A stretch of 64,000 nt of DNA from Notolepis coatsorum. Taxonomy: Eukaryota; Chordata; Actinopteri; Aulopiformes; Paralepididae. How positions within the stretch are numbered: the first letter of the stretch is position 1; every line of letters begins with the position of its first letter. Below the pieces are notes generated by a model. It was not told where the DNA came from, did not search any database, and saw only the letters and a list, made by a program, of their open reading frames with translations. The stretch is from assembly GCA_963971535.1 (NCBI GenBank), contig OZ020589.1, positions 74,265,245 to 74,329,244 on the forward strand. The letters run 5' to 3'. The translations under genes and the position numbers were made by a program. Positions 1 through 64,000 of the stretch are shown here, piece by piece.

Positions 1-83
1 AATTGATTGGGTACATACATTCTAAATTCTAAATTGCTGCACGAGGCATATATAACATGTAGTATAGGCATCCAAATCATTCT

Positions 84-144
<61 letters not shown>

Positions 145-340
145 AGGACAGACTCAGGCAAAGTGGCAGGATAGGTGTCAGCAGTTGGGCGTTCAGTGTC
201 TTCACACACTTCCACACACTGCAAGGAGGAGCTGGCATCAAACAGCTGTGCCCCTCAGCCAATGGCACCCCAGGTGAGCCAATAAAAACAGCCGTATTTA
301 TTTAGCATTGAACTACCATCCTAAACAGCTTTCATTACTG
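1..340. repeat. 5' flank of gene 1 with (AC)n microsatellite
   Basis: A pure AC dinucleotide run spans 87-142. The rest of this stretch shows no convincing coding exon. The reading frame across the AC run on the minus strand is a repeat artefact giving poly-Cys-Val. Confidence 0.9.
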
Positions 341-543
341 TTTTTTTTTTTTTCTACTTTTTCTGCCCTTTCTGTGATTTTTCTCCCCATCCCAATTTAC
401 CTCTTGTGCCAATTCTCCCTCCCCTGTCCTGATTGTTGCTTGCATATGCCCCCCACTGGTCGGTTGTAGGGAGGATCGAAGCCTTGCATCACATGTCCCC
501 TCTGATACATGTGGAGGCAGCCTGTCGCATCTTTTCACCTGCT
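341..543 (-). mobile_element. tRNA-derived SINE, 3' part, reversed
   Basis: A T-run starts at about 341 and is followed by the reverse complement of the 3' half of the SINE found in full at 3657-4139. The shared blocks include CTCCCCATCCCAATT and CATCTTTTCACCTG. The tRNA-like head is missing, so this is a truncated copy. It lies about 50 bp upstream of the first coding exon of gene 1. Confidence 0.75.
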
Positions 544-593
544 AGCTTTTAGCTAAATCTGGGCTCAAGCTGTGTTTATCTTTCTTTGTAGTC

Positions 594-3500
594 ATGGGTG
601 ACCTGGCCAGTTACATAAATGCCGTGCTTCCAGGCTCTGGACTACAACCTTTACTACTGGATTTACTTGACGGCCTCGGAGTGACTAGTGTGGACGATCT
701 ACAGTTTTTGCAACCGCATGAACTTGAAGGTGTACTGAAGCCGGTGGAATCCAGAAAGTTACTTGCTCATGCCAAGCGTAAGTGAAACATTGACTGTCAC
801 TCTATTTGAGCATGTCTTCATTTTTATATAGTAGAGTGTATGTCAAACTGACTTTTGTTTAACAAAATGGGATTAATAAAGTATCTATCTTTAGGTTACA
901 ACCGCAGAGAATCGGAAGAAGATTCCAGTAGCCCATCTACAGCCTTTCCTGCCAGTTCAGGCATTTTTTCTTCTAGCGGCAGTAAGTAAAACCATTGTGC
1001 ACACTTTCCTTTCAAATGACAATACTTGAGAGGTCTGTTACGACCAGAAAGGAGATTGCACTGTGCTCATTACATAATTAGCTGCTGCCTTAATGAGGTA
1101 CACATGGAATGAGTTCAAGTATTAGGGTTCTAATGGGTTCTCCTATTAAGGGGGGGGGGGGGGTAGGCTCCCAGATATACACAGTACATTTCACAGAGTA
1201 AATTTTACTCAAACTGAGTAAATTGTACTCAAACTGAGTACATTTTACTCAAACTGGTTTGGGTAAAATCTTACTCAGTTTGAGTCAAATGTACTCAGTT
1301 TGAGTAGAATTTACTCTGTGAAATGTACTGTGTACTTTTTTTTTTGTTATAACCTCTGCATTTGTCATGTCTCGATGGTAATCAATAAATTATGATGTCA
1401 AATCAAAATCCATAATGGATAAGGGGTCAGGGGAAGATTTACCTCCACCCAATAAAAACTCAAACCAGCAGGTTTAATTGGACGGCCTAGTTGTGCGTCA
1501 GAAGCCGAACCAGAATGCACCTATCATCATAATCTATTGATTACCATCGAGACATTATGACAAATGCAGAGATTATAATAAAAAGTACATAGAAATCTGG
1601 GAGCCTACCCCCCTTAAATACACTGATTTAAGCTTCAAATGTGAGTTTCATATTGTGGGCTCAATTTGTTGCCGTCTTCACTGTTAACATCCAACCATGG
1701 TCGCACTGAGTAGTGTACTTGCAGAGGTGGTGGTCCAAACAATATGATAATACTCCTCTGTGCCTGTTTTGAAAATAACGTTATCATTCACTACCATTTT
1801 GGACCCCTCTACAGACTTTCCCAACAACACTCCAGACAGAAATGCGGATGCGCCGTTTGACTCCTGCTCGCCTACAAGCTCCTTGTCACCTCCGTTCACG
1901 CCAAGACTATGCCCCATCACAAATAAACGTGCGTACATTTACCATGTATACTGTTGGGGATGTTGAATTCAATTGGTAAATGGTCGGCCCAAAACTGTTC
2001 TTACTGACTATGTAAATGTGTTTAAAAAAAAATAAACACCTGTCATACAGAATGGCACTATTCTAAAATGGTTCAATGTATGTTAAAAAACAACACATGA
2101 ATTGAAAGCAGACATTCTGAACTTTTACCTCATAGTTCATTGTTTCATTTAAAATATAAATGATATTGTCTCAGAGGCAAAACAACCAATCTCTCATATC
2201 TGTGCTAATTATGGCTTACTGTATTCCAGGTCTGCCGATGTCCTCATTGTCCTCCACCAATGAGTGCTCCATCAGCCGTGAGAAGGGAACAGCAGCACTG
2301 GACAATAACTGGCACTTCAGTTTCAAGATACAGTGGAACATCATGCCGTCGAATATACAAAAAATATTGGAGAATGAAGAGCGGCCAACGGCGAGGGATA
2401 GAAGAGAAATAGTCAGGTTGATTTCCGCAGAAATCCTGGTTGTCTGCAAACATCCTCAAAAGAAACATTTGAATGAAATTGCCCGCAAGATGGTACAAGA
2501 GTATCCTAAGTCATTCAAGGATGTGATTGAGGATCAAGTCATAGGTAGTGGCTACGATGCTCTAGCAAAACAACTACAATGCAGAGTGGACAACCACAAA
2601 AGGATAGGTCCACCAACGATGACTCCCAGCAGTGTTGACAAGGGAAAGACACGAAGGAAAATGTCTTATGGATGTGTGAACCCAGAACCTCAACTGCGTG
2701 CTGCAAATGACGAATCACAGAGGAAGATGAAAGAGGACCTACATAAAATGTTTGAGGAAAATGAGAAAGATGAGAAGAAAATAGAAGCATTGATGACTAA
2801 CACGTTTGCCTCCCAGAGAAGAGATGTCCTAGATGAGAAAGACACACGGACTTTGAAAAAAGAATGGCCCTATCTTTTCAACACAACTGGCTTGAAGGCT
2901 CATTTCAATGAACTGACTGGGGTCCAGATAAATGAAGAATTCCAAGAGGCCATGAATGTAAAATACAAAAGAGTCCTGGGATTTTTCAAGTGTCTGCGCC
3001 CAGAAAGAGATAGTGTTGCAGGAAAACTCCAACCTCAAATCCAGGCTGCCGGTTGTGATGACTCCGTTGGGACTGTGTTACTGCTTTTAGCTCACTTCAA
3101 AGAAGACCAAAACAAGATGCTCATAAATGTTGACGATACCGATCTTGCAGCAGATGTGAACTCTCAGGATCTTCCCACAACCCCATGCATATTGCTGTGT
3201 GGTAAGTTAAGTAAAGGATAATGTATAGCTATACTTTGTCATTGTCGCAAAATAATTGACAGACACTGCGTTCTGGAACACCGAGGCACAGCCGAGGTGT
3301 TCTAAACCCAGTGAAGGTCAATTATTTTGCGACATTGACAGAGTATAGCTATACATTATCCCGCTTATTACATGGCTAACTTACTAACAATATACCTAAT
3401 TCATTTTACACCATCGACAAGATGAGATCAAATGCAGACTCAGTTGTTCTGTGGCTCCTCTGTCATCGCCGGCACCCGGCAGGTGTGTGGACTTGATTGC

Positions 3501-4186
3501 ACTGATGTAGTGCAGTTGTGCATAATGGTAATGCTTAGCTTTCGTGACTGCGATCAAAATGCTTGATTGTGATTGGTCAATAGCGCTCTGTTGCCCCTGA
3601 CAGCGGTCATTATTGCGCGTTGCCCATGACAGCGGTGAATTATCGAAAAATAAATGTTTTTTTTTATCTACTTTTTCTCCCCATTTTTCTATTTTTCTCC
3701 CGTCCCCAATTTCGTATTGTCCAATTACCCTACCCTTCCCCCTACCCTCCCCTGTCTCGAACGCTGTTAGGCCATGCCTCCCACAAGCCGGCTGCAATGT
3801 GGACGAAGCCTTGCATCACGTGTCCCCTCCGGTACTCAAGGAGGCAGCCGTCGCATCTTTTCACCTGCACAGCGTGATCTCTCAGCGGCGAGGGTCTGCG
3901 TGGGAGAGACACGCCGCCCTCGTTGCTTCCTGATTCTACTGCGCAGGCGCACCAACCGACCTGTAGGAGTCGCTGTCCACAACGTCCAATCCCCACCCAC
4001 CAGCTTCCCACCCCCTAATACTGCCAATTGTATTAGTATGAACAACCAGCCAAGCTGGTAGCAACGCCGAGAGCTGGGCTCGAACCCAGCATCTCCTGCA
4101 TTGGTGGCGAACGCCTTGCCCACTGCGCCACCTAGCCGTCCGCATTTTGGCTAATGTTAAAACTTGTCAGCTCAGTTTTGTCTATT

Positions 4187-4222
<36 letters not shown>

Positions 4223-5339
4223 TGTGTCTGTCATACCTTCACAGGACAAAGCCCACTGACTGCATCTGTCTTCATGGTAGCAGTGGACCAGGTGGTGGTC
4301 AATGATGGAGTCTCAACGTTCACTGAAGCAGTCAATGCCATGTTCATGATCTATTATGCCCTCAACATCGACTATCCTGTAGAGCTGGGTGCAACAATGG
4401 AGTTTCTTCAAAGGTAATTGTATATTTTTTTCATCTTTTTATTCATTTACCAGCATAATGAACTTTTTTTTTTTTGGATCTTTTTCCCCCTCCATTTTCC
4501 TCCGATTTTCTCCCATCCCAATGTTAGTCGTATGCCAATTCCCAGTCCCTTCCTGGTCGCTGCGCACTTACCCCCCACAGTCAGATCATCTGGGAGAGTG
4601 GAGGCTACCACGTGCTTCCTCCGACACACGTCCAGCCAATCACCGCTTCTTTTCACCTGGCAGCGCGGATTCTCATCGAGAGGGCGTAGCGTGTGGGAGG
4701 ATCACACTATCCCCCTCAAGTCCTATCCGCGCTTAGCAGGCGCCCCGACCGAACTGTAGGAGTCCCTGTTTACAACGACCCGGACCCACCCCGCCAGCTT
4801 CTCCCACCCTCTAATACAGCCAATTGTATTAGTGCAGACGGCCAGCCAAGCTGGTGACAACCCCGGAGCTGTGAGCTGGATTCGAGCTGGATTCGAACAG
4901 GCGAATCCAGCTCACAGCTCCGGGGTTGGTGACGAACGCAATCTCCGCTCGGCCACCTAACCGCAGCATAATGAACTTTTAATCATAAAGTCCTTGTAGC
5001 AGTTTGAGAGTGAATCAATGCAGTGCAGAAGGCAGGGCATGAGTGACAGAGCCCATTCTTTCAAACATTCATTGAGAGCAGCACACACATAGGCTATAGC
5101 AGTATCACGGTATGCAGCCAAGGCCCACCAATGTGAGAATGAACGGAATTGTGTAAATGTACACCATTTGATAACGATGTCAATCCTTTTATGTACCACT
5201 CCTCTACAGATGCATGTTCAAGATAAATCCGGACAAGGGCTCAAAAGTCCACAAACAAGGCAATAAGAAGTGTCTCGCAGTCAATCCCAAGGTCCTGTCA
5301 CTCATATCGAAGATATCAGAGCATGACTGGCTGGAATGA
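594..5339 (+). CDS. SAM-domain protein, SAMD3-like family (gene 1)
   Basis: Six coding exons join in one frame: 594-777, 895-981, 1815-1928, 2230-3201, 4245-4413 and 5210-5339. They total 1656 nt, or 551 residues plus TGA. Every boundary is GT-AG (for example AAGC|GTAAGT at 777/778 and TTCCAG| before 2230), and phases match at all five junctions. Residues 1-60 look like a SAM domain, a helical interaction module. Exon 3 is Ser/Pro-rich. The long exon 4 carries the charged central domain seen in teleost proteins called SAMD3-like. The C-terminal block with ALNIDYP and TMEFLQR is also typical of that family. The ATG lies 3 nt after an acceptor (TTTGTAG), so a non-coding 5' exon is likely upstream. 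The biological role of this family is not known to me. The gene looks intact: there are no stops or frameshifts, although its introns have taken SINE and MITE insertions. Confidence 0.85.
865..894 (+). repeat. LINE-tail-like sequence forming the exon 2 acceptor of gene 1
   Basis: GGGATTAATAAAGTATCTAT followed by CTTTAG ends directly at the acceptor used by the 895 exon. It resembles the 3' tail of fish Rex/L2-type LINEs (GGGATCAATAAAGTATCTATC). The match is short, so this is a suggestion only. Confidence 0.35.
1146..1617. mobile_element. TTAA-flanked MITE in intron 2
   Basis: TTAA at 1146-1149 and at 1614-1617 flank inverted arms. The left arm runs G-tract, GTAGGCTCCCAGAT, then CTCTGCATTTGTCATGTCTC, and the right arm is its reverse complement. 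A 4-bp TTAA duplication is typical of Kolobok or piggyBac elements; the leading G-run fits Kolobok-like ends better. There is no coding capacity. The left arm is interrupted by a second palindrome at 1181-1331. Confidence 0.75.
1181..1331. mobile_element. Palindromic MITE nested in the 1146 MITE
   Basis: The ends ACAGTACATTTCACAGAGTA and its reverse complement enclose internal copies of ACTCAAACTGAGT. The whole element folds into one hairpin of about 75-bp arms. It sits between the AGATATAC and GTAC of the outer element's left arm, so it is the younger insertion. Confidence 0.8.
3216..3361. mobile_element. Palindromic MITE in intron 4
   Basis: GGATAATGTATAGCTATACT at the left end and its exact complement at the right end are followed inward by TGTCGCAAAATAATTGAC and its complement. 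The sequence is non-coding and begins 14 bp after the exon 4 donor site. Confidence 0.75.
3657..4139 (-). mobile_element. Full-length tRNA-derived SINE, reversed
   Basis: Read on the minus strand it begins GGCTAGGTGGCGCAGTGGGC (A-box-like) and contains GGGTTCGAGCCCAGC (B-box-like), then a body with CCTACAGGTCGGTTGG. It ends in GGAGAAAAAGTAGAT and an A-run. Similar copies lie at 341, 4468, 21374, 39322 and 41791. It lies in intron 4 of gene 1. The tRNA-like head is a Pol III promoter remnant, not a tRNA gene. Confidence 0.85.
4183..4227 (+). repeat. (TG)n tract before exon 5 of gene 1
   Basis: A TG/TGCG run sits 17 bp upstream of the exon 5 acceptor. It extends the polypyrimidine region only partly. 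It is listed because length changes here could affect acceptor use. Confidence 0.7.
4468..4963 (-). mobile_element. tRNA-derived SINE with 17-bp target duplication
   Basis: The direct repeat CAGCATAATGAACTTTT occurs at 4451-4467 and 4964-4980 and brackets a reversed SINE with a T-run at its left. It lies in intron 5 of gene 1. The body is a diverged version of the 3657 copy. Its tRNA-like end carries an extra foldback at 4859-4927. Confidence 0.85.
4859..4927. repeat. Perfect 26-bp inverted repeat inside a SINE
   Basis: The arms 4859-4884 and 4902-4927 are exact complements; the left arm starts AACCCCGGAGCTGTGAGC. They enclose a 17-nt loop that repeats part of the arm (AGCTGGATTCGAAC). Other SINE copies lack this, so it is a local foldback duplication around the B-box. 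Confidence 0.85.
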
Positions 5340-5414
5340 CTGGTGAGTTTGCTGTTAATTCATTTGATTACTTGTGATTTATTTCATGTCCCTTTTTTCA
5401 AAACTATTTGGCAG

Positions 5415-5920
5415 GTGATCGGATCAACCTCTATTCAGGTAAATCTAATTCTTTCCACCACAAGGTCGGGAGTAAAGCGAATACAGTTTCCACAGGAAAG
5501 AAAACCTTCAGTGCTGTTCTTTGCTCTTCCAATTAAGAAACTCATTTCATTTCAGATATAACTAATGTTAATAGCAGCATCTACGCTAACCTCCGCCATT
5601 GGTGTTTTGAAATGAACAGTTGCTTCTCACTGTTGTCACACCTAAACCACCTCTTCTCGTAGATTACAAACTTCTCTCTATGGAGATTTGCCAGAATGAT
5701 GTGGGCAGTGAAACGTGAGCTCACAAGATCAGAATGGTCTCATGTCCAAATTCTGAAGATTTGGACATCAATCTGATGCAATTTCTTCTTTATTTCTCCA
5801 TGAGGTTGATTGAAATAGTATTTCTGTTTGTGTGTATTACAGAGAATCCAGAGCCATCAGGACTAAAATGAAGCGAAACAAGATACAGCAGCACTGGAAG
5901 AAAGAGGATGAATAACATTC
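5415..5920 (+). other. Possible 3' exons of gene 1
   Basis: A GTGAGT donor follows the gene 1 stop at 5342. GGCAG precedes a 24-nt segment (5415-5438) that ends at a GTAAAT donor. TATTACAG precedes 5843, where 22 codons rich in Lys and Arg end in TAA at about 5914. These could be 3' UTR exons of gene 1 or the last exon of another transcript. Frames do not continue from gene 1, so coding status is unproven. Confidence 0.35.
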
Positions 5921-6215
5921 TTGTTTTCAGTTCAGTTAATTTTTATATTGGACACATGACAATGGTCATAAATCGCAAGTTTTACCAGCTGCTGTTGCAG
6001 CATTGTCCGAAAAGGGCTAGGGAGAAGCACTATATAGCTTGCCGGGCCTACGCCTGAAGACTCCCATTTTTTATACACATATATACCTGCACATATTCAT
6101 ACATGATACATATTCATACATGATGTTTATAGCATTGTTCTGTATATACTGTATACATACACATATACACACACGCATATATATTTATCCCATAAATACT
6201 GTATCATATTATAAA

Positions 6216-6269
6216 TAATAAGCTGTACACCAACTGGGGTGCTCTTTGCCATGGATATGTATGTGTGTG

Positions 6270-6308
<39 letters not shown>

Positions 6309-6356
6309 ATACACACATGGCAAAGAGCACCCCATAGTTGGTATACACAGCTTATT
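6216..6356. repeat. Long hairpin around an (AT)n core
   Basis: A left arm of about 55 bp containing GGGGTGCTCTTTGCCATG is repeated in complement on the right with CATGGCAAAGAGCACCCC. The centre is TG/TA repeats and (AT)n. It is probably a snapback MITE or a foldback duplication. Confidence 0.75.
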
Positions 6357-6460
6357 TACAATATGATTAATAAATTAGTGTTGGCATGTATATAAAGTGA
6401 TATACAGTACATATACACATTATAGTATATTATGGTTGAGCACTTTGGTTCCGCACGGAC

Positions 6461-7150
6461 GTTTACACTGTTATAGAATACAGCACTGACCATCACCAAC
6501 CGTAACTTAGGGGTTAGAGTTAGAGGTGGTCTAGGTCTGGTTAGGGGTTAGAGTCAGAGGTGGTCTAGGTCTGGTTAATAGAGGCCATAACCAGACCTAG
6601 ACCACCTCTAACTCTAACCCCTAACCAGACCTAGACCACCTCTAACTCTAACCACTAACCAGACCTCTTCCATGTGGCACTTTAACAGTACACTGACCTC
6701 AGAATGTATATTTTTATGCAAGCAGATTGCAATCAGTGTGTACTACTAGTACTACTGTGTTTAGTTTACAGTATCATGTTGTTATAGAATAAACCGCTGC
6801 CAGCAGCAGCCCAGCACTGACCAATGACCATCACCAAACTTAACTTGGGGGTTAGAGTAAGAGCCTAGGTGGTCTAGGTCTGGTTAGGGGTTAGAGTCAG
6901 AGAGGTGGTCTTGGTCTGGTTAGGGGTTAGAGTCAGAGGTGGTCTAGGTCTGGTTAATAGAGGCCATAACCAGACCTCTAGACCATCTCTAACTCTAACC
7001 CCTAACCAAACCTAGACCACCTCTAAATCTAACCCCTAACCAGACCGTCCATCACCATGTGGCACTTTACACAACAACCTCAAAATGTGATTTATCATTT
7101 TATGTTTATGCAAGCAGATTGCAATCAGATTGCTACTGTGTGTACTATAC
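6461..7150. repeat. Duplicated inverted-repeat minisatellite cassette
   Basis: Two cassettes of about 330 bp (6461-6780 and about 6790-7150) have the same order. Each has a TTATAGAATA lead and a forward array of a 32-bp unit containing GGTTAGGGGTTAGAG and GGTGGTCTAGGTCT. A spacer AATAGAGGCCATAACC follows, then the same units inverted, then ATGTGGCACTTT and GCAAGCAGATTGCAATCAG. Each cassette is therefore a hairpin, and the whole was duplicated in tandem. No coding sequence was found. Confidence 0.8.
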
Positions 7151-7312
7151 ACTATTGTACTGTACTATTATCTACTCAAGTTCAACTACTGTGTTTGTTT
7201 GTTTACAAAACACAGTATCCTGTTAGTGTTGTTGACACTGTTACACTGGCTGCTGTTACTGTTATTTAATATTTTCAAATAAATCGCTGCCAGGTGAGCA
7301 AGGCCAGACATA

Positions 7313-8443
7313 GGCCCCGTCCACACGAACGCTGGGTTTAATGTAACCGTGATTGTATGTGCGCAGTTGCACTGTTCGGCCACACACAACCGGGGATTTG
7401 CTACACTGCAACCGCGGTCTTTGAAACCGGTGGCCAGGGTGGAGTTGTGCGGTTTTGCAGTTGCGTGTGGGCATAGCAACCGGGGTTATTCCCAGTGTTT
7501 ACAGCAGAGCTGTCGCAATTATTCCCCATGTTCACGGCAGACCGCGGGGTAGAGAGATTAGAGCAGAGCCAGCTACACCAGTGTTTACAGCAGAGCTGTC
7601 CCAAGTAGCGTTATATGAAAATGATTGTAACAAACTTTTGTTAAAAACGTATCGTCTGTGTTGAAGAGTGTTGTGATCGACTGATGTCTGTTGACGCTCA
7701 GAGTAAACATGTAGCTGCAGCTAAACTAAACTCATGTGTTGTCAAGTTATTGTTATAAGGAACCCAGTCCAGACTGCATCCCCTTAACAATTGTTTGTAT
7801 TGAGCCGTATTGTATTGTACCCATTCTGCAATGTGTTAAATAACGTTTGCATCCATTCATTATACTAGCGTTAACGTTACATTATTACGTTAGCATTTAA
7901 GCTATATACTATACATAGAGAATGCCATTGACATTAGCATGTAGCTAACAACACCGGAGATCTTTTTTGTGAGACTAAACTATCCGCTCTTGGTGGTAAA
8001 TTGTGTTGCTGATGGTTTTGTTTCATCAACAAAATGAGAGGCAGAACACAGTGAATGTATCCGTTTGTTTATTGCAGTTTCTTTCTTTGCTGAAAATATA
8101 TGTTCCGTTGGCAAAATGATCAATAGGGTCCAGCTGTGCTTCTAAACAGGAAGTTTACTTCTTCTTCTTCAGTAAATTAATGGCAGATCGCGACCCAACA
8201 GGAAGTTTAGTGAGCGTTCAGTCTTTTCTGATTGGTTGAAATGGCCTTCATGTCTGAACAACATCGCCGCCTACTGCTTTGGCATTGTATTACATTGTAC
8301 TAAATGTATCGGTTGCTGGGTTCCAGCTCTGCCCGTGAGTACGCAGTTATACACGGTTGTCCACCTGTGTTCACCGTGTGGACGGAGTTTTATTTTTTCA
8401 AACTTCGGTCATATTAAATCCAAACTCTCGTGTGGACAGGGCC
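7313..8443. mobile_element. Non-autonomous TIR element, ATA target duplication
   Basis: GGCCCCGTCCACACGA at the left and its near-complement TCGTGTGGACAGGGCC at the right form terminal inverted repeats. ATA flanks both sides (7310-7312 and 8444-8446). There is no intact transposase. The interior includes a LINE 3'-tail fragment near 7765-7862. The superfamily is uncertain; a 3-bp duplication would fit a Harbinger-like element. Confidence 0.7.
7765..7862 (+). mobile_element. LINE 3'-tail fragment
   Basis: It shares TGCATCCCCTTAACAATTGT and the following sequence up to ACCCATTCTGCAAT with the LINE tails at 21080-21170, 23590-23690 and (reversed) 29400-29550. It ends in a degenerate CATT repeat. 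It is inserted in the 7313 TIR element. Confidence 0.75.
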
Positions 8444-8446
8444 ATA

Positions 8447-9486
8447 ATGTGACTGTCTTATTAAGTTATTTCTCCATTCACAGATCGACAGTGAGTGCTG
8501 CACCCTTCCTGTTTATTACTTGTGCCGCCGACTCAGATTCCCCTATAGGTTAAAAAATAAATACGCAATTTAAATCAGAATATGTTCCATGTTGACTATT
8601 TCTGACTTCTGCCAAGTTTTTTTCCATTGACTAAAAATAGACAAAAATGTCATCCGTTTACTAAAATGCTCAGACATTTTAGTTGACTAAAACTGACTAA
8701 ACGAAAAAAATAAATGAAAATGACTAAATATGAGAAACGAAAAAGGAGCACTTGACACATTACTAAGACTAAAACTAAAATGAAAATAGCTGCCAAAATG
8801 AACACTGGTTTACAGTGACATTCCATATAAATGTTGTGATTTCCATATAAAATGTTGTGCTAATAAATACCGCTCTCCTTCGAGACACCACCGCCGACTC
8901 ATCTCTCAGCACTATACAATAGTATGCTAGATATAGTCGTTTCCTTTTCACCATTGGCAGATTATCATCCACATTGGAGAATAGAGCTTTTAAATGCTTA
9001 TTTCTACTTTTGACACATTAACTGTACTGACTTTTACAAGGTATATCAACTGTATATATCAACTGTATGTACTCCAAATATACTGAGAAGAGTGCTTGCT
9101 TGTGGGTTGTTGAACTGGAGTGCAGCTGAGACCATGCAAAATGAATACTTAACCCATTTAGACATAAAACGCCTGCTAAAAACTCCTATTAAAACCTATG
9201 CAATTAGGGTTTTTTGGAAAGATTTTCAGAATTGTCAGTTAATAAAACCTTTTATATCAGCCTCTGGAGCAGATTGAAACATGAAATGAAAACCGATAGA
9301 TTAGAACTTGGGCTTTTATTTGAACATCATTCATTTTCCCTAATGTGCATTGACATTTAAAAAAGAAAAATGTCTTGTCCAGATACTTTTAAAGGGATTT
9401 CAAATAATAGGTAATTTGAATTTGTATACAGCAGTTGGGCTGTAAAAATACAGAGAATATATAGCAAATATCTGTAAAAAAAAATT
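8447..9486. other. Non-coding stretch with a degenerate ACTAAA repeat
   Basis: Between about 8590 and 8810 the sequence is a loose repeat of TTGACTAAAA and GACTAAAACTAAA words, a type common in fish repeats. The rest is AT-rich, and I see no gene, RNA or clear element ends in it. Confidence 0.5.
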
Positions 9487-9810
9487 CACTGCTGAACTTT
9501 GTGTTCTGTCACTTAATTGAAGGAGTTTGATTGTAATCATTTTGGAAAAACCTGTAGAATAACAGTGTTTCACTGCTGAACGAAGTTATGTCACTTAATT
9601 GAAGGAGTTTGATTGTAATAATTATGGGGAAACCTGTAAAATAACAGTGTTTCACTGCTGAACTTAAGTTATGTCACTTAATTGAAGGTGTTTCATCGTA
9701 AATGTAGGAAAAACCTGTGAAATAACAGTGTTTCACTGCTGAACTTTAAGTTCTGTCACTTAATTGAAGGAGTTTGATTGTAATCATTTTGGAAAAACCT
9801 GTAGAATAAC
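9487..9810 (+). repeat. 82-bp satellite, left part
   Basis: Four units of 81-84 bp each contain CACTGCTGAAC, TGTCACTTAATTGAAGG and ACCTGTAGAATAACAGTG. The array is cut at AATAAC by the DIRS element and continues at 15426. Confidence 0.95.
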
Positions 9811-10011
9811 GATAGGTTATGTAGATAACCTAGTTATATTAGTATTGGCTAAGCGTCCCGCTCTGAGCCTTACGAGATACTCTATATCTCCTGTGATACC
9901 TAATGTATCTCCCACGAACAAAAACACATGCACCCCACCTGTATGGGGCCCCGCCCCTTATGGTGGTACCACCCATATAATCATGACTCTGGTCATGAAA
10001 CACCCTTCCTC
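9811..10011 (-). repeat. DIRS inverted terminal repeat (3' end of element)
   Basis: The unique tip GATAGGTTATGTAGATAACC is itself partly palindromic. It is followed by GCGTCCCGCTCTGAGCC and about 160 bp shared in inverted form with the other end. Confidence 0.9.
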
Positions 10012-10062
10012 GCCAAAAACCCGTCCCAGGAAAAGATCCCTCAAGAGGGAACTCAGGGCGCG

Positions 10063-10166
10063 CAGAGCGGGACGCTTAGCCAATACTAATATAACTAGGT
10101 TATCTACATAACCTATCGTTATATTTCGTATATAGCATCGCGTCCCGCTCTGAGCCTTACGAGATA
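10063..10166 (-). repeat. DIRS internal complementary region (ICR)
   Basis: Bases 10063-10116 complement the left tip and 10117-10166 complement the right tip. They meet at ACCTATC|GTTATATTT. In DIRS replication models the ICR lines up the two ends of the cDNA for circle formation. GTTAT at the junction also matches the host AATAAC at the insertion point. Confidence 0.9.
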
Positions 10167-10391
10167 ATGGGGAAGAGCGGGCGCGAGACCCGACAGATGT
10201 ACCCCCTGAGGACCCGTAAGCCCACATCAAGGGGTGCGGGGAGCCCTGTCACCCCATCCTTCCTAACGAAGGGGGGGCGCAGTCAACTCCACCTGAATGC
10301 GAACAAGAGGGAGCCAGAACCCCTTGAACACACCGTACAGGCGGAACCACGTGTGACTCAACACACTGCGGCCCATACCCATACACTCCCG

Positions 10392-11424
10392 CTACCCGAC
10401 CAAAGGACGGGAAGCAGGAAAGGCCACAGACCCCAGAACCGCCTGGGAGACAGAACCCCCGGTCATGTCCATGAGGTAAAACCTTACAAAGGGGCCCGGT
10501 GAGGACCATGAAGCTGCAGCACAGATGTCCTCCACCGAGGCCCCACCCAGGAGAGCGGCAGAGGCAGCCACCCCACGAGTGGAGTGCGCCCTGACGCCCC
10601 CAGGGGGATCCTGCCCAGCCAACGTGTAGCAGAGGGCAATACCCTCGCACAACCAATGGGACAGGCGCTGCTTCGACAGTGCCTTACCAGCACGAGCCCC
10701 ACCGTAACAGACAAAAAGCTGGTCGGTAACCCTGAAGTCCTGAGTACGGCTGAGGTAAAACCCCAAAGCACGGACTGGACATGACAGGTGAAGGCCTGCA
10801 TCTAATTCACTAGTGTGAGGAGGAGGACGAAAAGCCTGAACCACAATATCCCGGGAGCGGAAGGAACTCCGGATATTCTTAGGCACGAAAGCAGGATTAG
10901 GTCGCAGAGTGGCACCGCAATCGGTCCGAAAAGACAGGCACTCTGGATGTACCGAGAGAGCACAGAGCTCACCCACGCGTTTAGCGGAAGTGACAGCCAG
11001 TAGGAACGCGGTCTTGAAAGACAGCCGTCCCAACGGCGCCTGCTCGAGCGGCTCAAACGGGGCCAAGGACAACCGACCGAGGACCAATTGAAGATCCCAA
11101 GTCGGAGCCAAGGAGCGTTGCACCGGCTTAACGCGTCGAGCGCCAAGCAGGAAACGCTTCACAAGAGGGTGGCTGAACAAGACATCCCCCTCAAATCCCT
11201 CATGATAGGAGGATATAGCTGCTGCATATACCCTCACTGTCGAAGCCGACAGACTATCAAGAAGAGACTGGAGATAACCCAGAACAGCATCCAGGGGGCA
11301 GGAGACTGGGTCCCAGCCCCCCCCCCTTACACCATTCTTGGAACGCACGCCACCTGCCCGCGTAAACCGCGACAGTGGAGGGAGCATGCGCACACCGGAT
11401 GGTATCAACCACTGCAGGATCCAT
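10392..11424 (-). pseudogene. DIRS tyrosine recombinase, one frameshift
   Basis: The minus-strand reading begins MDPAVVDTIR at 11424, with a core-binding segment (STVAVYAGRW, then YLQSLLDSLSASTVRVY). It continues to a catalytic domain with AKRVGEL (first Arg), AHSTRG (His-x-x-Arg box) and FVRFYLMD (nucleophile Tyr). The Arg-His-Arg-Tyr set of the family is thus visible. The enzyme would integrate the circular DIRS cDNA. The frame breaks in a run of ten C (11317-11326), and the two halves lie in adjacent frames. One base fewer in the run would keep them together, so this may be a recent mutation or a sequencing error. It starts 12 nt after the RT frame ends. Confidence 0.85.
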
Positions 11425-11435
11425 CCTCTCCAGAC

Positions 11436-13397
11436 TCACCCTCCCACCAGCCACACCACCAGGCGTTGACCCAACACCGGAGGCTGGACAAGCACTCCGT
11501 TGTGCTGCGAGAGGGCCGTCGCTGACCACGGAATGACCCAAGGAGGAGCGACCAGAAGCTGGATTAAGACCGGGAACCACACTGACGTGCCCCGGTCCGG
11601 CGCGACCAGGATCACCGTCCTGCGCTCCCTCCGTATCCGCTCCAACAGCTGACTCAACAGCTGTACAGGAGGGAAGGCGTACAGAAGACCGGGCGGCCAC
11701 GGAAAGGTCGAGAAGGCATCCACCCCCAAGGGGGGATGATCCGCTCGACTGAGCGAGAACCACAAGGGGCACTTGTGAGAACGTCGGCACGCAAACAGAT
11801 CTACCGAGGCCTCCCCGAACCGATCCCAGATCTGTCTGACTATGTCGGGGCGGAGTTCCCACTCGTCGCGACGAGGACCGCCCCGAGACATTATATCCGC
11901 CGCCACATTTTCCGTACCAGGAACGTGGAGCGCCCGCAGACTGCGCAGCCTGCGGGATGCCCATAGCAACAGTTCGCGCGCCACCCGGAGCAGGCGGGCG
12001 GAACGAGTCCCACCCTGCCTGTTGATATACGCCGCCGCCGTCACATTGTCCGTCCTGATCAAAACATGCCTGCCTACCACCAGGTGGCCGAGCCGTTTGA
12101 GGACCAGGAGGACCGCCTTCAACTCCAACACATTGATATGCAGGACAGCTGGGTCGGCATGACCCGTCCAGCTGCCCCCCACTGCGTGGGTCCGAAACGG
12201 CCCTCCCCAACCTGTGAGAGAGGCGTCGGTGAAAACCGTGACGTGGGAGCCACTGCTGCCCATGGGGACCCCAGCGGAGAGGATACCCAGCCTCCCCCAG
12301 TGGGCGAGATCCCCCCATATCGACAAAGGAACCGTCAACCGTCTCCCTTTGCCCCACACCGGATCTATTCTCAAAGAGAGAAACCACCTCTGTATCCGCC
12401 TCATAAAGAGGAGGCCAAGAGGAACCACCGTGTGGGCCGCCGACATAAGGCCCAGCAGACGCATCACCTGCAGCGCCGTAACCGTCCCACCCAGACGGAA
12501 ACCCCCGAGCGCGTGACGGAGATCCCCCCGACGCTGCTCCGAGAGGGTCGCAAGCATGGGCTTCGACCTCAATGTCAAGCCCAAGTACTCCACCTGTTGA
12601 CTGGGAAGAGGGGTACTCTTCTTCCAATTCACAGCAAAACCCAGGCTGGTGAGGAATTCCACCACCAGTCGAGTATGAGACCTGGCAACCTCCTCTGAAC
12701 GGCTGAGGAGCAGAATGTCGTCGAGATAGAACAGAACTCGTATCCCCCGACGACGTAAAGGCCCCAGAGCAGCCGCCACGCACTTGGTGAATGTGCGGGG
12801 AGCCAGAGAATAACCGAACGGCATTCTGTGGTACTCGTACGCTACGCCCTGAAACAGGAACCGTAGGAACTTCCTGTGAGGAGGGAAAATGGGTATGTGA
12901 AAATACGCATCCTTCAGGTCTATGGAGGTGAACCAGTCCCCCCTCCTGACAGCAAGCAGAAGGAGTCGGACGGTCAACATCCTGAATGGTCTCACTACAA
13001 TCAACCGATTGAACATGGACAGATTCAGTATAGGTCTGACCCCCCCAGTTTTCTTGGGCACCAGAAAATAACGGGAGTAGACGCCTGACATTGCGTCCTC
13101 TCTCGGGACCACAACGACGGCCTGCTTCGCCAACAGAGATTGAATCTCGTCGGCCAGGGCTGTCACCGCGCCCGACCCTAACAATAGGGTCGGCACCAAA
13201 CCTGAGAACGGAGGATGGGGCCGCGCAAACTGCAAAACCAGCCCTGCCTCTAACGTTCTCCTCATCCACCGATTCAAGGGACATTCCCGTCGCCATATGT
13301 GAATATAATCCCACAGCGCCCCCGCCGTCAACTGACGCTGGGCCGCAAGGAACAGCAGATAATTGGCTTGGTCCCCCCCGTCGTGCAAAGCACCCAA
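11436..13397 (-). CDS. DIRS reverse transcriptase-RNase H
   Basis: An open frame of about 650 codons. RT motifs are VPKKTGGVRPILNLS, SIDLKDAYFHIPI, RMPFGYSLAPRTFTK and the catalytic FYLDDILLLS. RNase H follows with FTDASLTGWGG, NVLELKAV and IRTDNVTAAAYINRQGG. The C-terminal part (SVDLFACRRSHKCPLWFSL, then YAFPP) is the extension seen after RNase H in DIRS elements. No ATG opens the frame: it begins after a TGA near 13446 and overlaps the Gag-like frame, so expression by frameshifting or internal initiation is likely. No disabling change is visible. Confidence 0.9.
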   Translation of the reverse strand: MGALHDGGDQANYLLFLAAQRQLTAGALWDYIHIWRRECPLNRWMRRTLEAGLVLQFARPHPPFSGLVPTLLLGSGAVTALADEIQSLLAKQAVVVVPREDAMSGVYSRYFLVPKKTGGVRPILNLSMFNRLIVVRPFRMLTVRLLLLAVRRGDWFTSIDLKDAYFHIPIFPPHRKFLRFLFQGVAYEYHRMPFGYSLAPRTFTKCVAAALGPLRRRGIRVLFYLDDILLLSRSEEVARSHTRLVVEFLTSLGFAVNWKKSTPLPSQQVEYLGLTLRSKPMLATLSEQRRGDLRHALGGFRLGGTVTALQVMRLLGLMSAAHTVVPLGLLFMRRIQRWFLSLRIDPVWGKGRRLTVPLSIWGDLAHWGRLGILSAGVPMGSSGSHVTVFTDASLTGWGGPFRTHAVGGSWTGHADPAVLHINVLELKAVLLVLKRLGHLVVGRHVLIRTDNVTAAAYINRQGGTRSARLLRVARELLLWASRRLRSLRALHVPGTENVAADIMSRGGPRRDEWELRPDIVRQIWDRFGEASVDLFACRRSHKCPLWFSLSRADHPPLGVDAFSTFPWPPGLLYAFPPVQLLSQLLERIRRERRTVILVAPDRGTSVWFPVLIQLLVAPPWVIPWSATALSQHNGVLVQPPVLGQRLVVWLVGG

Positions 13398-13446
13398 GGG
13401 GGGACCCCGACAGAAAGGGCCGGTTTGATACGGGAGGAGCGGTCAT

Positions 13447-15210
13447 CAAACTTGTGGACACACACTCACCCCCTGAACACCCCTCCAGCACACGCTGAGG
13501 AGCCGTTCCGCAGCCAGACACGCAAGGCCTGAGGACCCCATGGGCTCCTACACGCCGAAGCCCTGCAGTGATATTGCTACCACTCAAATCACGCCAGCCT
13601 CTCCTTTGCAGACCACTGCCGGTTTGACGGGAGTGGGAGGCAACAGCGCGATACCCCGCCTGGCGAGGGCGAAGCCGGGGTAACCCCTGCTGAGCATTCA
13701 ACAGAAGAGGCACCGAGTCCCCCTGCTGACCACTGGAGCTAGTGGCAGCTGCAACACCAGGTTCCACCCACCCACAACCTGCGGTGTAGGAACCACGCGA
13801 CGACGGAACATTCTCACGGACAGACCCAGGCTCAGCCATCAACTGGGTGTCAGCCCCTGTCTCCATGAGAAGTGAAGAATGGGGCCGCATACGCTTCAAA
13901 GAAGGTTCGCGGCCCGCAGCCAAAGGAGAACGCTCAAAGCCCCGCTTCTGGGGATACCAGAGAGAGGACTGAACGGGGAGCGGGCTGCTCGCGGCAAAAT
14001 GACGACGGGGTGGTTTACCAACCCCGAAATCACCCAAAATGGCCGATCCCTCGGCCGCCAAGACTGTCGGCCTTGCGAAACCCTGTCGATTCTCCAACCA
14101 GGGCACCACTGGCGGGGGAAACATGGCCGCCTGTCGAGGATCTCGCCACAGTCGTTGACGAGACCGTGCTCCCACCCCTGGCTGCACAGCGTGAGGCGGT
14201 GTAGGACCCGAATCAAAAACCGCCTGCGCCTCCACAGAACGCCCAAAAAGACTATCTGTGGAAAAAGGAGTCGTGAGGAGAGAAAACCTATCCTCTTCCC
14301 CAAGAGGAGACTGCTCCAACCAAAGATGCCTAACAACCAAAGTCGATAGCATCCGAATCCTCCCCGCAGTTATAGCTTGCGACTGAGTCAAGATCTCTAT
14401 AACACCACAAACATGAATCACGTTCATAGTGTCGGTTGGACTCAAAGACCTACAACCCGACGCCATCTTGGATAGGAAAGTAGCCAGCTGAGCCACAACA
14501 CTGGCCGCCGCTAAATGCCATCCTGCAGCAGTATACCACTCATTCGTCCATACTGCCACCCTCCGAGCCGACATGCTATCAAGCAACGGCCGGGCGGAAC
14601 GTCGTTCATCCCCGCCTGGGCACAAAAAAGAAGCTACCTGGCTACTTAGCCAAGGTACCCCCGGGCTGCACCCCGTCGTCAGCCCCTTCACCCGCAAAAA
14701 AGGTAAATAGAGCTCAGCGAACCCCCCCACACCCACCACCGACTGACCTTCATCAATGAAGGTGGCAAGAGGAGGGAAAAGCGGAATCCCGCGGCGGGGA
14801 TTATTAGACATTCCAGCGTCAACATCAGCATTAGCAGAAGAAGCAGCAGTAGCATTAGCATTAGCAGTAGCAGTAGCATTAGCGTCAACAGCATGTTCCA
14901 GGATCGCCAAGACATCGCCCACTACAGTGGAACGATCGCCAAGCCGCCCCGGCCCTGGTGCCGAAACATACTCCACAGCACGACCAACACCGACATTGAC
15001 GCCTACTGACACAGACCTCACCTTTGTACAAGCCGACCCGATAGCCAAACCTTGTACGCTGCCCCTCGGTCCGTCGCCGTCAGCCGAGGAACCACCAGCA
15101 TAGGTCTGCGTCGTCGAAACAAGCTCCGGAGAATCCAGGGAAACACAATCCTCCGGTAAGCCCTCAACATTATTAATCTTCCTTAATCTTTTCATTCCGC
15201 TAGCTCGCAT
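13447..15210 (-). CDS. DIRS Gag-like protein (ORF1)
   Basis: The frame is open from ATG codons at 15261, 15210 and 15195; I prefer the latter two because the first lies within the inverted terminal repeat. The product has an Ala/Asn/Thr-rich stretch coded by a GCATTAGCAGTAGC-type microsatellite (14821-14893). A conserved-looking helical block with VAVWTNEWYTAAGWHLAAAS follows, then a basic Pro/Arg-rich tail. This arrangement matches the first ORF of fish DIRS elements, presumed to coat the RNA. The same frame stays open far beyond the likely end, down to 11257, so its true stop is not defined. Confidence 0.65.
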
Positions 15211-15245
15211 GGTGCATAGCATCCAGTACGCTGGGACGAAAATAG

Positions 15246-15425
15246 AGGAAGGGTGTTTCATGACCAGAGTCATGATTATATGGGTGGTACCACCATAAGG
15301 GGCGGGGCCCCATACAGGTGGGGTGCATGTGTTTTTGTTCGTGGGAGATACATTAGGTATCACAGGAGATATAGAGTATCTCGTAAGGCTCAGAGCGGGA
15401 CGCGATGCTATATACGAAATATAAC
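15246..15425 (-). repeat. DIRS inverted terminal repeat (5' end of element)
   Basis: The inner part 15246-15402 is the complement of 9852-10011. The outer tip GATGCTATATACGAAATATA differs from the left tip, as expected for DIRS. The element's promoter should lie here, but I see no strong TATA context. Confidence 0.88.
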
Positions 15426-17866
15426 AGTGTTTCACTGCTGAACGAAGTTCTGTCACTTAATTGAATGAGTTTGATTGTAATAATTATGGGGAAACCTGTA
15501 AAATAACAGTGTTTCACTGCTGAACTTAAGTTATGTCACTTAATTGAAGGTGTTTGATCGTAATAATTTAGGAAAATACTGTCAAATGACAGTATTTCAC
15601 TGCTGAACTTTTAGTTATGTCACTTAATTGAAGGTGTTTCATCATAAATGTGGGAAAAACCTGCCAAATAACAGCGTTTCACTGCTGAACGAAGTTCTGT
15701 CACTTAATTGAAGGAGTTTGATTGTAATAATTATGGGGAAACCTGTAAAATAACAGTGTTTCACTGCTGAACTTAAGTTATGTCACTTAATTGAAGGTGT
15801 TTCATCGTAAATGTAGGAAAAACCTGTGAAATAACAGTGTTTCACTGCTGAACTTTAAGTTCTGTCACTTAATTGAAGGAGTTTGATTGTAATCATTTTG
15901 GAAAAACCTGTAGAATAACAGTGTTTCACTGCTGAACGAAGTTCTGTCACTTAATTGAATGAGTTTGATTGTAATAATTATGGGGAAACCTGTAAAATAA
16001 CAGTGTTTCACTGCTGAACTTAAGTTATGTCACTTAATTGAAGGTGTTTGATCGTAATAATTTAGGAAAATACTGTCAAATGACAGTATTTCACTGCAGA
16101 ACTTTTAGTTATGTCACTTAATTGAAGGTGTTTCATCATAAATGTAGGAAAAACCTGCCAAATAACAGCGTTTCACTGCTGAACGAAGTTCTGTCACTTA
16201 ATTGAAGGAGTTTGATTGTAATAATTATGGGGAAACCTGTAAAATAACAGTGTTTCACTGCTGAACTTAAGTTATGTCACTTAATTGAAGGTGTTTCATC
16301 GTAAATGTAGGAAAAACCTGTGAAATAACAGTGTTTCACTGCTGAACTTTAAGTTCTGTCACTTAATTGAAGGAGTTTGATTGTAATCATTTTGGAAAAA
16401 CCTGTAGAATAACAGTGTTTCACTGCTGAACGAAGTTCTGTCACTTAATTGAATGAGTTTGATTGTAATAATTATGGGGAAACCTGTAAAATAACAGTGT
16501 TTCACTGCTGAACTTAAGTTATGTCACTTAATTGAAGGTGTTTGATCGTAATAATTTAGGAAAATACTGTCAAATGACAGTATTTCACTGCTGAACTTTT
16601 AGTTATGTCACTTAATTGAAGGTGTTTCATCATAAATGTAGGAAAAACCTGCCAAATAATAGCGTTTCACTGCTGAACGAAGTTCTGTCACTTAATTGAA
16701 GGAGTTTGATTGTAATCATTTTGGAAAAACCTGTAGAATAACAGTGTTTCACTGCTGAACTTAAGTTATGTCACTTAATTGAAGGTGTTTCATCGTAAAT
16801 GTAGGAAAAACCTGTGAAATAACAGTGTTTCACTGCTGAACTTTAAGTTCTGTCACTTAATTGAAGGAGTTTGATCGTAATAATTTAGGAAAATACTGTC
16901 AAATGACAGTATTTCACTGCTGAACTTTTAGTTATGTCACTTAATTGAAGGTGTTTCATCATAAATGTAGGAAAAACCTGCCAAATAACAGCGTTTCACT
17001 GCTGAACGAAGTTCTGTCACTTAATTGAAGGAGTTTGATTGTAATAATTATGGGGAAACCTGTAAAATAACAGTGTTTCACTGCTGAACTTAAGTTATGT
17101 CACTTAATTGAAGGTGTTTCATCGTAAATGTAGGAAAAACCTGTGAAATAACAGTGTTTCACTGCTGAACTTTAAGTTCTGTCACTTAATTGAAGGAGTT
17201 TGATCGTAATAATTTAGGAAAATACTGTCAAATGACAGTATTTCACTGCTGAACTTTTAGTTATGTCACTTAATTGAAGGTGTTTCATCATAAATGTAGG
17301 AAAAACCTGCCAAATAACAGCGTTTCACTGCTGAACGAAGTTCTGTCACTTAATTGAAGGAGTTTGATTGTAATAATTATGGGGAAACCTGTAAAATAAC
17401 AGTGTTTCACTGCTGAACTTAAGTTATGTCACTTAATTGAAGGTGTTTCATCGTAAATGTAGGAAAAACCTGTGAAATAACAGTGTTTCACTGCTGAACT
17501 TTAAGTTCTGTCACTTAATTGAAGGAGTTTGATCGTAATAATTTAGGAAAATACTGTCAAATAACAGTATTTCACTGCTGAACTTTTAGTTATGTCACTT
17601 AATTGAAGGTGTTTCATCATAAATGTAGGAAAAACCTGCCAAATAACAGCGTTTCACTGCTGAACGAAGTTCTGTCACTTAATTGAAGGAGTTTGATTGT
17701 AATAATTATGGGGAAACCTGTAAAATAACAGTGTTTCACTGCTGAACTTAAGTTATGTCACTTAATTGAAGGTGTTTCATCATAAATGTAGGAAAAACCT
17801 GTGAAATAACAGTGTTTCACTGCTGAACTTTAAGTTCTGTCACTTTATTGAAGGAGTTTGATCGTA
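15426..17866 (+). repeat. 82-bp satellite, main array with higher-order repeats
   Basis: About 30 units of 81-84 bp are built from variants with the signatures GAACGAAG, GAACTTAAG, GAACTTTAAG and GAACTTTTAG. The variant that follows AACAGCGTTTC recurs at about 15670, 16164, 16657, 16987, 17315 and 17643. The spacing is thus about 494, 494, 330, 328 and 328 bp, meaning six-unit blocks followed by four-unit blocks. The left four units continue at 9487-9810 across the DIRS insertion. Confidence 0.93.
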
Positions 17867-18430
17867 TTTTTTTTAAATACTGAAAGTTGCCTTATTTTCA
17901 CATTCAGTAAAATGATGAGTATCTTATGTGTTTTTACATACAATTCAATGTAATTTAACATTCAACACAATTAAGCAAATACATGTATTTAAAAAGAATT
18001 ACCTGTAGAATAACTGAAGGTTTTTACTGTTTTTTAATTATATTATTCTCTTTTTTAACATTATTTAACATTACATTTAAAGTTTAACAGCAAAAAAACA
18101 GAAAGTTGCCTTATTTTCACATACAGTAAAATGATGTATATTCTAGGTGTTTTACATGTAATTTAACATTCAAGACAATTAAGCAATGGAATAATCCTGT
18201 AAAAAAAAGATAATTTCTTATTAAATCAATCTACAGATTACAACCTTTATTTAATGGTTAATATTTGTATTAAAGGTTATTTACTGTATTTTTATGGAAT
18301 TTCCTGTATTTTTATGGGATTTACACTTAAAGTAGAAAAACAAAAGTAATCTGTAAAATAATACATTGAAAGTCCCGTAAAAATACATTTTTTTTTAAGA
18401 GTGTATAGCAAATGGTTTTACTTTTATAAG
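17867..18430. other. AT-rich sequence after the satellite
   Basis: Two related blocks of about 95 bp (17877-17978 and 18093-18187) share AAAGTTGCCTTATTTTCACA and a run ending CAATTAAGCAA. The stretch ends with GTAAAAATACA and a T-run, which resembles sequence near 9430 before the satellite. The satellite may therefore lie inside an older AT-rich element, but its ends are not clear. No coding exon was seen. Confidence 0.45.
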
Positions 18431-19645
18431 TGTTACCCCAAATCTCCACACAGTAGTTCAGATATGGTATTGTGAGGATTCGCCTGTTCCCTGAGCTTTT
18501 CCCTGTCTACTCTCCTTCAACAGCCCCCACCCTTGCGAGAACTTTTCCCTGTCTCCTACTCTCCTCAACAGCCCCCACCCTTGGACATTCTTGTTCCTCT
18601 ACCTTGACGCACCTGTTGGCAGTTTGCAATCAGGTCTGGAGAGTACTTAGGTTGCAGACTCCCCTCCAGTCCTTGTCGGGTCGTTCTGTGTTCATGGAGT
18701 TCTGTACGTTACCATCCTGTACGTTACCATCACCTGCCGCGTCTCCGGCGTGAGACGACGTGCCAGCCATCACCACCTGTCGCCGTTTGCCTGGAGTGGG
18801 ACACCGTCTTCGCTCTCTAATTCTCTACGGGAGGTTTTCCAGTGTTCCCACTCCAGACGTCAAGCCGGCTCGCCATCGCTCCCGATTCCACGGGAGGAAG
18901 GCGTCTCTTCGTGATCCTCGTTCCTGGGGTGAGGCTCGTCGTCGCTCCCTAGTATTCCACGGGAGGACGGCGTGTGCCCATCCCGTTCCCCTTGGACCCA
19001 GGCTCGTCGTCGCTCCCTAGTATTCCACGGGAGGATGGCTTGTTCCCATCCCGTTCCCCTGGGACCCCCTTTGTTCTGCGCTGCCCGTCTGCAGCATCCG
19101 AGGAGGAGGATTCCTTCCTGAGCAGCAGAGCCCTACTCGGTGTAGGGACGGGAGGAGGATCTCCGTGCCCGGCCCCCGCTGTCGGGCCCCTGTCCCCGTG
19201 CCAGGCCTCCGCCGTAGGGCCCCTGTCCCCGTGCCAGGCCCCCGCCGTCGGGCCCCTGTCCCCTTGCCAGGCCTCCGCCGTCGGAACCCTGTCCTCATCC
19301 CTGTAAGCAGCTCTGGCCCTCGCCCTGTCCAAGGCCTTAACCCTGTTCTCTGTCCCTGTCTCCAGCCCGCCTCTCCGGGCCTCTGTCCCTGTCCCCCTCT
19401 CCAGTGCCCCTGGTCCTGGCCCTGACACTTAGCCCTGGTCCTTAGCCCTGGCCCTTAGCCTTAGTCCCTTAGCCTGTTCGCCTCTTAAAGGCACAGTGCC
19501 GCATTTTCCATATTTCCTTGACTCTAGTGTTTTTGTGTTTTCCCTTAAAGGGACTGTGCCGCTTTTTGTTCTATAATAAATATTTGCCCTGTTTTGGCTT
19601 ACTCTCATACCTGTCTTGTGTTGTGCGATTGGGGTCGGTTACAAA
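18431..19645 (+). repeat. GC-rich repeat-bearing 3' end of a probable retroelement
   Basis: A pyrimidine-rich block holds three copies of a unit with CTCGTCGTCGCTCCCTAG and ATTCCACGGGAGG (18870-19045). A 30-bp VNTR with GGGCCCCTGTCCC follows (19180-19290), then AAAGGGACTGTGCCGC and AATAAATATTT near 19577. It ends at GTTACAAACCATAACA. It looks like the 3' region of a non-LTR element. Open frames here are low-complexity and are not called as genes. Confidence 0.45.
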
Positions 19646-19679
19646 CCATAACAGGTATACTAGTGAGCAATATAGAATG

Positions 19680-20105
19680 TACAGTGATTTATCCCGCAGA
19701 TGAATGTAACCTTCTGAGTCTTGGCAAATAACACCTCCATGCAGTCTTTGAATGCTTCAATGCTGGAATCTGGAGCTCTGTATACACAACTGACAATCAC
19801 GTTTCTCAGATCTCTACTGAGATACAATCCATCAAGTTGTCAATGGTAGTTGACATGCATTCTACAACCTTATATTTGAGGCTATTTTTTATATATAGGG
19901 CTACACCCCCACCTCTTTTCCCAATCCTGTTAATATAATTGAGTTCATATCCATTCAACTCAATGTCAACTATTTTCTCAGAGCTAAACCAAGTTTCGGA
20001 TATTGCTATGATATTGAAAGGTTTATGGAATTGCTCCAAATATTCTTTAATGTTTTGATGGTTAGCATATAAGCTTCTCCTGTTGAAGTTTAAAAAAATA
20101 TAAAA
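19680..20105 (-). pseudogene. LINE endonuclease fragment
   Basis: The minus strand reads NRRSLYANHQNIKEYL, FNIIAISETWFSS, then GKRGGGVALYI, all in one frame. After a frameshift near 19806 it continues with RNVIVSCVYRAPDSS and FICG. These are the apurinic endonuclease motifs of L2/CR1/Rex1-type LINEs, which nick target DNA to prime reverse transcription. Only the first part of the domain remains. Confidence 0.8.
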
Positions 20106-20127
20106 CTCATTATTATTATTATCCGTT

Positions 20128-20290
20128 TCCCCAAGATGGCGGCGGTCTCGTGACCAAATTCAGCCATTGGGAGGGTGGCGCTAAGATGGCGGCGGTCTCG
20201 TGACCAAATTCAGCCATTGGGTGGGTGGCGCTGCTGAGCGGGCCTGTGACGGTCTCGTGACCCAAATCAGCCATTGGGAGAGAGGGGCCG
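20128..20290 (+). repeat. Short tandem repeat with AAGATGGCGGCGG
   Basis: Two full copies and one partial copy of a unit of about 57 bp contain GGTCTCGTGACC and ATTCAGCCATTGGG. No function is apparent. Confidence 0.7.
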
Positions 20291-20372
20291 GAAAGCGTGG
20301 GGTCTGAGAGTGTGGGGTCTGACAGTATGGCAGTGGGAGGAGCCCAGTATGGTCTGCCGGGCTGCAGCTGGA

Positions 20373-21177
20373 TGCATCTCACCTAGGATGGCTTAGAGTA
20401 GACGACAGAGTACAGCAACTTGCAATGGGCCTGGTCTACAAGATACACTACACGACCAAGGTACCCATGTACATGTCAAAATACTTCCCAAAGGTCAGTG
20501 AATACCACGATCACAACACCAGAGGGAGCTCCACAAATCATGTTAAACCCAGATTCGGCTCAAACAAGGGACTAAACACGTTTCGCAATTATGCCACATC
20601 AATGTGGAACGCCCTACCCAAAGCTGTAAAGGAATGTGAATCACTACCCACTTTCAAAAACACTCTCAAAGAACACCTACGGGAGACTGCAATTCGAAAC
20701 TGGCCCCTGCAAATGTCCTAACCCAACACCCTCCAATGTACAGTAAATGACCAAGTATGGCTTTGTCAATATTCCAATGTACAGTGTGTCCCCCTACCCA
20801 ACCCCACCCACCCAACCTCCAATGTACAGTTCCCCCCACCCACCCAAGCCCACGCCACCTACCCAACCTCCTCCAATGTACAGTTTCTACATCAACATGT
20901 ATATACTCTCTTATCTGGACTCTTTTTGTATCACAAACAGTACTGTATTTGCAAATCTGGTATGTCATAAATGTATAGATGTAGCAGTACTGTCTATCTG
21001 TATGTCGTGTGTGTCATATATGTTATGATTAATTGAAAATGGGGGACCCTGATGTAAACAAGACGAAAGTCTTTCTCTGGTCTGCATCCCCTTAACAATT
21101 GTATTGAGCTGTACTGTACTGTACCCATTCTGCAATCTGTTAATAACGTTTTCAATCAATCAATCAATCAATCAATG
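20373..21177 (+). mobile_element. LINE fragment: RT C-terminus and 3' tail
   Basis: Coding sequence from about 20373 to 20720 reads LGWLRVDDRVQQL, YHDHNTRGSS, FGSNKGLNTFRNYATSMWNA and a stop. This is the end of a Rex1/L2-type LINE reverse transcriptase. A 3' UTR follows with several CCAATGTACAGT blocks, then GGGGGACCCTGATGTAAAC and CATCCCCTTAACAATTGT. It ends in a CAAT tandem repeat (21150-21177). The 5' part is missing, as is usual for LINE copies. Confidence 0.85.
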
Positions 21178-22360
21178 TCAAAATACTTCTCAAAGGTCAG
21201 TGAATACCACAACCACAACACCAGAGGAAGCTCAACAAATCATGTTAAACCCAGATTCGGCTCAAACAAGGGACTAAACACGTTTCGCAATTATGTCACA
21301 TCAATGTGGAACGCCCTACCCAAAGCTGTAAAGGAATGTGAATCCCTACCCACATTCAAAACCACTCTAAGAGGGCGGCTAGGTGGTGCAGTGGGCAATG
21401 CACTCACCACCAATGCAGGATACGCTGGGTTCAAGCCCAGCTCTCCGCATTGCTATCAGCTTGGCTGGTCGTTCATACTAATACAATTGGCAGTATTAGG
21501 GGGTGTGAAGCTGATGGGTGGGGATCAGACGTTGTGGACAGCGACTCCTACAGGTCAGTTGGTGCGCCCAGGGGCGTACCTTCCTACAGGCGATATAGGC
21601 GGTCGCCTAGAGTGCCACCCAGAGGGGGGCGCCAATTTTTTTATTTTTTTTTATTTTTTTTATATTTTTAATTAAACTTTTTTTTTTCTCTGTGCAGTTT
21701 TGGCGCCCCCCTCTATATCTGCAACCATTATTTTTACATAAACATAACATAAGGGAAAATGAGCCAAAAATCTAAAACGGTCGGTCGGTCTGAGCCTCAG
21801 CTTTAGGTGTTCACAGTCAGAACATGCTAGAGCGCTGTGCATTGATGGGTATCGGTCAAGTGTTTATAGAATTGAGCATTGAGGAAAGAAAGACTAACGT
21901 TAGAGAACTATGAAGAGGCAAAAGCCATCCGGCCATCCAGTTTAAAAAGAGAAGAAAAGAAGAAGACGAGAAACGTGCCAAGGTGAAAGGTATGCAATTT
22001 TGTACAACTTCCAAGACCTGCCACACCAAGAGCTGATGAAGCAAGCAGAGGCAAACCATGGAGGGCAATCTGATTTGGATGGGAAGGAGCTGGCTCAGGA
22101 GTTGGACAATTTGATGTGATTGATGACTTTGCAGCGAGGAAGACCAGAAGGATTGCACTGTAAATGGAAACCAGTAGGAGCTACAGGCTAACCTTGAAGT
22201 GTGATGATAGGGAGTGGAATGTAAATAGTTCTTTAGACAAAGTGAATTTGTAATTTTTATTTATTTATCTATTTAGCATATTATATTTTGATTATATATG
22301 TGTAACATATTTTACAATACATAATTTTCTTTTAAAGCACATTTGCACGTTATTTTATTG

Positions 22361-22516
<156 letters not shown>

Positions 22517-22630
22517 GTGTGTTAGCTAAGTTGTTTATTTGTTTTAATTCTTTAGTGTGCATTTTACATTTATTCTTAGCTCTTGTTCTTGCTTGTAAAA
22601 ATTATAGGTGCAGTACTTTACTGTATAACT

Positions 22631-22740
22631 GTTAACCCTTTCACTGCCACACGACGGAGGGTTAACCCTTTACTATCACACAACTGACGGTCGTGAAAGG
22701 GTTAACCTTCGGTGTATTGTCGCAGTGAAAAGGGTTAACC
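22631..22740. mobile_element. Small palindromic MITE inside the hAT element
   Basis: GTTAACCCTTTCACTG at the left and CAGTGAAAAGGGTTAAC at the right, with CGACGG words between, form a compact inverted repeat. It is the deepest level of the nest that starts with the LINE at 21178. Confidence 0.65.
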
Positions 22741-23690
22741 GGTTGGTAGCGCGGCGATGTTTTGATTTGATGGGGGGGGGGGAGGCTCAGACCGACCGAC
22801 CGTTTTAGATTTTTGGCTCATTTTCCCTTATGTTAGAATTTTTTTTATGTAAAAATAATGGTTGCAGATATAGAGGGGTGCGCCAAAACTGCGCAGAGCA
22901 AAACTGCGCAGTGGTGAATCTCGCCTAGGGCGCCAAATGTGCTAGGTCCGCCCCTGGGTGCGCCTGCGCAGCAGAATCAGGAAGCGATGGGGGCGGCGTG
23001 CCCTCCAAACGCAGACCCCCGACGCTGAGAGATCACGCTGTACAGGTGAAAAGATGCGACTGCTGCTTCCTTGAGTACCGGAGGGGACACGTGATGTAAG
23101 GCTTAGTCCACATTGCAGCCGGCTTGTGGGAGGCATGGCCTAACAGAGTTCGAGACAGGGGAGGGTATGATACGAAATTGGGATGGGAGAAAAATAGAAA
23201 ATGGGAGAAAAAGTAGAAAAAAAAAAAGAAAAAAAAATGCTCTAAGAGAGCACCTACGGGAGGCTGCAATTCGAAACTGGCCACCGTAAATGTCCAAACC
23301 CCCCCACCCCTCCTAATAGACAGTCTCCTCCCCACCGTATGTATATATTCTTTCCCCACCGTATGTATATTTCTCTCCCACCCACCCACCCCCTCCTAAT
23401 GTACAGTCTCCTCCCCATCATATGTATATACTCTCGGTCAGGATATATGGGTAACAGTACTGTATATTTGCATATCATATATGTCACAAATGTAACAGTA
23501 CGGGGCGCCCCAGTGGCAAACCACATAGCGCGCTCAGCTATAAATTGAAAATGGGGGACCCTGATGTAAACAAGACAAACGTCTTTCTCTGGTCTGCATC
23601 CCCTTAACAATTGTGTGTATTGAGCCGTACTGTATTGTACCCATTCTGCAATCTGTTAAATAAAGTTTTCATTAATTCATTCATTCAACG

Positions 23691-23925
23691 AGTAGGGTAA
23701 ATCTGCAGAGCCGCACTGAAATAGGATAAATCTGCAGTGCCGCAGCCCCATACAGGCAGGGGCCTGTACTGTGCGCTGGGGGCCTGTACTGTGCGGTGCA
23801 CTACTGCGCATGAGGGGGGGGCTCTCTCTCTCTATGTGTTACTGAGACATTAGCGGAGACACGTGTTACTTTCAATTCATAATGACATTTATGACATACA
23901 CAACATACGGATATACAGATATAAG
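23691..23925. other. Unassigned GC-rich stretch
   Basis: It includes two similar words (GGTAAATCTGCAGAGCCGCA and a close copy) and two GGGGCCTGTACTGTGCG repeats. No gene or element ends were recognised. Confidence 0.4.
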
Positions 23926-25765
23926 TGTAGCTAAGGGGCTACACGACCCTGACTGTATTTAAAGGATAGGTTCGATAACTACTAAATATTAATTAGCCAG
24001 ACATTTAAATGTACACTGTCATGTACAAAGGTCTAAGGACCACACAGAATAATAACTGGAGCTGGCTACACATGAGCAAAAGCAGCCTCTCTCAGTAAAT
24101 GCTTTCAAAACAGTCCCGGGCAGGTAGGTAATAATAAACACAAGACGTTGTTCCAAAAATAGTAAATTATATTTATTATGCCGGGTAGGGATTTAAACCT
24201 CCACTGATATTTAAATAGGCAACAAAGGGAAAAAACAACCCACAAACAATTAACAAACAGGGAGAGGGATAAAAGGAGAACACACAAGGTAAGTATAATA
24301 CAAAGTAAACTAGATAAGCCCCCACAGACACTCACCAACCAGCCAGAGGTTGGTACTGGGAAAACCCCCAGCAAAGGTACCAAAGCTACAATTCCACACT
24401 CAGTGGGATTAGGCCTAAAGCCAACAAGAGAATACTTACTCCAATGGAGGAGTGGCGCAGAGGCCAACAATATCTATATACATATACCAGTACTTTAGTC
24501 CACCAGAAGCAGTAGATAAGCACAGTATCAATTCCACCACAGTGGCAAACAATGGCAACCTCACTCTACTCTGGTCACTGGCAATTGACAGAATGAGGCG
24601 CCCAGACGTGTGTGTGCTGTCAGGTATTTGTCTACCCGCCCCTCTCGAGGTGATTGCCATCAGCTGTCATTCATTAGGCAATCAGCACTCTTCAGTGTAG
24701 GGACGGGCAGCACCTGACAGGGAGAGAAAAGAGACAGCATTAGCTCTCATGTTCACACACACACACATCACATACAAAACACAACACATTAATTATACTA
24801 ACCTGATGTTCAGAAGGTGTCATAAATACAGTAATAATGGTAATGACCAACCCACGTACCCAGGTACATCACATACACAAAATGGCGGACACTCTATTAA
24901 CTGCGAGGGGACAGTGATACAAAGTTGAATAATCACTTTAATGTTAAAGCCAAAACATACATACAGATCTCCGGTTACTACTATAATATCAATGCAACAA
25001 TGTCCGAGGTAAGTATAGTCCTAAACTACTGGTACTCGACCGTTGGAGCTCTGAATGGAGTGAAACGGAGTGATCAGCACGGGGGGAGCAAGAGAAGGAT
25101 GGAGACGATATTCTCTGGAGTTCCTACTCCAGAGAGCTGCAGACCAACGTGGTATAATCCTGTCGTCGCTGGATAGGGGGTCTCATACGGACCTGGTTCC
25201 TGTATTCCAAACGCCCGATGGCAGGATTAATAGCTAATATTCCAAACGCCCGTTGGCATGGTCACTAGCTAGTTAGCCCTTTTATGCTAAGGCTAACCCG
25301 CATGTAGTCTGTAATAGGTAGTTGAATCCAGAACGCCGCTGGGTTCAGCCCAAAGTCACTCAACGTTACTTTCTTATTTGCCCGTCTGCAAATCTATAGA
25401 GATTATTATTTACTTCACTTCGCTCAAACCGAGTCACTCTGCTCTGCCAATGGTGGCTCGACAATATTGTGGTTGTATCTAACTAGCTGTGGTTGTGGTC
25501 TGTTTACAACTGCGCCAAACGTTTTGCTCTCACACACTATGCCTGGGCATGTCCTAAAAACCCTGCGCATGTGCTCACGCTGTCTACAGGTGCATGCGCG
25601 CGCGCCTACGGCGTTAAGAATGGAACATATGCAAAGAGGCGAATGATAAAATACTGTTAGGTAAATAGACGACGTGAAAATATATATCTTATATACATAA
25701 ACAATATATAAGGTATACAAAATAATAAACATGGACTTTATGTGTTAATCTGGACCTTCAGAACA
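23926..25765 (-). repeat. LTR of BEL element 1
   Basis: On the plus strand it starts TGTAGCTAAGGGG and ends CTTCAGAACA, keeping the TG...CA rule. It is about 1.84 kb, longer than the 1.395 kb LTRs of element 2. No second copy exists because the 5' end of the element is missing. Confidence 0.75.
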
Positions 25766-25780
25766 GCCGCCCCCTAATTA
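25766..25780 (-). promoter_or_regulatory. Polypurine tract of BEL element 1
   Basis: The minus strand reads TAATTAGGGGGCGGC directly before the LTR TG. The same sequence lies beside the LTR of the second BEL element. It primes plus-strand DNA in this class of element. Confidence 0.75.
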
Positions 25781-25876
25781 GTCGGAACCTAATTAGCAAA
25801 TACATTTTAGGGCACAGATTAATATCAAAGGTCAAGTCAATTTCTCCATAAAGGACTATGGGGAGTTGGAAGTAAC

Positions 25877-28141
25877 CTATAAAGTCGATGGGGTATGGTC
25901 ATCGTCAGGAGAGTCAGGGAACGCAGGAAGCTCTATCAACTTAGCTACTGGTCTGGTATAAGTCCGCCCTTGGACGATGACCTCTGCAGCTCTGACCTTC
26001 CCATCCGAGCCCTTGATTACTCGGCTCACACGGCCGGCTGGCCACGTAGCTCGGGGTAGTGACTGGTCTATGATCATCACGACGGTCCCCACAGTCAGGT
26101 TGTCTCTGTCTTTCACCCATTTCTGGCGGGCTTGAAGGGAGGGTAAGTAGTGTAGGAGGAAGCGGGCCCAAAACTGGTCGGCCAGCACTTGGCTGTGTCT
26201 CCACATTCTCCTTCCACTCATCTCGTCCTGTCTGTACACAGTCTGAGGAAGGGCAGGGTCCAGCCACCCCATCAAGAGGTAGTTTGGGGTGATGGGGTCG
26301 ACGTCAGCTACGTCGCTTGACATATAGCCGAGGGGCTTGGAGTTCAGAACTCCCTCAATCTCGGTGAGGAGTCGACTGTCTGAGGGGACTGGCTTTGCCC
26401 TTATCAGACACTCCCTTTCCTCTGGGAAAGAGTCTCTCTGCGCCCTGTGCAGCACAAGAAGTTCCGCTTCCTTGTAGGCAGCTGCACTGAGGTCTGTGGT
26501 GGGGGGAAGCTCCGGGTGGTGCCATAGGAATGTCCTTTTTTGGGCACTCTTCAGAGTTTGACAGTCGTCTAGGTCTGGGCCCGTCCTGGTTCGCATCCCG
26601 TGGTGTTGAGATAGGCCACTTCTCCTCCGGGAGTCTGAGGAACTCTGGGCCATCACTGTATGAGTTGGGATGGGTGAGGTCAGCTAGGGACATCCCCCGT
26701 GTTATGACATCCGCCGGGTTCTGCTTGGTGTCAACATATCTCCAACATTCCGCTCCTACCAGGTCTTGGATTTCCGATACTCGGACTCCTACGAACACTT
26801 TGTACCGGCAGGAGGCGGACTGGATCCAGGTGATCACGGTCATAGAGTCTGACCATATGATGATCTCACGCACCGGTATGGTGAGTTCATTTTGCACCAT
26901 TTTGGCAAGTTGTGCGCCTACCAGGGCTGCGCAGAGCTCCAGTCGCGGAATCGACTGCTGCTTGCAGGGAGCAATCCTCGAACGGGCCAGGACAAAGGCT
27001 ACGTGGACTTCTCCTCCCTCTTCTCGAGCCCTCAGGTAGGCCACTGATCCGTACGCCACTTCCGAGGCATCGCTGAAGACGTGCAGGTTTATCTGACATG
27101 TCTCCAAGTGCACGGTAGGAGGGAAGTAGCTCCGCGGGATGGCAACCTCGTGGAGTAAGACAAGTTCATCCTCCCACTCTCTCCATGTGGTGGCTAGGTG
27201 CTCGGGTATGGGGTCATCCCAGCCCTGCTCCTTGGCCCACAGGTCTCTCACCAGCATCTTCGCCCGGGTGGTGTAGGGGAGAATGCACCCCATAGGGTCG
27301 TACTGGCTGGCGAGTGTTCGGTACACACTCCGCCGAGTGGTCAGTCTAGTTGTGGACGCCTCCTGGTCCGTCCTCAGAGGTGTGTGCCGGTAGTGAAGCG
27401 AGTCCGTTTTAAAGCGCCAGACGAGACCCAGAGTCATCTCTTGCGCTTTGCCTGGTGTGTGCGCCATCCAGGTCTCGCTGCTAGCGGCCTTCGTCTCTGG
27501 AGGGAGGTGCCTGAGGACTTGAGGGTCGCTACTACTGGCCCACTGTCGGAGGTCGAATCCACCTTTGGCTAGCAAAGCCCGTAGCTTCCTCATAATGCTC
27601 TCTGCTTCTTCTGGCGTGGATACGCTCTGTAGACAGTTGTCCACGTAGAAACATCGTTCAACGCTGTGTCGGACATCATCGTCAGCTCCGGGGTCTTCGG
27701 CCACGTGCTTCTGTAACACGAACGTGGTGCAGCACGGGCTGCAGGTGGTGCCGAAGGGGAGTACCTCCCATTGGTATATCGAGGGTTGTTCGTCGTCGAG
27801 CCTCTCCCTCCACAGAAACCTCAGTAAAGGCTTGTCTTCCTCCATCAGCCGGACTTGTAAGAACATCCCCTTGATGTCGCCGCTGATGGCCACTTTGTCC
27901 TGACGAAAACGTATCAGGACGCCGAGGAGGGAGGGTCCAAGTGTGGGACCGGGCAGGAGTAGGCTATTCAGATTCTGCTGTCCAATCTGATGACTGCAAT
28001 TGAACACAATGCGGTTTTTTCCGTTGTGTGTGACCTTGTGGTGGGGCACGTACCAGGACTCTGTCGTCCCTTCTGCCTCGTGGTCATCGATTTTCTTGAT
28101 GTGGCCGGCCGTTACCAGCTTCTCGATCTCGGCGCGATAGG
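25877..28141 (-). pseudogene. BEL element 1 pol remnant, integrase core deleted
   Basis: RT is open from 28141 with [39 protein letters not shown] and FYVDNCLQS. RNase H has [31 protein letters not shown] and SDSMTVITW. A frameshift lies near 26595. Further on, SDSRLL joins straight to TEIEGVLN at about 26368. The intact relative has about 0.77 kb between these motifs, coding the integrase zinc-binding and catalytic core, so the element could not integrate itself. The C-terminal integrase tail (KWVKDRDNLTVGTVVMI) is kept and ends with TAA at 25877. Confidence 0.88.
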
Positions 28142-29044
28142 AGCAGTGTCAACTCCCGGGTTCACCGGTTGAGGGTGCCCCTGCACGTTCATGACGTCTG
28201 CCAATCGTGTCAGCCTTCTCTGCCTCAACCCCTCTGGGTGGTTTTTTTTTAAATGGAGGCTTGGTCATGCAACAACGCCAGCATACGCCCCTTCCACCGG
28301 GCGGCTGTGTTCAGCTGTCCCCTCTGGCGCCTGTCTCGTCCGCAGTCTCCAGGCTAGGGTTAACAGCCTGTTGCCTGGTTTTTCCCCGGTGCGCTGCCTG
28401 CTTCCGTTGGTTAACCTTTTTTGTGTGCTTACGGCCATGCTGACTGCCTGTTCTGCAGGGTAAGTGTGCCAGGCGGTGTACTATTGGGGGGACAGGGCCC
28501 GCTCGGCTGAGGGGCATTTGTCCGAATACGCTGGCGATGTGGGGGGCGGGGTCACTAAGTGCCCACCTGGTGGGGTCTTGATGCTGGCATCATGGACTTC
28601 TCCGGGCCCCCATTCCAGGGGGTCCAGTCCCTTTGGTGGGTCTGGGCTTTCCTTCGCGCTCCGCTGCTACGGCCTTGCCACGGGGTTGGGTTTGCCCTTG
28701 ACCCCGTGATTCTGGGGGCAGTAACGAGGTTGTTCCCTCCATTCGTTCCCGGGTGGCATGCGGGTTGTGCGTGTGTGTAGTCAGGCCACGGTCGGCTCAC
28801 CCTGTGCGTTGAGTTGCTTGAGTGCCTCTTCGCACGGTCGGGTCCGTCGCCCTCCCGGGAAACCTCCAATAGGGGGGGTGCCCTCCATTAGGGAGGGTCG
28901 GGGGGGCTTGGCCCTCCCTGTTCTGATGGTTGTGGGGGGCCTTCAGCGGGGTGTATTTGTCGGCCGGTGGCTCCGCTCGGCCTCCCTATGTGCATGAGTG
29001 ACGCCGAGCGGAACCGACTATGATACAGAACGTTAGGTTATGAC

Positions 29045-29831
29045 TAGTGCTGTCAGGCGATTAAAAAAATTAATCTAATTAATTACATGATTTGTAATTA
29101 ATTAATCTAATTACTCGCATTTTAATCGCATAACCATTTTATGCCTGATATTCTATATTCTATAATCATATTTCAAATTGCATGTGTCCGGATGGCAGAA
29201 TTCAGTACTGTATCTACAAAACCTTCTGTTTAATCATCTTCCATCTATTAATTTGATTCGATTTTTCAGGTCTGGTCAATTTGAGCATGGTGTTATTCAC
29301 AGTCAAAGATAGAAAGAAATGTATTGATATTCTCATTTGGTTCATTACAAAACTACTCAAAATAAAATTTTCGTTCAATCAATCACTGGATCAATCACAG
29401 ATTGATTGATTGAATGAAAATGTTATTAACAGATTACAGAATGGGTACAATACAGTACGGCTCAATACACACAATTGTTAAGGGGATGCAGACCAGAGAA
29501 AGACTTTCGTCTTGTTTACATCAGGGTCCCCCATTTTCAATTCATAATGAATTAAAGTAAGGGTGCAACTTGCACCATGCAATCCATTCTTTGTGGATCT
29601 AGCCCACAGTAGTTCTGACATTGGGAATACATTCCCTGAGATTTATAGATGTCCCTAGAATTAGATACCAAGAACATGCAAATGGACCATATTAAAAAAA
29701 AAATCTGTAAATGTGTATTCTACATTCTTATGGAATGAATGAGATACAAAAGAAAAATTATTAAAAAAAAAAAAAAAAAAAAATTGTAATTAATTAATTA
29801 ATTTTAGTTAATTTTCATAGCGCGATAATTT
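29045..29831. mobile_element. AT-rich TIR element, copy 1 of 3
   Basis: It starts AGTGCTGTCAGGCGATTAAA, continues with ATTAATTAC words and GCATAACCATTTTATGCC, and ends GCGATAATTT. It closely matches 33299-33899. The host ICR repeats GACTA on both sides. A reversed LINE tail is inserted at about 29375-29552. It has no coding capacity. Confidence 0.75.
29375..29552 (-). mobile_element. LINE 3' tail, reversed
   Basis: It begins with ATTG/CAAT repeats, then the complement of GCATCCCCTTAACAATTGT and of GGGGGACCCTGATGTAAAC. It is the same LINE family as at 20373 and 21178. Confidence 0.85.
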
Positions 29832-30111
29832 GACTATAACCAAGTTCTGTTAATAGTGGTGACGCTCGGCGTCCGACGCCGCTGCAGCCCTTGATCTCAC
29901 CTTGTGGTGAAAGCTTGGGAAGGAGGAGAGCAGGTGACCACACACCTGCTTATGTAGGTGAGCTGATAGGGGTGTGGTCAGACAAATATTGGGATTAAAG
30001 GTACATTGTGGTCTTTATTCAGTGCGCGTGCACGTGTGCGAGGACAGTGCATGAGTGACGCCGAGCGTCACCACTATTAACAGAACTTGGTTATAGTCAT
30101 AACCTAACGTT

Positions 30112-30540
30112 AATGTGCCTACAACGTGAAGATAATTTGTGTAGGTGGAGACCAGAGCTACCACAGATAGTAATAAGTTATAACAGTAAGTAATCCATAC
30201 CTATCCTAATAGTTACCTTACCACCATACTTGGCTGAAAATAAACGTTGCTGCCTGTTGTGAATGTGTTTTTCCCTGTAGGCTAATACATAAGTAGTAGA
30301 AGTATAAGTTTGTATGTCTTCCATGGAGGACCACCTTGGAAATAAGTGTTTTAATGAATGCTTTTAGGTGATATCCTCAGGAATACAAATTGGTCATGAT
30401 AATTTGTTGTTTGTAATTTCCAAATAAAAATCGAATCAAATAAAAAAAAGCAGTTTTTGCAGACGTGCTTAGTAAGAGATGTGATTGGGTTAGCCCAGTG
30501 TCAGTCAGTAGCAATGGGCCGCTGTCCCAGCCGCGTCTAT
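30112..30540. other. Unassigned single-copy-looking DNA
   Basis: AT-rich and without clear repeats or exons. Nothing supportable was seen. Confidence 0.4.
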
Positions 30541-30914
30541 TTTTTTACCAACCGGTTCATGCGTTTTGCGAATCTGATTGGCAACTGACGTTTCTGGTCA
30601 TGTGACACGTGCGCACAATCGCGTGACGCGACCATTTCCGCCTCGACCAGCAGCAAACTACCTAACGCCTACGATCCACACTCTACCCTTAACCAACTTC
30701 GAAAGAGTGCCTAAGCTTAACCGGCGAAAGAACTTGCCGTCACACGATATCGCCCTGCTCTAAGACAAACTCTAACCGTAACCAACTTCGAAAGAGTGCC
30801 TAAGCTTAACCGGCGAAAGAACTTGCCGTCACACGATTGGTGCGACATGGAACATCAGTGGCCAATCAGAGCGCAAAACAACGAACGCAGAAGCATGAAC
30901 CGGTTGGTAAAAAA
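30541..30914. mobile_element. MITE with internal tandem duplication
   Basis: ACCAACCGGTTCATGC at the left and its exact complement at the right form the ends, with TTTTTT/AAAAAA outside. Inside, a block of about 68 bp with AAAGAGTGCCTAAGCTTAAC and ACTTGCCGTCACACGAT occurs twice in tandem (from about 30689 and about 30776). Non-coding. Confidence 0.75.
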
Positions 30915-32967
<2,053 letters not shown>

Positions 32968-33127
32968 ATGGTGCAGTGCCTTGCCCCAGAATGCAATCAC
33001 AGGTCTGAGAAGAGGACCTGATTCGTTCCCGAAACATAACACGGAACGACAGCGCTGGGCCAAACTGATAAGGTGAGATAATCTCAAGCAGGCTCCGATT
33101 GTCATGATTGTCATTTCCCTGTATAAA

Positions 33128-33172
33128 ATAAGATATTCCTTTATTGATCCCCTTGGGGAAATTCGGTATCAT
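33128..33172 (-). mobile_element. Short LINE tail, reversed
   Basis: CCTTTATTGATCCCCTTGGG and the following GAAATTC are the complement of a Rex/L2-type 3' end. Only about 45 bp remain, in intron 1 of the THAP gene. Confidence 0.55.
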
Positions 33173-33298
33173 AGCAGCATGGGGGAGGGGGAGGGGAGGT
33201 ACAGCCAGGTAGTAGAAGACATACAGGTACAGGTCACAGAATTATAGTACAGTGGAAAAGTAACAATTTAAATAGAATAAAATATGTATATCTCTATA

Positions 33299-33899
33299 TT
33301 AGTGCTGTCAGGCGATTAAAAAAATGTATCTAATTAATTACAGGATTTGTAATTAATTAATCTAATTAATCGCATTTTAATCGCATAACCATTTTATGCC
33401 TGATATTCTATATTCTATAATCATATTTCAAATTGCATGTGTCCGGATGGCAGAATTCAGTACTGTATCTACAAAACCTTCTGTTTAATCATCTTGCATC
33501 TATTAATTTGCTTAGATTTTTCAGGTCTGGTCAATTTGAGCATAGTGTTATTCACAGTCAAAGATAAAAAATTGTATTGATATTCTCATTTGGTTCATTA
33601 CAATTTACTCAAGCCTAGTAACAGACACAGTATTTCTGACACTGGGAATACATTCCCTGAGATCCATAGTTGTCCCTAGAATCAGATACGAAGAACATGC
33701 AAATGGCCATATAAAAAAAGTCTGTAATGTGGATTCTACGTTCTTATGGAATGAATGAGATAAAAAAAAAATTATCTAAAAAAAGAAAAAGAAAAAAAAA
33801 ATCTTTTTTTTGTAATACATTTTTAGTTAATTTTCATAACGCGATAATTTGCTGTGTAATTAATTAATCTAATTAACGCGATAAACTGACAGCCCCAAT
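33299..33899. mobile_element. AT-rich TIR element, copy 2 of 3
   Basis: AGTGCTGTCAGGCGATTAAA at the left and AACGCGATAAACTGACAGCC at the right form short imperfect terminal inverted repeats. The interior matches copy 1 (29045) without its LINE insertion. It lies in intron 1 of the THAP gene. Confidence 0.8.
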
Positions 33900-34140
33900 C
33901 TATATATATGATTCATTATTCTAATAGCATTTGTGAATTCCTATAACGTTACTGATTAATACACCAGCTGACCCTGTTTTCCATGCATAAACAGTCCCAG
34001 CTTAACCGATTAACCCGTTAATGCAAAAAAAAAAAAAAAAAAAAAAGTTTCAGACGGGCTGACAAAGCGCTGAGTGATCACTCACAGATCTGTACCTGTC
34101 ACTTTCCCAAAGGAAAAGTGAAGGGACCCATCCTCTTTAA

Positions 34141-35203
34141 GGGGAGACACTGCAGGTGAATAGGGTAAAAAAATTAACTAATAGATATCACAATGAAACT
34201 TCCCCAGTTGATTACTTATATTAAGACAAGACTTTTTTGTATTACAAGTTTTCTGAAATTGTATGTTTAAATATGCAAATGAGGCATGATCTACTTAAAT
34301 ATGCACTAATTTGCATATAATTCCAGGACAGAAATCTGAACATTGGATAAAGCCATTTTCAAAATTATAGTTTCATTTTGTTGACATATTAGAGCCAAAG
34401 GTTATTACAGAGGGGATTTTGGATATCTCTTTTTATCACTCCATAAATCAGAAAATACTCCATTCAGTAAATTTTTATTGTAAAATTCCATATTTCGCCA
34501 TGTTTTTAGGAATAAAATGTGAGATAAATCAGGGTATGAATGCGATATCAACAAACCCTTCTGTAAATACCTTCAGAACATAGATATGAATAGAACTGGA
34601 AGGTTTGGTGTATGTGAGTGATACTGAAGTGGAGATTTCTGGCTCAGAGTATGAGGAAAAACTCTTAAAACTCATTTTTGGGAAAACGCCTTCAAAGTTC
34701 TGTATTGTAAAATGCCATACCTTTTTTTTTTTAAACAGATATTTACAAACACAATACCTAATCAAACCATTAGTAATAGACAACCTAAACACATGCCTGA
34801 TAACTGAATAATAATAATAATGATGTTATTGAACTGAACAGAACTACACACACGCTACAAACAGTGTAGTACAGTGTAGTACCCCCTAATAGGCAAAAAA
34901 TATTTGAATAGATATCACTATGAAACTTTCCCAATTTGTTATATACATATAAACTAAGAAAAAATATATTGCAAGTTTTCTGAAATTTATGTTTATATAT
35001 GCAAATGAGGCACTTCCCCATTAAATATGTGCACATTTATGGATGCAATAAGGCAAAATGATGTAAAATAAACAACTAAATGTGTGTTATTGACGTTTTA
35101 TTGTCACTAGTTTCATAGAAGACATGTTTAGGAAGCAAAATATAACAAAATCTCAAAATCAACAAAAAAAGTATATTTGACTATTCACCTGCAGTGTCTC
35201 GCC
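34141..35203. mobile_element. TTAA-target TIR element (Kolobok-like), non-autonomous
   Basis: TTAA at 34137-34140 and 35204-35207 flank GGGGAGACACTGCAGGTGAA and its complement CACCTGCAGTGTCTC. The interior is AT-rich, with two related blocks of about 150 bp (34160-34322 and 34897-35048, sharing AAGTTTTCTGAAATT and ATGCAAATGAGGCA). No transposase is encoded. A leading GGGG with a TTAA target fits Kolobok better than piggyBac. It interrupts a THAP codon series exactly at CTC TTT AAG. Confidence 0.85.
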
Positions 35204-35816
35204 TTAAGTGGAATGAGGCAGAGTACTCCAGGCGAGGTGTTGGTCTTCCAACCCCTTCCAGAGACAGGTTCCCTTCCGTGACACCCAGCACACAGAACAA
35301 ACCCAGCACATCCCGGGAGGACGGTAGGTCAGCGGTAGGTCAGGTCACTGTTTGCGATGTCTTGAGAGACGCCCAGCTGATGGCAGCGCAGGACGAACTT
35401 GCGACTCTCAGAGCTGAAACCGCATACTGTCGCAAGTGTTATTCTGTGGCACAGCTCTCCGGCAAGGTCCTATCAATGAAAACAGGTCTTCCAGATAGGG
35501 ATACATTCAAGGTGGTCTGTGACCATGTTAGACGCATTCAGGGCTCAATCCTCTATTACAAGGGGTGGAGGGTAGAGGCTCTTTCATTGGAAGATCAGGT
35601 ATTCATGACACTTATGAAGTTGAGGCAAAATTACACAAATTTGCATTTAGCCCAACTTTTCCACTGCAGTGAGTCCACGGTAAGTAATGTCATCATCACA
35701 TTTGTGCAAGTCCTACATGAAATTATTTTTGTGGATACAATGAAAGACATTCCAAGCCGTGAAAAAAACCCAAAGTGTGCCCCTGGATCTTTTCATATTC
35801 ACATGAATTGTTGCAT

Positions 35817-36029
35817 TGTAGTGGCTACTGGGACACAATTTACGGCATTCTAGCCTATTGTGGTGTTTACTACATCTCCCGTGACCCTTAGCGGGGGATG
35901 ACGTAGTTAAAGAGAGACGAGTGAAAGATGAATGGAAGTGTTGTTTGTGCGACAGTAGAGTGCGTAATAAAATAGTGTTTTTGCATCGGAACACGACTCC
36001 GTCTTCGCTATCATTACCGCATTCCTACA
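35817..36029 (+). repeat. 5' LTR of the Gypsy element
   Basis: 213 bp, TG...CA. It contains AATAAAATAG near 35966, a possible polyadenylation signal. Confidence 0.92.
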
Positions 36030-36030
36030 T

Positions 36031-36049
36031 TGGTGATCCTGACGTGATC
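36031..36049 (+). promoter_or_regulatory. Primer binding site of the Gypsy element, tRNA-Trp-like
   Basis: TGGTGATCCTGACGTGATC begins one base after the LTR. Its complement resembles the 3' end of vertebrate tRNA-Trp with about three mismatches (from memory), so the assignment is tentative. Confidence 0.55.
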
Positions 36050-36078
36050 TTGGACGTATTTCGGAGATTATATCGAAC

Positions 36079-36590
36079 ATGTCAACTGAACAACAGAACG
36101 CAGATCGCAGATCTTTGCACGCAGTTTCACTCAAGCTGCCAGAGTTTTGGGAACAGAGTGCCAACGCTTGGTTTGCGCAAGCCGAAGCCCAATTCGTTCT
36201 CAGGGATATTACCGCGGATGCCACCAAGTACTACTATGTGGTAGTAGCCGTTACGAGCTCAACTGCAGTGAGAGTGTTGAGTTTGCTGGAAAACCCACCT
36301 ACACATGATAAATATGTTACTATAAAAACACACCTTAAAGAGGCTTTCGATCTGTCTGAATCTGACCGTGCTCGCCAGCTTCTCTCTCTACCTGGACTGG
36401 GTGACTCAAAGCCCTCTGAACTGATGGACCACATGTTAGCTCTGCTGGGAGACCATGGGCCATGTTTTCTATTAAAAGAACTTTTCCTGCAACAGCTGCC
36501 AGACTATGTTCGTTTACCTATGGCTAATTCCATCAAAACTGACTTTCGCCAGCTAGCTAGAGAAGCGGATGTATTTTTCTCAGCTGTACT
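36079..36590 (+). pseudogene. Gypsy gag remnant
   Basis: It opens with ATG, then LPEFWEQSANAWFAQAEAQF, TKYYYVVVAV, the GDSKPSELMDHML motif and PDYVRLPMANS. This is the capsid-like region common to fish Gypsy elements, which packages the RNA. It lacks the C-terminal zinc knuckle. The frame runs about 170 codons and then meets the deletion joint, where CTGTACTCAGGCT occurs twice (about 36586-36615). Confidence 0.85.
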
Positions 36591-36609
36591 CAGGCTCCGG
36601 CTGTACTCA

Positions 36610-37810
36610 GGCTGCCCACCTAATACGCCCCCTGTATGGGGCTCTCAAGGGCAAGACTCCCAAGCATGCCATTGCCTGGTCCGACGACATGTCAAAGGCG
36701 TTCTCAGATACCAAGGAGGCCCTTGCGAGCGCAACCATGCTGACGCACCCCGTGCCTGAGGCTCCCGTGGCGTTGACAACTGATGCCTCGGATTATGCCG
36801 TTGGAGCCGTTTACGAGCAGTTGGTCAATGGAATTTGGCAACCCCTGGTGTTCTTCAGCCGACAACTCCGTTCCAGCGAACAGAAGTACAGCTCCTTTGA
36901 CCGTGAGCTCCTCGCCCTGTACTTGGCAGTCAGACATTTCCGTTTCCTGCTGGTAGACCACAAACCATTGATTTTTGCTATGGCGAAGGTGTCAGAACCG
37001 TGGTCTGCCAGGCAACAACGCCATCTGGCTTTCATCTCTGAGTTCACCACTGACATCCGGCATGTGGCTGGGAAGGACAACCCCGTGGCTGACTGCCTCT
37101 CTCGTGCCGCCATCGGTGCTGTCCACCTGGGCATTGATTACGCCCGTATGGCTGCGGATCAGGTTTCAGACCCAGACATCCAGGCATGCAGGACGGCGGT
37201 TACTGGCCTCCGGTTGGCGGACGTCCCCTTCATTGATGATGGCACGACGCTGCTATGTGATATATCTATGGCACAGCCAAGGCCAGTGGTTCCACATGCA
37301 TGGAGACGACAAGTTTTCGAGGCTGTCCATGGCCTCTCGCACCCGGGCAGAAAACCATCACAGCGCCTAATGGCAGCAAAATTCGTCTGGCCCAGGATGA
37401 AGGTTGACATTGGGGGTTGGGTCAAGACATGCATGGCATGCCAACGCGCGAAGGTCCATCGGCATGTTAAGGCCCCGTTGGAGCGGTTCAATGTCCCTGA
37501 GAGGCGTTTTGACCACATCAACGTGGATCTGGTGGGACCCCTTCCTCCCTCCAGGGGGTACACTCACCTTCTGACGATGGTAGACAGGGCCACCCGTTGG
37601 CCGGAGGCTGTCCCACTCACTGCGACTACTACAGCTGACGTGGCCCGCACATTCATCAGTACCTGGGTCGCCCGGTTCGGTGTTCCCTCTGATCTTTCCT
37701 CTGACCGAGGGGCCCAATTCACTTCCGCGTTATGGACTTCCATTACCCAGCAGTTGGGTGTCTCCCTCCACCGCACTACGGCCTATCATCCACAGGCCAA
37801 CGGTCGATGA
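36610..37810 (+). pseudogene. Gypsy RNase H-integrase remnant
   Basis: RNase H motifs are LTTDASDYAVGAV, SFDRELLALYLAVRHFR and HVAGKDNPVADCLSR. Integrase shows the zinc-binding H-H-C-C region (HGLSHPGRK, WVKTCMACQRAK) and two catalytic Asp sites (HINVDLVGPLPP and LSSDRGAQF). The third, Glu-bearing motif should follow AYHPQANG, but a frame-shifting deletion of about 20 bp at 37803-37806 removes it and creates a stop. The integrase is therefore inactive. Confidence 0.9.
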
Positions 37811-38492
37811 AAGTTGCTCTTAAGGCCAATCTCCGGGGCGACAGCTGGGTCGACAGACTTCCTTGGGTGATGCTGGGACTCCGTACTGCACCTAAGGAGG
37901 ACCTTCTTTCATCTTCGGCTGAGCTGGTATACGGCCAACCCCTCCATGTCCCAGGGGATTTTCTTCCCTGTGTTACGGCCTCCTGGTCAGCACTGGAACA
38001 GCGGGATGCTCTGCTGGACAAGGCCAAGTCTTTTTTGCCCATCCCTACCTCATGCCACGGCGTTCCGAAGGTGCGTGTCCCGCCTGATCTGCAAGCAGCG
38101 GGGTATGTGTTTATCCACTGCGACGCCCATCGAGGCCCCCTACAGCCACCCTACGATGGTCCTTACCGGGTTGTGAAGGCAGGCGATAAGACCTTTGTCA
38201 TTGACATGGGGGGGAGTGAAGAACGGATCTCGGTGGATCGCCTGAAGCCTGCTCACCTGGATTTGGACCGCCCCATTGAGTTGGCCCAACCGCCCAGCCG
38301 CGGTCACCCCCCTGGTAGGGCAGTCCCGACGCCTACTCTAGCTCCGGCGGACCCCCGGACCTGCCCTCCGAGGCCTGTTAAGTGTCAGCCTACTGCTTTA
38401 CCACTGCCTCAGTCTCCTGTGCCTGCCCAGGGGTACCAGAGTCATTTTGGGCGGGTCGTCAGAGCCCCTGGATGTTTTTTGGGGCCAGTTCT
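37811..38492 (+). pseudogene. Gypsy integrase C-terminal part
   Basis: After the 37805 deletion the reading continues in another frame: LPWVMLGLRTAPKEDL, ELVYGQPLHVPGDFL and GPYRVVKAGDKTFVI, then a Pro-rich tail and HFGRVVRAP. These are the GPY/F-type module and tail of a Gypsy integrase. A GGGGAGACG tract (polypurine tract) precedes the 3' LTR. Confidence 0.85.
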
Positions 38493-38513
38493 TGTGAAAT
38501 CTGGGGAGACGTG

Positions 38514-38726
38514 TGTAGTGGCTACTGGCACATAATTCACGGCATTCTAGCCTATTGTGGTGTTTACTACATCTCCCGTGACCCTTAGCGGGGGATGACG
38601 TAGTTAAAGAGAGACGAGTGAAAGATGAATGGAAGTGTTGTTTGTGCAACAGTAGAGTGCGTAATAAAATAGTGTTTTTGCATCGGAACACGACTCCGTC
38701 TTTGCTATCATTACCGCATTCCTACA
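38514..38726 (+). repeat. 3' LTR of the Gypsy element
   Basis: 213 bp, with about five differences from the 5' LTR (roughly 2.3 percent, counted by eye). Confidence 0.92.
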
Positions 38727-40224
38727 GCATCATCTTTGACTGCATAGATATTGAGATTGTGGCCCCCAGTCTCCTGAATCTGCAGAAACAAACATATTCG
38801 GCATATCGGGGTATGCATTATTTTAAGTTGCTGCTTGGTGTTGCTCCCAATGCTGTAATTACCTACTGCAGTAAGCTTTATCCAGGTTCCGTCTCTGACA
38901 AGGCCATAGTGAGGGAGTGTGGTGTCCTCGAGCACCTGGTACCAGGAGACTTGGTTCTGGCTGACAAGGGGTTCCTAATCCAGAACATCCTGCCCAAAGG
39001 AGTGACTGTCAACATTCCTCCTTTCCTGAACAACGTTAAGTTCTCTGTATCGGAAATTCAGCACACCAGGAGCATCGCAAGGAATCGCATTCACACTGAG
39101 AGAGAAAACGGCAGACTCAAGGAATTTAAAATCCTGCGTTTTATCCCTCCCTATCTGCGTTATTTTGCCGGTGCATCCCCTGGTGCAGCTCTGCTGTGCT
39201 CTGTAAATTGTATATGGAGCAACAGCCAAGATGAAGGACCATACGCAGTCAGAACAAGATTCGGCTGGGTCATCAATGGACCACTTAGGAGTGGAAGTAA
39301 CAGAGTTAAGACTGGCTGCTCGGATGGCGGCTGGGTGGCGCTCGTCACCAATGCAAGAGACTCCGGTCTCGACTCCCCGAGTCAGCATTGCCTGCGGCCA
39401 GGGGTGTAAAGTACTTGATAATTGTACTTCGTTACAATACTTAAGTACTGTTTTGGGGGATTTGTACTTTACTCGAGTATTATTAGGTTTGTATACTTTG
39501 TACTTTTACTCCATTACATTTCAGAGAAAAAAAACATACTTTTTACTCCTTAAATTTAAAATGCAGACCTACAAAGTACAAAGTACAAATCTCGCAGGTC
39601 CAACCATTTTAATTAGTATATTTGAATTGTTTATCTGGCCAAACTAACGTTAACGTTATTAATCCTGCGACCGCAGGTAAACAGCCAATCAAATCCCCAT
39701 CAATGGAAAATGAACCCGCCCATACCCATGCTGATTGGTCCTTGTGCAAGACTAGAAAGTGGGGATATTTGATTAAACACCTGCTATCAGAAGAATAGAC
39801 AGTCAGAGTGACAAGACATAGAAGATGGCCACAATGAGTTATGAAGAGGACGAAACAGTCGGCGACGGCGTGGATGGACAAGACGAGCATCCATGGCCCT
39901 ATCTACATAAAAAATACATAGTTCAATGACTCAAACCTTATAGTGTTGTTGAGTTGCCATCATTCAAAAACCTGATAAATGGTTTGCGACCAAGCACTAA
40001 CGTCATTACGAGGCCCACTGTCCGCTCGAAGATCAGCAAAGCTGCTCAAACCATGAAAGAGAAAGTTGAATGGATTGCGACAACAACAGATTGCTGGACA
40101 GCCCGACGAAGAAGTTTCATTGGGGTAACCGCTCACTGGATCGACACTGAAAGCTTTGAAAGGCGTTCTGCTGCAGAAGACTGAAGGGCTCCCATACTTT
40201 CAATGTTTTGGCCAGTGCCTTAAG

Positions 40225-40740
40225 AGAGTACAAAATCTGCATTATGCTGTGGTTAATATTGTGATATTATTCAGGGTATACTCCAGTATTCTGTCTTTAA
40301 TATTGTGATATTATTCAGGGTATACTCCAGTATTCTGTGGTTAATATTGTGATATTATTCAGGGTACTCCAGTATTCTGTCTTTAATATTGTGATATTAT
40401 TCAGGGTATACTCTAGTATTCTGCCTTTAATATTGTGATATTATTCAGGATAATCCAGTATGCTGTGCTTAATATTGTGATATTATTCAGGATACTACAG
40501 TATTCGGTCTTTAATATTGTGATATTATTCAGGGTACTCCAGTATTCTGCCTTTAATATTGTGATATTATTCAGGGTACTCCAGTATTCTGCCTTTAATA
40601 TTGTGATATTATTCAGGATAATCCAGTATGCTGTGGTTAATATTGTGATATTATTCAGGATACACCATTCTGTTTTTAATATTGTCATATTATTCAGGAT
40701 ACTACAGTATTCGGTCTTTAATATTGTGATATTATTCATG
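40225..40740 (+). repeat. About 42-bp minisatellite inside the hAT element
   Basis: About twelve units of roughly 36-45 bp contain TTAATATTGTGATATTATTC followed by AGG and CCAGTATTCTG. All frames across it are repetitive, and it is not a gene. Confidence 0.93.
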
Positions 40741-41199
40741 CTGTGATGTGAATGCCGTCCATGTTAGTTTACCTTCAATGGAGAAGTGCATTAAATAATT
40801 TTTATGCAAAAAAAAGTGTCCTCTGTTCTTTCATTTCAGCATGGTCTATCACAGAACACATTCCATTGTGGGCAGAGTGTATGCTTGGTTTCATTCCAGC
40901 CTTGCCTAAACACCAGCTGATGATTTGACTAATTGGCTCACCTCTTCAACTAACTCACTGGTGCAATGTATAGTTAAAATGAAAACTTGGCCGGTGATGG
41001 AATGAGTTTGAGACCCATGGTCTATCCCTTTCCAAAAAAAAAGTACTTTAACTTTTTAGTACTTAAGTACATTTAAAAGTAGGACTTTTTTACTTTTACT
41101 CAAGTGTGTTTTTAGCCAGATACTTTGACTTTTACTTGAGTCAGATTTTGAGACAGTACCCATACTTTCACTTAAGTTTAAGTGAGTGACTTCCGTGAG

Positions 41200-41340
41200 T
41201 CTGCCTCAGGGCAGCTCTGGCTGCAATTGTAGCTTACCACCACCGGTATGACTGTATGAATGAATAATGGACTCTGTAAGCGATCTGGGGTCACTGGGGT
41301 GTCATGAAGAGCGCTATATAAATCCAATCCATTATTATTA
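41200..41340 (+). mobile_element. LINE 3' tail
   Basis: GAAGAGCGCTATATAAATCC followed by AATCCATTATTATTATTA is the usual end of fish L2/CR1-like LINEs. It is inserted in the hAT right arm. Confidence 0.65.
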
Positions 41341-41790
41341 TTATAATTTCTGGGTACTTTTTACACCCCTGCGGCTTGGGCCAGTCGTCATACTATCTCA
41401 ATTGGCAGAGGTAGTGGGTGGAAAGTCGATGGGTGGGGATTGGACGTTGTGGACAGCGACTCCTACAGGTCAGTTGGGTGACGCCTGTACAGCAGAGACA
41501 GGAAGTATCGGGGGCAGCGTGAGCCTCCCACGCATTACTCCTCGCCACTGAGAGTCCGCGCTGTCTGGTGAAAAGATGCGACAGGCTGCCTCCTCGTGTA
41601 CCGGAGGGGACACGTGATGCAAGGCTTCTATCCTCACTACAGCCGACCAGCATAGTCTAGCAACGTTCAAGACAGGGGAGGGGAGAATTGGCAATGCGAA
41701 ATTGGGATGGGAGAAAAATAGAAAATAAGGAGAAAAAGTGGATAAAAAAAAAGACTGGCTGCTCTGTTGTCACAACAAATCGAATATGTA

Positions 41791-42387
41791 AGGCGGCTAT
41801 GTGGTGCAGTGGGCAAGGCACTCACCACCAATGCTGGAGACGCTGGGTTCGCGTGTTTGAATCCAGCTCTCCACATTGTTTTCAGTTTGGCTGGTCGTCA
41901 GTACTAATATAGAACTATCTCAAACCCTGCCCTCTTTTCTTGATCCTCCAATCACAACTGTCGCTTACAGTTGTGATTGGAGGATCAAGAAAAGAGGGCA
42001 GGGTTTGAGATAGGTCCATTGGCAGTATTAGAGGGTGGGAAAACTGATGGGTGGGTCCTGGGCATTGTAAACAGAAAAATACCCCTACAGTTCGGTCGGG
42101 GTGCCTGCTCAGTAAAGGAAGGATCTGGAGGGAGGTAGTGTGACCTTCCACGCGTTACACTCTCCCAGTGAGAATCTGCGCTGCCAGGCTGGCTGCCAGC
42201 TGGCTGCGCATGTGTCGGAAGATAGCATGTGATAGTCTCCGGCCTCCCGGACCAACAGTAGGGGGGGTGCGCAACAACCAGGAAGGGAGTTGGGAATTAG
42301 CATAACGACTAACAGTGGGATGGGAGAAAAATCGGAAAAAAGAGGAGGGGGGAAAAGATTAAAAATAAAAAATTAAAAAATTAAAAT
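41791..42387 (+). mobile_element. SINE B with a perfect 45-bp foldback
   Basis: GGCGGCTATGTGGTGCAGTG is the tRNA-like head. The target repeat ATATGTA (41784-41790 and 42388-42394) flanks the element. The body is split at ATACAATTGGCAG by a foldback at 41915-42013, and the tail is A/T-rich. Confidence 0.85.
41915..42013. repeat. Perfect 45-bp inverted repeat with 9-nt loop
   Basis: The arms 41915-41959 and 41969-42013 are exact complements (starting CTATCTCAAACCCTGCCCTC). The sequence is not part of the SINE consensus as judged from the other copies here. No decay is visible between the arms, which points to recent origin or active conversion. Confidence 0.92.
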
Positions 42388-43084
42388 ATATGTATGGAAC
42401 ATCTGGAAGAAATGCTCATGAAGCAATACAACCATGATTTTAATGAAAAAACATCAGAGGGGAAATTGGAAATGTCAAGGGAGGACATTAAATTCATGAA
42501 GATAATGAGAAGAACAACAGAGTTGAAAGATGGACATTATTACATTGACTTACCTTTCAGAGAAGAGGAACCAGTCTTGCCAAATAACCGCTGTGTTGCA
42601 GAGCAGCGACTTCAAGGCCTGAAGAGGACATTTGAAAAGAACATCAAGTTTAAAGAGGAGTACACCTCATTCATCAATGATATGCTGGTTCAAGGTTATG
42701 CTGAAATTGTACCCATTGAACAGCTGGAACAAGATGAGGGAAAAGTGTGGTACATTCCCCACCATGGAGTACATCACCCCACCAAAGGAAAGCTGAGGGT
42801 TGTATATGACTGTGGAGCCTCATTCAAAGGAACATCTCTGAACTGTCAGCTCTTGCAGGGCCCCGATCTCACCAACACTCTTACACACTAAAAACAGATG
42901 GGTCAATTCTATAACCCAATTTCTTGGTTAATCGTGTTGGGTTAAAATTATGGGTTAATTCTCTGAGCATAACCATTATTTGGGTTATTGAGATTTTATT
43001 TTGACCCAATTTTGACCCAATTTGTGAGTTATAATAATTATGGATCAATTTTCTGAGACATAACCCATGTGTTGGGTCAGAGAG

Positions 43085-43252
43085 CTGGGTGTTTCCGCCG
43101 GGATCTGCAAAGCTACACCCCTCCCCCACTGGGAACTATATGTTCCAGTCAGTCAGACGGTCATGTTCACAGTCAACACGGTCCCACGTTCACAGTCAAC
43201 ACGATCCAACAAACCCTCTTCACGATCACGGAAAAGACTTCACTGACTCAAG
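43085..43252 (+). promoter_or_regulatory. Probable first non-coding exon of the SAM gene in the TIR element
   Basis: It ends GACTCAAG|GTAAGATC at 43252/43253, a strong donor. It contains two copies of GTTCACAGTCAACACG. No ATG-led frame leads into the donor. The next acceptor (TGTTTCAG, 44078) opens the exon with the SAM start codon. Confidence 0.5.
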
Positions 43253-44088
43253 GTAAGATCTCGTTTCGTTAGCACAGTATTTATATCTCAACCCATCCAT
43301 TGTACATATTGCGTCGTGTTAACCATGCACTGTGAACGTTGTGGAACTAAATTAGCTAGCTCTTCACAGCTATCTATCGCGTCATCAGCTAGCTAGCTAT
43401 CCACCGCAAGTTGCAACTTAGCTACTCATTTCTATAATTGGTTCATCTCTAACCTTGTAAAAATATGTGGTAACCTCTATTAATAAATAAGCCACACGAC
43501 ACGACACAACACATAAATCATTACCGTTCAAGCATGCTACCGAAAGTGACCAAGTCTATGAGTATTACAAAGGTTCTGGCTAGTAGCTAGGCCTAGTTAA
43601 CCAGTACTAGTAACGTTACTGTTATTGCAAATTTTACCGTGTTTTGGGTTGTAATGATACCAGATTAACTGGAGATTATCTATAGCTGTGTAACGTTATA
43701 TGATTGATATCTTTATTAACCATATGTGTGTAATAAAGCTGTTGTCCTCTCAATGCGGTGACATAGCTGGTTGGCTAGCTAGCTACATACTGTGATTTAG
43801 AGCCATTTTGCGCCATTTTGAGGTCTACATTTTCCATCATCTCTCTAATGTCCCCCGATTCGGGCATCAATTTACAACATCCTATACTAAATTAAGCAGT
43901 AGACTGCGGAAGCCAGACATGTGGTGAGGCTTTTTACACCTGAATTCAGTGCTAAATATTCTAGGCTGCTATGTCAGCTAGTACTTGGCCTATCGTGCAC
44001 ACGTGGCTGAGTACTTGGGCATGAGGCATTAATTAATTGCAGATGTGTTCATTTCCACATTGCTTTCTTTTGTTTCAGGCCAGTCTTG

Positions 44089-47000
44089 ATGGACAGCTTT
44101 GTCACAGAAAAATTAATTGAGTGGCAATTGCCAGAGCTCACAGACAGTTTTAAAGGTGAGCATTTTTACTTTCTTGACCATGAAAATGTTTCCATGACTA
44201 AGCAGTATAGGGTTTCAACACACATGCACACACATTATTCTGTTCTTCATCTTGGTTCTCATCCTGTTCTTGTTCTGGTCTCTGGTCCTGTGTTGGAGTT
44301 TGCTGCCTGGACTGTAAAAGTCTTTCTTTGTTTTCTGTCTTTTGTCTTTCAGATAAAGATATTGATGAGGAGGCGTTTCAACTTTTAGATGACGAAACAA
44401 TCCGGAACCTCATCCCCAAAATAGGCCCCCGGCTCAAGTTCTCAAAACTTTACAGAGAATTTGTAAGTGATCACTAAGTTAAGAGTTCTAACATATCAAG
44501 GCAGATGGCGTATACATGCTTTAAATGCAAAAGGCTAATTCCTGGTGATGCCAAGTCTCTCTTTTCACATTTACGAGTAGCACACAATATAAACGCTTCA
44601 TCCACTTATATCCAATGTTGTGAGGGAGTTTGTAGCAGAACATTTTCTTTCATTCGGTCTTACAGAAAGCACTTGCAAGGAGAACATAACGACAACCAGG
44701 CCCTGGCCCAGCCACCTAATGTACCAAATCAGGCTGCTAATATTTTCAATGCTGAAGAGCTAGTACTTTCTTGACCATGAAAATGTTTCCATGACTAAGC
44801 AGTATTGTTCAGTAGGGTTTCAACACACATGCATGCACACACAAATTATTCTGTTCTTCATCTTGGTTATCATCCTGTTCTTGTCCTGGTCTCTGGTCCT
44901 GCCAGCCTGGTCCTGTGTTGGAGTTTGCTGCACTGGATGGCACTGAAATTACTGTAAAAGTCTTTCTTTGTTTTCTGTCTTTGTCTTTCAGATCAAGATA
45001 TCGATGAGGAGGCACCACCAGTACCCCCCTCACCAGAACCAGCAGTACCTCCCCTCACCAGAACCAGCAGTACCTCCCCTCACCAGAACCAGCACCTCCC
45101 TTCACCAGAACCAGCAGTACCTCCCCTCACCAGAACCAGCAGTACCTCCCCTCACCAGAACCAGCAGTACCTCCCCTCACCAGAACCACCAGTACCTCCC
45201 CTCACACGAACCACCAGTACCTCCCCTCACCAGAACCAGCAGTACCGCTTTTGGAGTTCGCAAAAGAGGGGTGGAGTTCTAGAGGAAGCAAGGTAAGCAA
45301 AAAAAGCCATATAATGCGCAGCTCCTCCCCCTCAGGGAATGCTACACCCATTTGCTAGGGGTCTGCTGCTTCAGAGAGCCTATCTGCTGCTTCAGAGAGC
45401 CTATCTGCTTCAGAGAGCCTAACTGCTGCTTCAGAGAGCCTAACTGCTGCTTCAGAGAGCCTATCTGCTGCTTCAGAGAGCCTATCTGCTGCTTCAGAGA
45501 GCCTATCTGCTGCTTCAGAGAGCCTAACTGCTGCTTCAGAGAGCCTAACTGCTGCTTCAGAGAGCCTATCTGCTTCAGAGAGCCTAACTGCTGCTTCAGA
45601 GAGCCTAACTGCTGCTTCAGAGAGCCTATCTGCTGCTTCAGAGAGCCTATCTGCTGCTTCAGAGAGCCTATCTGCTTCAGAGAGCTTATCTGCTGCTTCA
45701 GAGAGCCTAACTGCTGCTTCAGAGAGCCTATCTGCTGCTTCAGAGAGCCTATCTGCTGCTTCAGAGAGCCTATCTGCTGTAGAGAGCCTAACTGCTGCTT
45801 CAGAGAGCCTATCTGCTGCTTCAGAGAGCCTATCTGCTGCTTCAGAGAGCCTATCTGCTGCTTCAGAGAGCCTATCTGCCGCTTCAGAGAGCCTATCTGC
45901 TGCTTCAGAGAGCCTAACTGCTGCTTCAGAGAGCCTATCTGCTGCTTCAGAGAGCCTAACTGCTGCTTCAGAGAGCCTATCTGCTGCTTCAGAGAGCCTA
46001 TCTGCTGCTTCAGAGAGCCTATCTGCTCCAGAGAGCTTATCTGCTGCTTCAGAGAGCCTAACTGCTGCTTCAGAGAGCCTATCTGCTGCTTCAGAGAGCC
46101 TATCTGCTGCTTCAGAGAGCCTATCTGCTGCTTCAGAGAGCCTCTCTGCTGTAGAGAGCCTAACTGCTGCTTCAGAGAGCCTATCTGCTGCTTCAGAGAG
46201 CCTAACTGCTGCTTCAGAGAGCCTAACTGCTGCTTCAGAGAGCCTAACTGCTGCTTCAGAGAGCCTATCTGCTGCTTCAGAGAGCCTATCTGCTGCTTCA
46301 GAGAGCCTATCTGCTTCAGAGAGCTTATCTGCTGCTTCAGAGAGCCTAACTGCTGCTTCAGAGAGCCTATCTGCTGCTTCAGAGAGCCTATCTGCTGCTT
46401 CAGAGAGCCTATCTGCTGTAGAGAGCCTAACTGCTGCTTCAGAGAGCCTATCTGCTGCTTCAGAGAGCCTATCTGCTGCTTCAGAGAGCCTATCTGCCGC
46501 TTCAGAGAGCCTATCTGCTGCTTCAGAGAGCCTAACTGCTGCTTCAGAGAGCCTATCTGCTGCTTCAGAGAGCCTATCTGCTTCAGAGAGCCTAACTGCT
46601 GCTTCAGAGAGCCTATCTGCTGCTTCAGAGAGCCTAACTGCTGCTTCAGAGAGCCTAACTGCTGCTTCAGAGAGCCTATCTGCTGCTTCAGAGAGCCTAT
46701 CTGCTTCAGAGAGCCTAACTGCTGCTTCAGAGAGCCTAACTTCTGCTTCAGAGAGCCTATCTGCTGCTTCAGAGAGCCTAACTGCTGCTTCAGAGAGCCT
46801 ATCTGCTGCTTCAGAGAGCCTATCTGCTGCTTCAGAGAGCCTATCTGCTCCAGAGAGCTTATCTGCTGCTTCAGAGAGCCTAACTGCTGCTTCAGAGAGC
46901 CTATCTGCTGCTTCAGAGAGCCTATCTGCTGCTTCAGAGAGCCTATCTGCTGCTTCAGAGAGCCTATCTGCTGCTTCAGAGAGCCTCTCTGCTGTAGAGA

Positions 47001-50000
47001 GCCTAACTGCTGCTTCAGAGAGCCTATCTGCTGCTTCAGAGAGCCTATCTGCTGCTTCAGAGAGCCTAACTGCTGCTTCAGAGAGCCTAACTGCTTCAGA
47101 GAGCCTATCTGCTGCTTCAGAGAGCCTATCTGCTGCTTCAGAGAGCCTATCTGCTGCTTCAGAGAGCATATCCGCTGCTTCAGAGAGCCTATCTGCTGCT
47201 TCAGAGAGCTTATCTGCTCCAGAGAGCCTATCTGCTGCTTCAGAGAGCCTAACTGCTGCTTCAGAGAGCCTATCTGCTGCTTCAGAGAGCCTATCTGCTG
47301 CTTCAGAGAGCCTAACTGCTGCTTCAGAGAGCCTATCTGCTGCTTCAGAGAGCCTATCTGCTGCTTCAGAGAGCCTATCTGCTGCTTCAGAGAGCCTAAC
47401 TGCTGCTTCAGAGAGCCTAACTGCTGCTTCAGAGAGCCTATCTGCTTCAGAGAGCCTAACTGCTGCTTCAGAGAGCCTATCTGCTGCTTCAGAGAGCCTA
47501 TCTGCTGCTTCAGAGAGCCTATCTGCTGCTTCAGAGAGCTTATCTGCTTCAGAGAGCCTATCTGCTTGTAACTGAGGGGTACAATTCCCTGACTGTATTG
47601 ATAAGTATGGTATCATTAAACCACTACCGCTTGATGTACTTTAACTTCTGGCCATACAGTACACGATATCTAAGTATGATGAACACTTTCCCACATATGA
47701 AATCAGGTCCACACAAATATAACAGTCGAAGGTTTAATATAGCAAAAGGTATATACAACATTCACTTAATTACATTTATGATTTGAATGCACTTGTAAGG
47801 CAAATGAGTATTCGTAGGCAAATCAACACTGAATGTCCAATCTCTGGTTACGCAGGAAGAAAGTATACAACCTGGTTCTTTAGGGAAACTATAGCGATGG
47901 TACTTAAGGATTATGGCGGGATACTAAAGGGGTCCTGCTGGTTGTAAGTCAGTAAGGGGGGGGGGGGTTTGGAGAGCCGTCAGCTGCATCCCATCTGGCC
48001 AACGATTCCTGGGGAGAATTCAGGTACAGAAAACAGTGCCCGCAGGATCTTGATCCACAGATGAATACACTTGGGCCCTCTTGTAGACGGTAGCTGTAGG
48101 TCCACAACGAAGGAGAAGCGAGGCGGCCTCGGTCTGGGTTGAGCGCCGTCTCACCTGGGCTCCTCTCGGGGGTAATTCCAACACTCACTGGCGTTGGCTG
48201 TTATCCGCTCCACAAATCAAAGCACCCAAAGCAAATAGATATTCCATGCCGTATAGGCTCAGCAGTCGTCCGGGTAGGTAATCCAATGTGCAGGTCCACT
48301 CGTCCTCGCCCAGAACTCCTCGGATGAAAGCACCACGCGTGGTCTGCCCAGCCTGGTTAAGACTCTAGATAACGCGAGGAACGATGGGGGTGCTGCTCAC
48401 TTTAGAACTTTAACCGAACGATGCACCATACATAATAGACTATTATTACTTAATAGAAATACGTCCCACTCGACGGTACAGTGCCAAACTATGACAATTC
48501 AGCTATGAATTTACACGAGGTCTCAATGCCTATTCTGGGGCCAAAAATAGGCCATACTGCACCACACGTGGGTCGTGGGTGAGGCTTCACGTCTGTTACT
48601 AGGTTGGAGGGTAAAGGACTAATGGACTAAAAGAGAAAGTTCTACTTTACTTGCGCCCTATTTATATGCACGGTGAACAAATAGTACCATTCGTATTTCG
48701 GTAGCCGTATTCCTATGCGGAACCGGGGCTAGTTGGGACATGTTCGTGGGCACTATTGAACTTGACTCAAGGGGCCTGTCTGCTGGCGCCAGGTTCTTGT
48801 CCAATGAGAGAATGAACTATTATGGGCTGTAGTAGACTAAAGGGATATTCAGTGTATATGTACAAAGAATATACAAGGGATATCAAACGATATACAAATA
48901 CTATTAAATATATATCCATAAATAAATATATATATTCGGTTTAATCTGATCCTTCACAACAGCCGCCCCCTAATTAGTCCCACCTAATTAGCTAAGCAGA
49001 GACAGATTAACCGCACTGTCTACCACTCAAGGTCCGCTGTAAGGGTCAGTCAACTCACAAAGTCATGGGGTCATGGTCGTCATCGATAGTGTCTGGGAGT
49101 CTTGGCAGTTCTATTAGCCTCGCCACGGGTCGTGTGTAAGTTCGCCCTTGGACGAGCACTTCAGCTGCTCGGACCTTGCCATCGGCACCGGTGATCACTT
49201 TGCTTACGCGGCCAGCCGGCCACATAGCTCTGGGTAGTGACTGGTCGATAATCATGACGACTGTTCCTTCTGTCAAATTGTCTCTCTCTTTTACCCACTT
49301 CTGGCGGGTCTGTAGAGACGGTAGATAGTGGAGTAGGAAGCTATTCCAAAACTTGTCAGCCAGTACTTGACTGTACCTCCACATTCTTCGGCCGTTCGCT
49401 TCTTCAGGCCTGTACATTGTCTGGGGTAGCGCGGGGTCCAGCCGCCCCATCAAGAGTGTGTTGGGGGTGACTGGGTCGACATCTGCTACATCACTTGAGA
49501 CGTAACCGAGGGGCTTGGAGTTCAATACTCCCTCGATCTCCGTGAGGACTGTCATTAGGACTTCTTCCGCCACAGTCTGGGCCCCAAGCACGGCGTACAG
49601 GGCTGTCTTTATAGAACGTACTTCTCATTCCCAGGTTCCACCGAAGTGGGGTGCGTTCGGGGGGTTAAACTGGAAGTCAATCTGGGATGGAGCGAGGTGG
49701 GTCTTAAGTTCTGGGCCCATAGCTTGGAAGCTCTCTCTCAGCTCTCTTTCTCCGCCTTTGAAGTTTGTCCCGTGATCAGACAACAATGTAGACGGTTTTC
49801 CTTTCCGCGATGTGAATCTTCGGAAGGCCATAAGGAATGAGTCTGTGCTCATGGTTGGAAGGAGTTCGATATGTATCGCTCTGGTGGTCATGCATTTGAA
49901 TACAATACCCCACCGCTTCTCGGTTCCTCTTCCTTTCTTTATATACAACGGGCCAAAACAGTCCATGCCTGTGGAGTGAAAGGGCTTGTCGCCGAGTCGG

Positions 50001-53000
50001 AGGCGACAGGGAGGTAGGTCAGCCATCCGGGGTATGCTGGGCTGCGCGCGCCACTTTCGGCAGTCTAGACAGGTTCGCTGGAAGCGTCGCACTGCTTCTC
50101 TCCCTTGAAGTATCCAATAGCGACGTCTGATCTCCGCGAAGACTCTCTCTGCTCCTGCGTGGTGCACATCCTCGTCGTATTTCTTTATGATCAGCTCTGT
50201 GACCTTGTGTCGGCTGTTCAAGACTATCGGGTACTTAACGTCATCCGGTAGGTCGGGGGCTCTCCGCAGACGACCACCCACTCTGATGAGATTATGGGCG
50301 TCACTCTCGGGTGCCAGGTGGAGCAGTCTGCTGTCTGATGGGACGGGCTTTCCTCCCTGTAGACAGTCTAGCTCATCGGGGAACGAGTCTCTCTGGGCTC
50401 GTTGTAGTAGAAGAAGTTCTGCTTCTTCGTAGTCAGCTGCTGAAATGTCAGTGGTGGGCTGAATCTCTGGGTGGTGCCACAGGAATGTCTTTATCTGCGC
50501 ACTCTGTAGGGTGAGGCAATCATCTATGTTGGGGGCTGTGGAGGCGACTGTGCTCAATCCACAGAACATAGGTTTCTTGTTTTCAGCCTCCTCTTTACTC
50601 GCCTCCCGTGGGGTGGGCGTAGGCCACTCTTCTTCCGGGAGCTTGAGGAACTCTGGTCCGTCACTGTAGATGTTGTGACGGGTGAGGTCATCTAGGGACA
50701 TTCCCCGGGTGATGACGTCAGCTGGGTTGTGTTTGGTGTCCACATACCGCCAGCTCGCTGCTTCTGTTAACTCTTGAATCTCTGTGACTCTGACTCCCAC
50801 GAAGACCTTGTATCTGCATGAATCAGACTTGATCCATGTGAGTACTGTCGTAGAGTCTGACCACAAGATTGTTCTTTGCACCGGGATGGTGAGTTCACGT
50901 TGGATTAACGTGGCTAGATGCGCTCCTGCTAGGGCTGCGCAGAGCTCTAGACGCGGGATAGATTGTTGCTTTCGTGGGGCTATTCTTGAGCGAGCCAGGA
51001 TGAAAGCGGTGTGTATCTCTCCTCCCTTCTCTTGGGCACGCAAGTAGGCCACAGATCCATAGGCTACTTCGGAGGCGTCGCTGAAGACGTGTAGATCCAT
51101 CTTGCATGTCTCTGGCCTCACTGTGGGTGGGAAGTAGCTGCGGCGTATGTTGACGCCTGGGAGTGAGCGGAGTTCCGTCTCCCACTCTCTCCATGTGGAG
51201 GCAAGGTGTGCGGGTATTGGGTCGTCCCAGCCCTGGTCCTTGTCCCATAGTGCTCGTACAATCATCTTTGCCCTGGTGGTGTAAGGTAGAATACATCCCA
51301 ACGGGTCATATTGTCTGGCGAGTGTTCTGTACACACTCCGTCTGGTGGTCGGTATCGCCGTCGACCTTCCCTGCTCCGTGGTCAGGGGTTTGTGTCTATA
51401 GTGGAGCGAGTCTGTTTTGAAGCGCCAGACTAGTCCTAGTGTCATTTCTTGGGCTTCTCCTGGGATGGTCGCCATCCAGGTCTCGCTACTGGCTGCCTTG
51501 TCCGCGGGGGAGAGGCTGCGCAATACTTGCGGGTCGCTGCTGGCCCACTGCCTGAGATCAAAGCCGCCTTTGATCAGGGAGGCGCGTAGCTTGAGTAGGA
51601 GAGCCTCGGCTTCTTCTTGGGTCGAAACGCTTTGTAAACAGTTGTCCACGTAGAAACTGTTCTTCACACTGTGTCGGACCTCTTCATCTGCTGCTGGGTC
51701 CTCTGCGACGTGTTTCTGCAGTGCAAATGTAGCACAGCACGGGCTGCATGTGGTTCCGAAGGGGAGGACTTCCCATTGGTAGATGGCTGGGTGCTCATCT
51801 CCGATCCTCTCTCTCCATAGGAACCGCAGTAGGGGCTTATCCTCCTCCACTAGTCTCACCTGCAGGAACATCCCTTTGATATCCCCGCTGATAGCCACCT
51901 TGTCCTGGCGGAAGCGTAGTAGCACGCCTAGTAGAGAGGGGCCGAGTGTGGGGCCGGGCAAGAGCTCTTTATTCAGATTCTGGGATCCGATCTGGTAGCT
52001 GCAGTTAAACACAATGCGATCCTTGCCGTTGTGGTGGACCTTGTGGTGCGGCACGTACCATGATTCGGTCGTCTGATCGGCCTCTTTAATGTCAATCTTC
52101 ATTACGTGTCTCGCTGTGATTAGCTTCTCAATCTCAGCGCGGTACACACTCTCTTGAGCGGGGTCTTTGGCTAGGCGCCGCTCTGTGTTCAATAGATACC
52201 GCTCCGTAGCTTCTTTCGTGGCGTGAAAGGTGGGCATTCCCTCTCGCCTCAGGAGTGGAGTTGCGTATCTCATCACTCCGCCGACTGTGACTCTCTTTGT
52301 CCCTTGCTCGAGGAGGTTTATGGCGTAAATGTCTTCTTTAGAACGAATGTCTTTCTTTTCGTTCTTAAAGGGCATTGTCTCTAGTGTCCATAGCCTCTCG
52401 ACATGCTGCAGGAGAGTGGTGTCTTCTTCTGTCACTCTGGAGTGGAGGCAGCTAGTGGCTGCTGTTCGGTTGAGAGATTTAGCGAGGGGGCCTTGTAGTG
52501 TCCATCCTAGGCGGGTCTCGACTGCTGCAGGACAGCCTCTGGGTCCTGTATGGACCCGGTCTATCGGGACTATGAGGTCTGCATGGTCGGAGCCTATCAG
52601 CAGGGTCGGGGTGGCGCCGTCTATGAGCGGGATAGGTAGTTGACGCAGGTGCACATATTTATCCATCAGCTTGGCGATGGGGTAGGTGTACTGTGATAGT
52701 CCTATTTCTTGGCTGGTGAAAGCATTTGTAATCCTATACCGTCTCTCTGGCTGCCCGCTTGCTGCGATAGCGAAGGAGACATTCTCGCCTTTTATCGTCT
52801 TTAAATCTCTTCTTATTGTCCGAATCGTCATCTGGTTCTCGCTCCCCCGCAGTCCCAGCTGGGCCGCAGCGGATGCAAGGAGAAGGGTCTTCTCTGACCC
52901 GTCATCAAGGACGGCGTAAGTGTCCATGACTTTATCTTGGTGGCTCAATGTTACACGGACTACCTTTAAGAGCACCTGGGCGCCGCTGCTGCTGGCGGGG

Positions 53001-56000
53001 TCAATGTACATGACACTTGCCTTTGTGCTGCTCGATGGTGCAGGTGCAGGCTTTCTTCTGTTACTGTCGTGTAGGACATCTAGGTGGGCTCCGTCACACC
53101 GACTGCACCTCTTCTTTAGGCGGCACTCGGCTGCCATGTGACTGCGCGCACATCGGTAACAGCGCCTGTTGGACTTTATCCATTGACTCACTTCTTCTGC
53201 ATTCATCTTCTTGAACAGGTCACATTGTGACAGCCAGTGTTCCTTCTCGCAGTACGGGCACACCATCTTCCACTTCTCTTTTCTCGAGGGGGTACTGTGG
53301 TTCTTACTGCTCGGTACTGATTCTGATTGGTGCATGACAGTCACTGATCTTCTTCCATCGTTTACTCTCCTAGGTCCCTCTCTGGAGCTTGGTGTGCTCC
53401 GCACGAATGTATCCAAGCGTAGGCTGCTGACTTCTCTCGTCAGGAAGTCGGCTAAATCGAGGAGGGATGGTTCGGGACCGTTAGGATCACGGTGGTCTCT
53501 TTGCCGCCTAAAGCGCTCTTGTCTGGCGGGCGGCAGCTTCTCTAAAATCCTCTCAACGTTAGAGTTGGCGTATAGCTCGTGCATACCCTTTTCTTGTTGC
53601 GCTCCCAGCATCCCTACCAGGGACTGCACTTTTATAGACAGGTCGTCTAGTGAGCGATTGTCTGTTGCTGGGGGTAGGCGGTCAATATGCCTTATCTCTT
53701 GGATTACGTAATCCCATATACGTCCATATCTCTGGTCCAGCGCTGCTAGAGCCGCGGTGTATGGGGTCGTAGAGGTGGCATAGGCTAGCGCTATATTGTG
53801 CGCTCGGGGTACTTTCAGGTGCTTCAGTAATATTGCATACTTGTGGCGTTCGTCAACGACATCCACCATCATTGTCTCTAAGCACATCCGGAGCTCCGTG
53901 TACTGTGCTCGATTCTCATGGGTGAAGTCTGGAAACGTCGGTGTGCCAATGTATGACGCCGTGGATGGCTGGCACATCGGTGAGCGTTGGGAGAGAGGCC
54001 TCCTAGGCGAGTCTCCTCTTGCGCCTCTCTGTGGGCTGGTACCGGCAGGGTACCATGGCCCGCTGGTCCAGGTGCTGTTCCTCGGGGCTGGTCGTGCGTC
54101 ATGCTCACCCGTGAATAGAGTCGGGGGTCTGTAGCGCAGCGCCGCGGGGGTATAGCCTGGGCTGTACTGGACCTCCTGGTCCGGTGGAGTACTGTGCTGT
54201 CGTCGGGCTTGGTTCTCCTCCTCTCCCTCTTCTTCTTCTGTCAGGTCCTCTAGATCCTGTAGTCGTTTATTTAGCCTCTCCGCAGTGTATGCTGCTCCTT
54301 CCTTGTAGCTGGGTCTCGCTTGGACCGGTCGGGGAAGGGGGTCTGCGGGGGGTATAGGCTCTCTCTGGTGGTCAAGTTCAGGGTCGCTTGGTCGGTTAGG
54401 GGATGCTGCCCTTGACTGTTGTCTCGACGAGGCCCTTGAACCCCTGGCGGAGGGAGAGGGTGTTGCCCTGGTGATCAGCTGCTCCATTAGCTGCGCTTGT
54501 AGTCTGTCGCGCTCGGCTTGTAGTCTGTCGTGCTCGGCTTCGCGCTGGATGAGAGCGATGTCGCGCTCTGCTTCTCTTTGGGCACCGTCAGCGGCGCGCT
54601 GGGTGTCGGACCGGTCTCTTGCCATATTCTCTTCCGTCTGAAGGCGTCTCATCTCCAGGCGTATGTGCTCTTCTTCGCTCCGTTGCTGTGTGTGGAGTCG
54701 ATCGCGTTCACCCTGAAGTCGATCGTGTTCACCCTGGAGTCGATCGCGTTCGGTAGAGGCTGTCAGGCTGACGAGGAACGCCTGTGACAGCATCCTCTCC
54801 GCCTCGCTGGGGGAAGACGCTTGTAGAGGTGAGCCGCTCCTGGCTGTCCTCGTTGGGGAGTCCTGGAGCTCTATCTCCTCGGCGCTCTCCTCATCTTGTT
54901 CCGTGCAGGGTTCCACCTCTGGAGGGTTGTCTTCCTCCCGGAGCTGGTCGGGGACTACTTCTTCGGTATTGGCGGGGGGTAAAGGCATGTCTGTTCCCTC
55001 CTGGTCCCCACCGTGAGCTTGGTCAGTTACATTAGAACCCACTAGGGCCTCTGTGGTCGGGGTAACCTGGTCGTTAAGGTCAGACATAATTTTACTTTCT
55101 ACTTTTACCGCGTTTACCGTCTGTAGAAGGCTAGGTAGTTGACTGACAGCGTAATCCTCTAAGTACTGAGGTGTCTGTCGTCTGCGCCGCGGGCGTTCTA
55201 CGTTAGGAGGACCGTTTCGTGGAGTGTTCATCATAGGCCATTTCAATATTAATAACACTATATTAATATTACACTAGTTACCCTCCGGCTCGAAGGACCA
55301 ATTGTAACTGAGGGGTACAATTCCCTGACTGTATTGATAAGTATGGTATCATTAAACCACTACCGCTTGATGTACTTTAACTTCTGGCCATACAGTACAC
55401 GATATCTAAGTATGATGAACACTTTCCCACATATGAAATCAGGTCCACACAAATATAACAGTCGAAGGTTTAATATAGCAAAAGGTATATACAACATTCA
55501 CTTAATTACATTTATGATTTGAATGCACTTGTAAGGCAAATGAGTATTCGTAGGCAAATCAACACTGAATGTCCAATCTCTGGTTACGCAGGAAGCAAGT
55601 ATACAACCTGGTTCTTTAGGGAAACTATAGCGATGGTACTTAAGGATTATGGCGGGATACTAAAGGGGTCCTGCTGGTTGTAAGTCAGTAAGGGGGGGGG
55701 GGGTTTGGAGAGCCGTCAGCTGCATCCCATCTGGCCAACGATTCCTGGGGAGAATTCAGGTACAGAAAACAGTGCCCGCAGGATCTTGATCCACAGATGA
55801 ATACACTTGGGCCCTCTTGTAGACGGTAGCTGTAGGTCCACAACGAAGGAGAAGCGAGGCGGCCTCGGTCTGGGTTGAGCGCCGTCTCACCTGGGCTCCT
55901 CTCGGGGGTAATTCCAACACTCACTGGCGTTGGCTGTTATCCGCTCCACAAATCAAAGCACCCAAAGCAAATAGATATTCCATGCCGTATAGGCTCAGCA

Positions 56001-57475
56001 GTCGTCCGGGTAGGTAATCCAATGTGCACGTCCACTCGTCCTCGCCCAGAACTCCTCGGATGAAAGCACCACGCGTGGTCTGCCCAGCCTGGTTAAGACT
56101 CTAGATAACGCGAGGAACGATGGGGGTGCTGCTCACTTTAGAACTTTAACCGAACGATGCACCATACATAATAGACTATTATTACTTAATAGAAATACGT
56201 CCCACTCGACGGTACAGTGCCAAACTATGACAATTCAGCTATGAATTTACACGAGGTCTCAATGCCTATTCTGGGGCCAAAAATAGGCCATACTGCACCA
56301 CACGTGGGTCGTGGGTGAGGCTTCACGTCTGTTACTAGGTTGGAGGGTAAAGGACTAATGGACTAAAAGAGAAAGTTCTACTTTACTTGCGCCCTATTTA
56401 TATGCATGGTGAACAAATAGTACCATTCGTATTTCGGTAGCCGTATTCCTACGCGGAACCGGGGCTAGTTGGGACATGTTCGTCGGCACTATTGAACTTG
56501 ACTCAAGGGGCCTGTCTGCTGGCGCCAGGTTCTTGTCCAATGAGAGAATGAACTATTATGGGCTGTAGTAGACTAAAGGGATATTCAGTGTATATGTACA
56601 AAGAATATACAAGGGATATCAAACGATATACAAATACTATTAAATATATATCCATAAATAAATATATATATTCGGTTTAATCTGATCCTTCACAACACTG
56701 CTGCTTCAGAGAGCCTATCTGCTGCTTGAGCCTATCTGCTGCTTCAGAGAGCCTAACTGCTGCTTCAGAGAGCCTAACTGCTTCAGAGAGCATATCTGCT
56801 GCTTCAGGGAGCCTATCTGCTGCTTCAGAGAGCCTATAGGTTGCACCCACAGAGTTTGGTTGCACCACCAAGCCAATGTCTGACAACCAAAGTCCCCCAG
56901 GCCCCCATAACCTCTATTTAAACTCGAAAAGGCATTGAGGTTTCCCTCATTTACAAAGACGAGTTAAAACCACTGTTTTGAGCACTCCAAAATGTCATTG
57001 CACATTCCATTGGCATGAGATTTTTTTTTTTATTTAATTTAGCTCCCTTGTATAGTTGGTATAAACCTGTTATCTTGCTTATGATTTGCTGTCAACCCAA
57101 GATTCACCTGTATTTAACATTCTTTCTTTGCTTATGTGCTTGTTTTAGGTTGGGACAAATATGGTGGAGTACCTCCAGCAGGCAAGACCCTCTCCCTCGG
57201 TTTTGGTGCTGGGAGAACCACACACATGTTGTGCTCAGGCATTCGTGATCTATGCAGGTCGGGCACACCCTGAAAGCACAATGCTCGGGGCAGTTGATAC
57301 GTGTTTTAAAGCATTTTATGTATTTGACATAAAGTACCCCAGGCAGTGTGTTCATGCATGGGAGTTTCTCCAGCACGTTATATATAATATTGAGGGACCA
57401 GAGTCCAAGCATGTAGCATTCTTAAGGACAGCCGTACGTAACGCAAAACTTACAAATGAGGAGGAGGTAGAATAG
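44089..57475 (+). CDS. SAM-domain protein gene inside the TIR element (gene 2)
   Basis: The proposed exons are 44079-44155 (ATG at 44089, [20 protein letters not shown]), 44353-44462 ([20 protein letters not shown], then [15 protein letters not shown]) and 57149-57475. The first two together form a SAM domain. The last codes [29 protein letters not shown] and [10 protein letters not shown] before TAG. Sites are GT-AG and phases fit: 1 nt carried at the first junction, phase 0 at the second. The last exon matches the C-terminal block of fish SAMD3-like proteins, and gene 1 has the equivalent ALNIDYP. The long central domain of gene 1 is absent, so this is a short form or a deletion product. 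The last intron (12.7 kb) holds the minisatellite and BEL element. Function is unknown. Confidence 0.6.
44166..45015 (+). repeat. Tandem duplication of intron plus exon start
   Basis: The intron before SAM exon 2 (from CTTTCTTGACCATGAAAATG at 44172 to the acceptor and GATATTGATGAGGAGGC) is repeated from 44767 to about 45013. The second copy keeps the acceptor and the DIDEEA codons but then diverges into Pro-rich coding repeats. The C2H2 frame lies between the copies. Confidence 0.85.
44505..44774 (+). CDS. C2H2-like zinc-finger frame, 89 codons
   Basis: It begins right after an acceptor-like AAGGCAG with [11 protein letters not shown]. Two Cys/His groups follow: CFKC with HLRVAH, and CCEGVC with HLQGEH. 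The spacing suits C2H2-type fingers, and similar N-termini occur on uncharacterised teleost proteins. It stops at 44774 (ELVLS). It sits between SAM exon 2 and its duplicated copy, so it may be an alternative first coding exon or a separate small gene. Confidence 0.55.
   Translation: MAYTCFKCKRLIPGDAKSLFSHLRVAHNINASSTYIQCCEGVCSRTFSFIRSYRKHLQGEHNDNQALAQPPNVPNQAANIFNAEELVLS
44992..45292 (+). CDS. Possible alternative Pro-rich exon of gene 2
   Basis: The exon follows TTTCAG, starts in the same phase as SAM exon 2 and reads [20 protein letters not shown], then [10 protein letters not shown] repeats. It stays open for about 100 codons to a GTAAGC donor at 45293. It is built of a 25-bp tandem unit with CCAGAACCAGCAGTACC; three units (75 bp) restore frame. 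It ends 2 nt into a codon, so it would not splice in frame to 57149 and would need another partner exon. Confidence 0.45.
45350..47566 (+). repeat. 21-bp minisatellite, about 105 units
   Basis: The unit is GCTTCAGAGAGCCTATCTGCT, with C/A variants (CTAACT) and short units that lack multiples of 3 bp. Five of six frames stay open over most of its length, giving frames of about 740-750 codons on both strands. No start context or splice support is seen, so I treat it as non-coding. It is cut by BEL element 2 and resumes at 56698. Confidence 0.92.
47567..48961 (-). repeat. 3' LTR of BEL element 2
   Basis: 1395 bp. On the minus strand a TATAAATAGGGCGC promoter-like box lies at about 48656-48670. 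It has a G-run of 12 at about 47956-47967. Confidence 0.93.
48962..48976 (-). promoter_or_regulatory. Polypurine tract of BEL element 2
   Basis: The minus strand reads TAATTAGGGGGCGGC ending at the LTR TG, identical to the tract of BEL element 1. Confidence 0.8.
49055..49624 (-). pseudogene. BEL element 2 integrase C-terminal part after the stop
   Basis: It continues in the same frame after the TGA at 49625-49627: [41 protein letters not shown], then [18 protein letters not shown] and [17 protein letters not shown]. It ends TAA at 49055. This is the non-catalytic C-terminal part of BEL integrase, which binds DNA. Confidence 0.9.
49625..55234 (-). CDS. BEL element 2 Gag-protease-RT-RNase H-integrase
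   Basis: The first ATG is at 55234, and about 1,870 codons are open. In order: a coiled-coil Gag (repeated [12 protein letters not shown] words); the BEL Gag core with [20 protein letters not shown]; Cys-His knuckles ([39 protein letters not shown]); an aspartic protease with [12 protein letters not shown]; and RT with [36 protein letters not shown] and the active site FYVDNCLQS. RNase H then follows ([34 protein letters not shown]). Integrase comes last, with [34 protein letters not shown] and PHFGGTWE. The frame stops with TGA directly after that catalytic Glu. Confidence 0.93.
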   Translation of the reverse strand: MMNTPRNGPPNVERPRRRRQTPQYLEDYAVSQLPSLLQTVNAVKVESKIMSDLNDQVTPTTEALVGSNVTDQAHGGDQEGTDMPLPPANTEEVVPDQLREEDNPPEVEPCTEQDEESAEEIELQDSPTRTARSGSPLQASSPSEAERMLSQAFLVSLTASTERDRLQGEHDRLQGERDRLHTQQRSEEEHIRLEMRRLQTEENMARDRSDTQRAADGAQREAERDIALIQREAEHDRLQAERDRLQAQLMEQLITRATPSPSARGSRASSRQQSRAASPNRPSDPELDHQREPIPPADPLPRPVQARPSYKEGAAYTAERLNKRLQDLEDLTEEEEGEEENQARRQHSTPPDQEVQYSPGYTPAALRYRPPTLFTGEHDARPAPRNSTWTSGPWYPAGTSPQRGARGDSPRRPLSQRSPMCQPSTASYIGTPTFPDFTHENRAQYTELRMCLETMMVDVVDERHKYAILLKHLKVPRAHNIALAYATSTTPYTAALAALDQRYGRIWDYVIQEIRHIDRLPPATDNRSLDDLSIKVQSLVGMLGAQQEKGMHELYANSNVERILEKLPPARQERFRRQRDHRDPNGPEPSLLDLADFLTREVSSLRLDTFVRSTPSSREGPRRVNDGRRSVTVMHQSESVPSSKNHSTPSRKEKWKMVCPYCEKEHWLSQCDLFKKMNAEEVSQWIKSNRRCYRCARSHMAAECRLKKRCSRCDGAHLDVLHDSNRRKPAPAPSSSTKASVMYIDPASSSGAQVLLKVVRVTLSHQDKVMDTYAVLDDGSEKTLLLASAAAQLGLRGSENQMTIRTIRRDLKTIKGENVSFAIAASGQPERRYRITNAFTSQEIGLSQYTYPIAKLMDKYVHLRQLPIPLIDGATPTLLIGSDHADLIVPIDRVHTGPRGCPAAVETRLGWTLQGPLAKSLNRTAATSCLHSRVTEEDTTLLQHVERLWTLETMPFKNEKKDIRSKEDIYAINLLEQGTKRVTVGGVMRYATPLLRREGMPTFHATKEATERYLLNTERRLAKDPAQESVYRAEIEKLITARHVMKIDIKEADQTTESWYVPHHKVHHNGKDRIVFNCSYQIGSQNLNKELLPGPTLGPSLLGVLLRFRQDKVAISGDIKGMFLQVRLVEEDKPLLRFLWRERIGDEHPAIYQWEVLPFGTTCSPCCATFALQKHVAEDPAADEEVRHSVKNSFYVDNCLQSVSTQEEAEALLLKLRASLIKGGFDLRQWASSDPQVLRSLSPADKAASSETWMATIPGEAQEMTLGLVWRFKTDSLHYRHKPLTTEQGRSTAIPTTRRSVYRTLARQYDPLGCILPYTTRAKMIVRALWDKDQGWDDPIPAHLASTWREWETELRSLPGVNIRRSYFPPTVRPETCKMDLHVFSDASEVAYGSVAYLRAQEKGGEIHTAFILARSRIAPRKQQSIPRLELCAALAGAHLATLIQRELTIPVQRTILWSDSTTVLTWIKSDSCRYKVFVGVRVTEIQELTEAASWRYVDTKHNPADVITRGMSLDDLTRHNIYSDGPEFLKLPEEEWPTPTPREASKEEAENKKPMFCGLSTVASTAPNIDDCLTLQSAQIKTFLWHHPEIQPTTDISAADYEEAELLLLQRAQRDSFPDELDCLQGGKPVPSDSRLLHLAPESDAHNLIRVGGRLRRAPDLPDDVKYPIVLNSRHKVTELIIKKYDEDVHHAGAERVFAEIRRRYWILQGREAVRRFQRTCLDCRKWRAQPSIPRMADLPPCRLRLGDKPFHSTGMDCFGPLYIKKGRGTEKRWGIVFKCMTTRAIHIELLPTMSTDSFLMAFRRFTSRKGKPSTLLSDHGTNFKGGERELRESFQAMGPELKTHLAPSQIDFQFNPPNAPHFGGTWE
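55284..55300 (-). promoter_or_regulatory. Primer binding site, tRNA-Tyr
   Basis: The plus strand TCCGGCTCGAAGGACCA equals the last 14 nt of vertebrate tRNA-Tyr plus CCA (from memory). Its complement lies 2 nt inside the 5' LTR, where minus-strand DNA synthesis would start. Confidence 0.85.
55303..56697 (-). repeat. 5' LTR of BEL element 2
   Basis: 1395 bp with the same TATAAATAGGG box (minus strand, about 56392-56405). Differences from the other LTR seen by eye include A/C at 47860/55596 and G/C near 48293/56029. Confidence 0.93.
56698..56836 (+). repeat. 21-bp minisatellite, right remnant
   Basis: About seven units of the same repeat, more diverged than the main array, lie beyond the BEL insertion. 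Confidence 0.9.
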
Positions 57476-57605
57476 GTGAAGTAGCAGGAGGGAAGGTGGA
57501 GGAGAGGAGGAGGAGGAGTATAAGGAGAGGAGGTGGCGTAGTGAGGAGGTGAAGTAGGAGGAGGGAAGGTGGGGGAAGAGATGGAGGAGGAGGGAGATGG
57601 GTAGA
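57455..57605 (+). repeat. Purine-rich GGAGGA tract
   Basis: An almost pure A/G stretch overlaps the gene 2 stop codon and its 3' side. It could form triplex or slipped structures; this is not proven. Confidence 0.75.
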
Positions 57606-57636
57606 CGCTAAGTCCCGTATTTCTATATGTATATAT

Positions 57637-58106
57637 TAGTGCTGTCAATCGATTAAAATATTTAACACGATTAATCGCATGATTGTCCATAGTTAACTTG
57701 CGATTAATCACAAATTAATCAAATTTTTTTCTTTTTTTCTACCTTTTTTCTACGGATCTTTTTCAAGTTCCAAGTTTTAATACTCTTATCAACATGCGAG
57801 TCAACAAATGCTTTCGTTATGCAGCCATTTAACACAAAAGGATGACCCTCATGCATTGCAAATTTGCATCAAATTCAAAACAGAGTGATGCACAAAATAA
57901 CTTAAAAGAAAGAAAATTCATTAAAACAATGAATAAAGTGTACATGAAATAATAGGGGAAAGAAAACGTTAGGAACTTGTTACATTCACCCACACAAGGG
58001 CTGAGTAATCACACACACCCCCCCTCTCTCTCTCACACACACTCTCCCAGCTCAGTTTCTCTCTTGCCCCTTCCCTTCTCTCTCACCCCCCTCTCTCTCT
58101 ATATAT

Positions 58107-58161
<55 letters not shown>

Positions 58162-58318
58162 CAGAAACAAACATAGTATCAATGAGAGCATCAATAATAC
58201 ACCTGAGTATAGTCTAGTAAAAAAAAATCTTAAAAGTTAATCGTGAGTTAAAAAAAATAGTGGTGTTAATAGAATCAGGCGATAACGTGTTAATACCGCG
58301 TTAACTTTGACAGCCTTA
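57637..58318. mobile_element. AT-rich TIR element, copy 3 of 3, with (CA)n
   Basis: AGTGCTGTCAATCGATTAAA at the left and CGTTAACTTTGACAGCC at the right are the same termini as at 29045 and 33299, but the interior differs. A CT-rich block and a (CA)n run (58108-58159) lie inside. There is no transposase. Confidence 0.8.
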
Positions 58319-58659
58319 GTATATATGTGTTTTGATCTATCAATATCTGGGGGAGTGTTCCAACAGGGCAGTAAAGCAGTACAAAACCATACCGATATGT
58401 ATTATTTATTATTTATTATTTAAACAGGAAATCAGTTTGACATGATGTGTTTCATGGGCACTATAGCAGCACAAGCACTTTTTGATGTCCACACGCTGTG
58501 ACATGTATGCAACAAGTGTAATAAATTTTGAAGTTAAATGTATTCTACGCCTTGGTCTGTTCTTTTCATTGATTTCAGCACATTTAGACTGTTATACCTT
58601 TCAATCAAGCATCTGTGCCAACCTAATGTAGTGTACTAACTATAGCAGTTGTGTTAATA
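58319..58659 (+). other. Possible 3' end of gene 2
   Basis: AT-rich and non-coding. AATAAATTTTGAAG near 58520 could be a polyadenylation signal for the SAM gene in the TIR element. No other feature was recognised. Confidence 0.35.
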
Positions 58660-58811
58660 GGCCCTTTTCACAGCAGCCATCTTGACACAGCAGGGTAAAC
58701 CTACATCCTGTGAACCAGACTGACACATGTGTAACTAATCATGTTGCTGTGTCCATCTGTTGGTCAATCGTTGTCAATCTGGCTCACAAGATGGCTGCTG
58801 TGAATAGGGTC
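58660..58811. mobile_element. Short inverted-repeat MITE
   Basis: GGCCCTTTTCACAGCAGCCA followed by TCTTG at the left and a near-perfect complement at the right (two mismatches) enclose 100 bp of unrelated sequence. Confidence 0.7.
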
Positions 58812-58844
58812 TATTTGACCCTTTTGATGTAACCCAAGATTCAG

Positions 58845-59200
58845 TCAAAGCAACTATTTTGACCCTTAAAATGGGTCGTTTGTATAACCCAATACGGGGT
58901 CAAATCAACTAGGAGGTTGGGTTATTTTGACCCTTAAAATGGGTCGTTTGTATAACCCAATATGGGGTCAAATCAACTTAGAAGTTGGGTTATTTTGACC
59001 CTTAAAATGGGTTGTTGGTATAACCCAATATGGGGTCAAATCAACTTGGAAGTTGGGTTATTTTGACCCTTAAAATGGGTCGTTGGTATAACCCAATATG
59101 GGGTCAAATCAACTTGGAGGTTGGGTTATTTTTACCCTTAAAATGGAAAAGTAAAAGTAAAAGTAAAAGTATTAAAAGTATTCGTTTATTTGACCCAAGT
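58845..59200 (+). repeat. Subterminal 65-bp repeats of the TIR element
   Basis: Four to five tandem units contain GGGTTATTTTGACCCTTAAA and ATAACCCAATATGGGGTCAA. Looser forms of the same words occur at the left end (42898-43090). Such repeats are typical transposase binding sites in large DNA transposons. A short GTAAAA tandem run lies at 59147-59170. Confidence 0.8.
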
Positions 59201-59468
59201 TATGGGTCAAATTAAATAACCAATAATAATGGGTCAAATTAACCCACACACTGGTCGGGCCCTTTTTGACCAGTGAATTGGGTCAAAAATAACCCAAATT
59301 GGGTCAAATTTGACCAATCTGTTTTTAGTGTGTATGGGGGTCCTCATTCGCTTCAGGAAAGAGCCTGTCGCAATCATGGCTGACATCCAGGCCATGTTTC
59401 ATCAGGTACGGGTGCCTGATAAACATGTGAACTTTCTTCGCTTTCTTTGGTGGCCTCAGGGCAACACT

Positions 59469-59795
59469 ATAATAATGCAGGACCTGTTGCAGAGGTCTTT
59501 ATTCGGCATGCAACGACACTCAATGTTTTAGCGGTACACACAGCGGTTAGTTTAGCACACACACCGGAACACACACGCATGCATTGTCTCTTTAGGATCG
59601 CCGATGCGATTCGTCTCTGCGATTAACCCATCCCGTCGTCCTTCCCCCCCAAGGGCAGCCGGGAGCAGACAGGCGTCAACGTGAGCCGCGCCAGGGGACC
59701 AATCCAACTGCTCCTGTCCGTCTTTGTCAAGGACGCCACAGCGTTAGCGATCTGTTGTTGTGCATGTTTTTTTTCCATTGGGTTTATTTTATCGG
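59469..59795. other. Unassigned, LTR-like polyadenylation context
   Basis: The BEL fossil ends and unrelated sequence begins. The minus strand has CCGAATAAAGACC near 59495, as in LTR R regions. No element ends could be fixed. Confidence 0.35.
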
Positions 59796-59970
59796 GGGGG
59801 AAACCCTTGCGAGCACGGGGAGAACATGCAAACTCCACACAGAAAGGCCTGGGAGATACCCCACCTGGGTACCTGGCATCATGGAAACCTGGTCCGCAAG
59901 CGGGAATCGAACCCTGGACCTTCTTGCTGTGAGGCGACAGTGTTAACCACTACACCACCGTGCCGCCGGT
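59796..59970 (-). mobile_element. tRNA-derived SINE (HE1/V-SINE-like head), reversed
   Basis: On the minus strand it reads GGCGGCACGGTGGTGTAGTG, GTTAACACTGTCGCCTCACA, GGTTCGATTCCCGC, then a body with GGAGTTTGCATGTTCTCCCC. This head is a very common fish SINE type and differs from the SINE in the rest of the window. Confidence 0.85.
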
Positions 59971-60430
59971 GGTGTAGTCGAACCAGGGGAATATCGAATG
60001 AAGGTACACTTGTTTGGAGCTGTTTCGTCCTGAAGTGATAAAAACAGTGTAGTAGTTTTCCATAACCAAACTGTTTAAATAAACTGTACACGGAAGCAGA
60101 ATGGCAACCTGGCAGAGGTGGTAAACGCACGCATCATACATTCTGACTCAAAGCGACCGTCACCTGACGCCTGGAGAGGGGGAAGGTGGAGGTAGAGGCT
60201 GAGTTAATCACCATAGGCTGACTCCCTCATCTCTACATTCTTACAATAGACTTCTGGCTCAAACCCCCCAAGCTGCACCTTAGAGATCAATAGACTTCTT
60301 GAAGCCGAGACTCAGATACAAGAGTGGGGTGTTGACCATACACAAAAGACACACTAGACTGTTGTCTCAAACTCCCCACGTCAAACCTTAGTTACAATAG
60401 ATCAAACGGTATCTTGATGTTTTAGGGCTG
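59971..60430. other. Unassigned non-coding stretch
   Basis: A short copy of GGTGGTGTAGTCGAACC follows the SINE. The rest shows no frames or repeats that I can name. Confidence 0.4.
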
Positions 60431-61260
60431 GCCGAGACAATGACGGTCGACACCATGCCCTAGAACACAGGTTTTATTACTCCTCAACAACAGAAACGGA
60501 CAGGATGCAGCTGGTTCACAGTGATCCCACAATAGACGCGGCCATAGGCAGCTGTTAGAAGTAACCGTTTGTTATCGGGGGGAGAACATAACCCCCCGCA
60601 GAGATAGCCTTAAAAGGCATTTCCGGCCCAGGGCTATTCAAAGAGACAGGCATCTATTTTCAGCTAATTAGACGTGGAGGTAGACTATAAACGGTCATGA
60701 CCACTGGCTATCCAATAGGAAGCTCTCTAACTCTCAGAAAGACCCGCCCTCATGACGTAACGTTTGGCGGGTGGAGGCATAGTCTTTAAAATACGTGGTT
60801 CTGGGAGAGAGCTTCAGAACCCACACGAACAACGAAGAGAAAGCAACATCCACTCTACATACCTCCCCCCACCCACTGGACCGGAAGTCAGCGGCGACGC
60901 CCCGGAGCAGACGATACATACTGTGGGATAATTGTGGGATATTTGTAGATATCCTGATGAAGAATGTTCTCAGTCAACCGAGGTTTGGATAATAACAAGG
61001 TTTATTAACCAAACAGATAGATTACATAGAGAGAATGGCTGAGGGCTTCCCCCAGGTGATCAGCTGAAATGACCCAGGTGAGAAGACCTTGATTGTGGTC
61101 GGGAGGAGCCCTTTATAGTTCAACAAGGGGGGTGTGTGGTCCCATTTGATAGGTCAAATGGGGGGGGGGGGTACAGGTTTGGGGAGAAAGGGGAGGGGAA
61201 TGTCTTATTCCACAGAGAGGGGGGGGCATAGGTAAGGGGATACAGGGGAGGGGAATATAT
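60430..61260 (-). other. LTR-like promoter segments, family unknown
   Basis: On the minus strand TATAAAGGGCTCC (about 61109-61121) is followed about 115 nt later by GGTTAATAAACC (about 60998), the spacing expected of an LTR U3-R. A similar pair is TTTTAAGGC near 60612 and GTAATAAAACC near 60468. No direct repeat, primer site or pol was found, so this is only a suggestion of LTR fragments. G-runs lie at 61159-61170 and 61219-61227. Confidence 0.35.
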
Positions 61261-62420
61261 TTACATGAGAACATTAGATATTATACCACAATACTCACTT
61301 TTCTTTCTTATAATGTGGGTGAGATTAATGTATAATATACCAGGGTTGTTTGGAACAGGTAAAAGTGAAAATAGAAAACAATTAAAATAATGAAAATTTT
61401 GGCCAATGTGATCTGGTTGTTGGCATAACAGTTTAAAATAGGATTATTTACATACATGATTCATGACATGATCGACTGGACTGCGGTCTGTGTTATTTTG
61501 ATATCAGAGATGTGGGAATAGATATCACCCTTTTCTTTTATTAATCGCTCAAAATACCTATATCAATGAGTGGTCCTCAACTCTGATATCAAACAACAAT
61601 TAACATAATCATTAGAAGCATCGCTGTGCAAATATCTTGGCATACCTTCAGTCGTTCATGTCGTGACTCAGGGGAGCTAATGTGATGTTTGTGCATACAG
61701 GCATCGTAATAAACCAATTAAATACATGCACTGTCTCTGTGTGGTCAGAGTGCACAGGGTGAAAACACAAAATCGTGTGCATAATTATTAGGAATAGGAT
61801 TTACACATAAGCATTAACTTAGTGGCTAATGTGTACAAAAACATTTAAACAACCGTTAACCTAGTGGTTAATAAAACTAACATGATTGGTTATGGGAAAC
61901 TGTTCAAAAATATATATATGCACAATTTATAATGATTCTTGATGAAATTACTTAGGATCCAGTTGTATTTAACCTGAGTTTGAGTGTCACTTTCATCTGT
62001 GATTGAAAGATTGATCTTTACTTAGAATCAGGCAATTTTGTAACCTAAGTAATTCAAATGTGATGTAATGTGATCATGTGACCACTTCTTCCTTCAGCAA
62101 TACATTTTAGCTCATTATTACTAACCATTGTTAATGCTTTCTCATTGATTTCTTTTCATCACATCCCTAGTTCATCGTTTTGCAGATACATACAATTGTG
62201 TGAAAAGTTTCCTGCTTGTGAAGGTATTAATCTGAATGATGTTGCGTCGTTGTTGACAAGGTGTTCTCTGTCGGTCGTGTGGCAGGGCCAAACAGTAACA
62301 CATAAAAATTAAATAAATACATAACAATGTGGACACTGTGTGTTCAGAAGTCTCTTGGTTCACAGGTCTCTGATGATGTCTCTTCTTGACGATGCAGTCG
62401 GGAACATTCACTGGTCGCCG
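61261..62420. other. AT-rich unassigned region
   Basis: No coding exons, RNA genes or clear repeats are visible. Confidence 0.4.
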
Positions 62421-63110
62421 TTCATTCCCTGTCAAGGGTCACCTGTAGCAGTGTGGCGGTCAACTATAGTGGCCTTGCAGACTCTTTTCCTGGAGCCTAT
62501 GTTGTTCTCCACCACCATCACATGTCTGCCACTGTGCTCACGCTTGACCTTTATCAGGCCTTGAGACATGGCGGTAGGGTGGTCTTGAACGTGCTGTGTG
62601 GTGGTTGGTCCCCCGCTCCCCGTCATCCCGGTACCAGAGGGGCGAGGGTTTGCTGGTGTAGTGGCCTGTCTGTAGGACGCTCTCTCTCACACGGATGACA
62701 AGCTTATCATCGGAATCCATCTTGATGGTCGGGGCTTTGGTTCCCATCTGCAGGTGATGGGTTTGGTCTGCCGTGGTCTGCAGTGCCGGGGTGGAGGCCG
62801 TCAAAGGTTGATCTCCTTCAGGTCGCAGTCTCCTCTTCATCAGTGTCTCCTTGGTCAGTCTCCTTCGTGGTCTCCTGCTCCACTTTCTTGGGGATGTCTG
62901 TGGGCTGGGTTGGATGGCGGCTCTCCCACGGTTGCTGTCGTCGTCCTGGTTGTGTCCGCAGCTCCTTGGCGGCGTCTCTGGTGGTAGTATGCTGTCGTGG
63001 GTCGCTCAGGTCGCTGGGTTGTGTTCCTCCTTGCCTGGTCGCACCGTCGTTCGTGGTTCAGGTCACGCGTCGTCTCACTCGTCCTGTCCTCTCACCAATT
63101 TATGATCTGA
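62421..63110. other. GC-richer block with short overlapping frames
   Basis: Several frames of 60-116 codons overlap on both strands. The minus-strand frame 62432-62626, with GRHVMVVENNIGSRKRVCKA, looks the most protein-like and could be a retroelement polyprotein fragment. I do not recognise it. The other frames look like shadows. Confidence 0.3.
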
Positions 63111-64000
63111 GGATGATAAAAAAACTGTCTTAGAAAACCTCCTCACATGAATGATTCAACGCCTTTCTGCTAAAGAGGAAAATCATTTAGGGTTAATTCA
63201 ATTCATTGTGTAATACCATCATGCATTTGATATCGTTTGGATCCGATCTTTGCATGGAATCAGAACATTTCTTTTTATCTTTATAATTTGTGATGTCAAA
63301 TTGAAGTTGATCTTACCTCAGGATGCGTGCGATGGGTGTACCTCAGGATACTTACCTCGTCACGACTTCTCTGGCTTTCCTCACGTCTCAGTGTGGCTCG
63401 TCATAATTTAGCATGGGGAAAAAACATAAAATCTAGGCAGCCAGTTAATTTTGCATGAAAAACAATCATTCATTTTCTCGTCTACTCTTAAGTAGTATTA
63501 ATTTAATTACCTCTAATATACCTTGTGCATTTTGATAATCATTGTGTAAATGATTATCCTGCTTTCAACTGATACAAATAATTCTAACCCTAACTAACCT
63601 TACTGTGATGCACTTGTCCTAATAAACTAACCTACACTGTAGCACTCAACACTTTGATGACCATTGTTACTCAGCTGATAGAGTTGTGCCCTTTTTGATG
63701 TCCTGTCATACAGAACCTGCAGTCGCTTTTGGATAAAAGTGTCAGCTAAATGATTAATGTACGTGTATACCTTGTACATTTAGATAATTGTGCTTCAATT
63801 TTTTTTGGTTGATATTTTGCAGTCATGGAAATGTATTAGTTGTTAAAAGAATAGTCTAAGGAATAGTCATGCATGTTATTGGTTATAAACAGAGAATAGA
63901 AGGAGGAGATTGTAAGTAAAGTTGTTTTCATGATTAATCTTTCATCTCGGGCACTACTACTTTGTCTGGTTTTATTCAGAATTCATCTCTAATTCGTGTG
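63111..64000. other. AT-rich end of window
   Basis: GTCCTAATAAACTAACC and TTTTGGATAAAAGTGTCAGC near 63617-63752 resemble a LINE 3' tail (GGATAAAAGCGTCTGCTAAA type in fish). Nothing else could be supported. Confidence 0.4.

Follow-up and report, generated by a model that had tools for sequence, protein, structure and literature searches.

Organisation of the locus

The window, that is, the whole stretch of 64,000 nucleotides of Notolepis coatsorum DNA analysed here, contains a unit bounded by exact copies of the 16-bp terminus CACACTAAAAACAGAT, at 42884-42899 on the forward strand and at 59317-59332 on the reverse strand. The dinucleotide TA adjoins each end (42882-42883 and 59333-59334). Internal to the termini lie two subterminal repeat zones, the left one at 42900-43103, with the motifs TGACCC/GGGTCA and AACCCA/TGGGTT, and the right one at 58816-59316, which includes a 68-bp tandem repeat (58855-59146). 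The left 220 bp of the element contain TGACCC/GGGTCA four times and the right 520 bp 14 times; the other 6.6 kb, from which the nested LTR element described below is excluded, contain it once. The matching ends, the TA duplication and the subterminal repeats at both ends put forward in a preliminary description of this DNA are all borne out.

A spliced gene of SAM type, also claimed in that description, is read on the forward strand. Its exon 2 (44079-44155, coding from the ATG at 44089) and exon 3 (44353-44462, the end of the SAM-like domain by profile and PDB matches) are flanked by splice signals, and its terminal exon, exon 11, occupies 57149-57475 (108 codons and a stop). The proposed non-coding first exon is plausible, in that its splice donor is located at 43253, but the rest of exon 1 is not, so that the start of the putative exon at 43200-43252 (+) is a placeholder. 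The domain is called SAM-like since its profile matches fall below the cut-off (Pfam SAM_1 on the window exons, 17.6 against 23 bits). Among five weak PDB matches of the domain at E up to 1, four are to SAM-domain proteins and one is to a Trp repressor. The C2H2-like frame at 44505-44765 (+), noted previously, is shown by protein comparison to encode the N-terminal 87 residues of a transposase whose remainder is absent here; 85 of its 87 residues are identical to those of the intact transposase P0001.

The interior is further composed of a stretch (44764-45013, +) that repeats SAM intron 2 and the beginning of exon 3, with 80% identity to 44167-44374; of a 25-bp minisatellite (45014-45246); and of a 21-bp minisatellite in two parts, 45362-47566 and 56698-56837. 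The latter is split by a later insertion, a 9.1-kb BEL/Pao LTR retrotransposon on the reverse strand (47567-56697), with LTRs 99.6% identical over 1396 bp and a CTGCT target-site duplication (47562-47566 and 56698-56702). Because this is a separate nested element, the SAM element proper amounts to 7313 bp. The preliminary description had overlooked both the terminal SAM exon and the nested BEL/Pao element.

The unit as a whole interrupts another BEL sequence, as had been suggested. When the element and a single TA are taken out, the flanks form an open frame again, ...GPDLTNTL/MGVLIRF.... Although Pfam gives no match to the two flank pieces, single comparisons align both with the reverse transcriptase region of the nested BEL element, the left flank up to residue 323 (E 2e-14) and the right flank from residue 324 (E 2e-13). 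The 204 nt of joined flanks find uninterrupted end-to-end matches at 99% in all 40 places scored among 223 candidates, and these copies of the insertion site lack the element.

A full-length form with two genes

The terminus CACACTAAAAACAGAT occurs 557 times (284+273) in the 3.4-Gb genome, as against once (1+0) for the reversed pattern, searched in the same genome as a control. Among the first 100 sites listed there are 40 convergent pairs with a span of 6-31 kb, the shortest being 6014 bp, and no outward-facing adjacent pair within 40 kb. Thirty elements were fetched whole for comparison of flanks, exons and transposase. Identical 2-bp flanks are found in 27 of them (20 TA, five CA and two TG) and are absent in three, and SAM exons 2 and 3 are present in 28 of the 30 (exon 2 partial in L022 and L024). 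These termini thus surround SAM exons at other loci too, and not in the window alone, the case in which the preliminary description would have counted as refuted. No relatives were found among viral contigs or among phages.

Some of these elements have a form of about 11 kb with two genes. In the full-length copy L039, of 11.1 kb, the two ends agree at 22 of the 23 outermost bases; L039 and L040 have an intact transposase and a predicted SAM-type gene with GT-AG introns in consistent phases. The predicted gene has ten coding exons, specifies 505 amino acids, starts close to the left end and extends in the direction of the right subterminal repeats. The transposase, of 826 amino acids with a C2H2 finger at its N-terminus, is encoded by a single open frame on the same strand between SAM exons 3 and 4, that is, within intron 3. 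Of 63 transposase matches listed, 18 cover residues 1-826 in a stop-free frame of 836 codons at 99-100% identity, on ten contigs. When the matches listed were merged into 55 loci, 33 were followed, in the same orientation, by the terminal SAM exon, where 0.08 would be expected by chance; none had it in any other arrangement, and 22 had no partner exon among the matches listed. The earlier statement that the element has no transposase therefore holds for the window copy and other deleted copies, but not for the full-length relatives that share their termini.

The same two gene types are coupled in a second, diverged transposase family, known here from its genes. A homologous terminal SAM exon lies upstream of the transposase on the same strand at 76 of the 95 matches listed, against 0.25 expected by chance; no other arrangement was seen at any of the 95, and 19 had no partner exon among the matches listed. 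The terminal exons of the two families are homologous at E 9e-11, and none of 1000 shuffles did as well. Since the transposase frame lies inside an intron of the SAM gene and a diverged family has the same gene pair, the SAM gene seems to belong to the core of the transposon, as an integral gene rather than passenger cargo. The proposal of a mobile, gene-bearing element with inverted termini and many copies is upheld, then, though not the idea that the gene is merely carried.

Fish 'SAMD3-like' and C2H2 'uncharacterised' proteins served here as probes for searching only. The transposase is 42.5% identical to the C2H2 probe over 439 amino acids (E 2e-113), and the window terminal exon matches the SAMD3-like probe weakly in one comparison (19%, E 0.005). 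A family resembling expanded host genes is carried and copied by a transposon, at least in this genome.

Affiliation of the transposase

The best Pfam match of the 826-residue protein is Transposase_21 (PF02992; residues 303-426, E 6e-4), with a score of 19.5 bits that lies below the Pfam cut-off of 28.6. About the same score is reached by an NCBIfam match that is implausible for this protein (E 6.5e-4), and a genome search with PF02992 at E 0.001, with 150 of 253 candidates scored, retrieved no copy of the window's transposase family, so the profile match alone decides nothing. That search gave a single match, elsewhere in the genome (L049), which by eye resembles a different CACTA-type transposase. 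PDB searches with the transposase and with the 505-residue protein gave no match.

The order of predicted catalytic motifs in P0001 is D-D-C(2)C-H(3-4)H-E, with D300-302, D355, C414/C417, H619-620/H624 and E644. The C(2)C and H(3-4)H motifs fall between the second D and E, as in the CMCT clade; the termini, CACAC...GTGTG, conform to the CA..TG ends of that clade, and the 2-bp duplication lies within its range of 2-5 bp. The canonical CACTA/EnSpm pattern is departed from both in the sub-threshold Transposase_21 score and in a duplication of 2 bp rather than 3 bp.

Taken together, these features point, with a probability of roughly 0.88, to a CMC-type cut-and-paste DNA transposon, broadly CACTA-like, that has two genes of its own. 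Its structure, termini and 2-bp duplication, the empty site, the intact copies and the coupling of the two genes in two families are all observed, and it has been mobile and amplified recently. The window copy is best read as a non-autonomous deletion derivative, from which the transposase body and SAM exons 4-10 are missing and which has gained a minisatellite; the transposase that moved it must have come from elsewhere. The transposase would cut at the CACAC ends, with joining at the YR dinucleotides TA, CA or TG. One promoter and first exon may serve both genes, which splicing would then separate, and the SAM protein may assist by assembling on the subterminal repeats, by analogy with TnpA of Spm.

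Alternative explanations

Deletion derivatives are frequent: 15 of the 30 elements have lost the transposase body, and in none of these 15 were SAM exons 4-10 detected. What they keep may itself have a function. The end of exon 3 and the start of exon 11 are both in phase 0, so that exons 2, 3 and 11 form an in-frame remainder of 167 amino acids, and all three are complete and keep their splice signals in 11 of the 15 deletion copies as well as in the window. If this remainder were a selected repressor of transposition, a suggestion compatible with the two-gene transposon, that would account for the derivative being so common. It is nevertheless rather unlikely: exon 11 has a pN/pS of 0.83 over 16 copies, with no sign of purifying selection, and copies this young would be expected to be intact in any case. 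Over the exons of the SAM element pN/pS ranges from 0.09 to 1.8 on few changes and is undefined for two exons; the copies are too similar for such tests to be informative.

Recent capture of a host SAM gene by a transposon, as gene-bearing or Pack-type cargo with no part in transposition, is the reading favoured in the preliminary description. It would suit the retention of exons 2 and 3 where the transposase body is so often lost, and the role of the SAM protein is itself inferred. Capture is improbable, given that the transposase sits within an intron of a SAM gene that spans the element, that a diverged family pairs a homologous exon with its own transposase, and that exons 4-10 are missing along with the transposase body, a pattern like that of derivatives in which an element has lost genes of its own.

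The preponderance of TA duplications (20 of 30 elements) might recall Tc1/mariner or PIF/Harbinger-ISL2EU, but such an assignment is very improbable when CA or TG replaces the strict TA of Tc1/mariner in seven of 27 matching duplications, when the 826-residue protein gave no match to a transposase domain of either kind (no PIF/Harbinger-ISL2EU DDE domain in Pfam up to E 10), and when the motif order is CMCT-like. Two independent short MITEs around a host gene, the other alternative raised in the preliminary description, would also have identical ends and TA flanks, but this reading is refuted by the absence of the whole unit from the 40 scored insertion-site copies, and is contradicted by the lack of short convergent or outward-facing pairs among the first 100 sites and by the flanks common to both ends in 27 of 30 elements.

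Comparison with known systems

The two-gene CMC-type transposon has consequences if it recurs in other species. Many fish gene models annotated as SAMD3-like or as uncharacterised C2H2 proteins would be transposon genes, which would alter gene-family expansion counts and the expression studies in which they pass for host genes. An animal CACTA-type element would gain a defined second protein with a testable role, and the intact, nearly identical copies allow the system to be tested in cells. The odds seem about even for the broader proposal that an obligatory pair of C2H2 transposase and SAMD3-type protein, the latter nucleating on subterminal repeats, defines an animal CMC lineage of superfamily or subclass rank, and that fish SAMD3-like families are mostly transposon genes.

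No report of such a transposon with a SAM protein was recognised by title or start of abstract, in a literature scope outside which Repbase and most subscription journals lie. Single mentions of SAMD3 or of a SAM domain occur, for example in PMC7037442, PMC11258905, PMC6929470 and PMC11760641.

A close animal precedent is SmTRC1, a CACTA-related transposon of Schistosoma. The sections of PMC1636069 on this element describe a Transposase_21-type transposase, a length of 4.5 kb, ends beginning CCC, a 2-bp duplication in seven of 14 copies, and several spliced transcripts with a shorter second protein; similarity of its short proteins to plant TNPA was not found. The present element resembles it in being an animal element with a 2-bp duplication, a transposase of Transposase_21 type (a weak match here) and a second, shorter protein, and differs in its length of about 11 kb, in its CACAC ends, and in its SAM protein, which does not figure in those sections on SmTRC1.

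In the CMCT clade, as characterised in parts of PMC12730594, C(2)C and H(3-4)H lie between the second D and E, the ends are CA..TG and the duplication is of 2-5 bp, with a TA duplication in the fungal ESTA; in fungi, the families covered by that work carry TET/JBP, and 'sterile alpha' does not occur in its text. Likeness to CMCT and ESTA lies in the motif order, the CA..TG ends and the short duplication, the placement being by motif order; the SAM-type gene sets the present element apart.

Both subterminal repeats and CACTA ends are features of En/Spm of maize. There, TnpA and TnpD arise from one transcription unit (PMC1636069, in its remarks on this element), and CACTA elements in general are described in PMC4158355 as making a 3-bp duplication. 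The present transposon departs from En/Spm in its 2-bp duplication and CACAC ends, and shares with it a two-protein organisation, subterminal repeats and ends that begin CAC.

Ends and insertion site of the window element

The window element is bounded by exact 16-bp ends in opposite orientation (42884-42899 and 59317-59332) with TA on either flank; once the element and one copy of TA are taken out, the frame reads open across the junction. The preliminary description took the interrupted frame to be that of a BEL retrotransposon. A Pfam search of both flank pieces gave zero matches; the pieces align side by side on the reverse transcriptase of the BEL element nested within the window element, one up to residue 323 and the other from residue 324, so that the BEL reading is borne out. 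With the 204-nt flank join as query against the 3.42-Gb assembly from which the window comes, all 40 scored matches (of 223 candidates) spanned bases 1-204 at 99% identity. Uninterrupted copies of the insertion site, with a single TA, are therefore numerous in this genome and the insertion is exact; these are the empty sites for which a search had been proposed. Of the subterminal repeats, TGACCC/GGGTCA has a density of 18.2 per kb at the left end and 26.9 per kb at the right, versus 0.2 per kb inside.

Copies across the genome

The 16-mer of the ends occurs 284 and 273 times in the assembly, against 1 and 0 for the reversed pattern used as control. Convergent pairs 6.0 to 31.3 kb long, 40 in number, account for 80 of the first 100 listed sites, among which there were two adjacent couples of the same orientation and no outward-facing adjacent sites within 40 kb. 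The 30 pairs of at most 12.7 kb were taken as whole elements, the ten longest being left out. The 2-bp flanks are identical in 27 of these 30 elements and differ in three; the duplication is TA, as noticed at the window element, in 20, CA in five and TG in two. SAM exons 2 and 3 are both matched in 28 of the 30 (exon 2 partially in L022 and L024), L013 having neither and L035 exon 2 only, so the same termini do surround SAM exons at other loci. Over its left 1190 bp the window copy shares 95.1-99.4% identity with 27 other copies; L013, L033 and L035 were excluded from this comparison.

The C2H2-like frame noticed earlier in the window element proved to be the start of a transposase. The open frame in copy L022 is 836 codons long, 826 of them counted from Met, and begins as the C2H2 frame does, with 85 of 87 residues identical before the sequences diverge; the earlier statement that there is no transposase applies only to the window element and other deleted copies. 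Half of the elements (15/30) are of the window type and keep no more of the transposase than its first 87 codons, the body being absent; six have the body in the SAM orientation, seven have an inverted catalytic block, and L013 and L035 are odd remnants. In five of the six, all SAM exons and all transposase parts are matched (L039/L040, L041/L042, L043/L044, L045/L046 and L047/L048), and four of these five carry a break or stop somewhere. The element L039/L040 (C4:30633523-30644621; 11,099 bp, TA/TA flanks) has the same termini and an unbroken transposase gene, and its SAM gene, whose introns are all GT-AG and whose phases agree, has ten coding exons specifying 505 aa; it is a related transposase-coding element of the kind that had been sought. 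A transposase search of the assembly gave at least 63 matches (55 scored of 2517 candidates), of which 18 of those listed, on 10 contigs, cover residues 1-826 in a stop-free 836-codon frame at 99-100% identity, which argues for a recent spread of the family. Behind one transposase copy, at C7:188750702-188755031, come matches to residues 59-111 and 392-505 of the SAM protein, each with an open frame of 463 codons; this may be a SAM gene that was fused or retro-copied.

All seven inverted-block copies (L020, L021, L023, L025, L026, L031 and L033) have their exon 11 stretch in inverted orientation as well, so that a rearranged form must itself have been amplified.

Without its nested LTR retrotransposon the window element is 7313 bp long. 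It contains SAM exon 2 (44079-44155), SAM exon 3 (44353-44462), the C2H2 frame, a partial repeat of SAM intron 2, 25-bp and 21-bp minisatellites, the terminal SAM exon of 108 codons (57149-57475) and the right subterminal repeats. In deletion copies, exons 2, 3 and 11 stay in one phase (44089-44462 plus 57149-57475 in the window), and suffice for a 167-aa mini-protein, SAM plus C-terminus, a possible repressor; this short gene is intact in 11 of the 15. The nested element (47567-56697) is a young BEL/Pao retrotransposon with a CTGCT duplication and LTRs 99.6% identical over 1396 bp; it sits in the 21-bp minisatellite, and one stop breaks its main frame. Elsewhere in the window, a BEL-like stretch at 25745-28139 shares about 73% identity with segments of the nested element within 48941-52144, and a satellite with periods of 247, 329 and 494 bp lies at 15421-17866, with a second patch about 6 kb off at 9459-9810.

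Coupling of the SAM-type gene and the transposase

The preliminary description regarded the SAM gene as carried by the element. With a list of 85 SAM terminal exons scored of 2022 candidates, at least 33 of 55 merged transposase loci have such an exon 1.5-18 kb further downstream in the same orientation, where 0.08 would be expected by chance; among the matches listed, no other arrangement was found at the 55 loci, and 22 have no SAM terminal exon. A second, diverged transposase family (family 2), found with a transposase probe, gave at least 95 matches (95 scored of 2027 candidates), whose identity to the probe is 46-47%. Of those listed, over half lie in 860-codon open frames, and one (C6:109096609) in an open frame of 2545 codons. 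The matches (C4:66522374-66523672 and 94 other places) include many copies with identical scores, and the family is very young. In locus L051, the 0.9 kb upstream of a family-2 transposase contains a homologue of the window's terminal exon (E 9e-11; z 15, 0/1000 shuffles). A search with the family-2 exon gave at least 150 matches (150 scored of 748 candidates), and this exon lies upstream on the same strand of at least 76 of the 95 listed transposases, at exactly 849 bp in 57, against 0.25 expected; among the matches listed, there was no other arrangement and 19 have no upstream exon. The gene order in family 2, SAM-type gene and then transposase, is unlike that in the window family, but the pairing is the same. 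It is mainly this recurrence in a diverged family that indicates the SAM gene to be a gene of the transposon, and the notion of mere cargo is not upheld.

Matches to the SAM domain are sub-threshold everywhere; of the five PDB matches, all weak, four are to SAM-domain proteins. Purifying selection is not shown by pN/pS, since values per exon range from 0.09 to 1.8 with few changes and are undefined for two exons. A probe search also turned up a more distantly related gene in multiple copies (L050, 1-3001), possibly PB1-like, whose N-terminus is unlike the window family's SAM region; 360 aa of it gave zero Pfam matches. Its likeness to the 505-aa protein is weak (BLASTP E 0.16; phmmer 1e-4, single target; hhalign probability 7%); its last exon resembles that of the window (z 9, 0/1000 shuffles) but not that of family 2 (z 1.2, 136/1000). 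Ten SAMD3-like-related exon matches spaced mostly about 135 kb apart across 1.2 Mb (C1:6855601-8046939) are perhaps a large segmental array. Elements of this kind may also account for part of the SAMD3-like expansion in other fish. The literature searched, judged from titles and the starts of abstracts, showed no CMC-type transposon with a SAM protein.

Transposase class and proposed mechanism

The top Pfam match of the 826-aa transposase is Transposase_21, the tnp2 of CACTA elements, at E 6e-4 and 19.5 bits versus a curated cut-off of 28.6. A nonsense NCBIfam match scores comparably (E 6.5e-4), and a PF02992 search of the assembly listed one match, elsewhere, and no copy of the window family, so the class placement was not rested on this score. 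That sole listed match (L049, C6:153135334-153135705) is apparently a separate CACTA-type transposase. The Transposase_21 match covers residues 303-426, adjoining the first aspartates, and the motif residues are D300-302, D355, C414-x2-C417, H619/620-H624 and E644. PMC12730594 lists as common to the CMCT clade a C(2)C and an H(3-4)H motif lying between the second D and the E, ends of the form CA..TG, and duplications of 2-5 bp; the window family shares all three, but lacks the 3-bp duplication of canonical CACTA elements (PMC4158355). The transposase is thus best placed, from its motifs and ends, in the broad CMCT clade and not in CACTA proper.

The ends, duplication, empty site, genes and intact copies were observed here; by inference, the transposase would act on CACAC ends and insert at YR dinucleotides. 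Immediately before its ATG stands TTCTAAC...AG, resembling a branch point and acceptor, and AATAAA lies 3' of its stop. Since the exon 3 donor is too close to the ATG for splicing (42 nt in the window, 35 nt in L039), it is plausible that the transposase mRNA is spliced from exon 1. Deletion copies of the window's type and inverted-catalytic-block copies must be moved in trans. The SAM-like domain may self-assemble and subterminal repeats are dense at both ends, which tentatively suggests for the SAM protein, by analogy, a bridging role like that of TnpA, though we lean slightly against it. If the two genes share one promoter, their two products would have a parallel in Spm and SmTRC1 (PMC1636069).
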